NCBI GenBank assembly: GCA_947846985.1 | Contig: CANTUZ010000025.1 | Coordinates: 13,018,100-13,082,099 of the forward strand | DNA: 64,000 nt | Source of the DNA: Fratercula arctica | Taxonomy: Eukaryota; Chordata; Aves; Charadriiformes; Alcidae | Reading direction: 5' to 3' | Shown here: one piece after another, positions 1 through 64,000 of the stretch | How positions within the stretch are numbered: the stretch's first letter is position 1 | Layout of the letters: each line of letters opens with the position of its first letter | Notes under the pieces: generated by a model | Told to the model about the DNA's origin: nothing | Seen by the model: only the letters and a program-made list of their open reading frames with translations | Databases searched by the model: none | Made by a program: the position numbers and the translations under genes

Positions 1-219
1 CTTGGGCATTGGTGAGCGGTGGTCCCGTAATAGTGTTTGTACATTCGTCTATCCGTGTTATTGTTTTTCTTCTTCCCTTTGCTGTTCTGTTAAACTGCCT
101 TTGTCTCGACCCATGAGTTTTCCCTTTTTCTTTCGATTCTCCCTCATGGGGGGGGGGGGGGGGAGTTTGAGAGAGCGGCCATGCGGTTCTTTGTTGCCGT
201 CTGAGGCTAAACCACGACA
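1..219 (+). repeat. 5' LTR of ERVL-A (partial)
   Basis: This aligns with the last two thirds of the 3' LTR at 5469-5809; about the first 120 bp lie outside the window. It ends in CCACGACA directly before the primer binding site. It contains a run of 16 G (148-163) absent from the other copies. Confidence 0.88.
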
Positions 220-227
220 GTCCTTTT

Positions 228-245
228 TGGCACCCAATGTGGGGC
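228..245 (+). promoter_or_regulatory. Primer binding site of ERVL-A
   Basis: The 18 bases start with TGG eight bases after the LTR. They match the Lys(1,2)-type primer site seen intact in ERVL-B (TGGCGCCCAACGTGGGGC) with two transitions, so minus-strand synthesis would be primed by a tRNA-Lys. Confidence 0.85.
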
Positions 246-338
246 TTGAAGGGTTGAGATAACGATAAAATGCAATTACAGCTTGTTAAAACGACCTTGT
301 GTGCATTTCTTATATTAGGTAAATAGTCGCTGGTCACC

Positions 339-884
339 ATGTTGCTTAGTTTGTTCTCATGGCTGTGTTATGTAAATTCCTATATGGCTTATGTACTCCC
401 TGCAATGCTGTTTATCATGGCTGAAAGAGGGATCAGGATTATCATTTTGCTGTCCTGTGCAATATCAGCTTATGATATGATAACATCACTGTTCAGACAG
501 TTATTTTGGGGTGTTTATGTGGTACTGCTGTCCTGCCTGTACCTTAGGCACAGTCTCTCGGAATTTAAGAATAGCACTCAATCTATGGGGGAAGCAGGGA
601 GGGACACTTTCCCCAGCTCTTTTGCCTCCCTTTTCTCCTTTGGGTCAGGTATGACAGCTTTTGAGAATTTTGAATATCCTTGGGATGCTCAAACCAGAAT
701 GTTCCTAGTGTTATGTCTCCTGAATGTGTTCCAGGTCTTGTTTAGGGTTAAACAACTATTTAAGACTACCACCCAGAAGATCTGCTCCGAGGCTGGACAG
801 TCAGGGGTGACATGGCATGTGGGAGAACATGGGCAGGTGTCTAGAGAACTTCTCACCTCCAATGGTCTGGGACTTCACCCCTGA
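339..884 (+). CDS. Upstream multi-pass membrane ORF of ERVL-A (181 aa), function unknown
   Basis: This ORF begins 93 bp after the primer binding site with a good start context (A at -3). The protein is very hydrophobic: likely membrane segments lie at about residues 3-26, 33-52, 55-70 and 121-138, with a soluble loop between. No known domain is recognised. The ERVL-B copy has the same protein over about 145 residues, with mostly conservative changes and a 3-nt in-frame length difference, which suggests selection on the protein. Here it overlaps the start of gag in another frame and stops at 884. In ERVL-B one base fewer (near 779 here) makes it continuous with gag. It could be a separate accessory protein or the N-terminus of Gag. 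A splice-donor-like AG/GTAAAT lies just upstream at about 317-324. Confidence 0.65.
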   Translation: MLLSLFSWLCYVNSYMAYVLPAMLFIMAERGIRIIILLSCAISAYDMITSLFRQLFWGVYVVLLSCLYLRHSLSEFKNSTQSMGEAGRDTFPSSFASLFSFGSGMTAFENFEYPWDAQTRMFLVLCLLNVFQVLFRVKQLFKTTTQKICSEAGQSGVTWHVGEHGQVSRELLTSNGLGLHP

Positions 885-2396
885 ACAATTACAGGACCCT
901 GATAAAGTAGTAGAATATCTGAAGGGAAAATGCTGTGGCTATTCTAGAGAGGCACAACTCACCGCACTGTGCTGGGCCCTGGCCAGTATCTACCAGGCAC
1001 TGCTCAATATTACACAGCAACCTCAGGGGAAAGAGATGGAAACCAGACCAACAGACACTGCGGCTACTGCAACCCCTGCGACAGACACTGCGGCTACTGC
1101 AACCCCTGCGACAGGCACTGCGGCTACTGCAGCCCCTGTGGCTACTGCAACCCCTGCGACAGACACTGCGGCTACTGCAACCCCTGCGACAGGCACTGCG
1201 GCTACTGCAACCCCTGTGGCTACTGCAACCCCTGCGACAGACACTGCGGCTACTCCAACCCCGGTGGCAGCCACTGCCGCTGAACCAGGGAACCAACCCG
1301 TGCCAGTATCCGTTGCCCCCATACAGAAGAAGAAGTACACGAAGAAATCAGTTCGCTTAGTAAGAGATGACGATGAACCAGCGCCATCACAAGGACAGGA
1401 GGAAGAGGCAGAACCAGAGATAATTACCCGATCCCTATCCTTGAGTGAGCTGCGGGATATGCGAAAAGATTTCAGCAGACTTTCAGGCGAGCACATTGTC
1501 ACCTGGCTGCTTCGGTGTTGGGATAACGGGGCCAGTAGCCTGGAATTAGAGGGTAGGGAAGCCAGGCAGCTGGGATCCCTGTCTAGGGAAGGCGGCATTG
1601 ACAAGGCAATTGGGAAAAAGACACAAGCCCCCAGCCTCTGGAGGCGACTCCTGTCAGGCGTGAGGGAGAGGTACCCCTTCAGTGAAGATGTTGTATGTCA
1701 CCCAAGCAAGTGGACCACCATGGAAAGAGGTATCCAGTACCTGAGAGAATTAGCTGTGCGGGAGATGATTCATTATGACTTGGACAATACAGACTTACCC
1801 ACAGACCCCTATGAGGTCCAATGCACAAGGCCCATGTGGCAGAAGTTTGTACGGAGCGTACCATCGTCATATGCCAACTCATTGGCAGTGATGGAATGGA
1901 AAGGCGAAGAGGGACCAACGGTGGATGAGGTGGCTGGCCAGCTCCGGTAACAGGAAGAAAGTCTCTCTTCCTACCTCACCTCGTATCAGCTGTGGAGAAA
2001 CTGTCCCGGAAGGTCCAGCAACTTGGAGAGAATATATCCTAATCCCCACCTGTACGGGCCAGCATCTCAGATATTAGGAGCAGGCGTTTCCCCACTCAAG
2101 AGAGAGAGTACAGAGGGTACACACCACGAGGCACCCTTTGGTTCTACCTGCGTGACCACGGGGAGGACATGAGGAAATGGGATGGACAACCTACTTGGAT
2201 CCTGCGGACACGGGTACAGGAGTTGCAAGGAAGAACAACCACAAAAGGGGATCCCTCCAGGAAAAGTGCGGCCCCAGTTTCCAGTGGGCAGTTCCCCAGA
2301 CAGAGCATAAGGCCTGATCTTGCTTCTGATCCTCTTGAAGGAACCTCCAAGTCATTTCTGCAAGAAGTGAGTACCGGATACCATGACCAGTATTAG
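817..2396 (+). pseudogene. gag: gag of ERVL-A (stop and frameshifts)
   Basis: The frame is open from 817 to 1950. A Met-Gly start at 829 could be the native Gag start, since an N-terminal Gly is the usual myristoylation site of retroviral matrix. The protein then has a matrix/capsid-like N-terminal part, an Ala/Thr/Pro-rich tandem repeat (about 1051-1262), a basic-acidic linker and a capsid-like C-terminal part. No CCHC zinc knuckle is visible. A TAA at 1948-1950 replaces a CGA seen in ERVL-B, and a 5-nt length difference shortly after shifts the frame. The original C-terminus is recognisable at 2169-2396 and ends at the same TAG as in ERVL-B. Confidence 0.8.
1051..1262 (+). repeat. 30-bp coding minisatellite in gag
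   Basis: Tandem units of about 30 bp encode a 10-residue Ala/Thr/Pro unit (consensus [10 protein letters not shown]), with 18-bp partial units between. Because unit lengths are multiples of three, the gag frame is kept, and unrelated frames on both strands also stay open. ERVL-B carries a different number and order of units at about 52344-52545. Confidence 0.85.
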
Positions 2397-2424
2397 AGGG
2401 GCCCTGCCTCCAGCCAGGTGGAGG
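2394..2424 (+). promoter_or_regulatory. Candidate gag-pol UAG read-through signal
   Basis: Gag ends at TAG (2394-2396). The protease frame continues in the same reading frame without another stop. Ten bases downstream is a perfect 6-bp hairpin, CCTCCA (2407-2412) with TGGAGG (2419-2424), enclosing a 6-base loop. The stop, spacing and hairpin are the same in ERVL-B. This resembles stop-codon suppression in gammaretroviruses; use here is inferred. Confidence 0.55.
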
Positions 2425-3878
2425 AAAGGGACAACCGGGTTTATTGGACAGTGTGGATTCGATGGCCTGGCACATCAGACCCACAGGAGTATAAGGCTCT
2501 AGTGGACACAGGAGCACAGTGTACTCTGATACCATCAAGCTATAGAGGGGCAGAACCCATTTGTATTTCTGGGGTGACAGGGGGATCCCAAGAGTTGACT
2601 GTACTGGAGGCTGATGTGAGTCTAACTGGGAATGAGTGGCAAAAGCATCCCATTGACTGGCCCAGGGGCTCCATGCATCCTTGGTATAGATTACCTCAGG
2701 AGAGAGGGTATTTTAAGGACCCAAAAGGGTATCGGTGGGCCTTTGGCATAGCTGCCTTGGAGACGGAGGAAGTTAAACAGTTGTCTACCTTGCCTGGTCT
2801 CTCGGAGGACTCTTCTGTTGTGGGGTTGTTGAGGGTCGAAGAACAGCAGGTGCCGATTGCTACCACAACAGTGCATTGGTGGTAATGTTGCACTAACCGA
2901 GACTCTCTGATTCCCATCCATAAGCTGATCCGCCAACTAGAGGTTCAAGGAGTGATCAGCAAGACTCGCTCACCCTTTAGAATCCTTCTGAAGGCTGCTT
3001 TTGCCATAAAATGAAGTAAGGTCAAGGGACCTGCACAGGAGGTTTTGGGAATAAAATGGCAAGATGGACGCCGTCAGATCCCAATGGATGTGATCAACAA
3101 AATAGCAGCTATGTCTCCACCAACTAGTAAAAAGGAAACACAAGCTTTCTTAGGCATTGTGGGTATTTGGTGAATGCATATCCCAGATTACAGTCTGATT
3201 GTAAGCCCTCTGTATCAAGTAACCCGGAAGAAGAACGATTTTAAATGGGGTCCTGAGCAACGACAAGCTTTTGAACAAATCAAACAGGAAATAGTCCATG
3301 CAGTGGCCCTGGGGCCAGTCTGGGCAGGACAAGATGTTAAAAACGTGCTCTACACCACAGCCAGGGAGAACGGCCCTACCTGGAGCCTCTGGCAGAAGGC
3401 ACCAGGGGAGACCTGAGGTCGACCCCTAGGGTTTTGGAGTCGGGGATACAGAGGATCCGAAGCCCACTACACTCCAACAGAAAAGGAGATATTGGCAGCA
3501 TATGAAGGGGTTCGAGCTGCTTCGGAGGTGGTTGGTACAGAAGCACAGCTCCTCTTAGCACCTCGACTGCCGGTGCTGGGCTGGATGTTCAAAGAAAGGG
3601 TGCCCACCACACATCATGCAACTGATGCTACATGGAGTAAGTGGATTGCACTGATCACACAGCGAACTCGAATGGGAAACCCCAGTCGCCCAGGAATTCT
3701 GGAAGTGATCATGGACTGGCCAGAAGGCAAGGATTTTGGAATGTCACCAGAGGAGGAGGTGACGCATGCGGAAGAGGCCCACCATATAATAAATTGCCAC
3801 AAAAATGAGTAGCAATATGCCCTGTTCACTGATGGGTCCTGCCGGATTGTGGGAAAGCATTGAAAGTGGAAGGCTGCT
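2397..3878 (+). pseudogene. pol: Protease and remnant RT/RNase H start of ERVL-A pol
   Basis: The frame follows the gag TAG directly. An aspartic protease active site (VDTGAQCT) lies at about 2497-2520. The frame stops at 2883-2885. The first RT segment is then recognisable up to about 2980, where it jumps to a thumb/connection-like segment: the RT palm with the catalytic YxDD box has been deleted. Further stops occur at about 3171, 3414, 3810 and 3858. The RNase H start with a TDGS motif is visible at about 3829-3840. This part cannot make a working RT. Confidence 0.8.
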
Positions 3879-5111
3879 GTGTGGAGTCCTACACGACAAG
3901 TTGCAGAAGCCAGTGAAGGACAAGGTGAATCGAGCCAGTTTGCAGAGGTGAAAGCCATTCAGCTGGCTTTGGACATCGCCGAGCGAGAAAAATGGCCAGT
4001 ACTTTATCTCTACACTGACTCATGGATGGTGGCAAATGCTCTGTGGGGGTGGTTACAGCAGTGGAAGCAGGGCAACTGGCAGTGCAGAGGCAAACCCATC
4101 TGGGCTGCTGAACTATGGCAAGATATTGCTGCCCGGATAGAGAATCTGGTTGTGAAAGTACGCCATGTAGATGCCCACGTACCGAAGAATCGGGCCACGG
4201 AGGAACATCAGAATAACCAGCAGGTGGATCGGGCTGCTAGGATTGAAGTGGCTCAAGTGGATCTGGACTGGCAACATAAGGGTGAACTATTAATAGCTCG
4301 GTGGGCCCATGACACCTCAGGCCATCAAGGAAGAGATGCGACATATAGATGGGCTCGTGACCGAGGGGTGGACTTGACCATGGACACTATTGCACAGGTC
4401 ATCCATGAATGTGAGACATGCGCTGCAATCAAGCAAGCCAAGCGTTTGAAGCCTCTTTGGTATGGAGGACGATGGCTGAAATATAAATATGGGGAGGCCT
4501 GGCAGATTGATTATATCACACTGTCACGAACCTGTCAAGGCAAGCGCTATGTGCTCACAATGGTGGAAGCAACCACTGGATGGCTGGAAACATACCCTGT
4601 GCCCCATGCCACTGCCCGGAATACTATCCTGGGCCTTGAAAAGCAAGTCCTGTGGCGACATGGTACCCCAGAGAGAATTGAGTCGGACAATGGGACTCAT
4701 TTCCAAAACAGCCTCATAGACACCTGGGCCAAAGAGCATGGTATTGAGTGGATATATCACATCCCCTATCACGCACCAGCCTCTGGGAAGATAGAACGGT
4801 ACAATGGACTGTTAAAAACTGCACTGAGAGCAATGGGTGGTGGGACCTTAAAACATTGGGATGCGCATTTAGCAAAGGCTACCTGGCTAGTTAACACCAG
4901 GGGATCTACCAATCGGGCTGTCCCTGCCCAATCAAAACTTCCACGTACCATAGAAGGGGCTAAAGTCCCCGTAGTGCACATGAAGAATATGTTAGGGAAG
5001 ACAGTCTGGGTTAGTCCTGCCTCAGGCAAAGGCAAACCCATCCGTGGGATTGCTTTTGCCCAAGGACCTGGGTGCACTTGGTGGGTAATGCAGAAGGATG
5101 GGGAAGTCTGA
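3879..5111 (+). CDS. pol: RNase H-integrase part of ERVL-A pol (410 aa open frame)
   Basis: This frame is open for 410 codons. The RNase H part shows a Glu in FAEVKAIQ, a TDSW Asp motif and a C-terminal Asp (NQQVDRAA). The integrase has a zinc-binding HHCC array (about 4297-4430) and the full catalytic triad: Asp at 4509-4511 (WQIDYI), Asp at 4686-4688 (SDNGTH) and Glu at 4794-4796 (KIERYN). Exactly 35 residues separate the second Asp and the Glu, as in DD35E integrases. The listed start is only the first in-frame Met after upstream stops, so natively this is the C-terminal part of a Gag-Pol polyprotein. There is no dUTPase or env after it. Confidence 0.85.
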   Translation: MWSPTRQVAEASEGQGESSQFAEVKAIQLALDIAEREKWPVLYLYTDSWMVANALWGWLQQWKQGNWQCRGKPIWAAELWQDIAARIENLVVKVRHVDAHVPKNRATEEHQNNQQVDRAARIEVAQVDLDWQHKGELLIARWAHDTSGHQGRDATYRWARDRGVDLTMDTIAQVIHECETCAAIKQAKRLKPLWYGGRWLKYKYGEAWQIDYITLSRTCQGKRYVLTMVEATTGWLETYPVPHATARNTILGLEKQVLWRHGTPERIESDNGTHFQNSLIDTWAKEHGIEWIYHIPYHAPASGKIERYNGLLKTALRAMGGGTLKHWDAHLAKATWLVNTRGSTNRAVPAQSKLPRTIEGAKVPVVHMKNMLGKTVWVSPASGKGKPIRGIAFAQGPGCTWWVMQKDGEV

Positions 5112-5468
5112 TGTGTACCTCATGGGGATCTGATTTTGGGTGAGAATAGCCAATGAATCAAATTGTGTGTTGTTAATTTCTAAGTAACACTGTCACTGTA
5201 TGTCCTCGTTACTATAATTGCTATCATCTGTACTGCAGTAAGAATCACCCAAGTTAAGGACAGATGGACTTTGATGAAGAATTGAGTAAAGCAAAGTGGT
5301 GATGGGATCAGAGCTGACCTCAGCAGCTGGCGCCCAGCAACTTCCTCAAGATCTACATCTTCAGCCCATGGACTGTGTGGATGAGCCATGCCGGGTACAC
5401 CAGTCACATGTTCTGAAAACTGTAAGATCTGGGCATGGCAAAAATGGTATGGAATAAGGGGTGGATAA
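5112..5468 (+). other. Non-coding 3' segment of ERVL-A before the 3' LTR
   Basis: About 360 bp without an open frame or env similarity. A purine-rich stretch (GGAATAAGGGGTGGATAA) ends directly at the LTR and is the likely polypurine tract. Confidence 0.6.
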
Positions 5469-5809
5469 TGTCCTGGTTCTGGCAGGGACAGGGTTAAGTA
5501 TTCCATGCCATGTGAGCCATGCCCACCCTGAGATTAAGAGAAGGGGAGGGGGCAGGAAGTCGGGCTTGGAGTGGGCTGGCATGTATTGGGTCTGGTTGGT
5601 GAGCGGCGGTTCCGTAATCGCGTTTGTATATTTTTCTATCCGTGTTATTGTTGCTTTTTTTTTTTGTGTGTGTTCCCTTTGCTGTTCTGTTAAACTGCCT
5701 TTGTCTCAACCCAAGAGTTTTGCCTTTTTCTTGTGATCCTTCCCGTATTGGGAAGACCCGAGCAAGCGGCACGTGGTTCTTTGTTGCCATCTGAGGCCAA
5801 ACCACTACA
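5469..5809 (+). repeat. 3' LTR of ERVL-A
   Basis: This 341-bp LTR starts TGTCCTGG and ends CACTACA. It aligns over its whole length with the two ERVL-B LTRs and with positions 1-219. It has a T-rich expansion near 5656. Confidence 0.9.
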
Positions 5810-6802
5810 AGTACTCAACAGAGAGAAAGCAGAATGGATGCTATATCCCAGTGAAAACTGAAGGGAAATGCTGCATAAAAGATTATTTTGCCCATAGAGT
5901 AACTCTAAATGTTATAATAGTTCAAATATGGATGTTTTGCTGAGGAATATGGAAGAGGAATATGTTTTCACCACTGCATTGAAGACTAGTTTGGTGACTG
6001 CTACTTTGAGCAATAATATGTAGGCATCCCTGCATAACAGATGGGAGGTGTGCACAATGTTTTGGGGAATGCCGGAAGGAATTTTTAGCAAGTTTGCAGT
6101 GTAACTGATGAACAAAAAAATCAAAAAACAATTTTGGAGCATGGTAACAATGAATGAAGAGGCAATGGCTCTTCTCTTTCAGGTTATTCTCTTTCAGGAC
6201 AAATTTCCTGTTGTCAAGTAAGATTGATTAGTTAAAAGAATAAAAGCCTTGCAGAAGCAGAGCTGTTCTACAGCATCAAAGTTCAACGACTATGAGGTTT
6301 CCCACACTCTCTGTGCTACTGAGCATCCACAGAACAGAAGTTGATGTGGTTCACTGATGTGATGTCCATAAGGCCCACAGAGCTACTCAGGTACATAAGA
6401 AAATTAAGTAAATAAAGCTTAGAACTGGGATAAAACCAATCATGCATCATTATTCAGTACTATTGCAAATGAGACAGTACAGGGCTGAGCAAGGTTGTGG
6501 ACATGTGGCACGTTCCATGGCTTTTGGCATATGCTTTCCAAATCATGCCCTCCTATGTGCAGTGGTGGAATCAAATGATTTCTGTTACAGGCAAGCCATA
6601 TCAACTGGCCTGCCTACATATAACATATAAAGGAAAGAAGAGCTGGAGGACACAGTATTTGTAAATGAAAGGCAGTTAATGTAACAAACTCATTTCCCAT
6701 TATCTCTTAATTGCTTATATAGTTGTAACTCAAATTGAAATTACATTTTCAAGAAAGTATGTATAAAAATAATTATGAATAATGCTTTTATCTGCTATGG
6801 CC
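5810..6802. other. AT-rich DNA, nothing recognised
   Basis: Short frames only, no repeat family recognised. The last bases (TGGCC, 6798-6802) are the left target duplication of the next LTR. Confidence 0.6.
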
Positions 6803-7860
6803 TGTATTGGGTTTGCATGGCAAGTTTTTGGTAGCAGGGAGGGCTACAGGGGTGGATTCTGTGAGAAGCTGCTAGAAGCTTCCCCTATGTCCAATAGAAC
6901 CAATGCCAGCCAGCTTCAAGATGGACCCACCGCTGGCCAAGGCTGAGCCAATCAGTGACGGTGGTAGCGCTTCTGTGATAACATATTCAAGAAGGGGGAA
7001 AAAACTGCTGTGCAATAGCATCCGGAGGAGAGGAGTGAGAATATGTGAGAGAAACAACTATGCAGACACCAGTACAGACCAGGCGCAGGAGCAGAGATTG
7101 CCCTGGAGCCCACGGTGAAGACCATGGTGAGGCAGGCTGTCCCACTGCAGCCCATGGAAGTTAACGGTGAAGCAGATATCCACCTGCATTCCATGGAGGA
7201 CCCCATGCCGGAGCAGGCGGATGCACCCAAAGGAGACTATGACCCCATGGAGAGCCCGCACTGAAGCAAGTTTGCTGGCCTGTGGCCATGGGGGACCCAC
7301 ACTGGAGCAGTCTGTTCCTGAAGGACTGCACCCCATGGAAAAGATCCATGCTGCAGCAGTTCATGAAGAACTGGAGCCCGTGGGATGGACTCACTTTGGA
7401 GAAGTTCATGAAGGACTGTCTCCCGTGGGAAGGACCCCACGTTGGAGCAGGGGAAGAGTGTGAGGAGTCCTACCCCTGAGGAGGAAGGAGCAGTAGAGAC
7501 AAGATGTGATGAACTGACTGCAACCCCCATTCCCCATCCCCCTGTGCCGCTCAGGGGCAAAGGACAGAGAAAATCGGGAGTGAAGTTGAGCCTGGGAAGA
7601 AGGGAGGGGTGGGGGAAGGTGTTTTAAGATTTAGTTTTTATTTCTCATTACCCTACTCTGATTTGATTGGTAATACATTAAATTGATTTCCCCGAGTCCC
7701 CCTGTTTTGCCCATGATGATAATTGCTGAGTGATCTCCCTGTCCTTATCTTGACCCACAAGACTTTTGTCATATTTTTCTTCCCCTGTCCAGTTGAGGAG
7801 GGGGAAGTGATAGAGCGGCTTGGTGGGCACCTGGCATCCAGCTAGGGTCAAACCACCACA
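6803..7860 (+). mobile_element. Solo LTR (1058 bp)
   Basis: It starts TGTATTGGGTTTGCATGG and ends ACCACCACA. It is flanked by perfect 5-bp duplications TGGCC (6798-6802 and 7861-7865), so it is a complete LTR left by recombination of a provirus. The GC-rich middle contains diverged imperfect repeats around GACCCCATGG/GGACCCACAC (about 7150-7450). A fragment of the same family lies at 17121-17345. Confidence 0.9.
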
Positions 7861-7865
7861 TGGCC

Positions 7866-9004
7866 ATTGCTGTAGATGTTCAGTATTGGCTAACATTATG
7901 TGGTAGGGCATATGAGGAAAGCTGCTTTCACACTGGAAGCACAAATCAGGTCATGTAGGCAAACAGTATGTGCATCACAAAAGGTCTTCCATGCCCTTCT
8001 CTGAGCAAGCAACTTCTACAGTACTGACAACAACCTCCAACATCCTTCTCTCTCTTACGCATGTACTAGCAATTTCTAGTCTGAAGCCCAGTTCAAAGTT
8101 AAGAGCTGTTTAAAAGCAAACCCATTGCTTCACCATAATTTAGCATAATAAAGTCACTTAGTGGTGAGGGGATGTCCTAGCTGAGACACAGTCCCTCTGA
8201 AGCTGCCAGCTTCCCACCAGAGATGGGTGCTCAGAACTAGGACTGACATTTTTCCAGAAAGACAAGCTGAAATATAATCTGGCATCCCCAAACTGGGCTC
8301 CAAGCTGACAGTCATGTCCCCAAACTCTAAGAGGAAAATACTTGGAGGGTCTGGGGAGCAAGACTGTTAGGTGTGAATCCAGGTTAAGAATTGCAACTTC
8401 ACAATTAGCTTCATGGAACAGTCATGCAAGGGCACATCACGATGGTCATAGCTAAATCTGACAATTTACCTCCCTTGTTTTAACATTAGCTCATTTCTTA
8501 TAAACAAGAAGCTGCGCAGAGGGGGCACTTCGGCAGCACTAGAGTGAGTAGTCACACAGGAAAGCCATGCTTTGGTCTGACCAGGGGACAAGGAGGGGCC
8601 AAGCCTCAAGTGCCAGAGCCAGGCAGAGGCGGCCGGGGGCAAGCGAGCCCCGTGGCAGGCAGGGCGCTGCAGTGAGCATGTCACTGCATCGGGTGGCACC
8701 AAATGGCTGCACAGTGGTGTTAGGAAAGCAAACAGAAGCGACAATGTGAGAACAATATGGAAAGTGTTTTTAGAAAGAAAAAGTTACAGCACAGCTAATA
8801 TCTGCAGTGGGAGTGAACAAAGGGAGCAAAAGCAAGATAAAGGACAAAGGCACAGGAGGAAAAAATGGATGACAAAAGAAGACAACACATTTGGAAAGAA
8901 AAGCATGAGAGGACACAAATGGGGTGCGTATAAGAGGAAGACAGAAAAGGGCAGCAAATACTTGACGTAAAGGCAGAAGAAACATAATATTGACAAAATC
9001 TGCT
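7866..9004. other. Unassigned DNA
   Basis: No gene or repeat recognised. A short GC-rich patch lies at about 8590-8680. Confidence 0.5.
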
Positions 9005-9240
9005 GGAAAAGTAGCATGATGAGCTGTAGGTAATCCAGGAGACTCCTGGAATGCATTGAGAATAACTTCTTAAGACAGGTAATAGACAGCCCTACCCAGA
9101 AGGATATGATACTGGACCTGATGGTCACCAATGCAAGTGAGCTAATTGATGATGTCAAGATTGGAGGCAGCCTGGGCTGCAGTGATCATGCACTGGTGGA
9201 GTTCACAGTCCTGAGGGATATGGGACAGGTGAAGAGTGCT
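9005..9240 (+). pseudogene. CR1 LINE fragment, endonuclease region
   Basis: The translation from 9106 (LDLMVTNASELIDDVK, then LGCSDHALVEF) matches the C-terminal part of the CR1 apurinic endonuclease, including the SDH catalytic motif. The preceding 100 bases have the usual CR1 wording in a disrupted frame. Both ends are lost, so this is an old internal fragment. Confidence 0.75.
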
Positions 9241-9844
9241 GCACAGCCCTGCTCTAGAAGCGTGTTTGATTTCCAACACAGGCTGGGGAGTCACCCCATT
9301 CCCCTCCTCCTTTCGATGGATATCACCTGCCCCATGCTCTCTGCTGTAGAGGTACAGGACACCCCACAGCAGCTTTTTGCAGTAGTTACTGTCATCTCAC
9401 ACCAAACAAAGAAGCAGAATGAGATTATGAGCTGTTTCCAAGCCAGTGAGGAATTGCTGCTTGGTACCAAGCTGATCTCAAGTGCAGGAGATTCAAGGTC
9501 ATTTCCAAGTCTGGACAGTGAGAGACAGCTTCACAGCTCACACAACAGTGCACACACAAACTCAACTGTGTGAGGGAGGACAGTGGTTCCCCCTGCCTTA
9601 GTTGGTGAAATGAACGCTTGACGGAGTGCTTGACTGATCATGAGAGAGGCCAGAAGCTATAGCAGGAGATTGGCTAAATATTTCTAAATAAGAAGATAAG
9701 AAGGCAAGTGTGGGAAAGCAACGGAAGATCAGCAAGGAGGATTGTAAATACACTCAAGTGACTCGCACCTGGGGTACTGGAAAACACATATATCACACTA
9801 ATTGTTATTCAGTCTCGGGTGCTTGCAAGAAAAACACTTGCACT
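9241..9844. other. Unassigned DNA
   Basis: An open frame runs on from the CR1 fragment to 9573, but the protein beyond about 9240 resembles nothing recognised. Confidence 0.4.
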
Positions 9845-10235
9845 TAGATGACATAAGTCTGTGATGGACTCAGGGACACCTTATCTAGCTGCTTGAGAAT
9901 CCTGGCCTGTTGTGGAAGAAGATCAAAGCACAGTGGGAAAACTATGCCTGTTTGAACCTTATAAATACCAACAAGAACAGGAAGTCTGCATGCGCTCTTG
10001 CTAACAAGGACTCTCTCGCTGCCAAGGACTCTTGCTAACAAGAACTCTCTCTCGCACCGTGGTGCCTGCGTCCCTGCTTGCGTGCCTCTGCCCGGGTGTT
10101 GCTTCGGTGATTCCCTGGTCTGTGAGGTATCAAGATTAAATTTATTCTTTGCCTTTCATCCGTGGTTTGTGGTTGCTCCTGCGTCCTGCCTGCATCGGCT
10201 CGCGCAGTAAGATTTCAGCAACATATGCCTGCCTA
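9845..10235 (+). repeat. Possible LTR-like segment
   Basis: A TATA-like TTATAAATA (about 9959-9967) is followed by a pyrimidine- and CpG-rich block with near-repeats of AACAAGGACTCTCTC, an ATTAAATTTATT element and a CG-rich end (CGGCTCGCGCAG). This is promoter-poly(A)-U5-like order. Neither ends nor a target duplication could be fixed. Confidence 0.3.
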
Positions 10236-13200
10236 TGAATAGAAAGCCCATGCACAAATATACACATGTGGTTTTTCAACTGAAATACGTTACACCAATT
10301 ATTCTGTATTACAGTCATGTTTAATATTTATTCATGTTTTCAAAAAAGTCAGAAAGTAAAACCTGCACAAACTGGCATTTGCATTAAGAACCAGCCTAGG
10401 CTCACACACAAACTGAGAGTAACAGACAAAAAAACCCTAATCTGAAGCAAATGATGGTTCTTTCAGAAGATTCAATCTTTGCTATTCTGAGTAGCTACAA
10501 AATTATTTTTTAATGAAAACAGATAAAAAGAAAAAGCAAATTTTTTCTGTGGAAGATTGACATTCAAGAAACAACAGAAAGGCAAAAGCTAAGGCAAAAG
10601 ATTCGAAGATCTCAAATAGCTCACAACAGAGGAAAAAGACTAGACAGTAAAAGCAAACAGTCTGTAGAGCATGTTGCAACATTTCAGACCCACTTGCACT
10701 TACTGGCATGTCTAAGAAATTAAGTCATCAATAAAAGCCCATAATGTTTGCTCTTCATCATTGATTTTGAGACCAGAACTATCCTGAACAGGTTTACATC
10801 AACTGCTAATGTTGAACCTTGCAGACTGTGAAAAACATGGCTTTGTCTCTTAAAACATTTTCAGTAAAGAATCTACCAAAAGAACACTACAATTTCCACT
10901 AAAAAAAAAGCCCTTCCTCAGCAGACATTCATTAGCACTGAATGCTGGTCACAGTGCTGGACTAACCTCAGGATATCGGAAAGCTGAGTTCAGCACTTCA
11001 AGCTTGGATGCTTATTCGCATCTCTGGAGACAAATTTTTCTTTAGTTTGCAATCCTGCTGGCTTTAGTGAGGCAAGTAGTATATTATTTGCCCCATGACC
11101 TGCAAAGTTGATTTGGAAGTCTCTGAGCAAGGCCCCTCCTGTGACTTTCAGCACCCTCCTTTTATAGCTGGGCTAAAAGTAACACTAGAACAGTCTCATA
11201 ATTGTTTTTCACCTTCTCTAGTAGAGTTTTTGCTTAAATTGCAAATTAGAAGGGAAAATCCTCTGAACACTCCACTATTTCTCATGGTTTCTGTATGAGG
11301 AAAGGAGTGATTGATCCCAGGGTATCATACAGAAAGAACAGTGATCCACCTCTCCTCAAATGGGCTGAGCTTTAATGGTCACCATCTTTCAGCAAGTCCT
11401 GTTTATGTATACGTTGTCCCAGCTGAACTGCTTAGATTTGGCTTATAACTATTCTCATATTTTGGTTAGCACATACGCTGTCTCATCTAAGAGATCAACA
11501 ACTTGATTAACTTGCATAAGTCGAATAGTAAGGCATATCTGGCAGAAAGACTGAAAGTCTGTGAAGAGCCATGTTATTAATCGTGCTTTTGTTATGCTTT
11601 GGAGAAAATAGTTATGCCTAGAGAAGCTATCTCTCTTGCTTTCACCTACTTTGAAACACTCATCACTGTGCTGCGTATAAAGATCATCTCCAGAGGGAAT
11701 ATACAAACTGCACAGGGGCTGTTTAAGGCTCAAGTCAGCATCAAAATCTTCTGCAAAGTTTTGAGTTTATGGCAAATTTCAGCATTTCTGTCACCTTGTT
11801 TATGTCAGTGACCAAGACAACACTACAGTGAATGACATGAGCCATCATATTCTCATGGTTACTCCAGAAATAAAATGCAAACAACTTCTGCTATGTCTGC
11901 ACAGGATATGGTATTAGGATGTATGATTAGCTGCTACATGTAGACCTAGCACAGCACAGTCAGGCCCAAGACAATAAAAATACATATAACACTATTTTAA
12001 TTTAAAAATAGGAAAAAACTGTCGGTAATTTAAGAAACATGAAAGTCTTTCTTTCTCCAGCTGCTCCTAGAGCTGTTTCTTTTGAAAAGGTAAGCAGAAA
12101 CATGTATCACATCTGACAGCATCCAGGTAATCGGACAGCTCACCCTAACAGATTAATCTTTATAGAAACAACAGAGAGTTGAAATGCATACTAGCTTAGT
12201 TTACAATAAAAAAAATCTCTAAGTAGATATATCCAGTAATGGTCCTCTAAGTTATAATATTTAAGCTCACCCTTCTTCCCTAAGATAGAAAAGTAATATA
12301 ATAAATAAGAGGGACTGCCACAAAGACAGAGACCCCACCAGTGACACAGAAAATTCCCTTTGTATTTTACAACTTCTGTTTCTGCTTCCTGTCAAGATGC
12401 TATGCCTTCAGGACTTGGAGAAGAGAAGACACACTCCTTGTATGCTTTGTCTTGGTAAAAGTCTCCAGATGTTACAGTGAAAGAGAAATGGGAACAGGTG
12501 TGAGAAGAGAGGACAATGGACTCGAGCTGTGAAGGATCTTGATCCTGACAACAGTGCTTAAGAGCTGTGTTCCTTGTGCTGCAGTGCATGTGCCCAGGAA
12601 TGGCTCTGCAAGGGCTTTCTGAGCAAACGCTGCTGCTCTCAGACAATGCAAACATAGTATTAATGGTGCAGGTACAATCCACAACTTATAAAGCCCTTCT
12701 CCACACTTACAGGACCAGCAATGAGATTTGATACAACCGTCTGATGCAGTTTTATCATTATGTCAGGTCCCCAAGAACTTCATTTACACTGACCTTACTC
12801 AATTTGATCCCTTTGTTGCCCATGAAGGATACAATGCTATTGGAGATTTCCTTAAATATATCAAGATACAGCTAAGAACCCTATACAGTAAATCAAATGA
12901 CCTAAATCAAATCCTAAAATAATATATTTGCATTAAATGGGTATATACAATAGCTACAGGTTGGATAATCTCTTTGTGGGTTCTCTGCTAATATCAAAAT
13001 AAGGGACTGCAGGGAATCTTTCCACGCTGCAGTCTGTTTTGTCTGATCTCTACAAACAAGCCTGGCATCTCTTCTTTAACAATCCCAACATACCGTTGTC
13101 AAAACTCCCCCCACCGAACATTTACCAGAGTGCTATGGACACATGCCACTAGTGTTGCCCTCCTTGTTCTGGGTGGGCTCTACCACTTTTCTTCTCCCTA

Positions 13201-15626
13201 GCCTCCTTGGCATGCTTTACGGGTGCAAAGACATGGATTCTTACCTTCTGACTTAGAAGAGCCTAAATGATGCCCCTAAGGAAGGAGCTGAGGTGCTCTG
13301 ATCTGCCATCTGGAGGTACTGATCTCTCCTCCTTTACTGAAGTTCAGTCAATTCCTGTAGTAGGCACAGCTGGCTGTGCCACATGAAGAAGCAGGCTCCC
13401 AGGCCACTTGTTCTCTCCTGCTCCAAGAGCCTGTATGACCAGGAGGTACACTGGAGTGGGGAAAGGAAGCAGCTGGAAGATAACACTGGGGGGAAAAAGG
13501 AATAGTTCCCATGTGACTGCAAAAAAGCTTGTGCCAGCATGTGCAAGGCAGCAGTGAAAGTTTGGGAATGAGCAGTCAGGCACAGAAGAGCCCAATTCTT
13601 TCACTGATAATGAAGCATTTATTTCAGGAAAAAAAATCCCAAAAAACAACCACCACCCTTGCTCCTTATGAGGTGTCTAAAGTTGAGTGCCAGTGATTCT
13701 GCACAGCTTAAAAATGATGCGGGGGCACATATCATGGAGTAAGAGGCTCAAGCAGAAATCCAGTTGGTCCCTTGTCATGACTTGTGATGTGAGTCTAGCT
13801 GCAGGAATGAGCATAAAATACAAAAGAAATCAGCTTGCATGGTTCACACTTGCCACAGATGGACTTATGGAGAGCAATTTATATTGATTAAATGAACCTG
13901 AAATTTTGGATAACATCTGTGTTGCTGTGTTGACAGTATAACCAGCTCCAACAATTATGATACATGCGCATGTTAAGAGAGGAATAAGCAAGCCAGTTTA
14001 GGAAATAGCAATAGCATGAAGCTTACTACTTACAAGCAGTAAGCTTACAAGCTTACTACTCAGCTTTGCTTGGTTTGAAATTTGAAAAACTGAAGATATT
14101 TTTTTCACTCTTTTTTTTAATTCTTTCTCTATCCTTTTTAGTTCTACCAGGAAGAATAAATGGAAATGTCAAATTAACATTAAAAATATGAGTTTCAAAG
14201 TATAAATCGTTCCAACAAAACCAGGAACCAAAGAACATGGGAAATACTGATGTACACCTTATAAAATTTCCAGGTTCATTTCTAGATGATTAAGGTTGAG
14301 CTAAGCATCCAAATTAAATCACCACATTTTAAAGGAGAAAGAAGGAAAATTATGGTAGTCAAGAGACTACAGTTATAACTGTAAAACAGAACTCAAAAAC
14401 CTTAGTACTTTTGGGGACCTTATCTTAGCATAAGAGAGAAAAATTGCTGGATGATAGAAAGAGTAGTAAGAGCAGAGTGGGTAGGCAGAGTGGGTAGACA
14501 GAGTGTTCACACAACAGAAACATGTTAAAATAAAATATATATATTGGTAGCAGAGTTAACAATGCCATCTACTAAATCTTCCTTACATATTCCACTACAA
14601 AATCTGGTATTCAGTTGCTTGATGTTTTGCTATAATTTATTCATTTGAGTTGAGAATCTCAGTATCAGGTGCCTGTCTTTTATGGAAATCTCCAGCCAAA
14701 ACAGTCCAGCTATTCCTAAGCAGGTTAGAGAAACCAGTTTGCTCATGCTAAGTACTCTGGCGTTCTTCATTTTGAAAACAGCTTTTCAATTAGGAACACA
14801 CCATCATCTTGTGGAAATCTGCCCCAATTCCATTATCCATCATACTGAGGGTTTCACACCATGCCTAAATTTGTACTGGCCCTTTGCATGGAGCATAATT
14901 TTATCATGAAGTGCAGATAGACCTATTACTTTTATTAAAGTGACTGCTTATATAATGCTCTTGTAGGTCAGTGTAGGTCTCGGTCTGTTGGCAAGACATT
15001 TGTGCTGTTATCTGAGCTGGGAAACCAAACCCAGGAGTGATCCTTTTCGAATCCTGCAGGCACAGAACATGGTGGCACATGTTGGAAATTCCTATGACAG
15101 TGGCAAAATGCTGACAGATTAATCTACACCTGGCCCCTGAGCATGCCTGGTAAGTCTCTCCAAACTATAAATCAAATATGTTTTAACAAGTTTTCTTCTT
15201 TTAGAAATCACTCAGCAAATATTTTGAGCTCAAATGCCAAGCCCTTTTCAAACTGTGTTAACTGAGGAGCAGATTAAAGTATCAGTTGCTTCAGAAATAT
15301 GGGAACTGTTAAGCATCTAGAGGAACAGCACTACAACAGAGTATCTCTAATGCTGCCTTGCAGAAGGTAAGTCAAAGAGCCATTACCCATTATCACTGCA
15401 GAAAGTCTGTAAACTTCCAAACAGCTGTCATCACATTTGGCAGAAGTGGATTTGCATGATGGGGCTCTCCGTGCTCCGGTCTGCCCTCACTCAGTTGCAC
15501 ATGAGTCCTACAATGGAGCTAACCTCCGAGGATGAAACCACCATGGTGCAGAGGGCAGGAGTGTATGTATGCATGCACGGACACACATACACATCTCTCA
15601 GTGTGTGACACATACACCATCTGTCA
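10236..15626. other. Long AT-rich stretch without recognised features
   Basis: About 5.4 kb with only short frames. Small local repeats occur at 14017-14062 (AAGCTTACTACT units) and 14470-14510 (GCAGAGTGGGTAG units). There is no exon signal, RNA gene or TE family that I can support. Confidence 0.5.
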
Positions 15627-15906
15627 GTGGTGCCCAGTGACAGGACAAGAGGTAACGGGCACAAACTTCAACATAGGAAGTTCCATCTAAACATGAGGAG
15701 GAGCATCTTTACTTTGAGGGTGGCAGAGCACTGGAACAGGCTGCCCAGAGAGGTGGTGGAGTCTTCGTCTCTGGAGACATTCAAAACCCACCTGGATGCG
15801 TTCCTGTCCAACCTGCTCTAGGTGACCCTGCTCTGGCAGGGGGGTTGGACTAGATGATCTCCAGAAGTCCCTTCCAACCCCTATCATTCTGTGATTCTGT
15901 GATTCT
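15627..15906 (+). mobile_element. CR1 LINE 3' end
   Basis: The last 64 codons of the CR1 ORF2 C-terminus (ending [16 protein letters not shown]) are followed by the CR1 3' UTR and the octamer repeat ATTCTGTG. It is 5'-truncated, as is usual for CR1. The wording is close to the CR1 ending at 58377, so both are probably the same subfamily. Confidence 0.93.
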
Positions 15907-17120
15907 CTCTTCCCCCTTCAGCAGAATTGGAAAGGAAAATGATTTCCTATCTTAAACTGCTTTCAGACAAGGCAAACAAAAAAGCTAAAGAACAGATTTT
16001 TTATGATTAAATAAGCTAGGACTTTCCAGCCTGAATAGAGGCAGCTTAGTAGTGAGATCTACAAAATTAGAAATAACGGAAAAGGAACTGGGATTGATTA
16101 CAAAAAAACGGGGCAGCTAACGCTAGTAGTAAGTAGAAGGTTCAAAGGAACAAAAGGAAACATTTCTCAAAAAAACTTGTAGTTGAGTTGTGAAAGTCCT
16201 TATTACATGACATTTGGGATCCTAAAATTTTATACATATGTATGTTCACGAGGACAATAGCCAACTTTACAATAAAAACTATTCAAAGGTAATAAATATA
16301 AAGGTACCAACTCTGGCTCCAAAACCCCCCAAGACACACATCACTGGAGGAAGGCAGAATATTAAGTGCTTGCTCTATTCTTCTGCTATTCACTATGCAT
16401 TTGGTAAGCAACCATTTAAGATATAGGAGACAGGATATAAGGCTAAAGGAATTTTATTCTTCCTTGGCACAACTATTACTGTTTTACAGCTGTTCTGAAA
16501 AGAGAAGCCTGCAAGGCAGACATGAGTATCAACTGATTGTGTTTTAAAATATTTTTTCTACTACAAAATAAATTACACTTTATTTAATCTGTCAGCCTAG
16601 TCTTGTCATCCCTGGTCAATAAGTTATATACTCAATCTTAGTAAGGCTTGCTATGTAACACAAACATGATACAAACTTTCTTTTCTTTTCTACTTTTAGT
16701 CAAAAATACAGGGTAAGCTCATGTCAGTTCATAGCTCTGTGCCAATAACTGATATTCCTTTTTACTGATGAGTTATGCATAATGAATATACGGAGAGCTC
16801 AGAAAGAAGAGTATGACAAGAATAGCATTAAATTCACAGTTTAGAAAGGTGTGAAGTCCTGTCCTCTTCTCTTGAACTCTACCCTGTCTCTTGTCTGTAA
16901 ATGACACCCTCTCAGGCTCTCTTACAAGTTACTATATAAGCACCACTCTGTGAGCATAGCCAAGCATGGGACAGTCTAACTTATATCCCCTGTTTAGTCC
17001 ATGGACAAAGTAATTCCTTTTTTAAAAAGAAAGGATGCTGTAAGGGAGGATACACCAAACTGTCAAGAAAGGTGACTTAATAAAGCCCTTCAATATGTAG
17101 TCATTTAGCACCAATAAAAC
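15907..17120. other. Unassigned AT-rich DNA
   Basis: No gene or repeat recognised. Confidence 0.5.
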
Positions 17121-17345
17121 TACCAAGGTTTTGGTAGTGGGGGGGGGCTACAGGGGCAGCTTCTGTGAGAAGCTGCTAGAAGCTTCCCCCATGTCCAATG
17201 CCAGCTGGCTCCAGGTGCTGGAGAAGAGGATTCCCCTGCAGCCCACAGAGGTTAACAGTGGAGCAGATATCCACCTGCAGTCTGTGGAGGACCCCACATC
17301 GTTGTCCGTATCACTTTCCCCCAGTTTAGTTCTTGTCCCCACCAA
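17121..17345 (+). repeat. LTR fragment of the 6803-7860 family
   Basis: It shares GGTTTTGGTAG, GCTACAGGGG and CTGTGAGAAGCTGCTAGAAG with the solo LTR at 6803. An internal part is deleted, and the start and end are missing. Confidence 0.8.
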
Positions 17346-17349
17346 ATTT

Positions 17350-17914
17350 AGAATCATTGAACCATAGAATCGTTTAAGTCAGAAAAGACCTTTCATATCA
17401 TCATGTCCAACCGTTAACCTAGCACTGCCAAGCCCACCACTAAACCATGTCCCTGAGCACCCTGTCCACACATCCTTTAAATACCTCCAGGGATGGAGAT
17501 TCCACCACTTCCCTGGGCAGCCTGTTCCAATGCTTGACAACCCTTTCACTGAAGAAATTTTTCCTAATACCCAATCTAAACCTCCCTGGCGCAACTTGAG
17601 GCCATTTCCCCTTGTCCTATCACCTACTACCTGAGAAAAGAGACCAACACCTGTCTTGCTACAGTGTCCTTTCAGGTAGTTGTAGAGAGTGATAAGGTCT
17701 CCCCTCAGCCTCCTTTTCTCCAGGCTAAACAACCCCAGCTCCCTCAGCTGCTCCTCATAAGACTTGTTCTCCAGACCCCTCACCAGCTTTGTTGCCCTTC
17801 TCTGAACACGCTCCAGCACCTCAATGTCTTTCCTGTAGTGAGGGGCCCAAAACTGAACACAGTATTCAAGGTGCGGCCTCACCAGTGCTGAGTACAGGGG
17901 GATGATCACTTCCC
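17350..17914 (-). mobile_element. CR1 LINE 3' fragment
   Basis: On the minus strand this reads the RT C-terminal part (about 150 codons from [14 protein letters not shown]) and the 3' UTR. The 3' UTR has accumulated changes, and the last octamer is at the left end. It belongs to the subfamily with the GGGGCATGGTTTAGTGGTGG 3' UTR, as do the CR1 copies at 32184-33292. Confidence 0.9.
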
Positions 17915-18589
17915 TAGTGGGAAAAAGGAAAAAAGGAATTTGTAGCAACTACATATTTTTAGTGTAAAACAATGTGACGACAAGGCAGGCAATATTGTTG
18001 ATGAACATCCAAACATCTATATGAGCTCTATACATACCACAATCATAAGTAGGAACCCATTCTTATGCTTTTGAAATTTGGGTTGCAAGACATATAATGC
18101 ATTAATGCTTTGAGTTAGGTTGCCTTCAGAAACAAGCAAACAAACTCTGTTCAGATTTAGGAAATAGTAAGTTTCTCACCATGCTGAGTGTATGATTTGA
18201 CCTTTTGTCTGCTGTCACAAGCTGGACAGTCTTGTTTATGCTTTGGAGAATGATTAAAGATCTTTATTAAGATGATTCTCTAAAAAGTACATATATTCCG
18301 CTCTGAGAATAAATCATAGCTTAAGTCCATTGGGCTCATGATGCCTTGACATGATCTTATGAGCAGACACAATGGAATCTTCATACAGTATTGTCATGGA
18401 AATTTGAGATGTTTGTTTCTATGTCAGAATACTGAGACCTAAATCTCTACCTCTCATAACTAATTGTTGATTTATGACATTCATCCTGGATGTGATAAGC
18501 TGTTCCATTTCTTAACAGGACTTCATAATTCTCATAATTACGGCCTTTCCTTTTTAATGAGTAGCACCATTTTTTACTGCACAAGCAAC
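17915..18589. other. Unassigned DNA
   Basis: No feature recognised. Confidence 0.5.
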
Positions 18590-19494
18590 CCTCAGCAAGT
18601 TTGCAGATGACACCAAGCTGAGTGGTACGGTCAACATGCCAGAGGGATGGGATGTCATCCAGAGGGACCTGGACGAGCTGGAGAGGTGGGCCCATGCAAA
18701 CCTTATGAAGTTCAACAAGGCCAAGTGCAAGGTCCTGCACGTGGCTCAGGACAGTCCTCGTTATCAATACAGGCTGGGGGATGACGTGATAGAGAGCAGC
18801 CCTGCGGAAAAGGACTTGGGGGTACTCGTGGATGAAAAGCTGGACATGAGCCAACAATGTGTGCTTGCGGCCCAGAAGACCAATTGCATCCTGGGCTGCA
18901 TCAAAAGAACTGTGGCCAGCAGATCCAGAGAGGCGATTCTCCCCCTCTACTCTGCTCTTGTGAGACCCCACCTGGAGTACTGCATCCAGCTCTGGAACCC
19001 TCAGCACAAGAAGGACATGGACCTGTTGGAGTGAGTCCAGAGGAGGGCCACGAAGATGATCAGAGGGCTGGAGCACCTCTCCTATGAAGACAAGCTGAGA
19101 GAGTTGGGGTTGTTCAGCCTGGAGAAGAGAAGGCTCCAGGGAGACCTTATAGCGGCCTTCCAGTACCTGAAGGGGGCCTACAAGAAAGCTGGGGAGGGGC
19201 TGTTTGCAAGGGCATGTAGCGATAGGATGAGGGGCAATGGTTTTAAACTGGAGCAGGGTAGGTTTAGATGAGACATTAAGAAGAAGTTCTTTACAATGAG
19301 GGTGGTGAAGCACTGGCACAGGTTGCCCAGAGAGGTGGTGGAGGCCCCATCCCTGGAGACATTCAAGGCCAGGCTTGCTGAGGCTCTGAGCAACCTGCTC
19401 TAGTTGAAGATATCCCTGCTTACTGCAGGGGAGTTGGACTAGATGACCTTTAAAGGTCCCTTCCAACCCAACACATTCTATGATTCTATGATTT
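18590..19494 (+). mobile_element. CR1 LINE, 5'-truncated in the RT domain
   Basis: It starts inside the RT at the catalytic FADD box (about 18599-18610) and runs through the RT C-terminus to the 3' UTR and ATTCTATG octamers. One in-frame stop (TGA at 19032-19034) and a second at 19269-19271 break the frame. It is very similar to the minus-strand copy at 39477-40370. Confidence 0.93.
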
Positions 19495-19682
19495 AAAATA
19501 ATGTTTTTCAGATTTGTTTTCTTTTGTGAGGAATAGTAAGAGGTTCCAGGGAGACAGTAAGATTTATCATTGGAAACACTCTCGGTGGGTTTAGAGATGT
19601 GCTAGATGTCCAAGAAGCCTGTTTCCAAATTTTATTATGGTGACAAACCTGCAGTGAATCAGCAAAATTTCATACATTGTTC

Positions 19683-21126
19683 TACAGATCCCACTGACTG
19701 GAAAAGGGGAAATATAACCCCCATTTTCAAAAAGGGAAAAAAGGAAGACCCAGGGAACTACAGGCCAGTCAGTCTCACCTCTGCGCCTCACAAGATCATG
19801 GAGCAGATCCTCCTGGAAAGTCTGCTAAGGCACATGGAAAATAAGGAGGTGATTGGTGACAACCAACATGGCTTCACCAAGGGCAAGTTGTGCTTGACAA
19901 ATTTGGTGGCTTTCTACGATGTTGCCACAGCATTGGTAGATAAGGGGAGAGCAACAGATGGCATTTACCTGGACTTATGCAAAGTGTTTGACACTGTCCC
20001 GCACAACATCCTTGTCTCTAAATTGGAAAAGCATGGATCTGATGGATGGACCACTTGGTGGATAAGGAACCATCTAGATGGCTGCACTCAAAGGGTTGCG
20101 GTCTATGGCTTGATGTCCAAGTGGAGAGCAATGACAGGTGGTGTTCCTCAGGGGTCAGTACTGGGACCAGTACTATTTAACATCTTTGTTGGTGACATGG
20201 ACAGTGGGATTGAGTGCACCCTCAGCAAGTTTGCTGACAACACCAAGCTGTGTGGCACAGTCGACATGCTGGAGGGAAGGGATGCCATCCAGAGGGACCT
20301 GGACAGGCTTGAGAGGTGGGCCTGTGTGAACCTCATGAAGTTCAACCAGGCCAAGTGCAAGGTCCTGCACCTGGGTCACGGCAATCCCATGCACAATTGC
20401 AGGCTGGGCGGAGAATGGCTTGAGAGCAGCCCTGAGGAGAAGGACTTGGGAGTACTGGTGGATGAGAAGCTCAACATCAGCTGGCAATGTGTGCTTGCAG
20501 CCCAGAAAGCCAACCACATCCTGGGCTGAATCAAAAGAAGCATGGCCAGCAGGTTGAGGGAGGTGATTCTGCCCCTCTGCTCCGCTCTCGTGAGACCCCA
20601 CCTGGAGTACTGCATCCAGCTCTGGAGTCCTCAGCACAAGAAGGACATGGACCTGTTGGAGCAAGCCCAGTGGAGGGCCACGAAGATGATCAGAGGGCTG
20701 GAGCACCTCTCCTATGAGGACAGACTGAGAGAGTTGAGGTTGTTCAGCCTGGAGAAGAGGAGGCTCCGGGGAGACCTTATAGCAGCCTTCCAGTACCTAA
20801 AGGGGGCCTACAGAAAAGATGAGGAGGGATTCTTTATCAGGGAGCATAGTGATAGGACGAGGGGTAATGGTTTTAAACTGAAAGAGGGGAGATTTAGATT
20901 AGATATTTGGAATAAATTCTTTACTGTGAGGGTGGTGAGGCACTGGAACAGGTTGCCCAGAGAAGTTGTGGAGGCCCCATTCCTGGAAGTGTTCAAGACC
21001 AGGCTGGATGGGTCTTTGAGCAACCTGGTCTAGTGGGAGGTGTCCCTGCCCATGGCAGGGGGGTTGGAACAAGATGACCTTTACAGGTCCCTTCCAACTC
21101 AAACCATTCTATGATTCTATGATTTT
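19683..21126 (+). pseudogene. CR1 LINE, RT domain to 3' end
   Basis: A nearly open frame covers RT motifs from [10 protein letters not shown] through [10 protein letters not shown] to the C-terminus. The catalytic box reads FADN (about 20231-20242), so the second catalytic Asp is lost. A TGA at 20527-20529 also breaks the frame. The 3' UTR ends in ATTCTATG octamers at 21126. It follows another CR1 in the same orientation, separated by about 190 bp. Confidence 0.93.
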
Positions 21127-21824
21127 TCTAGCTCTGTTTTGAACTGTGTGAAACTCTTTGGTATAAGACAAAAAGAAAACTAGTGCATGGAAGAAGATTA
21201 TGAAAAAATAAGCATTATTTGTCCACTAGATGGAAACAGAAGCAGCAGGTGTGCATTTGTGTGCGTTAACTATATGTATTTTCATATTCACATGATTATT
21301 TTAATCTCTTATCTGTGCATGAATATAGAGAGAGTAAATAAAGCAATTTTTAGTATTACAATTCAAGTCAAGAATGAACTGGACAGCAGAGTGTGATTAG
21401 ACTAAAAATGCATACAAGAGAGATGAAATAAAAAGGGGAAGGGTAATAATACCAATATGAAATAAATCGAACTCAAGGAAGCTCTAAAAAATGCCATAAA
21501 CCATGAAAGCAGCATAATGCTGGATCATCAAGAGGGGCAGAGCCTATAAGAATATCTTCTTTTTTTTTCCGTGTTGTTGCATTTTACCAATTTTTTGTTC
21601 CTTTGCAGCAACGAGGAAAGAAGTAATCTTGAGTCTTTAAATGTCAGGAGTGATTTTCTGTGAGGAAGCTTTGCTCCTGAAAAGCCTTAGAAGTTCTCAA
21701 CACATCTCCAAATATTACTGTTTTCATCCAAAGTTGAATCTCTGATTCCCATATCTTTTAACTAAAGAACCACAGTGCGCTTAGTTACCAGTTAAGCATC
21801 TGTTCTGCATGGTCCCTATTGAGT
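21127..21824. other. Unassigned AT-rich DNA
   Basis: No feature recognised. Confidence 0.5.
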
Positions 21825-22855
21825 CATGGAATCGTTCAGTCACAGAATAATTTAAATTGGAAGAAAACTCTTCAGGTCTCTAGTCCAACCTCCTGCTGAA
21901 AGCAGAGTCGATTTTGAAGTTAGGTCAGGTTGCTCAGAGCTTTGTAAAGTTTTGAATGTCTCCAACGATGGAGATTCCACAAACTCTCTGTGTGATGGGT
22001 GCTCCCCGCCAGGCACCAACCTGATTTTTATCTCCTGTAACCCTGCGCAATCGATAACCACCCATGGTTGTCATAATGGGTGCGTCTAGTCGTGATGGCA
22101 GCATCTGGGGCTCAAAGGTAGTTTCAGGGAGGCAGATAACAACACAATAGCCAAGGGCTAACTTGAGCAATGTGCCCACCTCACCACAATACTGGCACTG
22201 TGGTCAATATGCAAATATGACTATAAGTCAATCATCTTACCCCCATAAATAGTAAACAGCCCAAGAGCCTTTGGAGTTCTCCTGAATGGCAGTGGGCTGC
22301 ATGCCAGAATCTCCCCTTGAGTAGGGACGCCTCTCAAGATTACTTCTTGAGGTTAAGAGATTCCTTGCTGCAACAGATCCTCAATAAATCATTTATAGCA
22401 TGCTAAACTTTGAAATTCTTAGCTAAGTGATATAAAGGATTGACTGTGCACATATAATCCTTTAGACCAAGTCTTGGACTAGGATTGGATCCAGCCTCAC
22501 CTAGACTCCTCTCTGAGAAGGAGTTTAGAAAGCAAGGGGGTCCTTTCTGAAACCTTGACTCAATGGGAGGGTCTCCCTGACAGTTCTGTCTGACCCTGTC
22601 TTCTATGCAGTAAATAACCAAGTGCACCTTGCCATCAAATCTTGTTAAAGATATTGCATCTACTATCAAACTTTGTTAAATCATTGTTTTATATCAATAA
22701 ATATATTGCTACTTCTCTCTTACAAGTGAAGTGCATCACTCCATCCACGACACTCTGGCAAACCTATTCCTGTCCTTGACCACTGTGGGGAAAAAAGATC
22801 TCTGTCTAACCAGAATTTCCCTTACAGCAACTTCTATTGCCTTCACCAGTTCTTA
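21825..22855 (-). mobile_element. Old CR1 LINE 3' end, split by a solo LTR
   Basis: Segments 21825-21990 and 22753-22855 are adjoining parts of one minus-strand CR1 3' end (TAGTCCAACCTCCTGCT; then CCTGTCCTTGACCACTGTGG). They are separated by the LTR at 21991-22752. Divergence from the other CR1 copies is high. Confidence 0.8.
21991..22752 (+). mobile_element. Solo LTR (762 bp)
   Basis: It starts TGTGATGGGTGC and ends CATCCACGACA. It is flanked by perfect 5-bp duplications CTCTG (21986-21990 and 22753-22757). Its 3' two thirds resemble the LTR at 58378-59219 (CTCCCCTTGAG, GGACGCCTCTCAAG, AACAGATCCTC). AATAAA-type signals lie in the A+T-rich right part. Orientation is inferred from that order. 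Confidence 0.88.
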
Positions 22856-25800
22856 AACTCTCATGGTCTCTACAGCCAAAGCTGCTGCAGATCTTCATGT
22901 TCCCTACCAGCTGTTCTGTAATTGCAGGTCCCACAAAGCATTTCCCTCAGTTGGCCTGTCCAGGGTCTGCAGTAAAAAATTGTCACTGAGGAACTCAAAT
23001 CACCAAGATTTTGAAAGCAAATCTTCCTCACGTAACATTTCTGGGGAAATTTTAGATGTCTGTAGATAGAGATGCTTTGGAAGGTAGAATGATGGTAACA
23101 CGAGAATGACGGGCATGCTTCAACCATGATTCAGCTCATCCTAAAGTAGATGTTATATGAATTGTGCCTATTCCTCTCCACTGATTATAAAGGCTGCTGA
23201 CTGTACTACATACATCATGGATATCTAAAACTGAATTAAATGAATCTCACCGTTGCTGACTGTTACATAGATGTACACATCTTTCTGTTGCTTGTGGATA
23301 TTGAAATCCATTCTGCAAGTCAGAGTACAAACTTACTGAATATGATAGATGCTATATTTTGAAGTACCTGTCCTGTAGGAATGATGTTGTGGCATTAACA
23401 GCAACATATTTACTGATTTAACATTCACAAGAATGTACCTTAATTTAGCACAAAACTTATATTGTCACTAAATATCCTGTTCTTCTGGTCTGAAATGTTT
23501 GCAAAGCCTTTTAAATTAATGTAGGTTATAAGGGCTTTCTCATCCATTGTGCACATTTGCTGACATGTTGATAACTTTGTCTGTTGTTTCTGTTCCTCAG
23601 TGACATAATGCTTGGCTGGCTTAGGTAGTATGAATTTGTGGCTGTTGTTCATTCTGTGCAAGCCTAGACAGAGCTTTAACAACTGTTGATAGAAAAGGTC
23701 TGTCATGGACAGGTACGTGGAAAAATGCCAATCTGACTGGGAGTTCAAAGGAAAGCAAAAGAAATAATTTTCTGGCATCTTGGAAAGAGACCTGAATCTG
23801 TTTGCACAGATACGCTGGCCTTCTGGAGAAGGTTCACAGGTTCTTCTCTTTCTGTTTCATTGTATATAAAAATTAATAGAAATGGAGTGAGAAGGTGTTT
23901 TTGGCTTGCAGCCTTCCTTTCCTTGCCAAAGAGCCTCATTTTCAAACCAGGCTAAATATCCCTCCCTAATTAGTAGCAGATGCAGTAGTGCATGCACAAG
24001 CGTGTGTCAAAAGGATATTTGGAAATCATAGCACAAGGTACTGTGCCAGATCGGAAAGGAATATGTGAAGATGAAGCAGGGAGTTGTTAGGAGAGTTCAA
24101 CAGTTGTTTTGTAAAGATAGGGAGGGAAAGGGGACAGCTGTTATGGGTTTTTAGGTAATGCTGCAAATCAAGCATATGATCCCCACTTCTCTTCAGGAGA
24201 GGTCTTCATCTGTTATTTAGATGTCAGAACTGCATAGGACTTAAAAGAGACACCTCCATAATTTATCTTCAGAAATCTCTTAAAACCTTTAGATTTTTCC
24301 TCCTGTCTTCAAATCCATAAGCCTTTTAGTAGCGTAATGTGCGCATTTTCATTTCCATTTTTTTCTCTTGCTATCACATTGTTGTGTCAGACAAACTGCA
24401 AAGATATTAATTGACTATACCAAGACAGACAGTAAAACTGCCTCTGACAAAAAAGACAGACAGAATTAAAGAGAAAATATTTTTCTGTCACCTCTTTTAG
24501 CGATGCTACTACTATTCTTTTATTATTTATATTACTTCTAATGATGTTAAAAATACAGTAAAGATAGTATATTTTTAAATGTCAGTTCAGAATTGTTATT
24601 GGGCGCTTAAATCTACATGCACCAATCTCAACATACTTAGCCCTTCAATTTCAAATGCATCATAACGCTAAATGTCAAAACTCTTTTTTAGTTTTAGGTG
24701 TTGTTGGTGTTTTTTTGTTTGGTTGGTTTTTGTTTGTTTTTTTTTTATTATTTTAAAATAGTACCACTGATAAATATTTGAAGTTACATTGCAAAGTTTC
24801 TGTCAGTCTCACTCAACACCATGACTACAGTCCTTTATATACCGGATAGACTGCGATTTACAAATACTGACCTTTTCAGTGCGTTTTTTTATTATCGGAA
24901 AAAGACATTAAAAAGGTATTTTTAAATATAATTGGAGTAGGATCAATCTTATGGGTCATGAGTGAATATAGGAGTGCAGAGCCTTGGGTGGACACTTGAC
25001 CCACAACAGCATGACCAAGGGGGTAGAGTGGCACCTCTGAAGTCATATGGATAAGTAGCATCAAGCAGTACTGATGCAGCTCTTCTGTCTGTTTCCCATT
25101 CTGAAGCGCTCTGTGGAGGAAGGATGCTTCCAGGAAACCTGGCCTTGCATTTCCCCAAAGCCCTAGTTTTCAGTGTTAGCAATGTGGGAATGAGGTTGGC
25201 AGCCCCGGTACTTGCAATGTCAAGCATTGTCAGAAATACATATTTTTTATTCTCCTTTGGGAATATCATAACTGCTGGCATGTGGTCCCCACTTTCCTAA
25301 TTTTTTTTCTGCATAATGTAAAAAAGAGGAGATATAGACTTCACAAGGGCAAGGAGAACTCAACTGTGGCCTGACAAATCCATAAAAACCTTTGTGAGGT
25401 TTACAAAATAATGCCATAGGATAAGGTAACTGCCCTCGCTATGCTGGAGGAGTTCTCTTCAGTTGCTGTTTCCCAAGGAAGGGGGTTTGGATAATTTGGA
25501 GAGCTTCTCTGTAGACACAAGTTCAAACAAACTGACTGTCATTCAGTCACAAGGAGCGTTTCCAATTCCGAAGTGTAGAAAATTATTAATGAGGCTTTCT
25601 TTTCTGAAATATTTTTCAGAAGCTTGTCAAAATCATCTCAGTTCACAGAAATATGTGGCTTTGATATAAGTAGGATATTCTAACAGAAAAGAATTGCAAC
25701 TGAAAATTTGTAACCAGACAGAAACTGCCCTGTACTCTGCTTTAATTACTGCCTTGATCCACTACTTTGTTAGCAATCATTTTCTTTAATGAATCATGAA

Positions 25801-25907
25801 TGATCCATAAAATGTATTCATAATATTTATTTTACAGTTAAGTCAGTGTGTTCTTGCAGGATTGTGCAATCTAGAGAGCTTTATAAATGCTAACAAATAT
25901 CATTGAC
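22856..25907. other. Long AT-rich stretch without recognised features
   Basis: About 3 kb with short frames only. A T/G-rich simple stretch lies at about 24690-24760. Confidence 0.5.
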
Positions 25908-26327
25908 AAGCTGGAGGCAGTCCAGTGGAGGGCCACTAGGATGGTTAGAGGGCAGGAGCACACGACATACAAGGAGAAACTGAAGAAACTGGGTTTGTTT
26001 ACCGTTATCTACAGGAGGTTTTATGGACAAGCCAGTTTCTTCTCAGAGATACACGCAAAATAGTAAGGGGCAATGGTCACAAACTGCAACAAGAGATGAC
26101 CCATTTGAGCATAAGGAAAAAATTCTTTCCCTGCGAGTGGTTAAGCGCTGGAGCAGGTTTTTCCAGAGAGGCTACAGGATCTCTGTCTTTGGTGATATTC
26201 AAAACAGGACAAAACAAGGCCCTCAGCAGCCTGATCTAACTTAGAAGATGGCCCTGCTTTGACTACGAGGTTGGACTAGATGACCCCCAGAGGTCACTCC
26301 GAACCTAAATTATTCTGTCATTCTCAT
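25908..26327 (+). mobile_element. Old CR1 LINE 3' end
   Basis: Recognisable CR1 wording (GCAGTCCAGTGGAGGGCCACTAGGATG, then GGTTGGACTAGATGACCCCCAGAGGTC) with many substitutions and frame breaks. It is an older subfamily than the neighbours. Confidence 0.82.
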
Positions 26328-26559
26328 AAATAAATACATCATAAATAAACACAACTTTGTGTGCTCCTCTGTGCTTCCAAGCTCACTGATGATGGAACAA
26401 CTATAGGCAGTGTTGCTAACACTTTATGTGATTAAGATTGCCTAAGTCTTCCTACTGAAATGTCCTCAGTTGCCTGTAGCTCACCAAGGAATTGTCTTTT
26501 ACTGTGCTTGTGAAAACATACTCAGATTTTGATATTCCTGTGAGAATTCTCAATTTTGT
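26328..26559. other. Short unassigned spacer
   Basis: AT-rich, with short repeats of CATAAATAAA at its start. Nothing else seen. Confidence 0.5.
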
Positions 26560-26814
26560 GTGTGGCCAGTTCTGTTTAATATCTTTATCAAAGATCTGGA
26601 TGAGGGGATTGAGTGCACCCTCATTAAATTTGCAGATGACAAATTCTTATGAAAACAAGTCTTATGAGGAGCAGCTGAGGGAACTGGGGTCATTTAGTCT
26701 GGAGGCTGAGGGGAGACCTTATTGCTCTCTACAACTACCTGAAAGGAGGTTGTAACAAGGTGGGTGTTGGTCTCTTCTTCCAAGTAGCAAGTGATAGGCC
26801 TGAAGTTGTGCCAG

Positions 26815-27464
26815 TGTTGTAGTAAAATTGATATTAACTAGAAAAATGAAATGTAACATGTAACCGAAGCAACCAAGGGAACCTGCTGCTGCTGCTAAAA
26901 GTCATTTATACAACCCCAACCATATTTCATTAATTATAGAGAAATAGTAACTAGACATGATTAATCTAAGATTGAATTAAGCAACTAACTACTAGACAAT
27001 GTAGCTTTGTTAATAAGCAGGATATCTCTGTCAAGAGAATGATGAACTGTAGGCCTGGTCAGCAAACCAAGAAAACCACATGGAACTGCCAAGATTAGAG
27101 GAAAAGTAGGTAAAAGGTAATTTCATCAGGGGGAGATCGCAACCACCGACTCATTGACCACCTACCCAAATGATACCACCTACTCAAAAGAGAACAATGG
27201 AAGACAATGACAGAGTCTGTACGCTAATTTACATAGGAAGCAAAGAAACCTTGACCAATCATTAAAGAGAATAACAATGAATATGTATTAATTGTCAGAA
27301 TATGTAATAATCAGTGTATGAAAAGGGAAATTTTTGAAACTAAGGCGTGCTCCCTTGGGACAGGCACTCCATTTCTGTGCATTAATGGAATAAACTTGGA
27401 AATACCTCTGCTCTGTGTGTTATTGGCTTGCACATCAGGTAAAGAACCCAAATTTGGGACAACA
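26815..27464 (+). repeat. 5' LTR of the class I ERV (650 bp)
   Basis: It starts TGTTGTAG and ends GGGACAACA, giving perfect 6-bp inverted ends TGTTGT/ACAACA. A polyadenylation-like AATAAA lies near 27387. The border with CR1-B on the left is clear. Confidence 0.82.
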
Positions 27465-27469
27465 GTTTC

Positions 27470-27487
27470 TGGTGTCCCAGATGGGAC
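27470..27487 (+). promoter_or_regulatory. Primer-binding-site-like sequence of the class I ERV
   Basis: TGGTGTCCCAGATGGGAC begins five bases after the LTR end, where the primer site should be. I cannot assign the tRNA with confidence. Confidence 0.6.
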
Positions 27488-28053
27488 CGCGTTGACAGCC
27501 TTGCCTGATTCGTCTCGCCGCATCTGATGGGGAGAAGAGGACTGAGTGGACTCCAGTGCACACTGACCTGTTGCTCAGGGACTCCTTCAGCTTCTCTCCT
27601 GCAGTCGGGTGGTGAGCAACACAACGGTACAACGCTACTAAAAAGAGGTATTTCAAAATAAGGAAAAGGGAGGGGGGGTGGAAACTGAGAAGCAGTGAGT
27701 ATTTTGGCCTGCATAAGACGTATCAAGGGAGATATACAGCAGAAGATGAATGGAGACGTCCCTCGTAGAATAACGTTTCTAAAACAGGGGTTAGAGTCCC
27801 CTTTGGGGGTTAGAGTACCCCTTGGGTAAACACTGAATAAGGGAATTCTTTTCAGTACCAACATGGGTGCTACTGCTTCTCAGGAGATACCCTCCTGTTC
27901 TCCCCTAGGATGCACCCTAAAGAATTCAGATAAATTTGGAGGGAACTCCATGACTAAAGATAAATTAAAGCGATATAGTAATCAATGGTGGCCACAATAT
28001 CAGCTGGAGGATGGTAAAAAATGGACAGAAAATGGGTCTTTGAAATATAATAC

Positions 28054-28773
28054 TGTCGTGGTTTTGGCCAAATTGACCAATGGCCAGCGACAGATGCTCC
28101 CCCCCAGCCTCTCGTTCACAGGGAGGAAGAGGAGAGATAAAGAGAGATTTACGAGTTTAGAAGAAACTAAACTAATGAAATATTAATAATAAAATAAAAA
28201 GGGAAATAATGAAATAGATACAGTATATACAAAACCATATTAAGCTCCCAGGATGATGTCACTGTCAGGCACTGGGGAAGTCCCAGGCTGGACTCAGCAA
28301 CGGGTGGGAACCGGATTCCAGAGTTGGAGTCAGGAACACACCGATCGGGATCAAAGGCAGATGAACAGACAGGGTCCTCCTCGGTCATTGGCCACTGAAG
28401 GAAGAGGGCTGACCCTTTGATCCCTCAGCTTTTATACTGAGCATAGGGCAGATGGGATGGAATACCCCTGTTGGTCAGTTTTGGGTCACCTGTCCTGTCC
28501 GCTCCTCCCTGCAGGTGGGACCCCTTTATGCTTTTCCGCTTCTGACCCTCTAACGGGGCAAATAACGAAATTAGCTGACCTTGGTTGTTATAGCAATAAG
28601 TATAAGCAAGAGTCTCTCTGCATACTATTCCTTGGCACAAACTGTCTTATCACTCTGAGAATGAACCATTTTTGACACAACATGCTGTTAATTTCAGAGA
28701 GTTAGAAGAGGCCTGGCTAAGAAATAAAATTACTGAACAGAAAGTTGGTTCTGTTTTACCTCAAACCAGGACA
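28054..28773 (-). mobile_element. Solo LTR (720 bp) inside gag of the class I ERV
   Basis: On the minus strand it starts TGTCCTGGTTTGAGG and ends CCAAAACCACGACA. It is flanked by perfect 5-bp duplications AATAC (28049-28053 and 28774-28778), and the gag frame resumes exactly after the second one. A TATA box (minus-strand TATAAAA) is at 28430-28436. It is the same family as the solo LTR at 43244-43848. Confidence 0.92.
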
Positions 28774-29001
28774 AATACTAATTTGCAATTAATGTTGTTT
28801 TGTTGCCAAACTAAAAAGTGGGATGAAATACCTTATGTAGATTTGTTTTTTGCTCTGAGAAATAACTGGGATGTTAGAAAGAAATGTGGTCTAGTGGATT
28901 CTAAGCATCAGGTCGGGATATATGTTTTGAATAAGAAAAAGGAACAAAAGAATTCTTGTTGTACTGGTTGTGGAATGGGAAAAATTGAATTAGAAAATCT
29001 G

Positions 29002-29121
29002 GAGGAGGATGTCCAGTTGTTGTTAACCCCCCTGAATCAATCTAATGTTGATAGTTCAAGTGAGGAGGATGTCCAGTTGTTGTTAACCCCCCTGAATCAA
29101 TCTAATGTTGATAGTTCAAGT
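29002..29121 (+). repeat. Perfect 60-bp tandem duplication in gag
   Basis: Units 29002-29061 and 29062-29121 are identical, and a third partial unit (GAGGAGGAT) follows. The duplication is in frame and doubles an acidic 20-residue segment. Confidence 0.95.
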
Positions 29122-30096
29122 GAGGAGGATGAAGTATTAAGTCCTATGTCTGGAAGAACTAGAAGACAAAAACCGGTAATTCAAGCTCCTCTTAGGCAGG
29201 CTGTTGGTCCTGATGGCAGTCCTGTGTTTGTGCATGTACCATTTACTACTTCTTATTTGTTGAATTGGAAGCAAGCAGTGGGATCTTATCGCAATAATCC
29301 TGAAGGGATGTATAGTACAATTAAAACTGTGATGATGACTCAGAACCCTAATTGGGGTGATATACAAGCTCTTTTAGAATATTTGTTCACTGCGGAGGAG
29401 AAAAGAACTGTTTTAGAAAAAGCAAGGGAGGGAGTTACACAGCAGCATGGAGAGGTGCCAAATGTGGACATATATCTTCCAAGGGAGGATCCGGGATGGG
29501 ATCCAAATAGGGGAGTTGGTAATGAAAAAATAAAGGAGTATCAGAAATTCATTCATTTTATATGGGATACAGCATGGAGTGCAAAAGCCTAAAAATTTGT
29601 CTAAGCTGTATGAAGTGAGACAAGGGGATAAGGAAACTCCATCGGCTATTTATGAGAGATTATGTGAGGTTGCTCGGAAATGGACAGATTTGGATCCGGA
29701 GGATGCTAGTAATTTGAAATTGTTTAATATGTTGTTCATTGGTCAATTGGCAACTGACATCAGAAAAAAGTTGCAGAAAGTAGAAGGCACTGATGGAATG
29801 TCCATTTCTCAGTTGTTATCGATAGCATATGAAGTATATCATAATTGAGAGGAGGCAGAGGAAAAAGAAAAGCGAGGACGAGCTAAATTGCAAGCCTCGT
29901 TATTGGCGGTCCTAGAAGAAAAAAGCAGAGGAAGAGGTAGAGGAAATTCCTGGGGAGGGTCCCGGGGTAGAGGTGGAGGTCGAGGAAATTGTAATAGGGA
30001 CAGTTGTGATACTCCTCTAGGGCTAAATCAATGTGCATATTGCAAACAGGAGGGACATTGGAAAAGAAACTGTCCTAACCTCTCTAATAATCAAGG

Positions 30097-30115
30097 TGTC
30101 CTGGTTTGAGGTAAA
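30097..30115 (+). repeat. 19-bp LTR stub at the nucleocapsid/protease junction
   Basis: TGTCCTGGTTTGAGGTAAA equals the first 19 bases of the LTR family present as solo LTRs at 28054-28773 and 43244-43848. It lies exactly where the protease catalytic part is missing. Confidence 0.6.
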
Positions 30116-30121
30116 GATTAT

Positions 30122-32187
30122 ATGCCAGAATGTCCCCTCCCGTTGCTAGGAAGAGACTTCTTGTGTAAATTAAATGCACAAATAACCTTTTTGGTAGATT
30201 CTGTTCAGTTGCATATTCCTCCAGAGACTGCTTGGAAAGCACAGATATGTTTGTTGACTGAGAAAAGTCAAAACGAAGAACCAGACATTCCGGAAAAAGT
30301 ACTGGACGCTGTCATCCCTCTGGTGTGGGCATCAAAAATACCTGGACGAGCGAAGAACGTGACTCTGGTAAAGATTGAATTGAAACCAGGAGCTCAACTG
30401 GTAAGGAGAAAACAGTATCCCATTAAATTGGAGGCTAGAAAAGGATTAGAACCTGTAATAAATTCTTTTTTAGAGCATGGACTGTTACAAGAATGCCAAT
30501 CGGAATGTAATACTCCAATTCTACCTGTAAAGAAATCCCACTTAACAGAGTATAGACTAGTACAGGATTTAAGAGAAATTAACGCAAGGACGATAGATGT
30601 CCACCCTGTGGTCCTGAACCAATATACCCTTCTTGCTTCAATTCCTGGCAGCAATATTTATTTTACAGTACTGGATTTAAAAGACACCTTTTTCTGCATA
30701 CCTGTGGATGAGCAAAGCCAGACCATCTTTGCTTTTGAGTGGGAGAATCCTACTATGGGACGAAAGACACAACTTTGTTGGACTGTCCTTCCTCAAGGAT
30801 TCAAAAACAGCCCTACATTTTTTGGTAATGTACTTGACAAAGAACTCAAACAATGACAAAATGACCATAATGCTGTAATGTTATTGCAGTATGTGGATGA
30901 TTTGTTAATTGGTACTGAAAGAAAGCTCAGATTGGGAAAGAAAAGGTCCAATATATGGAGTCTGAAATTACCAAAGGACGGAGAGAATTGAGTAAAGAAA
31001 GAAAAGAAGCAATTTGTAGAATTGCAGTGCCAACATCAAAAAATTAAAGGGTTTTTGGGAATGGCCAGATGGTGCCGTCTATGGATCCCTAATTTTGGAC
31101 TCGTTGCCAAACCATTATATGCTGCCATAAAAGGACCTGAAGGGGTTCTTGAGTGGACCCCTGATTGCAGAAAAGTTTCGGTGAGATCAAAAGAAAGCTT
31201 ATGGAAGCTCCTGCCCTGGGACTTCCCAACCTAGGAAAACCTTTTCAACTATATGTAAACGAATGGCAACAGATGGTGCTAGGAGTCCTAACTCAGAAAT
31301 TAGGGAGTTGGAAGAGACCTGTGGGGTACTTTTCTAAGCAATTGGATGAAGTCAGGAAAGGTTGGCCTGCATGCTTGAGAGCAGTGGCAGCAACTGTAAC
31401 GCTGATTGAAGAATCTTGGAAGTTAACCTTGGGTCAACTGATTACTGTGTTTGTACCCTATGCTGTGTCCTCTCTCCTAGAAAATAAGGGACACCACCAG
31501 ATTTCGCCAAGTAGATTAGCCAAATATCAAGCTGTGCTATTGGAGCAAGATGATATTATAATTTCAATGACTTCTGCACTGAATCCTGCTACCTTACTCC
31601 CGATCTCAGAATCTGACCCATTGCAACACGATTGTTTAACCACTATCTCACAAGTATATTCCAGCAGGCCCAATCTACGAGATGAACCCTTACCCAATGA
31701 GGAATTGGAGCTATTCACGGATGGAAGTAGCTTCATGTCAGAAGGAAAATGAAGAGCTGGATATGCAGTGGTAACTCTTACTCAGGCCCTAGAGGCTAAA
31801 TCTCTATCTCATAATACTTCTGCTCAAAAGGCTGAATTGATTGCATTAGCACGGGCCTTGGAACTCAGTCAAGGAAAAAGAGTTAACACTTACACAGATT
31901 CTAAATATGCATTCAGAGTAGTTCATGCACATGGAGTGATTTGGAAAGAAAGGGGACTTTCAAGCTCATAGGGAGCTCCAATCAAATATGGAACAGAAAT
32001 AATGAAACTTTTACAAGCTGTCTTGCAGCTGAAAGAAGTTGCAATAATGCATTGTAAAGCCCATCAAAAGGGAAATACTGAAATTATATTGGGAAAACAG
32101 AAAGCAGATCAGTTGGCAAAGGAGGCCGCATTGAAAGGATCAAAAATTGAACATCGGGTAGAGAACCCAGATTTGGGACAACACTAG
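30122..32187 (+). pseudogene. pol: pol remnant of the class I ERV (protease end, RT, RNase H)
   Basis: Only the end of the protease remains (LPLLGRDFL); the DTG active site is absent. RT runs from about 30290 with the VQDLREIN and LPQGFKNSP motifs. A TGA at 30854-30856 precedes an otherwise conserved YVDD box (30890-30901). The thumb is shortened and shifted through several frames to 31165. Connection and RNase H follow (TDGSSF about 31719, AELIALARAL, TDSKYAF, HCKAHQKG), with stops at 31750-31752 and 31969-31971. The frame ends just after RNase H in the 3' LTR stub. Integrase is wholly missing. Confidence 0.85.
32152..32183 (+). repeat. Stub of the 3' LTR of the class I ERV
   Basis: The last 32 or so bases match the 5' LTR end (AGAACCCARATTTGGGACAACA) and run directly into CR1-B. 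U3, R and most of U5 are gone. Confidence 0.75.
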
Positions 32188-33292
32188 GGGGATTTTAGAT
32201 TGGATATTAGGAAAAATTTCTTCAGTGAAAGTGTTGTCAAGCATTGGACCAGGCTGCCCAGGGAAGTGGTTGAGTCACCATCCCTGGAGGTATTTAAAAG
32301 ATGTGTAGACAGGGTGCTTAGGGGCATGGTTTAGTGGTGGACTTAGTAGTGTTAGGTTAATGGTTGGACTTGATGATCTTAAGGGTCTTTTCCAACCTAA
32401 ATGATTCTATGACACCAAGTTAGGCAGGAGTGTTGATCTGCTTGAGGGTAAAAAGGCTCTACAGAGATCTCGACAGGCTGGATTGATGGGCCGAGACCAA
32501 TTGTATGAGCGTCACCAACGCCAAGTGCTGGGTCCTGCACTTGGGTCACAACAACCCCATGGAACACGATAGGTTTGGGGAAGAATAGCTGGAAAGCTGC
32601 CTGACGGAAAAGGACCTGGGGGTGTTGGTCAACAGCTGCCTGAATATGAGCCAGCAGTGTGCCCAGGTGGCCAAGAAGACTAACGGCATCCTGGCTTGTA
32701 TTAGAAATAGTGTGGCCAGCAGGACTAGGGAAGTGATTGTCTCCCTGTACTTGGCACTGGTGAGGCCCTACCTTGAGTACTTTGTTCAGTTTTGGGCCCC
32801 TCACTGCAAGAAATAAATTGAGGTGCTGGAGCATGTCCAAAGAAGGGCGGAGAAGCTGGTGAAGGGTCTAGAGCACAAGTCTTATGAGGAGCAGCTGAGG
32901 GAGCTGGGGTTGTTTAGCCTGGAGAAAAGGAGGCTGAGGGGAGACCTTATTGCTCTCTACAACTACCTGAAAGGAGGTTGTAGAGAGGTGGGGGTCATTC
33001 TCTTCTCCCAAGTAACAAGTGATAGGACAGGAGGAAATGGCCTCAAGTTGTGCCAGGGGAGGTTTAGATTGGATATTAGGAAAAATTTCTTCAGTGAAAG
33101 GGTTGTCAAGCACTGGACCAGGCTGCCCAGGGAAGTGGTTGAGTCACCATCTCTGGAGGTATTTAAAAGATATGTAGATGTGGTGCTTAGGGGCATGGTT
33201 TAGTGATGGACTTGGTAGTGTTAGGTTAATGGTTGGACTCGATGACCTTAAGTGTCTTTTCCAACCTAAATGATTCTATGATTCTTCAATAA

Positions 33293-36200
33293 AGTATTTT
33301 ACAAAGTTAAAGTAAAATGCATTTAATTAGAAAGTCCCATTGTGCCCATGGTTCTACAATCAGAACTATAATATGACAAATATCTGGATACTTTTATTTA
33401 ATTTGAGCAACTGAAGCCAGCATTTTATCTACTTTGAGATCTATAAAAAGAAAAACATTTTAAGTGGTCCACATAGCGCATACAAAATATTAAGGTAACT
33501 CTTCAAAAATACGGATAACAGCTATAGAAGCTACTTTGAGGGTGAAAAAACAATTAAAATTATTCTTCTTTTAAATCTGCAATTTTGATATTTCACTGAG
33601 AAAGATACTTTTAGAATCATTAAAATCTTTTGTAGCTTAAACCGTCTTCTGCCTGCATTTAAACAATTGTGTTTAACTAAATCTTAAAATTCTTTAAGAC
33701 CATTTGAAAAGAGTACATTTTTTTTCTAAAATGGGTTTTACATTCACATACTTTTAGTAATGTCTTTTCTTCCTTAGTAAATTACTTCGTCTTGGAAAGC
33801 TAGGTAATGCAGAACAGTCAGCTTCTTGAGATGTTTAATTTGCTACTTTCAGTATTGTTAGTTGTCACTTTCGCAATAATAGGTAAAGGATTCTAGTTGG
33901 ATAGGAGATCTCTTAGTTGAAATTAAAATTGTAATTTAAGGAAATACAAGCATACAAACATATAACAATTAGATGTCTATCACTTTTCAAAATCCCACTA
34001 AGTATTAGTTGCCTGTAGTCATCTTCTCATCCTTGAAATTCCAAGTCTACATTAGTACATACATCATAACCAAATTAGATTAATAACATGTACATTCTCC
34101 ATCTTTTCTGATTAAAAGAAAACCAAAATAGAAAAGAGGACCAAACAGAAAACCAAACAGAGTAGGGGACCACCCTGATAAAAGACACAAAGCTACATAG
34201 TTAAGGGATCACTAAGCCCCATGCTCATGTGACACCTGCAGCTTGTCCTTTATTTAGGAAAGGACCTGCTGGTGCTAAAGGTGCTTGAGCACACCACAGA
34301 AATGCCAGACAAGAACAAGTGTTTGCTTGCTGTCCTTACTGATGTTATAATTGACATTTATATTAATCCAGTCAGTATTTGGGTACGCAGAAGGAATTGG
34401 CAGGTTAGATGTTGTTTTGAGGACAGGGAGGAAGCCAAGCATTGCACTCTAGTGTTGGTGTTTCTTTCGTCTCACTAAACAATGACAAATTCACAGTCCA
34501 AAGCAAATGTGCAGCTCAGCCAGTGACAATTCAGCCTTTTCCACAACATTTCATCAATATGTTTTAATGTGCTTCACACAGATCCTCTCTGAAAGGATGG
34601 TGGTGCAGCTACACTTAGAGAAATCCTTGCTCTGCTGACACACAAATAGAGAAACAATTATATTTCTTGACCCTAGTGATTTTCTAATGCAGCTTGCTAG
34701 CAAGCAGCTTGTCTTCAATAGCATATCTAAAAGCTTTCAGAAACTAAGCAGCTTAAAAAGTAAAATTTAACCTGTCAAAGAATGTATCTAGAATTGATAC
34801 AAGCACCTGCTTGTATGAGTACCTTCCACAAGCATCTGCTGGTTAGCAGAAACCATGGACTGGTGGCACTCCCTTCTCCTATCCCAGCAGAGATGCCTCA
34901 GTCACTATCTGCCACCGTGAGTGTCTGTATCACTTCTCCAAACTTTAGTCATCTGAGCTGAGATTTTCTAAATCAGGTGTAAGTCTCACGAAAGAAGTAT
35001 TTTAGAAAACTTCACAGAGGACAATACAGTCGTCTGAGTACAAGAAAAGGGTAAAAATGGGTTCATAATTCAAAACAAAATATTTTCCTCTTTGAAAAGC
35101 TACAGCAATTCTATTTTTATTTTTGGATCATATTATTCAGTGGAGAGAAGGGCTGGAGGGTCACAGTGGGCAACAACTAAAGAAAGAAAAGTGAAAATTT
35201 CGTAGGACTGGCTGTCTTTCTATATGCTCTGAGCACATCAATGAATTGAAGCAACTCCCAGCAGCAGTCTGGGTATCTCAGCTACTTGAGCAGCCCCATA
35301 GACACAGTGTTCCAGGTGCTGCTGACACTGTTGTCCCAAAGCAGTACATCAACACTACCAAAATCTTTAAGATTAAAAGCAACCTTTCCTATCTCAACTT
35401 GACCATGCTACACCAGGGAAGAAACATATACACACTATGTGCATATGTTGACACACAGATTGAAGAATATGTCTGAACACAAGCTCTATTTAGATATAAA
35501 AGTGTGGGTGGCCATTTCATAGTTTCTCATGGCAACAATTAGTTATGGACTCACATTAGTACAAGGCCTTGTCTGTTGGAAGAAAAGCACAGTTTCTGCA
35601 AGTATGCAGATTTATGCAGAAAGCAAATATGCGCTGGAGGAAACTTGCAGCATTTTCTCTCCTTGCTGGTGCTGCCCCCTACCTCCTGACAAACACACAG
35701 CCACCTTCTCCTGCCTTGGTGGAGGAGGCAGCCTGCCAGCTTCATGAACATTGGAAGAAATATATTTTTCTATCATTTTGCTCTGCACAATAAATGCAGT
35801 GCTGTTGACAGAGGATACTGCATAACCTCAACATAATATCTGATCAACTCAAAACAATGAAGGAGTTTATCTTTAAAGTGCTTTCTTACTTTACAGCTGG
35901 GGAGCTGGGACAAAGATATTAATCAATTTGCCAAGGACACAGAGGGATTTCTGTGGCACAGCCAGACACTGAAAGCTTGTTTCAGACCAATGTTGTTATT
36001 ACAGAACTATTACTCTTTCTGGAGTCACAGGGATTTTGCCTACTTTAGGACAAATAAGTGGCTTTGGAAGCTCACCCATTCCTGTCAATATGCCTCAGCC
36101 TCATCTGAAGGGCTCAGGTTATTGCCACCCCTTTGCCTTTCTGCTGAGACCCATGACAGGTATGGCTGCTAGTGACAACTCAGGTAATTTGGGCACGGTT

Positions 36201-39200
36201 CCTCCAGGAAACAATAAAAAAATGAAAATGGTAATTTCACACCAATTGTGTGGGAGCCACCTACTAATAAAAAAAACAATAACACACACACACCCCCCCG
36301 GGCTTAATCAGTAAAACAAATCTCATTCACATCTTAGCACTGAAATAAACTCCACTTGAGAAATCAGGATAGCCTTAGCACTCCGCACAGCGGCTTTTCT
36401 GACACATCCCATATGTTGAGCTTCAAGGATTTGAGTATGCCAGCTCTGTTCCTCCTAGGGACACGTCCATCCTGTAGCCATTCTAAATATGGAGTTAGGA
36501 ACAATTTTTATTCTTTACCTATGATCTAAACCTTGCCCTGATTTAAAGGAAGAAGGATTTCTTCTTATGCATTTTTCCAAATTTCACATATCTTTCTAAC
36601 ATGCTGTATTTAAAAGCTATGGTGTATTATGTTAACAACCAGGAAATGCTGTGGGACTTCCCCACCTATATAAGTCAGGGCAGCTTACCTCTAGTAAAGG
36701 AGAGATATGATGGATTCAGGGCTTTTGAAAAAGTAATTTGTTAAAAGATTATAGCAGCTTTTCAGAAACTGCAATTGAATGCATGATGGGATTCTCATAG
36801 GCAAATAGAACAACAGACAGAGACCATCTCTGTTTAAATCCAGGAGTCCTATCAATATAAGCCATTTATTTTTTTTTATTGGTCCCCACTTCTGTTCTTA
36901 AAGGGGGTTGAGCCACATGCTAAGACTAATATTCTAATTTTTTTTAGGGATAGCTATGACTTTGGGAAAAATAACACTGTTTCTAGAAAGCCAGTGTGTA
37001 TATACAGGTATCTTGGGATTACTGGAGATCTTAATTATATTTCACACATCTTTGCAAGCTACCAAGATGTAAAAGCCATGGAAGTGCAAAGTATTGTCAT
37101 GGTCATAACTCATGTTTCTTAAGGGATTTCAAGGGGATATAATGAAATTAAATAGCAAGATATCAACTGTTGACACTTCTCTAAACAAGAAGAAAACAGA
37201 GCCTCATTCTCTTAAGAAAAATTGCACTTTTGGCTTAACAAATGGGAAAAAAAAAACATGTTGAATTGCAGCAGTAACGAGATCTCATAACTGAAAAACA
37301 GCATTTAACAATAAATTACAATCAAGCCTTCTGTTACAAAGTTGGACAAGACAGACCAAACACTAACCCTGATAGACGTAATTCTTGCACAGTTTCTCCT
37401 GTAACTAGAACTGCTATTAAAGTCTATTAGTTAGATAAACTGGTGAAGTGGAATATCAAGCCTGCTGTACTGGGGAGATAAGATAACACATCAGACTGGG
37501 AGCTCTGCAAGGAGGATATAATTGTCTTGAGATGGTCAGCACTTCTGGAAAAAAGCCCTCACCTCCTGCAGAACACCAACTGGAAGCTGTCACTGACTTA
37601 TCTCAACAAAATTCACAAGATTGCACCACATGCAAATGTGCCAGATTCTGTAAAGCATGTTACTCCTGGTAAAAAATAAATGTTTCTTGACTTGTGGAGG
37701 AAAGAAAGGGCAACCCGGAGAAAAACTTGCTTCAAACAATGAGCAATGTTCATGGCTTTGGGAAAGTAGACAACAGCAGTTGGATATTTTGGGCAACCGC
37801 ATTAATTTCCACTGGTTTTGTCTTTCCTACCTCTCTTAACATGAAGTATCATTCAGGAGGGTTCTGCAATATTATTGCAAGTATTTTTGTACACAAGGAT
37901 GTAACTAATTAACTGGCTTGGCCAGAAATGGGAGGTTAAACAGTCAGCTGTGACAGCTGGATACCCGGAAGAGCTCCCAGTGCATCCTTTCAAGAGCAAA
38001 GTCTTGCCTTCTACCACTGCAAAGCATGGCATAATCCAGCCAGAACTTTAATTTAATTCTGAACGGCCCTGGGTGCATTGAAAGGCATGTGCCAAGAATA
38101 ACAGGAGATACCTTGGGTTTTTCTGATTAACTTCTGCAGCTTCCTATTGTGCAAATGCTATGGAGTCAGAAAGGAAAGATAATGTTATTGATCTCACATC
38201 CATTTCATTACTTGTACTAGATTAAAAGTGTTTTTCCTGTGAAGTGTCTTGATAGATCTTCACAGCATGAAGAGCCGAGCTCTGGAGCCAAATGGAGGCA
38301 TCCTTGGATAACAAGGAAATTTCCGACTAAACCAGATGAGGTGGTTACATTTAAAGCTAACTAAACTAGTTAGCAAGACCAAACATCCACTACAAATCCA
38401 CTGAAGAATACACTGGAGAATGAAACAGGTAACTAGAAAATAAATTATGCTGTATATATATACACCACCATTTTTCCACATTGTTCACCAGTGTTTTATA
38501 CCTTTTTAATAAATCACTCATATTTTCTTTGCCCTGTGAAATAAATGGACTTAATTAAGTGGTGTAGAATAATCAAACCAGTGACATATACTTCCAAACA
38601 CCTTATTCAGATGAACCCCAAATATCAACACATAGACTATGACAGAAAACACTTCTGTGTTACATTCCACCCTCAACCATTTCTGGTGTAGAAGCCCTCT
38701 AAAACAGACACTAAGAACTTAAAAAGGCATTTCTTTTCCTTGTCAAACCATGAACTACTAGTAATTTCCATTTCTTTAATAATTACTTTTAACTTCCAGA
38801 AAAACACTTCACTGCAAGGAAAGATCAACCCAGGATATATACAAGTGGATTAAAACAGATGGTTTGAATTAAATCTTATACAACAGTAATCATAATTGAC
38901 ATCAGCATTTTCATTTCAATAATTATGAGTATTAACCATATTAATTATTTGATCATTAACAGTAAATAATAAATAGACCATGTTAACCTTTATAGTTATT
39001 ACCTACATTTGTTTCCCTAGCACTTGCAATTTCCTGTTTAGTCAGACAAATTATTACATTATTCTTTGATTTGTGCTTCAGTGATGAAGAGACAACACAA
39101 ATTCAAAGGGTATAATGATATTATTTTACTTTCTACATGTTCTTGATTAAGATTTAATATTTATTAAATGTTAACTCAGTTTTTCCTGGTTTACAGTAGG

Positions 39201-39476
39201 CATGGGTAGCAAACACTAAGTGCCTTTTAAAAGAAATATGACACACATGGTGTTTGCCAGTCAGGCATGTAATTGTTCTGGTTATTTTGTCTTTACAAAG
39301 TAAAAAACAGGGGGTTCTAGCAGATAGGGATTCAAGGGTAAACTCTTGATCCAAGTGAGTTTTCAAAATTGCTTCTAAATTTTCTGTATCAGCCCTAAAG
39401 CCAAGACTACACATTGCTAGGGGAATAATAAACAAACAAAATCCCAGACCAAATACAGAACAAACATATTTCATAA
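33293..39476. other. Long AT-rich stretch without recognised features
   Basis: About 6.2 kb with short frames only. There is a short (CA)n-C tract at 36283-36300. No exon or repeat family can be supported. Confidence 0.5.
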
Positions 39477-41184
39477 AATCATAGAATGTGTTGGGTTGGA
39501 AGGGACCTTTAAAGGTCATCTAGTCCAATCCCCCTGCAGTAAGCAGGGATATCTTCAACTAGATCAGATGGCTCAGAGCCTCAGCAAGCCTGGCCTTGAA
39601 TGTCTCCAGGGATGGGGCCTCCACCACCTCTCTGGGCAACCTGTGCCAGTGCTTCACCACCCTCATTGTAAAGAACTTCTTCCTAATGTCTCATCTAAAC
39701 CTACCCTGCTCTAGTTTAAAACCATTGCCCCTCGTCCTATCGCTACATGCCCTTGCAAACAGCCCCTCCCCAGCTTTCTTGTAGGCCCCCTTCAGGTACT
39801 GGAAGGCCGCTATAAGGTCTCCCTGGAGCCTTCTCTTCTCCAGGCTGAACAACCCCAACTCTCTCAGCTTGTCTTCGCAGGAGAGGTGCTCCAGCCCTCT
39901 GATCATCTTCGTGGCCCTCCTCTGGACCCCCTCCAACAGGTCCATGTCCTTCTTGTGCTGAGGACTCCAGAGCTGGATGCGATACCCCAGGTGGGGTCTC
40001 ATGAGAGCAGAGTAGAGGGGGAGAATCACCTCTCTGGATCTGCTGGCCACAGTTCTTTTGATGCAGCCCAGGATGCAATTGGTCTTCTGGGCTGCAAGCA
40101 CACATTGTTGGCTCATGTCCAGCTTTTCATCCACGAGTACCCCCAAGTCCTTTTCCGCAGGGCTACTCTCTATCACGTCATCCCCCAGTCTGTATTGATA
40201 ACGAGGACTGTCCCGACCCAAGTGCAGGACCTTGCACTTGGCCTTGTTGAACTTCATGAGGTTTGCATGAGCCCACCTCTCCAGCTCGTCCAGGTCCCTC
40301 TGGATGACATCCCATCCCTCTGGCACGTCGACCGCACCACTCAGCTTGGTGTCATCTTAAACTTGCTGAGGGTGCACTTGATCCCACTGTCTATATCATT
40401 GATGAAGATATTGAACAGCACCGATCCCAGCATGGATCCCTGAGGGACACCGCTTGTGAACCCTCTCCATCTGGACATCAAGCTATTGACCACTACCCTC
40501 TGGATGCGACCATCCAGCCAGTTCCCTAACCACCGAACAGTCCACCCATCAAATCCATATCTCTCCAACTTAGAGAGAAGGATGTTGTGGGGGACCGTGT
40601 CAAAGGCCTTGCAGAAGTCCAGGTAGATGATATCCGTAGCTCTCCCCTTGTCCACTGATGCAGTCACTCCATTGTAGAAAGCCACTAGGTTGGTCAGGCA
40701 GGACTTGCCCCTGGTGAAGCCATGCTGGCTGTCTCGAATCACCTCCCTGTCCTCCATGTGCCTTAGCATAGCTTCTAGGAGGATCCGTTCCAGGATCTTC
40801 CCAGGCACAGAGGTGAGGCTGACAGGGCGGTAGTTCCGGGGGTCCTCCTTTCTACCCTGCGATGTTTCCCTTTTTCCAGTCACCAGGGACTTCACCTGAC
40901 TGCCATGACTTTTCAAGTATCATGGAGAGTGGCTTGGCAACTACATCAGCCAATTCCCTCAGGACTCTGGGGTGCATCTCATCAGGTCCCATGGACTTGT
41001 GTATATTCAGGTTCCTCAGGTGGTCACGAACCTTGTCTTCACTTCCAGTGGGAGGGACTTTGTCCCGCAGGTCCCTGTCTTGCGGTCCTTCAACTTGGGA
41101 GGCGTGAGGAGAGAGACTGGCAGTGAAGACCAAGGCAAAAAAATTGTTCAGAACCTCAGCCTTCTCCTCGTCTGTTGTTACCAT
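39477..41184 (-). pseudogene. CR1 LINE, endonuclease-RT linker to 3' end
   Basis: On the minus strand it runs from the segment before RT (41184) through the RT ([28 protein letters not shown]) to the C-terminus and 3' UTR, with octamers at 39477. A frame break near 40860 and a one-base loss at about 40360 (in the FADD catalytic box) disable it. It is the same subfamily as 18590-19494. Confidence 0.93.
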
Positions 41185-43243
41185 TCTCAGTCATTTCCTT
41201 TCAGTATGTTTCCCTGAATATGTTCCGGGTAACAGTTAGGAATAGCCCGCGAAAGATAAACTTCTTGGTCTGGGTGGATCTTTTGCGTTTCCCCAGCCAG
41301 ACTGCACTCCATCACACCAGCAGTGCAGTGCTGAACGTTTGCAGGCACACATGCGGGGCTCCATCCAGCAGCCCCCAGAGGGCTCTTGCCCACTCACATC
41401 CTTCTCTTTCACTCCCTTGGCATCATGCAGGCCTGCACTGGTTTCTGTCCCATCCTGCCACAGAGCTTTCTAAGCAGAAGAGATCTTATCAATTTAATTT
41501 CTACTTGTATGGACTGTGGAAGGGAAATATCCTTAGATGTTTCTGCTGTGGGAGCTGATCATTTATTGCTTTGTTTCCTCTTTTGATTAATTTTTAATCA
41601 ATGGAAATCCTTCCATTTTATCCTCTGGCATTTTTTAAAGAACTTTTGCTATGGAGTTGTATCAAAGGCTCTCTGAAGATCCACATTGTAGGGACTGAAC
41701 AACCATTTTCTGTGTGCGTTGAAATATTTTTTTGAGTCAGTAGCTATAAATGACAGACACTAAGTGCTTTTTGAAAGAAACATGACTTATACAGACTCCC
41801 AAATATATCATATTTATCCATGTATTTACCAATATGTGCTTTTTTCAAGTTTCTTCCAACTTGTCTTACCCAGAGACAAACTTTCTGGTGTGCAATTTCC
41901 TTAAGTTCTTTTTTAAAATTGGTGTCAAACTTGTTACATCCCACTTCTTTGGTGACAAGGCTGATAAGTGATAAATTCCCAGCTACACTTAATATTTAAC
42001 AGTTTCCTATTGCATTCTTTGAAACTCCCAGGTAAATCTCCTTGACCAACTTAATGGGAATGAAGCACAGGACTGAACAGAAATTACACATGGCTCTTTA
42101 GATGATATACCAAAAGCCTATTTTATGGTGATTCTATGCCCCTTAGCATGGAATTAACTACTTTTTAAAAGATTTTTTATTAGCTGTAAAAAAAAAAATT
42201 AAAAAATACTGTACTTTAGGAAAAAAGTCTTCACAGTTTTCTAGAAGTTCTGCAGAAAACTAACTTTTGCTGTTACTACTTAATTTTACATTATGTTTGT
42301 GTAATGGGCAGGAAGAGAAAGCAAAGTAGAAAAACCTCTGTCTTGTTCAACACCAGGACTTCTTCCAAATTCAGAAGCTAGAGTCCTAACTGGTAGTCCA
42401 TAGCTCTGCCTCTCTTGTACAGCATCATCCCTAGGCTATTCTTCTTCCATAGTTCATTTTTAGCACCTTTCCAATAACAGAGAAGGAAAACTGCCTAGGC
42501 AGGGTATTTTTATTCCCCAAGGAGAACCTTGCCAGAGCCTTATTGTGGAGGGTCACACAACAATCAAACTCCCCAGAACTCTCATTCCTGTTCCCCTTTC
42601 CATCATCCTCAGAAGTGGATAAATACCTGGGTACCAGTAACTCTTCTACAGAGCATAACAGGGAAGACTGGGGGAGCAGTCAAGGTTAGAATCAAACAAC
42701 TGGGGGACTGTCCAGAGCCCATTTGACCAAGAACTGTGCAAGACCTCCAAATGGTGGCTCCAGTTCCTGAAGTACCCAACTGTGCTGGAAGTGCTGCTGC
42801 AACCCTGAAAATCATCTGGTTCTGCTGAGGGTGGCGACCAGCACGAAGCTCTTGGAGTCACTCTGTGTGATTCAAGGATAGCACCTTGTGAATTCCTACT
42901 CTAAAATGTTTCTCTTTTGCTTCTGATCCCTTGGAACAGATGAAGAGAACACCCAGGTGTGCTGAAATATTGCTCAGGTGCAAACAATACACCCACATTT
43001 ATACTGCTAGGAACCAGGTCTGTTCAGTGATGGCTCTCCAATTCCCAGTCACACTTTTATTCTGTTTCCAATCTGATCCTGACTGTCACTTTTGAAGAGC
43101 ACAGAATGGAAAGAAAAGGTGCAACATTGCAGAGAGTCTCTTGGTTCTAAAAATCCCTTTTATTTTAAATTGGGCAGTGCAATCATTGTTTAAACTCATG
43201 AAAAAAAGTCACCCCTTCCCATGGTCATTTCACTGTATGCTAT
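41185..43243. other. Unassigned DNA
   Basis: No gene or repeat recognised. GCTAT (43239-43243) is the left target duplication of the next LTR. Confidence 0.5.
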
Positions 43244-43848
43244 TGTCCTGGTTTGGGGTAGAGCAGAGCCAACTTTCTGTTCAGTGAGAGAGGCTCTGGC
43301 TTATACTTGTTGCTGTGGCAACCAGGGTCATCTGACTTGATTGTTTACCCCATGGAAGGGTCACACCTGTGGGGTGGGAGTGGACAGGTCAGGTGACCCA
43401 AACTGACCAACAGGATATTCCATCCCATCTGCCATGCTCAGTATAAAAGTTGAGGGATCAAAGGGGTCAGGTTTGCTTTTCTTTAATGGCTCTCTTTCTT
43501 CAATGGTTCTCTTTCTTCAGTGACTGATATCTGAGGAGGGCCCTGTCAGCTCGTTTACCTTAGATACCCATCAGTGTGTTCTGGAATCCAGTTCCCATTT
43601 GTCACTGAGTCCAGTCTGGAACTTCCCCAATGCCTGCTGGTGACATCTCCCTGAGAGCTTCATATGGTTTTGTATATATATTGTATCTTTTTCATTAGTT
43701 GCTTTTATTTTATTATTAATATTTCATTAGTTTAGTTTTTTTCTGAACTCATAAATCTCTTTATCCCTCTTCTTCCTCTCCTTGGAGTGAGAGGTGGGGG
43801 AGAGCATCTGTTGTCTTGTCATTGGCCAACTTGGCCCAAATCATGACA
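43244..43848 (+). mobile_element. Solo LTR (605 bp)
   Basis: It starts TGTCCTGGTTTGGGG and ends CCCAAATCATGACA. It is flanked by perfect GCTAT duplications (43239-43243 and 43849-43853). A TATA box TATAAAA is at 43442-43448. Same family as 28054-28773, opposite orientation. Confidence 0.93.
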
Positions 43849-43853
43849 GCTAT

Positions 43854-44640
43854 GAATGTGCAGTAACAATGGTTTCTTTTTCCTGTTACAGATGTGTGGT
43901 ACTGAAAGCAATTTGCTCTGCATGTGCTCCACTGCATGGAACGATTTCTTATAACTCATGCAATGTGCTTGTATAATATGGATTAGTGTTTATTTGCTTG
44001 AGCCACTTTTCCTTCCCCTGAGGTGCAGTCAGTTTATTAACTGAGTTCATTTGGCTAGTGCAGTACAAACTGTTTAAAAAATTCACATAAAATATACAAC
44101 TACATTTAAAATATCAAAACAAGAGTTAAAGTTAAAACTGTAACTAGGAATTTTCTTACTTGTTAGCTTCTTAGGTAGTGGTAACAAACTGCTGTGCATG
44201 TTTTCGCATCATCTGATCTTCCTCCTTAAATACATGGACTTAATTGCATGTGTGAGCAAAAGTTCATGTTTCAAACTAGCCTCACTGTGGCTCCTCCAAA
44301 AGCAAGCCACAAGTGGCTACTGTGAGACAGCAGTTTTAGGTACAGCTCATCCTGGGTAAAGAAAGAACAATTCTGGTTCACAGGAGGACCAGTGTGTGTG
44401 TTGGTGGTTTAGCTGCAGTCTATGGGTCTTGTACATTGGGATTACAAGCCTTGCAGCTGAGAGGCAGAATGACTGACTACTCCTGACTAACTACAGAAAT
44501 GTGGCTAATTTTTGCAAATGACCTCAAAACCCAGCAATCAGAGGACAGCAAATTGGTGAGTTAGTGTTTAAAAGAGAAGAAAATATGACAGCAATTAAGG
44601 AGCAATGAAGAAAACCTACACAATAGCAGGAATGTTAAAG
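43854..44640. other. Unassigned DNA
   Basis: No feature recognised. The start of the CR1 that follows is uncertain. Confidence 0.45.
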
Positions 44641-44801
44641 CTAACAGATAACTGGATAGGAAAACTGTGGCATATGTGTGTGACAGATGCGCTTGACCCG
44701 TTAACCAAACTGGTGGTGGTTTGCTACAGGCTCCAAAGGAGAACCTTGAGAAACCAGAAGGCCTATCACCCCTCAAGGGTGAAAACTACACACTCAACTC
44801 C

Positions 44802-45128
44802 TGTGGAGCATTGATTCACAGACTCTGGCAGGATATGGACCAAAGACCTTTATTACAACAATTTCCCGAGTTTTATAGGTACAGGTACTGTCCACGCGCA
44901 GGCAGCATCCTGCTGGTAGGTTGAAGGTCGATTGCCACGCGCTTCTCAGTGTCTTCTAACTGGTCGTCTCTGACTGTTCACGCTGAGCAGCAGCTTTGCT
45001 TTTCACATTCCTGTTCTTGCTGATATCTCCTGACGCTTGCTTATCTTTTCTCTCAAGGCGCCTCTCACGGGTACAGCTTTGTCTCATCAAGGCCAAACAG
45101 ATTCCCTATGCTACTCTCTATCTCCACA
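44802..45128 (-). repeat. 3' LTR of ERVK (327 bp)
   Basis: Its ends are TGTGGAG and CTCCACA, a 7-bp inverted repeat. It is nearly identical to 55745-56072. Confidence 0.95.
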
Positions 45129-45152
45129 ATTCCCCCTTTTTTATTTTTTCTG
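45129..45152 (-). promoter_or_regulatory. Polypurine tract of ERVK
   Basis: The minus strand reads AAAAAATAAAAAAGGGGGAAT directly before the 3' LTR, the position and composition expected for the plus-strand primer. Confidence 0.85.
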
Positions 45153-45166
45153 CAACAAAAGCTTGA

Positions 45167-45935
45167 TTAATCATTTTTTGCACTATTTTCTGTAAGCAGC
45201 CTAAAATACAGCACACGACAAGCATTGGATGACAAAGATGACATGTTTTGAAAATATAAAACATAAGTTACTTTATCCAATTGTTCTTGAGGTGTCATAC
45301 CTACGGGATTCCCCCTTTTTCGTTGATCAAGCATGGTTTTTAAGGTATGATGAATATGTTTCGCAATTGCTTGCCCAGTTGGGGAATGAGGAATACCGGT
45401 GACATGTTTGATACCCCTTGTCTGTAAAGAGGCCTGTATTTTAGCGGACACATAAGCTGGTCTGTTATCAGTTTTTACAGTTTTCGGTACTCCCATGACT
45501 GCAATGCATTGCAACCCATGTCGAATAACATCACGAGCCTTCTGTCCTGTAGGAGCAGTAGCTAGAACAAGGTGAGAAAACAAATCAACTGAAACATGTA
45601 CATAGCGCAAACGTCCAAATTCTATAATGTGCATAACATCGGATTGCCAAAGTTCATCAGGTGTAAGCCCTTGCGGGTTAACCCCCGCAAATGATGGCAG
45701 AGGAGCCAGCTGCTGACAGTGCAAATGACCCTGCAAAATCAATCGTGCTAACATTTCAATCATCATAGTTACTGTATTTGAAAAGGTATGTGGCAAAAAT
45801 ACTCACTCTAATGCAGTCAGGCTCTTTATGAGTGCATCATCCCACTGTCCTATCAGGGCGTAAGGTTGAAAGTCTTGATATATCATAAACAAATCTGCAA
45901 TGTGCTGTAATGCTTTCTGAGCTGTTGGGGCTAAT
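45167..45935 (-). pseudogene. pol: Second, diverged pol fragment (RT end joined to integrase core) in ERVK
   Basis: The minus strand from about 45935 reads an RT thumb/connection-like segment, then the WVFLPH-type connection motif with its Trp codon replaced by a stop (near 45805). It then jumps over RNase H to an integrase core (SFAGVNPQGL, WQSDVMHI). The first catalytic Asp is kept. The second motif is TDNRPAY where TDNGP is usual, and the segment expected to carry the catalytic Glu reads QAIAKHIH. It is homologous to, but clearly diverged from, the main pol of the same provirus (47261-49510) and lies next to the polypurine tract where env/3' sequence is expected. It may derive from recombination with a related virus. 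Confidence 0.75.
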
Positions 45936-45939
45936 GAAC

Positions 45940-46148
45940 GTGGAACCTACAGGGGAGGGGGAGGCAGACACAGCGCTTCAGGGCATCCCCTGTATCTTCA
46001 AAGCGCACTCATGTCTCTCCCCCTCTCTCTGACCCGAGACAGCCCCCTTATATCCTGCCCCGGATTGAGTGGAGAAGTACAGGCTAGGGTCGCTGCATGC
46101 GTGGCCAGCGCATGCAGTGAGCCTCACCAGACTCATGATCCAGCTTTG
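45940..46148 (-). promoter_or_regulatory. Possible internal promoter/LTR-like segment in ERVK
   Basis: The minus strand has GGATATAAGGGGGC (about 46044-46057), followed by a purine-rich GAGAGAGGGGGAGAG block and then CCCCTGTAGGTTCCAC just before the second pol fragment. The order is U3-R-like, but no ends or inverted repeats could be fixed. Confidence 0.3.
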
Positions 46149-46829
46149 CTAACCGCGGATGTCTGATACCTGACTAGCTTGTTGTACTCCCTTCTTCTTA
46201 TCTTCTTCTTTGAAGGTCAGGTTCTCATGGATACGCACATAGTTTTTCAGCAACAGTACTGAGTCCCTTTTTCCCAACATGCATACTGGGTTTGGTTCAA
46301 CTAGTAATTTTCCATCGTGTCTCACTCGGACCATCCTCTATTATCCCTTACACATGCCACCCCATGGCCCATAGTTGGGACACAACGATATTCTACAACT
46401 TGTACAAGGGTATGATGCAAAGCGGCATCTACAACTGATTGTATAATGCTTATTAAACATGGCAAACAGCATACTAAACATAACAAATTCCTTCCACACA
46501 GGCAATGAATATAATTTCCTTCAACCAACCCCACCCCAAGTCCATCCAGCAAAGAGACTTCACCCAGTGGTCTCCACAAGTTGCTGGCTCGGTCGGTGCA
46601 GTTCTTGCAACTGGGCATGGATGGATTTGGAGTGGTCACTTAGATTCATACAACACAGTCCTTTAGAATCTTGACAACCGTGTCCGTGAGCCCCTATACC
46701 GTAGTATGCGCCTCCCATTTCAGACTGATGGTTAGTTGGTTCTTCAAAGATGCTGTGTTCAGACTTCCATAACTGCATCCATGCCTGCTTGCTAGGGTTC
46801 TGTAGGCCGAACCAGGACAGCAGAGTCAT
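46149..46829 (-). pseudogene. env: env transmembrane-subunit remnant of ERVK
   Basis: A CX6CC disulfide motif (46650-46676, C-QDSKGL-CC) is followed by NLSDHS and a C-terminal helical stretch. In another frame (from about 46600 to 46322) come [14 protein letters not shown] and a hydrophobic membrane span with LVCCLPCLI. SU and the fusion peptide are missing and at least one frameshift is present. CX6CC plus the following sequence resembles alpharetrovirus-type TM rather than classical betaretrovirus TM. A last short frame (46149-46334) may be the cytoplasmic tail or unrelated. Confidence 0.7.
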
Positions 46830-47310
46830 TCAGTGCTTCTGGCTTTGTTGCTGCTTGTAGGGGCGCACACACCGGGCCGGAACCCACCGAGGTCCCATTC
46901 CCCTCATCTACTATTTCATCTTCAGTAGTTTTATTCAACTCTTCTTGGCGATGACTCACTGCAGGTCGTACTAGCCGTGCCGGGCCCCACCGGGTCCCAT
47001 TTCCTGTGGAAATACAAGCATACCCTCGACCCCAGGTGATTAACTTAAATGGTCCTTCCCATTTTCCCGTAAGCAACGACTTTACCCATACATTTGCACA
47101 ACTTTCGGGGTCAAGATTTATAAGCTCTTTTAAGGATATAAAGTGTCTTAATAAAACTGGTTCTTGCGTGCTTTCATCTATTGTTAATGATTTAGTACAT
47201 ATAAGGCTTTCTGTAACTGCGCCTGTGGGGGTTCCCCAAACATTCCCCGTTTTTGTTTTTCTAGCATCTCTTTAAGTGTGCGATGTGCACATTCCACAAT
47301 GCCTTGGCCG
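46792..47310 (-). pseudogene. pol: Integrase C-terminal part of ERVK pol (frameshifted)
   Basis: After a frame break near 47310 the integrase continues in another frame with the [12 protein letters not shown] catalytic Glu segment. The SH3-like C-terminal domain (LTGKWEGPFKLITWGRGYAC) lies at 47076-46970. A Lys/Glu/Asp-rich tail runs to about 46792 and overlaps the start of the env remnant. Confidence 0.75.
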
Positions 47311-49510
47311 AGTGGGGAATACCTGTGACGTGCTGCACCCCCCAAGTTTGTAAGAAGGTTTGAGTTTTGACACCGGTGTAACCAGGGCCGTTATCAGTTT
47401 TTATTTGGTGTGGAATGCCTAACGCGGCGAAAGCGCCCTGCCAATGACGAATAACGTCACGGCTCTTTTCTCCCATTTCAGCAGTAGCCCAGAGAGCTCC
47501 CGAATAAGTATCGATGGAGACATGTATGTATTTTTGTCGGCCAAATTCAGGATCATGAGTGACATCGGTTTGCCATACTTGCAAGGCTTGCAAGCCTCGT
47601 GGGTTGACTCCCACCAGCTGCAGAGGAGCAAACTGTTGGCATTCGGAACATGTTGGCACAATTTCTCTCGCTAATGACCAAGACAATTGGAATTGTTTAC
47701 GCAATGTTCTTGCTGACTGATGGAAAAATGAATGAGACAATCGGGCTTGTTCTACCGTCCCGGGAACTGGGGCGGACCAAGCTGGAGCAGCAAGGCGATC
47801 AGCCCTGCGGTCGCCCTCTGCTAGAAAACCCGGGAGTTCGGTATGACTGTGGATATGTAAAACATAATAAGGGCACTTTCTCTGACTTCTCAGTGTCCAT
47901 AGTTGTTTAAATAGCAAAAACAGCTTCTCGTTGTCAACACGTTTCAGCCAGCCTTTCTCGATTCTCCTCACGATTCCTGCAACATAAGGAGAGTCCGTAA
48001 CTAAGTTAACTGGATCTGTCCATTTTTGAAAAATCTTGACCACAGCAAACAGTTCCACAATCTGGAGTGAGCCATCTGTTTCATACACTTCTTGGTGCCA
48101 GTCGTTGTTCTCAAACCAGACGACTACGGCTTTGCCTGTTTTTCCTGATCCATCTGTCAACACCGTTTGTCCTTCTACGGGGGTTGCTGCACACAAAGGG
48201 AGGTGCACCAGAGATACTTCTTCACAGAATGTAAATATCTTGTGTGAGGGTAAGTGGATAGAGATTTGTCCTGGGAACCCTTCTAAAGCTATTTGGAAGG
48301 GTAAGCTGTTTGCCTGACACCATTCCAAATATTGTAATGTTAGAGGCACGAATATCATTCGGACTTCGGCACCACTTAATTCTATCGCTCGCTTTCGGCC
48401 TTTTTGGATCACAGTGGAAATCATTTCAACTCTCGTAACTATGGTTTTGGTCAGCTGGTGGGGCAAAAACACCCATTCGATTATAACTAGTGGATCTTTA
48501 TGCGATTCCAGAATCCATTGAGCTAGAAGGCCTATCGGCTGTCTTTCTTGATTTAGGATGAACAATTGGAGATCATGGCCTTCGCTGACTCAATATGCTT
48601 GACGCTTTTGCAGCATTTCTGTCACTTGGGCTAAGGCTGCTTTTGCGTCAGGGGTCAGGGTGCAGTCCGATAGTAAGTTCGAATCGTCCTTCAACAGGGC
48701 AAACAATGGCGATAAGGTTTCATTGTCAATTCCTAACAGCGGGCGTACCCAAGTAATGGTACCCAGCAACTTCTGTAAATCATTTAATGTTCGTATAGTT
48801 GTGGCTAATTGGAGCATCTGAGGCTCAATCGTGTGGTCTAGGATTTTCCAGATGAGATACTTCCAGGGTGATGTCATCTGTACCTTCTCTGGGGCTATCT
48901 GTAAGCCATATTTTTCTAGGCTCTCTCTGGCATCTTGGACCACTTGGGCCAGCAAGGTAGGCGTTGCTCCCGAGAACAGGATATCGTCCATGTAGTGGTA
49001 ACAAATGATGTCGGGATTGTTTCGTCGAACTTCAGATAAGGCTTTCGCCACGTATAGTTGGCATATAGTAGGACTATTCTTCATTCCTTGTGGTAATACA
49101 GTCCAGTGGTATCTTTGCATGGGCGCTTGACGGTTCACTGTTGGCACGGAAAACGCAAACCGTTGAGCATCTTCCGGTGCTAATGGTATCATAAAGAAAC
49201 AATCTTTTAAGTCCATTACTACGATGCTCCAGTTCTTTGGTAGCATAGTCGGCAATGGCATTCCGGGTTGCAGCGCACCCATGGTCTCTATTACAGCATT
49301 CACTTGCCGTAGGTCATGTATTAGTCTCCACTTTCTGCTTTTCTTTTTTATCACAAAGACAGGTGTATTCCAGGGGCTAGTAGTCGGCTTCAAGTGTCCT
49401 TGGCGGACTTGCTCGTCAACTAATTCCTGTAATGCTTCGGCCTTTTCCGTCGTCAGGGGCCACTGCTCTACCCAAACTGGCGTGTCTGTTAGCCAAGTTA
49501 GGCGGATAAC
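47261..49510 (-). pseudogene. pol: pol of ERVK: RT, RNase H, integrase
   Basis: RT is open from about 49500 with WRLIHDLRQVN, LPQGMKNSPT and an intact YMDD box (48983-48994). A single in-frame TGA (48590-48592) lies between RT and the connection domain; the same frame then continues. RNase H has all four acidic motifs (TDGSG, ELFAVV, TDSPY, GDRRAD). The integrase has an HHCC-type start, Asp in WQTDVTH and Asp in TDNGPGY. The Glu segment is shifted out of frame at about 47310. Apart from the TGA and that frameshift the enzyme appears nearly complete. Confidence 0.88.
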
Positions 49511-49996
49511 ATAACAGGCCGTAAGACAGTGGCCCCCTCTAAAAAGGCCTCTGTGGGTCCGAAGTTTGTATGGTCATGCCCCAGGCTCCAAGTACGTCTC
49601 TCCCCCATAGATTAAGGGGAACATTAACAATGTATGGGCGAACAGTTGCAACTTGACCTTCCGGCCCTATTATCTGAATAACATGTAAGCTTTGTCGAGA
49701 GGTGGAAACTCCCCCAATTCCAGCAAGCCCGCCACTGGCAGAGGCAGTGGGCCACTGAGGAGGCCAACGCTGGAAAGAGATCACAGTCACGTCAGCCCCT
49801 GTGCCAATCATTCCTTTGACTGTGATCGACTCTGGCTTGTGACCCCCGTTACGTAGCTGACTGGTTAATGTTGGTCGTGTGGCTTGAATTTGGTGTGCCC
49901 AATAGATCACTGGAGTTCCTGTGGAGCCAAAGCCTCCTGCCCCTCTCCTTCTGAGCTTGGCACATGGCACTGAGCTCAAGAAAGGGACTAGCTGGG

Positions 49997-50342
49997 TGTC
50001 CTGGTTCCGGCAGGGACAGGGTTAAGTATTCCATGCCATGTGAGCCACGCCCACCCTGAGATGAAAAGGAGGGAGGGGGCGAGCAGTCGGGTTCGGAGCG
50101 GGCTGGCGCGTCCCGGGGCCGGACCGGCGGGGAGCGGCGGGGAGCGGCGGTTCCGTATTCGCGTTTGTATATTTCTCTGTCGGTGTTATTGTTGTTGTTT
50201 TCTTGTTCCCTTTGCTGTTCTGTTAAACTGCCTTTGTCTCAACCCAAGAGTTTTGCCTTTTTCTTTCGATCCTTCCCGTACCGGGAAGCGCTGGGCGAGC
50301 GACACGTGGTTCTTTGTTGCCATCTGAGGCCAAACCACGACA
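49997..50342 (+). repeat. Left LTR of ERVL-B (plus orientation, 346 bp)
   Basis: It starts TGTCCTGGTTCC and ends CCACGACA. It is followed on the plus strand by the primer binding site, but by no gag: the sequence turns directly into antisense RT. Confidence 0.95.
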
Positions 50343-50350
50343 GTCCTTTT

Positions 50351-50368
50351 TGGCGCCCAACGTGGGGC
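50351..50368 (+). promoter_or_regulatory. Left primer binding site of ERVL-B and inversion junction
   Basis: A perfect Lys-type TGGCGCCCAACGTGGGGC. Its last seven bases (GTGGGGC, 50362-50368) also read, on the minus strand, as the GCCCCAC expected to follow ACA in the RT motif PQGWKHSPT, so the junction has 7-bp microhomology. Confidence 0.9.
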
Positions 50369-51233
50369 TGTGTTTCCACCCCTGGGGCAGTCGATTCCAG
50401 GTGTACTGGATGCCCCTCCAAGTGAAAGCAAACTGTGGCCTGCACTCTGCTGCCAAAGGGATTGAGAAAAATGCATTCGCTATATCAATCGTGGCATACC
50501 ACTTGGCTGCCTTAGACTCCAGTTCATACTGGAGTTCTAGCATATCCGGCACAGCAGCGCTCAGTGGTGGCGTGACTTCATTCAGGCCACGATAGTCTAC
50601 AGTTAGCCTCCACTCTCCATTGGATTTTCGCACCGGCCATATAGGACTGTTAAAAGGCGAGCGAGTCTTACTGATCACTCCTTGAACCTCTAGTTGACGA
50701 ATCAGCTTATGGATGGGAATCAGAGAGTCTCGGTTAGTGCGATATTGCCGCCGATGCACCGTTGTGGTAGCAATCGGCACCTGCTGTTCTTCGACCCTCA
50801 ACAACCCCACAACAGAAGAATCCTCCGAGAGACCAGGCAAGGTGGACAACTGTCTAACTTCCTCCGCCTCCAAGGCAGCTATGCCAAAGGCCCATCGATA
50901 CCCCTTTGGGTCCTTAAAATACCCTCTCCTGAGGTAATCTATACCAAGGATGCATGGAGCATCTGGGCCAGTCACAATGGGATGCTTTTGCCACTCATTC
51001 CCAGTTAGGCTCACTTCAGCCTCCAGTACAGTCAACTCTTGGGATCCCCCTGTGACCCCAGAAATACAAATGGGTTCTGCCCCTCTATAGCTTGATGGTA
51101 TCAGAGTACACTGTGCTCCTGTGTCCACTAGAGCCTTATACTCCTGTGGGTCTGATGTGCCAGGCCATCGAATCCACACTGTCCAATAAACCCGGTTGTC
51201 CCTTTCCTCCACCTGGCTGGAGGCAGGGCCCCT
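50369..51233 (-). pseudogene. pol: Protease and first part of RT of ERVL-B (truncated)
   Basis: It continues in the gag frame after the UAG at 51234-51236. The protease shows VDTGAQCT (about 51133-51156) and DAPCILGIDYL. RT follows with WRLTVDYRGLNEV and DIANAFFSIPL, and ends at LPQGWKHSP where the inverted LTR begins. The RT catalytic YxDD box and all downstream enzymes are missing. The frame continues by chance through the antisense LTR to 50223. All retained motifs are intact, so loss came with the rearrangement rather than decay. Confidence 0.88.
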
Positions 51234-51236
51234 CTA
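51206..51236 (-). promoter_or_regulatory. Candidate gag-pol UAG read-through signal of ERVL-B
   Basis: TAG at 51236-51234; the same frame stays open afterwards. A perfect 6-bp hairpin (51223-51218 with 51211-51206) starts ten bases downstream, identical to ERVL-A. Confidence 0.55.
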
Positions 51237-53258
51237 ATACTGGTCATGGTATCCGGTACTCACTTCTTGCAGAAATGACTTGGAGGTTCCTTCAAGAGGA
51301 TCAGAAGCAAGATCAGGCCTTATGGTCTGTCTGGGGAACTGCCCACTGGAAACTGGGGCGGCACTTTTCCTGGAGGGATCCCCTTTTGTGGTTGTCCTTC
51401 CTTGCAACTCCTGTACCCGTGCCCGCAGGATCCAAGTAGGTTGTCCATCCCACTTCCTCATGTCCTCTCCATGGTCTCGCAGGTAGAACCACAGGGTGCC
51501 TCGTGGTGTGTACCCTTTGTACTCTCTCTCTTGAGTGGGGAAATGTCTGCTTCTAATAGCTGAGATGCTGGCCCGTACAGGTGGGGAGCAGGACATATTC
51601 TCTTCAAGTTGCTGAACCTTCCGGGACAGTTTCTCCACAGCTGAGACAAGGGGGGAAGAGAGGCTTTCTTCATATCGCCGGAGCCGGCCAGCCACCTCAT
51701 CCACCGTTGGTCCTTCTTCACCTTTCCATTCCATTACTGCCAGTGAGTTGGCATATGACAATGGTGCGCTCCGTACAAACTTCCGCCACATGGGCCTTGT
51801 GCAGTGCACCTCATCAGGATCTGTGGGCAAGTCTGTGTTGTCCAAGTCATAATAAATCATCTCCCGCACGGCTAATTCTCTCAGGTACTGGATACCTCTT
51901 TCCATGGTGGTCCATTTGCTTGGTTGACATACAACATCTTCACTGAAGGGGTACCTCTCCCTCACGCCTGACAGGAGTCGCTTCCAGAGGCTGAGGGCTT
52001 GGGTCTTTTTTCCAATTGCCTTATCAATGCCGCCTTCCCTAGACAGGGATCCCAACTGCCTGGCTTCCCTACCCTCTAATTCCAGGCTACTGGCCCCATT
52101 ATCCCAACACCGAAGCAGCCAGGTGACAATGTGCTCGCCTGAAAGTCGGCTAAAATCTTTTCGCATATCCCGCAGCTCACTCAGGGATAGGGATCGGGTA
52201 ATTATCTCTGGTTCTGCCTCTTCCTCCTGTCCTTGTGATGGCCCTGGTTCATCGTCATCTCTTACTATGCGAACCGATTTCTTTGTGTACTTCTTCTTTT
52301 GTATGGGGGCAACGGATACTGGCATGGGTTGGTTCCCTGGTTCAGCAGCAGTGGCTGTCACCGGGGCTGGAGTAGCTGCAGTGTCTGTCACCGGGGTTGC
52401 AGTAGCCGCAGTGCCCATCGCAGGGGTCGCAGTAGCCGCAGTGCCCGCCGCAGGGGTCGCAGTAGCCGCAGTGTCCGTCGCAGCAGCACCTGCCACAGGG
52501 GCCACAGCAACCGCAGCGCCTGCCGCAGGGGCCGCAGCGCCTGCTGGTCTGGTCTCTGTCTCTTTCTTCTGAGGGTGCTGCATAGCACTGAGCAGTGCCT
52601 GGTAGACACTAGCCAGGGCCCAGCACAGTGCGGTGAGTTGTGCCTCTCTAGAATAGCCACAGCACTTTCCCCTCAGATATTCTACTATTCTATCAGGGTC
52701 CTGTAACTGTTCAGGGGTGAAGTCCCAGACCATTGGAGGTGAGAAGTTCTCTAAGTACCTGCCCATGTTCTCCCACCTGCCATGCCACCCCTGACTGTCC
52801 AGCCTCAGAGCAGATCTCTGGGTGGTAGTCTTAAATAGTTGTTTAACCCTAAACGAGACCTGGAACATATTCAGCAAACATAACACTAGGAACATGCTGG
52901 TTTGAGCATCCCAAGGATATTCAAAATTCTCAAAAGCTGTCATACCTGACTCAAAGGAGAAAAGGGAGGCAAAAGAGCTGGGGAAAGTGTCCCCCCCTGT
53001 TTCCCCCATAGACTGGGTGTAATTATTAATGAATTCTGAGAGACGGTGCCCAATGTACGGACAGGAGAGCAATATCACATAAATGCCCCAAAATAACCGT
53101 CTAACAAGTGATGTTATCATATCATAAGCCGATATTGCACAGGACAGCAAAATGATAATCCTCATCCCCCTCCCAGAAGTAACAAATATCATCACAGGGA
53201 GTGCATAAAACACATAGGAGTTTACATAACACAGCCATGAGAACAAACTAAGCAACAT
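51234..53258 (-). CDS. gag: Membrane leader plus Gag of ERVL-B, one intact 674-aa frame
   Basis: The frame is uninterrupted. Residues 1-148 are the hydrophobic multi-pass segment also found as a separate ORF in ERVL-A (likely membrane spans about 3-26, 33-52, 55-70, 121-137). A Met-Gly at residue 165 (52766) could be the native Gag start, giving a 510-residue Gag. The Ala/Thr/Pro minisatellite segment follows (about 52545-52344), then a charged linker, a capsid-like helical part and a C-terminal tail. No CCHC knuckle is present. Compared with ERVL-A there is one base fewer near the end of the membrane part, which fuses the two frames. Whether the fused or the split form is ancestral cannot be told from two copies. 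Confidence 0.8.
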   Translation of the reverse strand: MLLSLFSWLCYVNSYVFYALPVMIFVTSGRGMRIIILLSCAISAYDMITSLVRRLFWGIYVILLSCPYIGHRLSEFINNYTQSMGETGGDTFPSSFASLFSFESGMTAFENFEYPWDAQTSMFLVLCLLNMFQVSFRVKQLFKTTTQRSALRLDSQGWHGRWENMGRYLENFSPPMVWDFTPEQLQDPDRIVEYLRGKCCGYSREAQLTALCWALASVYQALLSAMQHPQKKETETRPAGAAAPAAGAAVAVAPVAGAAATDTAATATPAAGTAATATPAMGTAATATPVTDTAATPAPVTATAAEPGNQPMPVSVAPIQKKKYTKKSVRIVRDDDEPGPSQGQEEEAEPEIITRSLSLSELRDMRKDFSRLSGEHIVTWLLRCWDNGASSLELEGREARQLGSLSREGGIDKAIGKKTQALSLWKRLLSGVRERYPFSEDVVCQPSKWTTMERGIQYLRELAVREMIYYDLDNTDLPTDPDEVHCTRPMWRKFVRSAPLSYANSLAVMEWKGEEGPTVDEVAGRLRRYEESLSSPLVSAVEKLSRKVQQLEENMSCSPPVRASISAIRSRHFPTQEREYKGYTPRGTLWFYLRDHGEDMRKWDGQPTWILRARVQELQGRTTTKGDPSRKSAAPVSSGQFPRQTIRPDLASDPLEGTSKSFLQEVSTGYHDQY
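52344..52545 (-). repeat. Coding minisatellite in ERVL-B gag
   Basis: About 30-bp units encode Ala/Thr/Pro-rich decapeptides in a different number and order from ERVL-A (1051-1262). The frame is preserved. Confidence 0.8.
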
Positions 53259-53335
53259 AGTGACCGTGACTATTTACCTAACAAATTCGTTTTTTCAAGC
53301 TCTAGTTAGATTCTGTCGTTGTCTCAACCCTTCGA

Positions 53336-53353
53336 GCCCCACGTTGGGCGCCA
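53336..53353 (-). promoter_or_regulatory. Right primer binding site of ERVL-B
   Basis: A perfect Lys-type primer site on the minus strand, eight bases inside the right LTR. It serves the gag-pol side. Confidence 0.93.
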
Positions 53354-53361
53354 AAAAGGAC

Positions 53362-53707
53362 TGTCGTGGTTTGGCCTCAGATGGCAACAAAGAACCACGT
53401 GTCGCTCGCCCAGCGCTTCCCGGTACGGGAAGGATCGAAAGAAAAAGGCAAAACTCTTGGGTTGAGACAAAGGCAGTTTAACAGAACAGCAAAGGGAACA
53501 AGAAAACAACAACAATAACACCGACAGAGAAATATACAAACGCGAATACGGAACCGCCGCTCCCCGCCGCTCCCCGCCGGTCCGGCCCCGGGACGCGCCA
53601 GCCCGCTCCGAACCCGACTGCTCGCCCCCTCCCTCCTTTTAATCTCAGGGTGGGCGTGGCTCACATGGCATGGAATACTTAACCCTGTCCCTGCCGGAAC
53701 CAGGACA
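53362..53707 (-). repeat. Right LTR of ERVL-B (minus orientation, 346 bp)
   Basis: The reverse complement matches the left LTR except for one G/T difference near the CCCTGAGAT position. It is the promoter side of gag. Confidence 0.95.
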
Positions 53708-53903
53708 CTGGGCAATGCGGCTTTCTGCCGGTATGGAGACTGGTGGGGATGGCGTCCATACCATAGCTTGAATCTGTCCTGTATAATCCGCAAAACAAAT
53801 AGTCCTTGGGAGGTGGTGCTAGATCGTCCAATTAACAGTGCACTAAGACCTCTTCCCAGTGGTCCATATAGTGCGAGAGGCACACGATGTACATTTTGGT
53901 CTA

Positions 53904-55586
53904 TTATTGTGACGTTGATGGCTGTGGCAACATCCATACCGGCGCTTCCGGTGGTCTGTGCTCAGAGGCTGTCCAGACCCGTGATGTCCGTGGGCGCATG
54001 CCTAATAGGCTTGGGTTGTGGGGCATTTGTGTCGAGGCACGCCCCTGCTTCGCGCTGGTCCTTCCGTTTCCCAAATGCGGGGATAGTGGTTGCCCGACCT
54101 TATTATATCTTGAATGGCATTGATTTGCAAAATGTTTGCCTTTACCGCAGCATGAACAGATATCTGGGGTCAGATCATTGGCTCCTGTCCCTTGCGGACA
54201 GCTACGCTTAAAATGACCTGGTTTGCCACAACGGAAGCATATTCGCTCTTTTGTTCTAACGGCAGCAGCGAATGCAGCCGCAAGCATATCGGTTTGATAG
54301 GAAATGGATCCCACTCTATTACAAGCCTCTATCATATCTATTAGGCTTGGATTCTTTAGGGGTTGCAAAATACATTTACAATCAATATTAGCATTTTCCA
54401 CTGCTAGTTTTAACATCAGAGCTTCTTTGGCCTCTACGTTATCCACTTGCTTATGAATAGCTTCTTGTAAACGATCAATAAATGTCATGTATGGTTCATT
54501 GGGACCCTGCTTGATAGTTGTGAAGGATTGGGTTGCCTTGCCTGTGTCAGGGACCTTAATTATAGCTTTCAGGGCAAGGTCTGCCGACTGCTTTAAAATT
54601 TCTGGTGCTAGCCGCGCTTGGAGCTGCGGAGTATCGACGGGTGACTCCCCCAACAATTGAGGGAGACCTGCCCTCTGTAGAGGATCTCCATCTTCTCTAG
54701 ACAAATTATCTATTGCGGCAAAACTGCATGCGTCTCTCCAGTGTGCCATAAAGAGAACACGCTGCGTGGGGGTAAAGATAACATCTGCCAATTGTCTGAT
54801 ATCAAACGGAGTTAGTATGTGTCCCTTCATAATGGTATTTAATAATCCTTGCGCATACGGGGAAGTTAGTCCATGCTGCATAATCGTTTTTCGCATTTCT
54901 TTAACTAGCTCCCAGCTCAGCGGTTCCCAAGTATTTGGTCCTTGTCGAGTGATTTTCACAGGACACACGAGGGCAGTAGCGGCTTCTAAATCGCCGTCTT
55001 GTGTTGCCTGTTTACGTAACTGCTGCCAGTGCTGCCAGCGCTGGGCGGGATCGTAAGTCGTGGGAACTGCCTGACTTGGCGGGGGATCCTCCCAGCCCGG
55101 TAAATCCCTTTCCTGCAAGCACTGTCGTATTCGAACTAGAGGTTCGGACCCGGGGGGCTGCGGCGGTGCTGCCGCCGAATCTAACGGGAGTGCTGACGGC
55201 GTAGCATGATGATGGCCCGGGGGCTCGAGCTTCTCCCCCTCCTTTTCCTCTATATGAGCGGCAGCCGGGCTGTCCGGCGCCACCGCGGCAACGGCGGCGG
55301 CCGCGGCAGCCCGTTCTGATTTCATCTGCTGTAATGTGTCCTTAATTAACCTCCAGGTTGTTAAGACCTTCGTAGCTACCGCATCCCCTTTCGTTGCTGC
55401 CTCAAACAAAGTTTCACCGGCTTGCTCCCAATTTGATAATTGGAAAGCTGTTGTAGAATCAGCGGGAAGGCCCTTGCTTTTCAGTCATGCTAGCAAAAGC
55501 CAAAGAGTTCCTTCATCATATTGTATACCCCTTTTACTTAAAAACTTTTCTAATATACATACAATCGCCTTTTCCTCTGAGGACAT
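53904..55586 (-). pseudogene. gag: gag of ERVK (one in-frame stop)
   Basis: The start ATG is at 55586-55584. A TGA at codon 34 (55487-55485) is the only break; the following frame is open for over 500 codons. The protein has an Ala-rich segment, a capsid with the major homology region (IKQGPNEPYMTFIDRLQEAI, about 54533-54474) and two CCHC knuckles (CFRCGKPGHFKRSC and CSCCGKGKHFANQC, about 54250-54125). It ends at 53904, overlapping the dUTPase frame by about 35 bp, which suggests frameshift expression of pro. No N-terminal myristoylation Gly is seen. Confidence 0.87.
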
Positions 55587-55718
55587 TCTTGACCCCATTC
55601 TCACACGTTCCCGGCTGCTCACCTTTCCTTGGTGATTAGTCGTCCGGACTGCAGCTCTCCGATACCGCTGCTTTTTTTCGTTCAGCCGGGCTGCTCCACT
55701 GGTCGTATCTTCCTACGA

Positions 55719-55742
55719 TTCAAGTCCCGATTCGGGCAGCCA
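55719..55742 (-). promoter_or_regulatory. Primer binding site of ERVK, Lys3-like
   Basis: The minus strand reads TGGCTGCCCGAATCGGGACT and continues TTGAA, two bases after the LTR. It fits a tRNA-Lys3-type site with one extra base and two mismatches. Confidence 0.65.
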
Positions 55743-55744
55743 TT

Positions 55745-56072
55745 TGTGGAGCATTGATTCACGGACTCTGGCAGGGTATGGACCAAAAGACCTTTATTAC
55801 AACAATTTCCCGAGTTTTATAGGTACAGGTACTGTCCACGCGCAGGCAGCATCCTGCTGGTAGGTTGAAGGTCGATTGCCACGCGCTTCTCAGTGTCTTC
55901 TAACTGGTCGTCTCTGACTGTTCACGCGGAGTAGCAGCTTTGCTTTTCACATTCCTGTTCTTGCTGATATCTCCTGACGCTTGCTTATCTTTTCTCTCAA
56001 GGCGCCTCTCACGGGTACAGCTTTGTCTCATCAAGGCCAAACAGATTCCCTATGCTACTCTCTATCTCCACA
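55745..56072 (-). repeat. 5' LTR of ERVK (328 bp)
   Basis: Ends TGTGGAG/CTCCACA. It differs from the 3' LTR by about four substitutions and one single-base indel. Confidence 0.95.
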
Positions 56073-58309
56073 AACTCCCTCTGAAATGCTTATACACCAA
56101 TGCATGCAGCATGGGGAATAAACAGGAAGAGCTGGAGATCTGTGTGTGGTTGCAGGGCAATGAGAAGATAGAGTTCAGGATCATGGGTACTAAGCACAAA
56201 ACAACAAGAAGTAAAATTACAAGCTTGGATTTCAGGAGGGCTAACTTTGACCTCTTCAAGAAACTGCTTGGAGAGATCCCGTGGGCTAGGGCTCTGGAAG
56301 GCAAGAGGGCTCAAGAGAGCTGGTTGGTATTCAAATACCACTTTCTCCAAGCTCAGGATTGGTGCATCCCTAAGAGCAAGAAATCAGGCAAGGGACGCAG
56401 GAGACCTGCATGGTTGAGCAGGGAGCTTCTGAAAAAGCTCAAGAGGAAGAAGGAAGTTTACAATACGTGGAAGAAGGGACTGACTGCTTGGGAAGATTAC
56501 AAGAATGCCGCCAGAGTATGCAGGGATGAAATGAGGAAAGCCAAGGCCTCCTTGGAATTAAACCTGGCAAGGGATGTCAAGGACAACAGGAAGGGCTTCT
56601 TCAAGTACATTGGAGGCAAAAGGAAAACTAGAGAAAATGTGGTCCCGCTGTTGAATGAGACAGGAGCCATGGTGACGGAGGATGCGGAGAAGGCGGAGTT
56701 ACTGAATGCCGCCTTTGCTTTGGTCTTTACTGCTCAGGCCAGCCCTCAGGAGTCCCAGACTTTGGAGGCAACAGGGAAAGTCTGGACAAAGGAAGACTTC
56801 CCCTTGGTTGAGGAGGATCAAGTGAGAGATCAATTAAGTAAACTGGATATCCACAAGTGCATGGGTCCCGATGGGATGCACCCGAGAGTGCTGAGGGAGC
56901 TGGCAGAAGTCATTGCTGGGCCGCTCTCCATCATCTTTGGAAGGTCCTGGAGAACAGGTGAGGTGCCTGAGGACTGCAGGAAAGCCAATGTCACTCCAGT
57001 CTTCTTAAAGGGCAAGAAGGAAGACCCGGGAAACTACAGGCCAGTCAGCCTCATCTCCATTGCTGGAAAGATGATGGAACAGCTTGTTCTGGGTGTCATC
57101 TCAAGGCATGTGGAGGAAAAGAAAGCTATTGGAAGTAGTCAACACGGATCCACCAAGGGGAAACCATGTCTGACTAATCTGATAGCCTTCTACGATGGTG
57201 TGACTGGATGGATAGATGAGGGGAGGGCAGTGGACGTTGTCTACCTTGACTTCAGCAAGGCTTTCGACACGGTCTCCCACAGAATCCTCATAGGGAAGCT
57301 TAGGAAGTGTGGGTTAGATGAATGGACAGTGGGGTGGATAGAAAACTGGTTGGAAGACAGAGCTCAGAGGGTCCTGATTAGGGGCACAGAGTCTAGTTGG
57401 AGGTCTGTGACAAGTGGTGTTCCCCAGGGGTCAGTACTGGATCCATTCCTCTTCAATATATTCATCAATGACCTGGATGAAGGGATAGAGTGCACCCTCA
57501 GCAAGTTTGCTGATGACACAAAACTGGGAGGGGTGGCTGACACACCAGAAGGCTGTGCCACCATACAGCAAGACCTGGACAGGCTGGAGAGTTGGGCAGA
57601 GAGGAACCTTATGAAATTCAACAAGGGCAAGTGTAGGGTGCTGCACCTGGGGAGGAATAACCCCATGCACCAGTACAGGTTGGGGGCTGACCTGCTGGAG
57701 AGCAGCTCTGTGGAAAAAGACTTTGAAGTCCTGGTGGACAACAGGATGACCATGAGGCAGCAATGTGCCCTTGTGGCCAAGAAGGCCAATGGCATCCTGG
57801 GGTACATCAAGAAGAGTGCGGCCAGCAGGTCGAGGGAGGTCATCCTCCCCCTCTACTCTGCCCTGGTGAAGCCACATCTGGAGTACTGTGTCCAGTTCTG
57901 GGCTCCCCAGTTCAAGAAGGACAGGGAATTGCTGGAGAGGGTGCAGCAAAGGGCTACGAAGATGATTAGAGGACTAGAGCATCTCTCTTATGAAGAAAGG
58001 CTGGGGGACTTGGGTCTTTTCAGTCTGGAAAAAAGAAGAATCGGGGGGGATCTTATTAATGCTTATAAATACTTAAAGGGTGGGTGTCAGGAGGATGGGG
58101 CCAGGCTCTTTTCAGTAGTGCCTGGCAACAGGACAAGAGGTAATGGGCACAAACTTCAACATAGGAAGTTCCATCTAAGCATGAGGAGGAACTTCTTTTC
58201 TTTGAGGATGGCAGAGCACTGGAACAGGCTGCCCAGAGAGGTGGTGGAGTCTCCATCTCTGGAGACGTTCAAAACCCGCCTGGACGTGTTCCTGTGCAAC
58301 CTGCTCTAG
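56073..58309 (+). CDS. CR1 ORF2 with endonuclease core deleted, RT open (about 745 codons)
   Basis: The frame is open throughout. The endonuclease start ([20 protein letters not shown]) is joined at about 56154 to the endonuclease end (EKIEFRIMG), removing the segment that should hold the GDFN and SDH catalytic motifs. The deletion keeps the frame. The linker and RT follow: [31 protein letters not shown] and an intact FADD box (57506-57517). The C-terminal domain ends [16 protein letters not shown]. The 5' end of the natural ORF lies before the ERVK insertion. It encodes a plausible RT but no working endonuclease. Confidence 0.85.
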
Positions 58310-58377
58310 GTGAACCTACTCTGTCAGGGAGGTTGGACTAGATGATCTCCAGAGGTCTCTTCCAACCCCTACAATTC

Positions 58378-59219
58378 TGTGAGGTAAAGGCCTGAGCTGT
58401 AGCCGGGCCAAGAACTCCTCTAGTTTCAATCGGTTCTCTTTAAACCCACAAAGGAACAGAGTGACACAGTAAACATCAATACATATGAGTTTGGAACATG
58501 GATCATGCAATTGATACATAAATAATAGGTGGCTTTTCCAAAACTCATTTCTCAAAAGATAAAGTTGTGGGCACAAGGAGTCTCATGCATACCTTTCCAT
58601 TGCATGTGATTTGACTATGAGCCAACTGTTTTATTCCATAAATATGACAGCCTAAGTGAGCCTTCTCTGAGCTCTCTCTGCTAGGCAGTGTGGCTGCTTG
58701 GCAGTGATCTCCCCTTGAGCTGGGACGCCTCTCAAGCTTGCTCCTCAAGGCAGGGACCTTTTACCACTGGTAGATTGTTGGATGAGCCCTGTTTGAGCTC
58801 CCCCGGAACTGCAGTTATACTGCTGCCAGGTGACTCTACCCTTGAGTAGGGATGCCTCTCAAGGTTTGAGATTCCTCACCTGAGGCTCAGAGATCCTTCC
58901 TTGCCCAAGGTGCAGAGATCCATTACTCCTCGACATTGAGAGATTCCTTGCCACAACAGATCCTCGGTAAGTGACTAATAGCTTGTTAAACTTTGTAAGA
59001 AGCTTTGCTAACTCAACTTTCCTTTGTATGTTTCTTCCATGCTGTAATTAATAAAGTCAACCTTGCTATCAAACTTATTGAACCTTAGTAAATCACTGTC
59101 AAGCTTTGTTAAATTCCATTGAATTTATTGAACTCTGTCATATTATTATTATTTTACTTCAATAAAACATATTGCTGCTTCTCTCTTTTGAGTGAGGTGC
59201 ATTCTGCTCATCTGTGACA
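58378..59219 (+). mobile_element. LTR (842 bp) at the 3' end of CR1
   Basis: It starts TGTGAGGTAAAGG within the CR1 octamer and ends CATCTGTGACA. The right two thirds resemble the solo LTR at 21991-22752. The flanks AATTC/AATTG match in four of five bases. The following bases (TTGGCGTAGTTGGCAAGATCC) could be the start of internal sequence with a primer site, so it may not be a clean solo LTR. Confidence 0.7.
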
Positions 59220-62200
59220 AATTGGCGTAGTTGGCAAGATCCTAAATCAGCATCTGTGACAGTATGTTATTTTGCAGGGCATCTGACTGAAGCTGAGTTC
59301 ATGGAGTATTTTCAGCAGGCTTGTGAGTGAAGATATCAAAAGGCTTGAAACTCTTCAGTACATGCTGGAGTCACAGATGTGGTTTGGAGGAAAGGACAAA
59401 AGGAGACAAGTCTCTTGCAATCCAGGTTAGCATTTGAACCATTGGATCTACTGAGTTACAAGCCTAAATACAGATTTTTAGGGGCATAATTTAAGGCTAC
59501 TATACCTGAAAATTTCAGCACTATGTTTTCATTTTCTGTATTTTCTTACAAAATATAGGCCTGTCTATAATTCATTTCCAGCATGTCTTCCACTCTTAGA
59601 AATCTTAAATCCCTTCCTGTTAAAATACCATGTATGCTCCCAACACAGAAGAAAGACAAGGTAAAATCCTTTCTTCTCAATGTGAGAGCATATATACTGT
59701 CACATCAGCCCAGATAAATGGCTTATCTGAAATATATACTACTGGCTAGGAAGCAAGAGTGGTAAAAGTAACTCAAAAGTGCACAGACTCAAGGCCTTCC
59801 CTCAAATTTTTCTACTAGCCATCAAAGCCATGCCTAATCGCAATGGAAAGTGATGATGGAAATACTACTTTGCTCTCTGCCAAACTGAATCTTCCCTCCA
59901 GCAGAAATGGCTTAGCCAGATCAGAGTGGTGTAACTTATGCTTCCCTATGCCAAGCTTTCTGATCCTGGATCCTGGAATGGCTCTATAGCTATTTCTACT
60001 ACATAATGGAACATTTTTCTTGCTCAGAGATACTTAAACTTCTGGAAATAAGGCAACTATTCTAAAGGCTTTGTCTGCAAGTTTTAAATCAGCATTCTTG
60101 ACAGTTCTGCCTCTGTCCACGTAAAACAGGATGCACTAAGCTGATTGCGATTTTGAACTTTTCAGATTTTACTGCCAACTCTGCTTTGGCTTGTGTTCCA
60201 TACTTCTATAGCTGCATATAATTGAGAAAGTAGGTAACACAAAGAAAGACCTTAGCAAAGACACACCAGTTAGAAGAATTAAGAAGGGAAAATGACCACA
60301 ATGAACAAATGACTGCCAACTATATTATGGTACTATTATTTACCAAGAGGAGGCAAGAGAGTTTGCAACTTAAGCTAAGGAAAGATCCTGCCCTTTCTCA
60401 TTATCTTTTGTCACTTCCTAACAAGATTAGGATCATTATATAGGCAATTATGTCTAGTCTTCCTGATAATAATAAAAAAGTAATTAAAAATAAATGGCCT
60501 TCATGTATGACAAATGGCTTGTCACTGCACTGAGATCTATAAAATCTGAGTTTGCCTAAATCACAAAACATGTTTTCAGCCAAAACCCCACACAGCTATT
60601 GATCGTTTTTTTTCTGAATATTTCAAGCCATGCAACGAAGTCCCTGGTACCTCCTAACTCCATGAATATATGGACAAATTTCCCTTTCTCAGCAGACAAT
60701 GTGCTGCAATTCAAAGGCACCTTACTGCTTAGACTAAGAATTCCTCTGTGTGTCACAAAAGTCAAATCCATGCCTTTAGATAACATCCATCTGCTACTTA
60801 ATTTCATGGTGACAGCAAGAACCTAAATGTTATCCTGTCAATCCAGTAAGAAGATCCCTCACCTTGGCTGGCAATAGAAGACCTACAGCGTGTGGCTGAG
60901 CAGCTATGACACTACCCAGTAGAAAGCACGTGTGCATACCCAAACAAGGCAGCTATAAGGGTGACTCAGTTCAAAATTAAGACACCTATATTTAGCTTGC
61001 TTTATGCAAGGTAGGGCAAAATCCAGTTGCCTAAATATCTGTAGCTATCTCAGACTGCCTAGGGTATTCTGCCTGCCTTCCACCCTTGCTTCAAAAAGCA
61101 CAGTTCTCCTATAGGTCATATGCCCTATATACAAGTCTCATGCAGATTTTTTGGGTACCTAGAGGATATCCATATGATTCATACATGGATGAGTTTCATC
61201 CTCAGGTGTCCAAGCTCCCATGAAATCAATGGAGAGCTAGTCCATACAGTCCCTAGAACAAAGAACAGCTGATGGAGTTGATTTAGTTGCCTGAAAACAG
61301 ATGTTCAGGGACATTTGAGATGCATGACCTTAAGCTTTTTATAAATCTCTTTAAGTTTCTGGCCATTACAGAAGGATGCAGATGTCCTGCAGGTCCTGTG
61401 TCATATCTGTGAGTCCCATGCAGATGTCTCAGGTGCCCAGGGGTGTCTTTAGTGATACTAAAGCCCTATACATGGGTTATGGATACAATCCCTAGCTCTA
61501 TAATTGGGAGCTTTGACACCCAGTGCATACCTAAAATTAGATGGTTTAATTTGAATGTGGAATGCATGCAAAGCATCCAAGTAAATAAGTGAGGAGACAA
61601 TAGCATAACAAAAGGACATTTTTATGGAAGTAAAAATTAGATTTGATATGTCTCAGAAGGGAAAATAATCACATTTCTTATATAAAAATGAGGAAAATAG
61701 AGCATTTGAGCATAACAGCTTCATACAATAATTTTAAAAAATTGTGATACAAAAAATTAAATCCATTTCTAAAATCAGATTAGATAAAAAGAACAATAAA
61801 TTCAGGCTTGTATCTTCTAAAATTATCATTGTACAAAAACAGTTAAAAATATTTTTATTGTGTTATCATTAAATATGAATGCATCTCTAAACCTGCTTCA
61901 GAGGATGAATTAGCATAGCTGTAGTATTCTAGAGCAAACTTTGATCTAGTATCAAAAATGATAAAAGGCATTTCCCACTTCTTTTCACTGGGAACAAATT
62001 AGTTTTGGAACTGCTTGAGCTTATGTATTGTTTTATTAACTGGGCCTAATTGCCAGTTTATTCCTCTATGTCCTTATGTGACCTACACTCATCACCAAAA
62101 TAGCTAGGTGTATGCTGGATATGTATATGAAACACTGTAGTTACATTAATGTAAATATCTCAAACACAAATTGTGTATGTGTACATGAATATAAGCTCTT

Positions 62201-64000
62201 ATTTTTTTCTTGAACCATAATTATTATAGCACAGAAGTGATGTACTCATGAAGCAGTACTGTCTGTTGATCATGTACCTACTAAATTAACTAAATTAAAC
62301 TAAATTTTCAAAATCACACAATTCCCCATCTTCAAAGCAACCTAAATTCTTAGGCGCCTAAGTTCTATTGGCTTAACAAAAATGTCTTCATTATCTGTGA
62401 AAATGGGTCTTATGTTTTCAAATCCCTAGGGCACAAGACTCGTTTACCTATGGTAATTACACACCTATTAGAAATTACCTTCCCATTATTGTGGCCTTTA
62501 TACTTTCTTTCTGCCACTGCCTATGTTCTGCCCTTTCTACCAAACAGCACCTCAAGGATACAGACAGCATTTGGATCAGTGTCCAGCTGGCAAGAGGCTG
62601 CAAGTCCCAAACCTGCACCGCTTTGACTTACACACGAAGACCTGATGCAGCAGACATACTTGGTCACATTTAACGTCATGATCTCACAGTGGGCACCCCT
62701 GTCACTTCACTCCAGCCACAGCCTCTGTTTATGGAGCTGGCAAGCCAAGCTCTTAGCAGAAAGAGAGCATAAAAACTAGCTAAATCAATGGATAGCCTCT
62801 AGCAGAACTTGGCACCAGCCTGGAGACAGCAAATGGGTGACTAAATGTCCAATATCTGGTCTCGAATGCTGTGCAGTTTTCTGGCCAACTGCTGGCCTCA
62901 CACCCTCTCCTGCTAGGAGGAAACACATATGGGATTTCACTGTGTGCCAAGGGTGGATCTGACCCCACTGCACAGAGCCAGCTCAAAGCACAGGCACTCG
63001 TAAGGCTGAACATAAGCTTTACTTTCAGGACATAAAAGTGTGCAGTTCTTCCATGGATCCTTCCACGTACAAGTCAATACTACACTGCCTCAGTAATGTG
63101 CTTTGGTGTTAGATTAGCAACTTTGTGTAATTTTTTTAACCTGCTGCCATAAAAAATCTAATTACTGAAGTGGATTTGTTAGGGAACTGTGACACTGCAG
63201 ATCCAGTCCTTTGGGCAACATATCAGATATGGTACAGGTATGGAGCACATCTAATTAAGTTTATAGGAAGGCCTCAGCAAGACTGTGCTAGGCAGAACTC
63301 TGTAAGATTGTCAGGATTCATCACCTAGTAATGACTTGGGAGAGGGGCTGGATGCTCATGAGAACTTTTGCAGATACAAATACATTCACATGGGGAAAAA
63401 AAAGGAAAAAAAAACAGCTAATAAACAGATCTCATCTAATACTCTGGCCTAAATCATGCAAGAATGACAAATGGATGTTCTCTCATGCTGTTATCTCAAA
63501 TATTCCTGTTTGACTTTCTCAGTTGAGCATTTCCCCTACTCAGAATAAAAGTGTTACAGCATTAGAAGCAGTTTAGTGGTTAGAAATTTATTTTTGTGAC
63601 AACAAAGCTCTGTTCCCTTCACACACACAATTCTGTAATAATGTAGCGAATCAGGACATACGTATTTAGTATTGTGCCTTGGATTTAAGCACAGGAACAC
63701 AATTAAATGGTCTTCATTTTTTGATCCTGAAGGTAAGCTCATGGAAGTTACTTTTTCACCAGTATAGAAAAAGTCACTAGTATAGATAAAAGGTGATGTT
63801 GTGGTTAAGTTTTATTTATAACACAGATTTTTACTGAACTTAGGACATCTGGACCACACCTCATCCGACAAGGATCAAAAAATCCTCATGTGCTCTTAAA
63901 CCTCGAGAGAGAAATCAATTGGTCCAGTAGACTGCATCTGGGCAGGGATTATTTTTGTCCATTGAATGAATGTACTGTAAAATACAGACACTGGGGGGTA
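59220..64000. other. Long AT-rich stretch without recognised features
   Basis: Short frames only. CATCTGTGACA recurs 34 bp after the LTR end (about 59250). No exon, RNA gene or TE family can be supported. Confidence 0.5.

Follow-up and report, generated by a model that had tools for sequence, protein, structure and literature searches.

A foamy-like provirus with inverted LTRs in Fratercula arctica, probably formed by mispriming of strong-stop DNA

Results

A provirus with inverted LTRs inside an ERVK

The window (the whole stretch of DNA analysed, 64,000 nucleotides of Fratercula arctica, to which all coordinates refer) contains a provirus whose two LTRs face in opposite directions and which interrupts the dUTPase region of a host ERVK. 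The features of the locus are as follows.

49542–49991, minus strand: host ERVK, end of dUTPase and protease, post-insertion part
49992–49996, no strand: target-site duplication, left copy, CTGGG (sequence and random-position control)
49997–50342, plus strand: left LTR, inverted copy, U3 outward
50343–50350, plus strand: 8-nt spacer GTCCTTTT from LTR end to PBS, left copy
50351–50369, plus strand: left PBS, 19 nt common to the right copy, tRNA-Lys type
50362–50369, minus strand: join, 8-nt overlap AGCCCCAC of pol and the PBS complement
50370–51233, minus strand: truncated pol, with a protease-like stretch (below the Pfam cut-off) and the N-terminal part of RT, ending LPQGWKHSPT
51234–51236, minus strand: in-frame TAG at the boundary of the gag-position frame and pol
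51237–53273, minus strand: gag-position frame, open for 679 codons from stop to stop, with no Pfam family
53274–53334, minus strand: leader 3' of the right PBS, matching the related provirus collinearly
53335–53353, minus strand: right PBS, in the normal place after a 5' LTR
53354–53361, minus strand: 8-nt spacer, right copy
53362–53707, minus strand: right LTR, corresponding to the normal 5' LTR, U3 outward
53708–53712, no strand: target-site duplication, right copy, CTGGG (sequence and random-position control)
53713–53961, minus strand: host ERVK dUTPase, pre-insertion part, with the Pfam match and the last residues in different frames

The inverted repeat has arms of 374 nt (49996–50369 and 53335–53708) spaced 2965 nt apart within the 64-kb window, the outermost base of each arm being a chance pairing between the final G of one CTGGG and the C in the other. 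Each arm holds a 346-nt LTR, at 49997–50342 (+) and 53362–53707 (−), with TGTCC at its outer edge and CGACA at its inner end, so that the pair is inverted with U3 outward and lacks the direct orientation of the LTRs of an ordinary provirus. Inward of each LTR lie an identical 8-nt spacer, GTCCTTTT, and 19 nt of PBS, which read TGGCGCCCAACGTGGGGC plus T in both copies. The LTRs are identical at 345 of 346 positions, and the one mismatch in the 373 nt of arm falls at window position 50063, which is G on the left and T on the right (LTR sense); the right-arm base is also present in the related LTR at 5469. This near-absence of LTR divergence suggests a young insertion. Mapping of the arms and their ends bears out the original prediction of opposed 346-bp LTRs with U3 outward and a PBS facing inward from each, and its word "perfect" holds for the target duplication and fails for the LTRs, which differ at one base.

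Among the 18 inverted pairs of at least 100 nt in the window, the LTR pair has the tightest spacing and is the only one given as 100% complementary. Another inverted pair (18605–19491 and 39471–40357; 887 nt, 96%) lies 20 kb apart, and further copies of this 887-nt repeat at 20240–21068 and 57512–58170 mark it as a repeat family.

The host site and the target duplication

CTGGG stands at 49992–49996 and at 53708–53712, directly outside both LTRs, and both outer ends are complete U3 starts (TGTCC) lying flush with this one short duplication. When left and right positions were drawn at random in the ERVK flanks as a control, a shared 5-mer was obtained in 400 of 400,000 draws. A target duplication of 5 bp is typical of class III ERVL and foamy-like retroviruses, and this is the length found here.

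With the flanks read separately on the minus strand, each reading taking in one copy of the duplicated bases, the pre-insertion part ends SIPAESRIAQ and the post-insertion part reads QLVPFLSS...GFGSTG. A protein search with the second (left) flank returned 21 ERVK relatives, several of them bird proteins named POK9 (ERVK-type), and in 12 of the 21 the end of the first peptide and the start of the second fall on the same residue, as for an uninterrupted site. One relative, P0129 (Cepphus grylle), carries the uninterrupted site with 93% and 94% identity to the two flank peptides; among the remaining nine, P0130 matches neither peptide and eight align only in part. Pfam assigns dUTPase to the first flank and retroviral protease to the second. 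SIPAESRIAQ and the Pfam-scored part of the dUTPase are read in different frames, so the host copy is itself frameshifted in this part. The surrounding frames encode ERVK-type gag, RT and integrase in the same orientation. The flanks thus agree with the earlier placement of CTGGG on both sides of the element within an ERVK dUTPase region.

An open frame of 801 codons (stop to stop) adjoins this ERVK at 55904–58309 (+), and by its motifs it resembles what we take to be a LINE-type reverse transcriptase. A further retroviral RT, with LPQGFKNSPT and an internal stop, is found at 30332–30958 (+) and represents a third type of element.

The right half is an ordinary 5' end

A related provirus occupies window positions 1–5809 (+), with a PBS at 228–246, a direct 3' LTR at 5469–5809 and a 5' LTR truncated by the start of the window. 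From a point shortly past the PBS and on into pol, its interior is collinear with that of the inverted-LTR element (2737 aligned positions, 90.5%). Because this relative has a direct 3' LTR and a collinear interior, the right LTR, PBS and leader of the inverted-LTR element can be recognised as an ordinary 5' end, and the abnormal LTR is the left one, where the PBS passes straight into pol read backwards. The related provirus was considered as a source of the normal pol sequence and set aside, since its homology to the element extends only to 2979 and it lacks the RT core; an integrase similar to that of PFV is readable in it at 4233–4898.

The 8-nt spacer GTCCTTTT between LTR end and PBS is unusually long and is also present in the related provirus (220–227). 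Its presence in both proviruses implies that a normal insertion would require the removal of several bases from U5. The left copy of the inverted-LTR element retains the spacer and PBS, which are absent from the integrated 3' LTR of the related provirus (end 5809).

No Pfam family was found in the 679-codon frame, so the name gag is given by position alone. Tandem units of about 30 nt within this frame, at 52331–52537, code for a stretch rich in Ala, Thr, Val and Pro. The single in-frame TAG between this frame and pol is as in retroviruses that use stop readthrough at the gag/pol boundary.

Among solved structures, the RT piece matched 7o0h, 7o0g and 7o24 (Pr125Pol) best, then 7kse, all ahead of MLV RT. 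We take the Pr125Pol entries to be foamy virus, which puts the RT closest to the foamy type. The integrase closest to that of PFV belongs to the related provirus only (4233–4898), the inverted-LTR element being without an integrase region. Close protein relatives, among the matches listed, come from crane, stork, swallow and other birds. This provirus belongs to a foamy-like (ERVL-type) family of retroviruses, which we assume to be class III.

The junction carries the end point of strong-stop DNA

The left LTR meets pol in reverse orientation within the RT motif LPQGWKHSPT. In the proviral sense the motif runs on into the complement of the PBS, the bases across the join reading CAC AGC CCC ACG TTG GGC GCC. 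Identity between the arms ends at PBS nucleotide 19, after which the left copy enters pol and the right copy continues into the leader. We take the PBS to be of the tRNA-Lys type; no tRNA gene for comparison with it was found in the window.

A search for protein relatives yielded 1167 matches, and the following figures rest on 120 of the 1167. LPQGxxxSxT is present in 79 of these 120; the motif reads SPT in 77 of the 79, the next residue is I in 77, and ICH follows in 70. Of the other 41, five (P0001, P0039, P0047, P0070 and P0104) can be aligned over the whole end of the query and go on with ICHG; in the remaining 36 the alignment either stops short of the query end or departs from the frame there or earlier. 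Among the 120, 5 show a second-frame reading around HLPW and 6 a third-frame reading ending AMD, and some of them join the frame only after the site.

The bases usually present in pol at this site were deduced by requiring the main frame and the second- or third-frame protein readings to be encoded together. With the second-frame reading QPHHLPW (P0022 and P0110), 9216 codings are reduced to 8, and with the third-frame readings TAPPSAM (P0031) and TAPPFAM (P0043, P0061) 4 codings are left in each case. All codings for these three sets of relatives give CAC AGC CCC ACC AT, with CACAGCCCCACCAT as the only possibility, so that the usual pol bases fixed by the multi-frame relatives are AGCCCCACC. 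One relative, P0099 (TALPFAM), has AGC CCT ACC, implying AGCCCTAC and one mismatch within the 8. By this deduction, which draws on proteins of different copies and not on DNA, normal pol and the PBS complement would have the 8 nt AGCCCCAC in common, the next base being C in pol and G in the element.

The overlap starts at PBS base 19, the same point at which arm identity ends. An overlap of at least 8 arose in 27 of 400,000 random junctions between the element's own interior and the inverted arm, and in 17 of 400,000 when the relative's gag-pol was used. No other match of more than 6 consecutive nt to the PBS end was found in the 2965-nt interior, and none in the interior of the related provirus, where the RT core is missing. 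In viral contigs and prokaryote genome contigs, no relative was found that would supply normal pol DNA or a second junction; two scans of the viral contigs returned 2 and 27 pattern-matching stretches, none confirmed as a relative.

Plus-strand strong-stop DNA consists of U3-R-U5 and a copy of the last 18 tRNA nucleotides, ending near the methylated A58. The left arm has both the content and the end point of this intermediate (U3-R-U5-PBS). Mispriming by strong-stop DNA predicts an arm that ends at PBS base 18 or 19 and a pol match at the join; the arm ends at base 19, and the protein deduction points to the match, with P0099 one mismatch away. This junction signature, the strong-stop end point combined with an 8-base pol overlap, goes beyond what had originally been predicted.

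Origin of the structure

The junction, the outer ends and the duplication can be read directly in the DNA, and we consider it likely that strong-stop DNA, by its tRNA-copied 3' end, primed wrongly on plus-sense pol and that integrase then used two U3 ends. For the order of strand transfers, we infer that the strong-stop 3' end would have paired with plus-sense pol in place of the minus-strand PBS (GCCCCAC, 7 pairs, or 8 with the next A), and that extension from pol back to the RNA 5' end would have added gag', PBS', U5' and R'. The resulting strand would carry U3 at its start and R' at its end, and an R-to-R transfer, to co-packaged RNA or to LTR DNA, would add U3'. A second strand primed at a PPT beside U3' and copied to the 5' U3 end would then yield a linear DNA that has U3 at each end and lacks a U5 end, which integrase could insert in one concerted reaction. 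In a mirror version of these steps, a broken pol plus strand would prime on strong-stop DNA, with the same two partners and the same outcome in sequence. One mispriming event would explain the cut pol, the absence of env and the 3' end, the complete outer ends and the use of both by integrase.

Two steps of this scheme deserve comment. The R-to-R transfer is an extra requirement that leaves no trace in the sequence, and this counts against the mispriming model. There is no clear polypurine tract before the relative's 3' LTR, with no purine run of at least 9 within 90 nt, and PPT priming is thus an assumption. The nearest candidate, AAGGGGTGGA, includes a T and does not occur in the interior of the inverted-LTR element, which has five other purine runs of at least 11.

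The same join could have been made by host end joining before integration, in which microhomology of the same 8 bases united a double-stranded fragment of LTR and PBS with viral DNA truncated in pol, and integrase inserted the product at its two U3 ends. Microhomology joins are identical in sequence, so the 8-nt overlap fits either route, and end joining would need no R-to-R transfer. It would, however, require an open double-stranded end at PBS base 18 or 19, a break exactly at the matching 8 bases of pol and a join with nothing lost or added, and we regard it as improbable.

Rearrangement after integration, whereby a provirus with direct LTRs lost its 3' part and received an inverted LTR by inversion or recombination, draws on the facts that host DNA rearranges and that related copies exist, one of them in the window. 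The breakpoints would have to fall exactly at the LTR start beside CTGGG and at PBS base 19, and recombination with a genomic copy would bring the leader along. As the duplication directly abuts the two LTR starts and the host dUTPase is uninterrupted, we find this account very hard to sustain. Near-identical inverted arms are difficult to assemble, yet an assembly or cloning artefact would give no reason to expect 8 common bases at a join on the PBS limit, a 5-bp duplication and adjacent dUTPase flanks, and the arms differ at one base, so that next to no probability attaches to it; given the join, the duplication and the flanks, assembly error is unlikely. Autointegration, which yields circles or inverted circles, was rejected since a join at the PBS limit is not among its predictions.

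Mispriming during reverse transcription is accordingly our preferred reading, and the earlier suggestion that the structure formed at that stage is now the best account of a join at the strong-stop end with 8 common bases. From the complete ends and the 5-bp duplication we likewise infer that insertion by two U3 ends is likely, which makes the predicted joining of two U3 ends by integrase the best reading of the outer borders. No U3-U3 insertion in cells was found in the literature searched.

Discussion

The element resembles class III ERVL and foamy-like ERVs of birds in its Pr125Pol-type RT and in the PFV-like integrase of the related provirus, and it is unlike them in its inverted LTRs, in a pol cut within RT, in the lack of env and a 3' end and in what appears to be a U3-U3 insertion. 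No integrase-type provirus with inverted LTRs was found in a literature search by title and abstract, the scope of which lay mostly outside subscription journals (older retrovirus work).

Inverted LTRs are known as the terminal repeats of DIRS-1, an element with a tyrosine recombinase (PMC5633606), and in its terminal repeats DIRS-1 is like the element described here. The inverted-LTR element differs in its tRNA-type PBS, its 5-bp duplication and the retroviral DDE-type integrase of its related copy, and inverted LTRs are the plan of a family in DIRS-1 and, as far as seen, the accident of one copy here. Among DIRS-type traits, pol shows only RT and protease and the gag frame no Pfam family, and the related provirus has a PFV-like integrase; as the element is truncated, the missing recombinase is weak evidence against a DIRS type. 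Chicken Hitchcock elements were considered as an inverted-LTR family and set aside, being given as undefined in the accessible portion of PMC4992247, where inverted LTRs go unmentioned.

Other systems share parts of the proposed pathway. Template switching, including the move of strong-stop DNA to another template, is given as the cause of asymmetric LTRs and inversions in HIV proviruses, which are similar in this respect; an outward U3 pair or a U3-U3 insertion is not described in the available text of that study (PMC9278108). For RSV and HIV whose DNA ends are defective or whose integrase is inhibited, PMC5041404 reports that the second end is joined by the host with deletions or large duplications; abnormal viral DNA ends lead to abnormal proviruses there as here, whereas both ends are complete in our element and the duplication is 5 bp. 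Complexes of Triticeae LTR retrotransposons arise by abnormal template switching before integration and are enclosed by one TSD, also as here, but they are fusions of two parent elements, and neither "inverted" nor "strong-stop" occurs in the main text (PMC1950507). PMC12220202 concerns a tRNA-Gly insertion with HIV deletions, PMC5651808 the pairing of strong-stop DNA with the PBS of genomic RNA, and PMC5065131 two yeast Ty3 LTRs in chromosome recombination and not a provirus.

One may ask if, owing to a repeat of the 3' part of the tRNA-Lys primer in the conserved S-P-T codons of RT, strong-stop DNA of this family recurrently lands on its own pol, giving a class of head-to-head mini-proviruses, each with two U3 ends, that foamy-like integrases insert U5-free and that direct-repeat annotation tools miss. 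We hold this broader conjecture to be doubtful. A protein search for open frames reading into an antisense LTR gave two candidates, neither significant, and so lends recurrence no support; the search is a weak one, such frames being short. A chicken ERV survey describes LTR_STRUC as seeking direct repeats (PMC2329609), and head-to-head proviruses would escape that kind of scan.

If the proposed origin is right, the element would preserve in the germline a natural case of integrase inserting DNA by two U3 ends, and of strong-stop DNA that primed on the genome in the wrong sense, with the priming site legible to the base. The question it touches is whether a U5 end is required in foamy-type integration. 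For spumaviruses, asymmetric processing in which U5 is cut and U3 is left intact was once proposed and is disputed in PMC1180852; a U3-U3 insertion would demonstrate that integration can proceed from U3 ends only.
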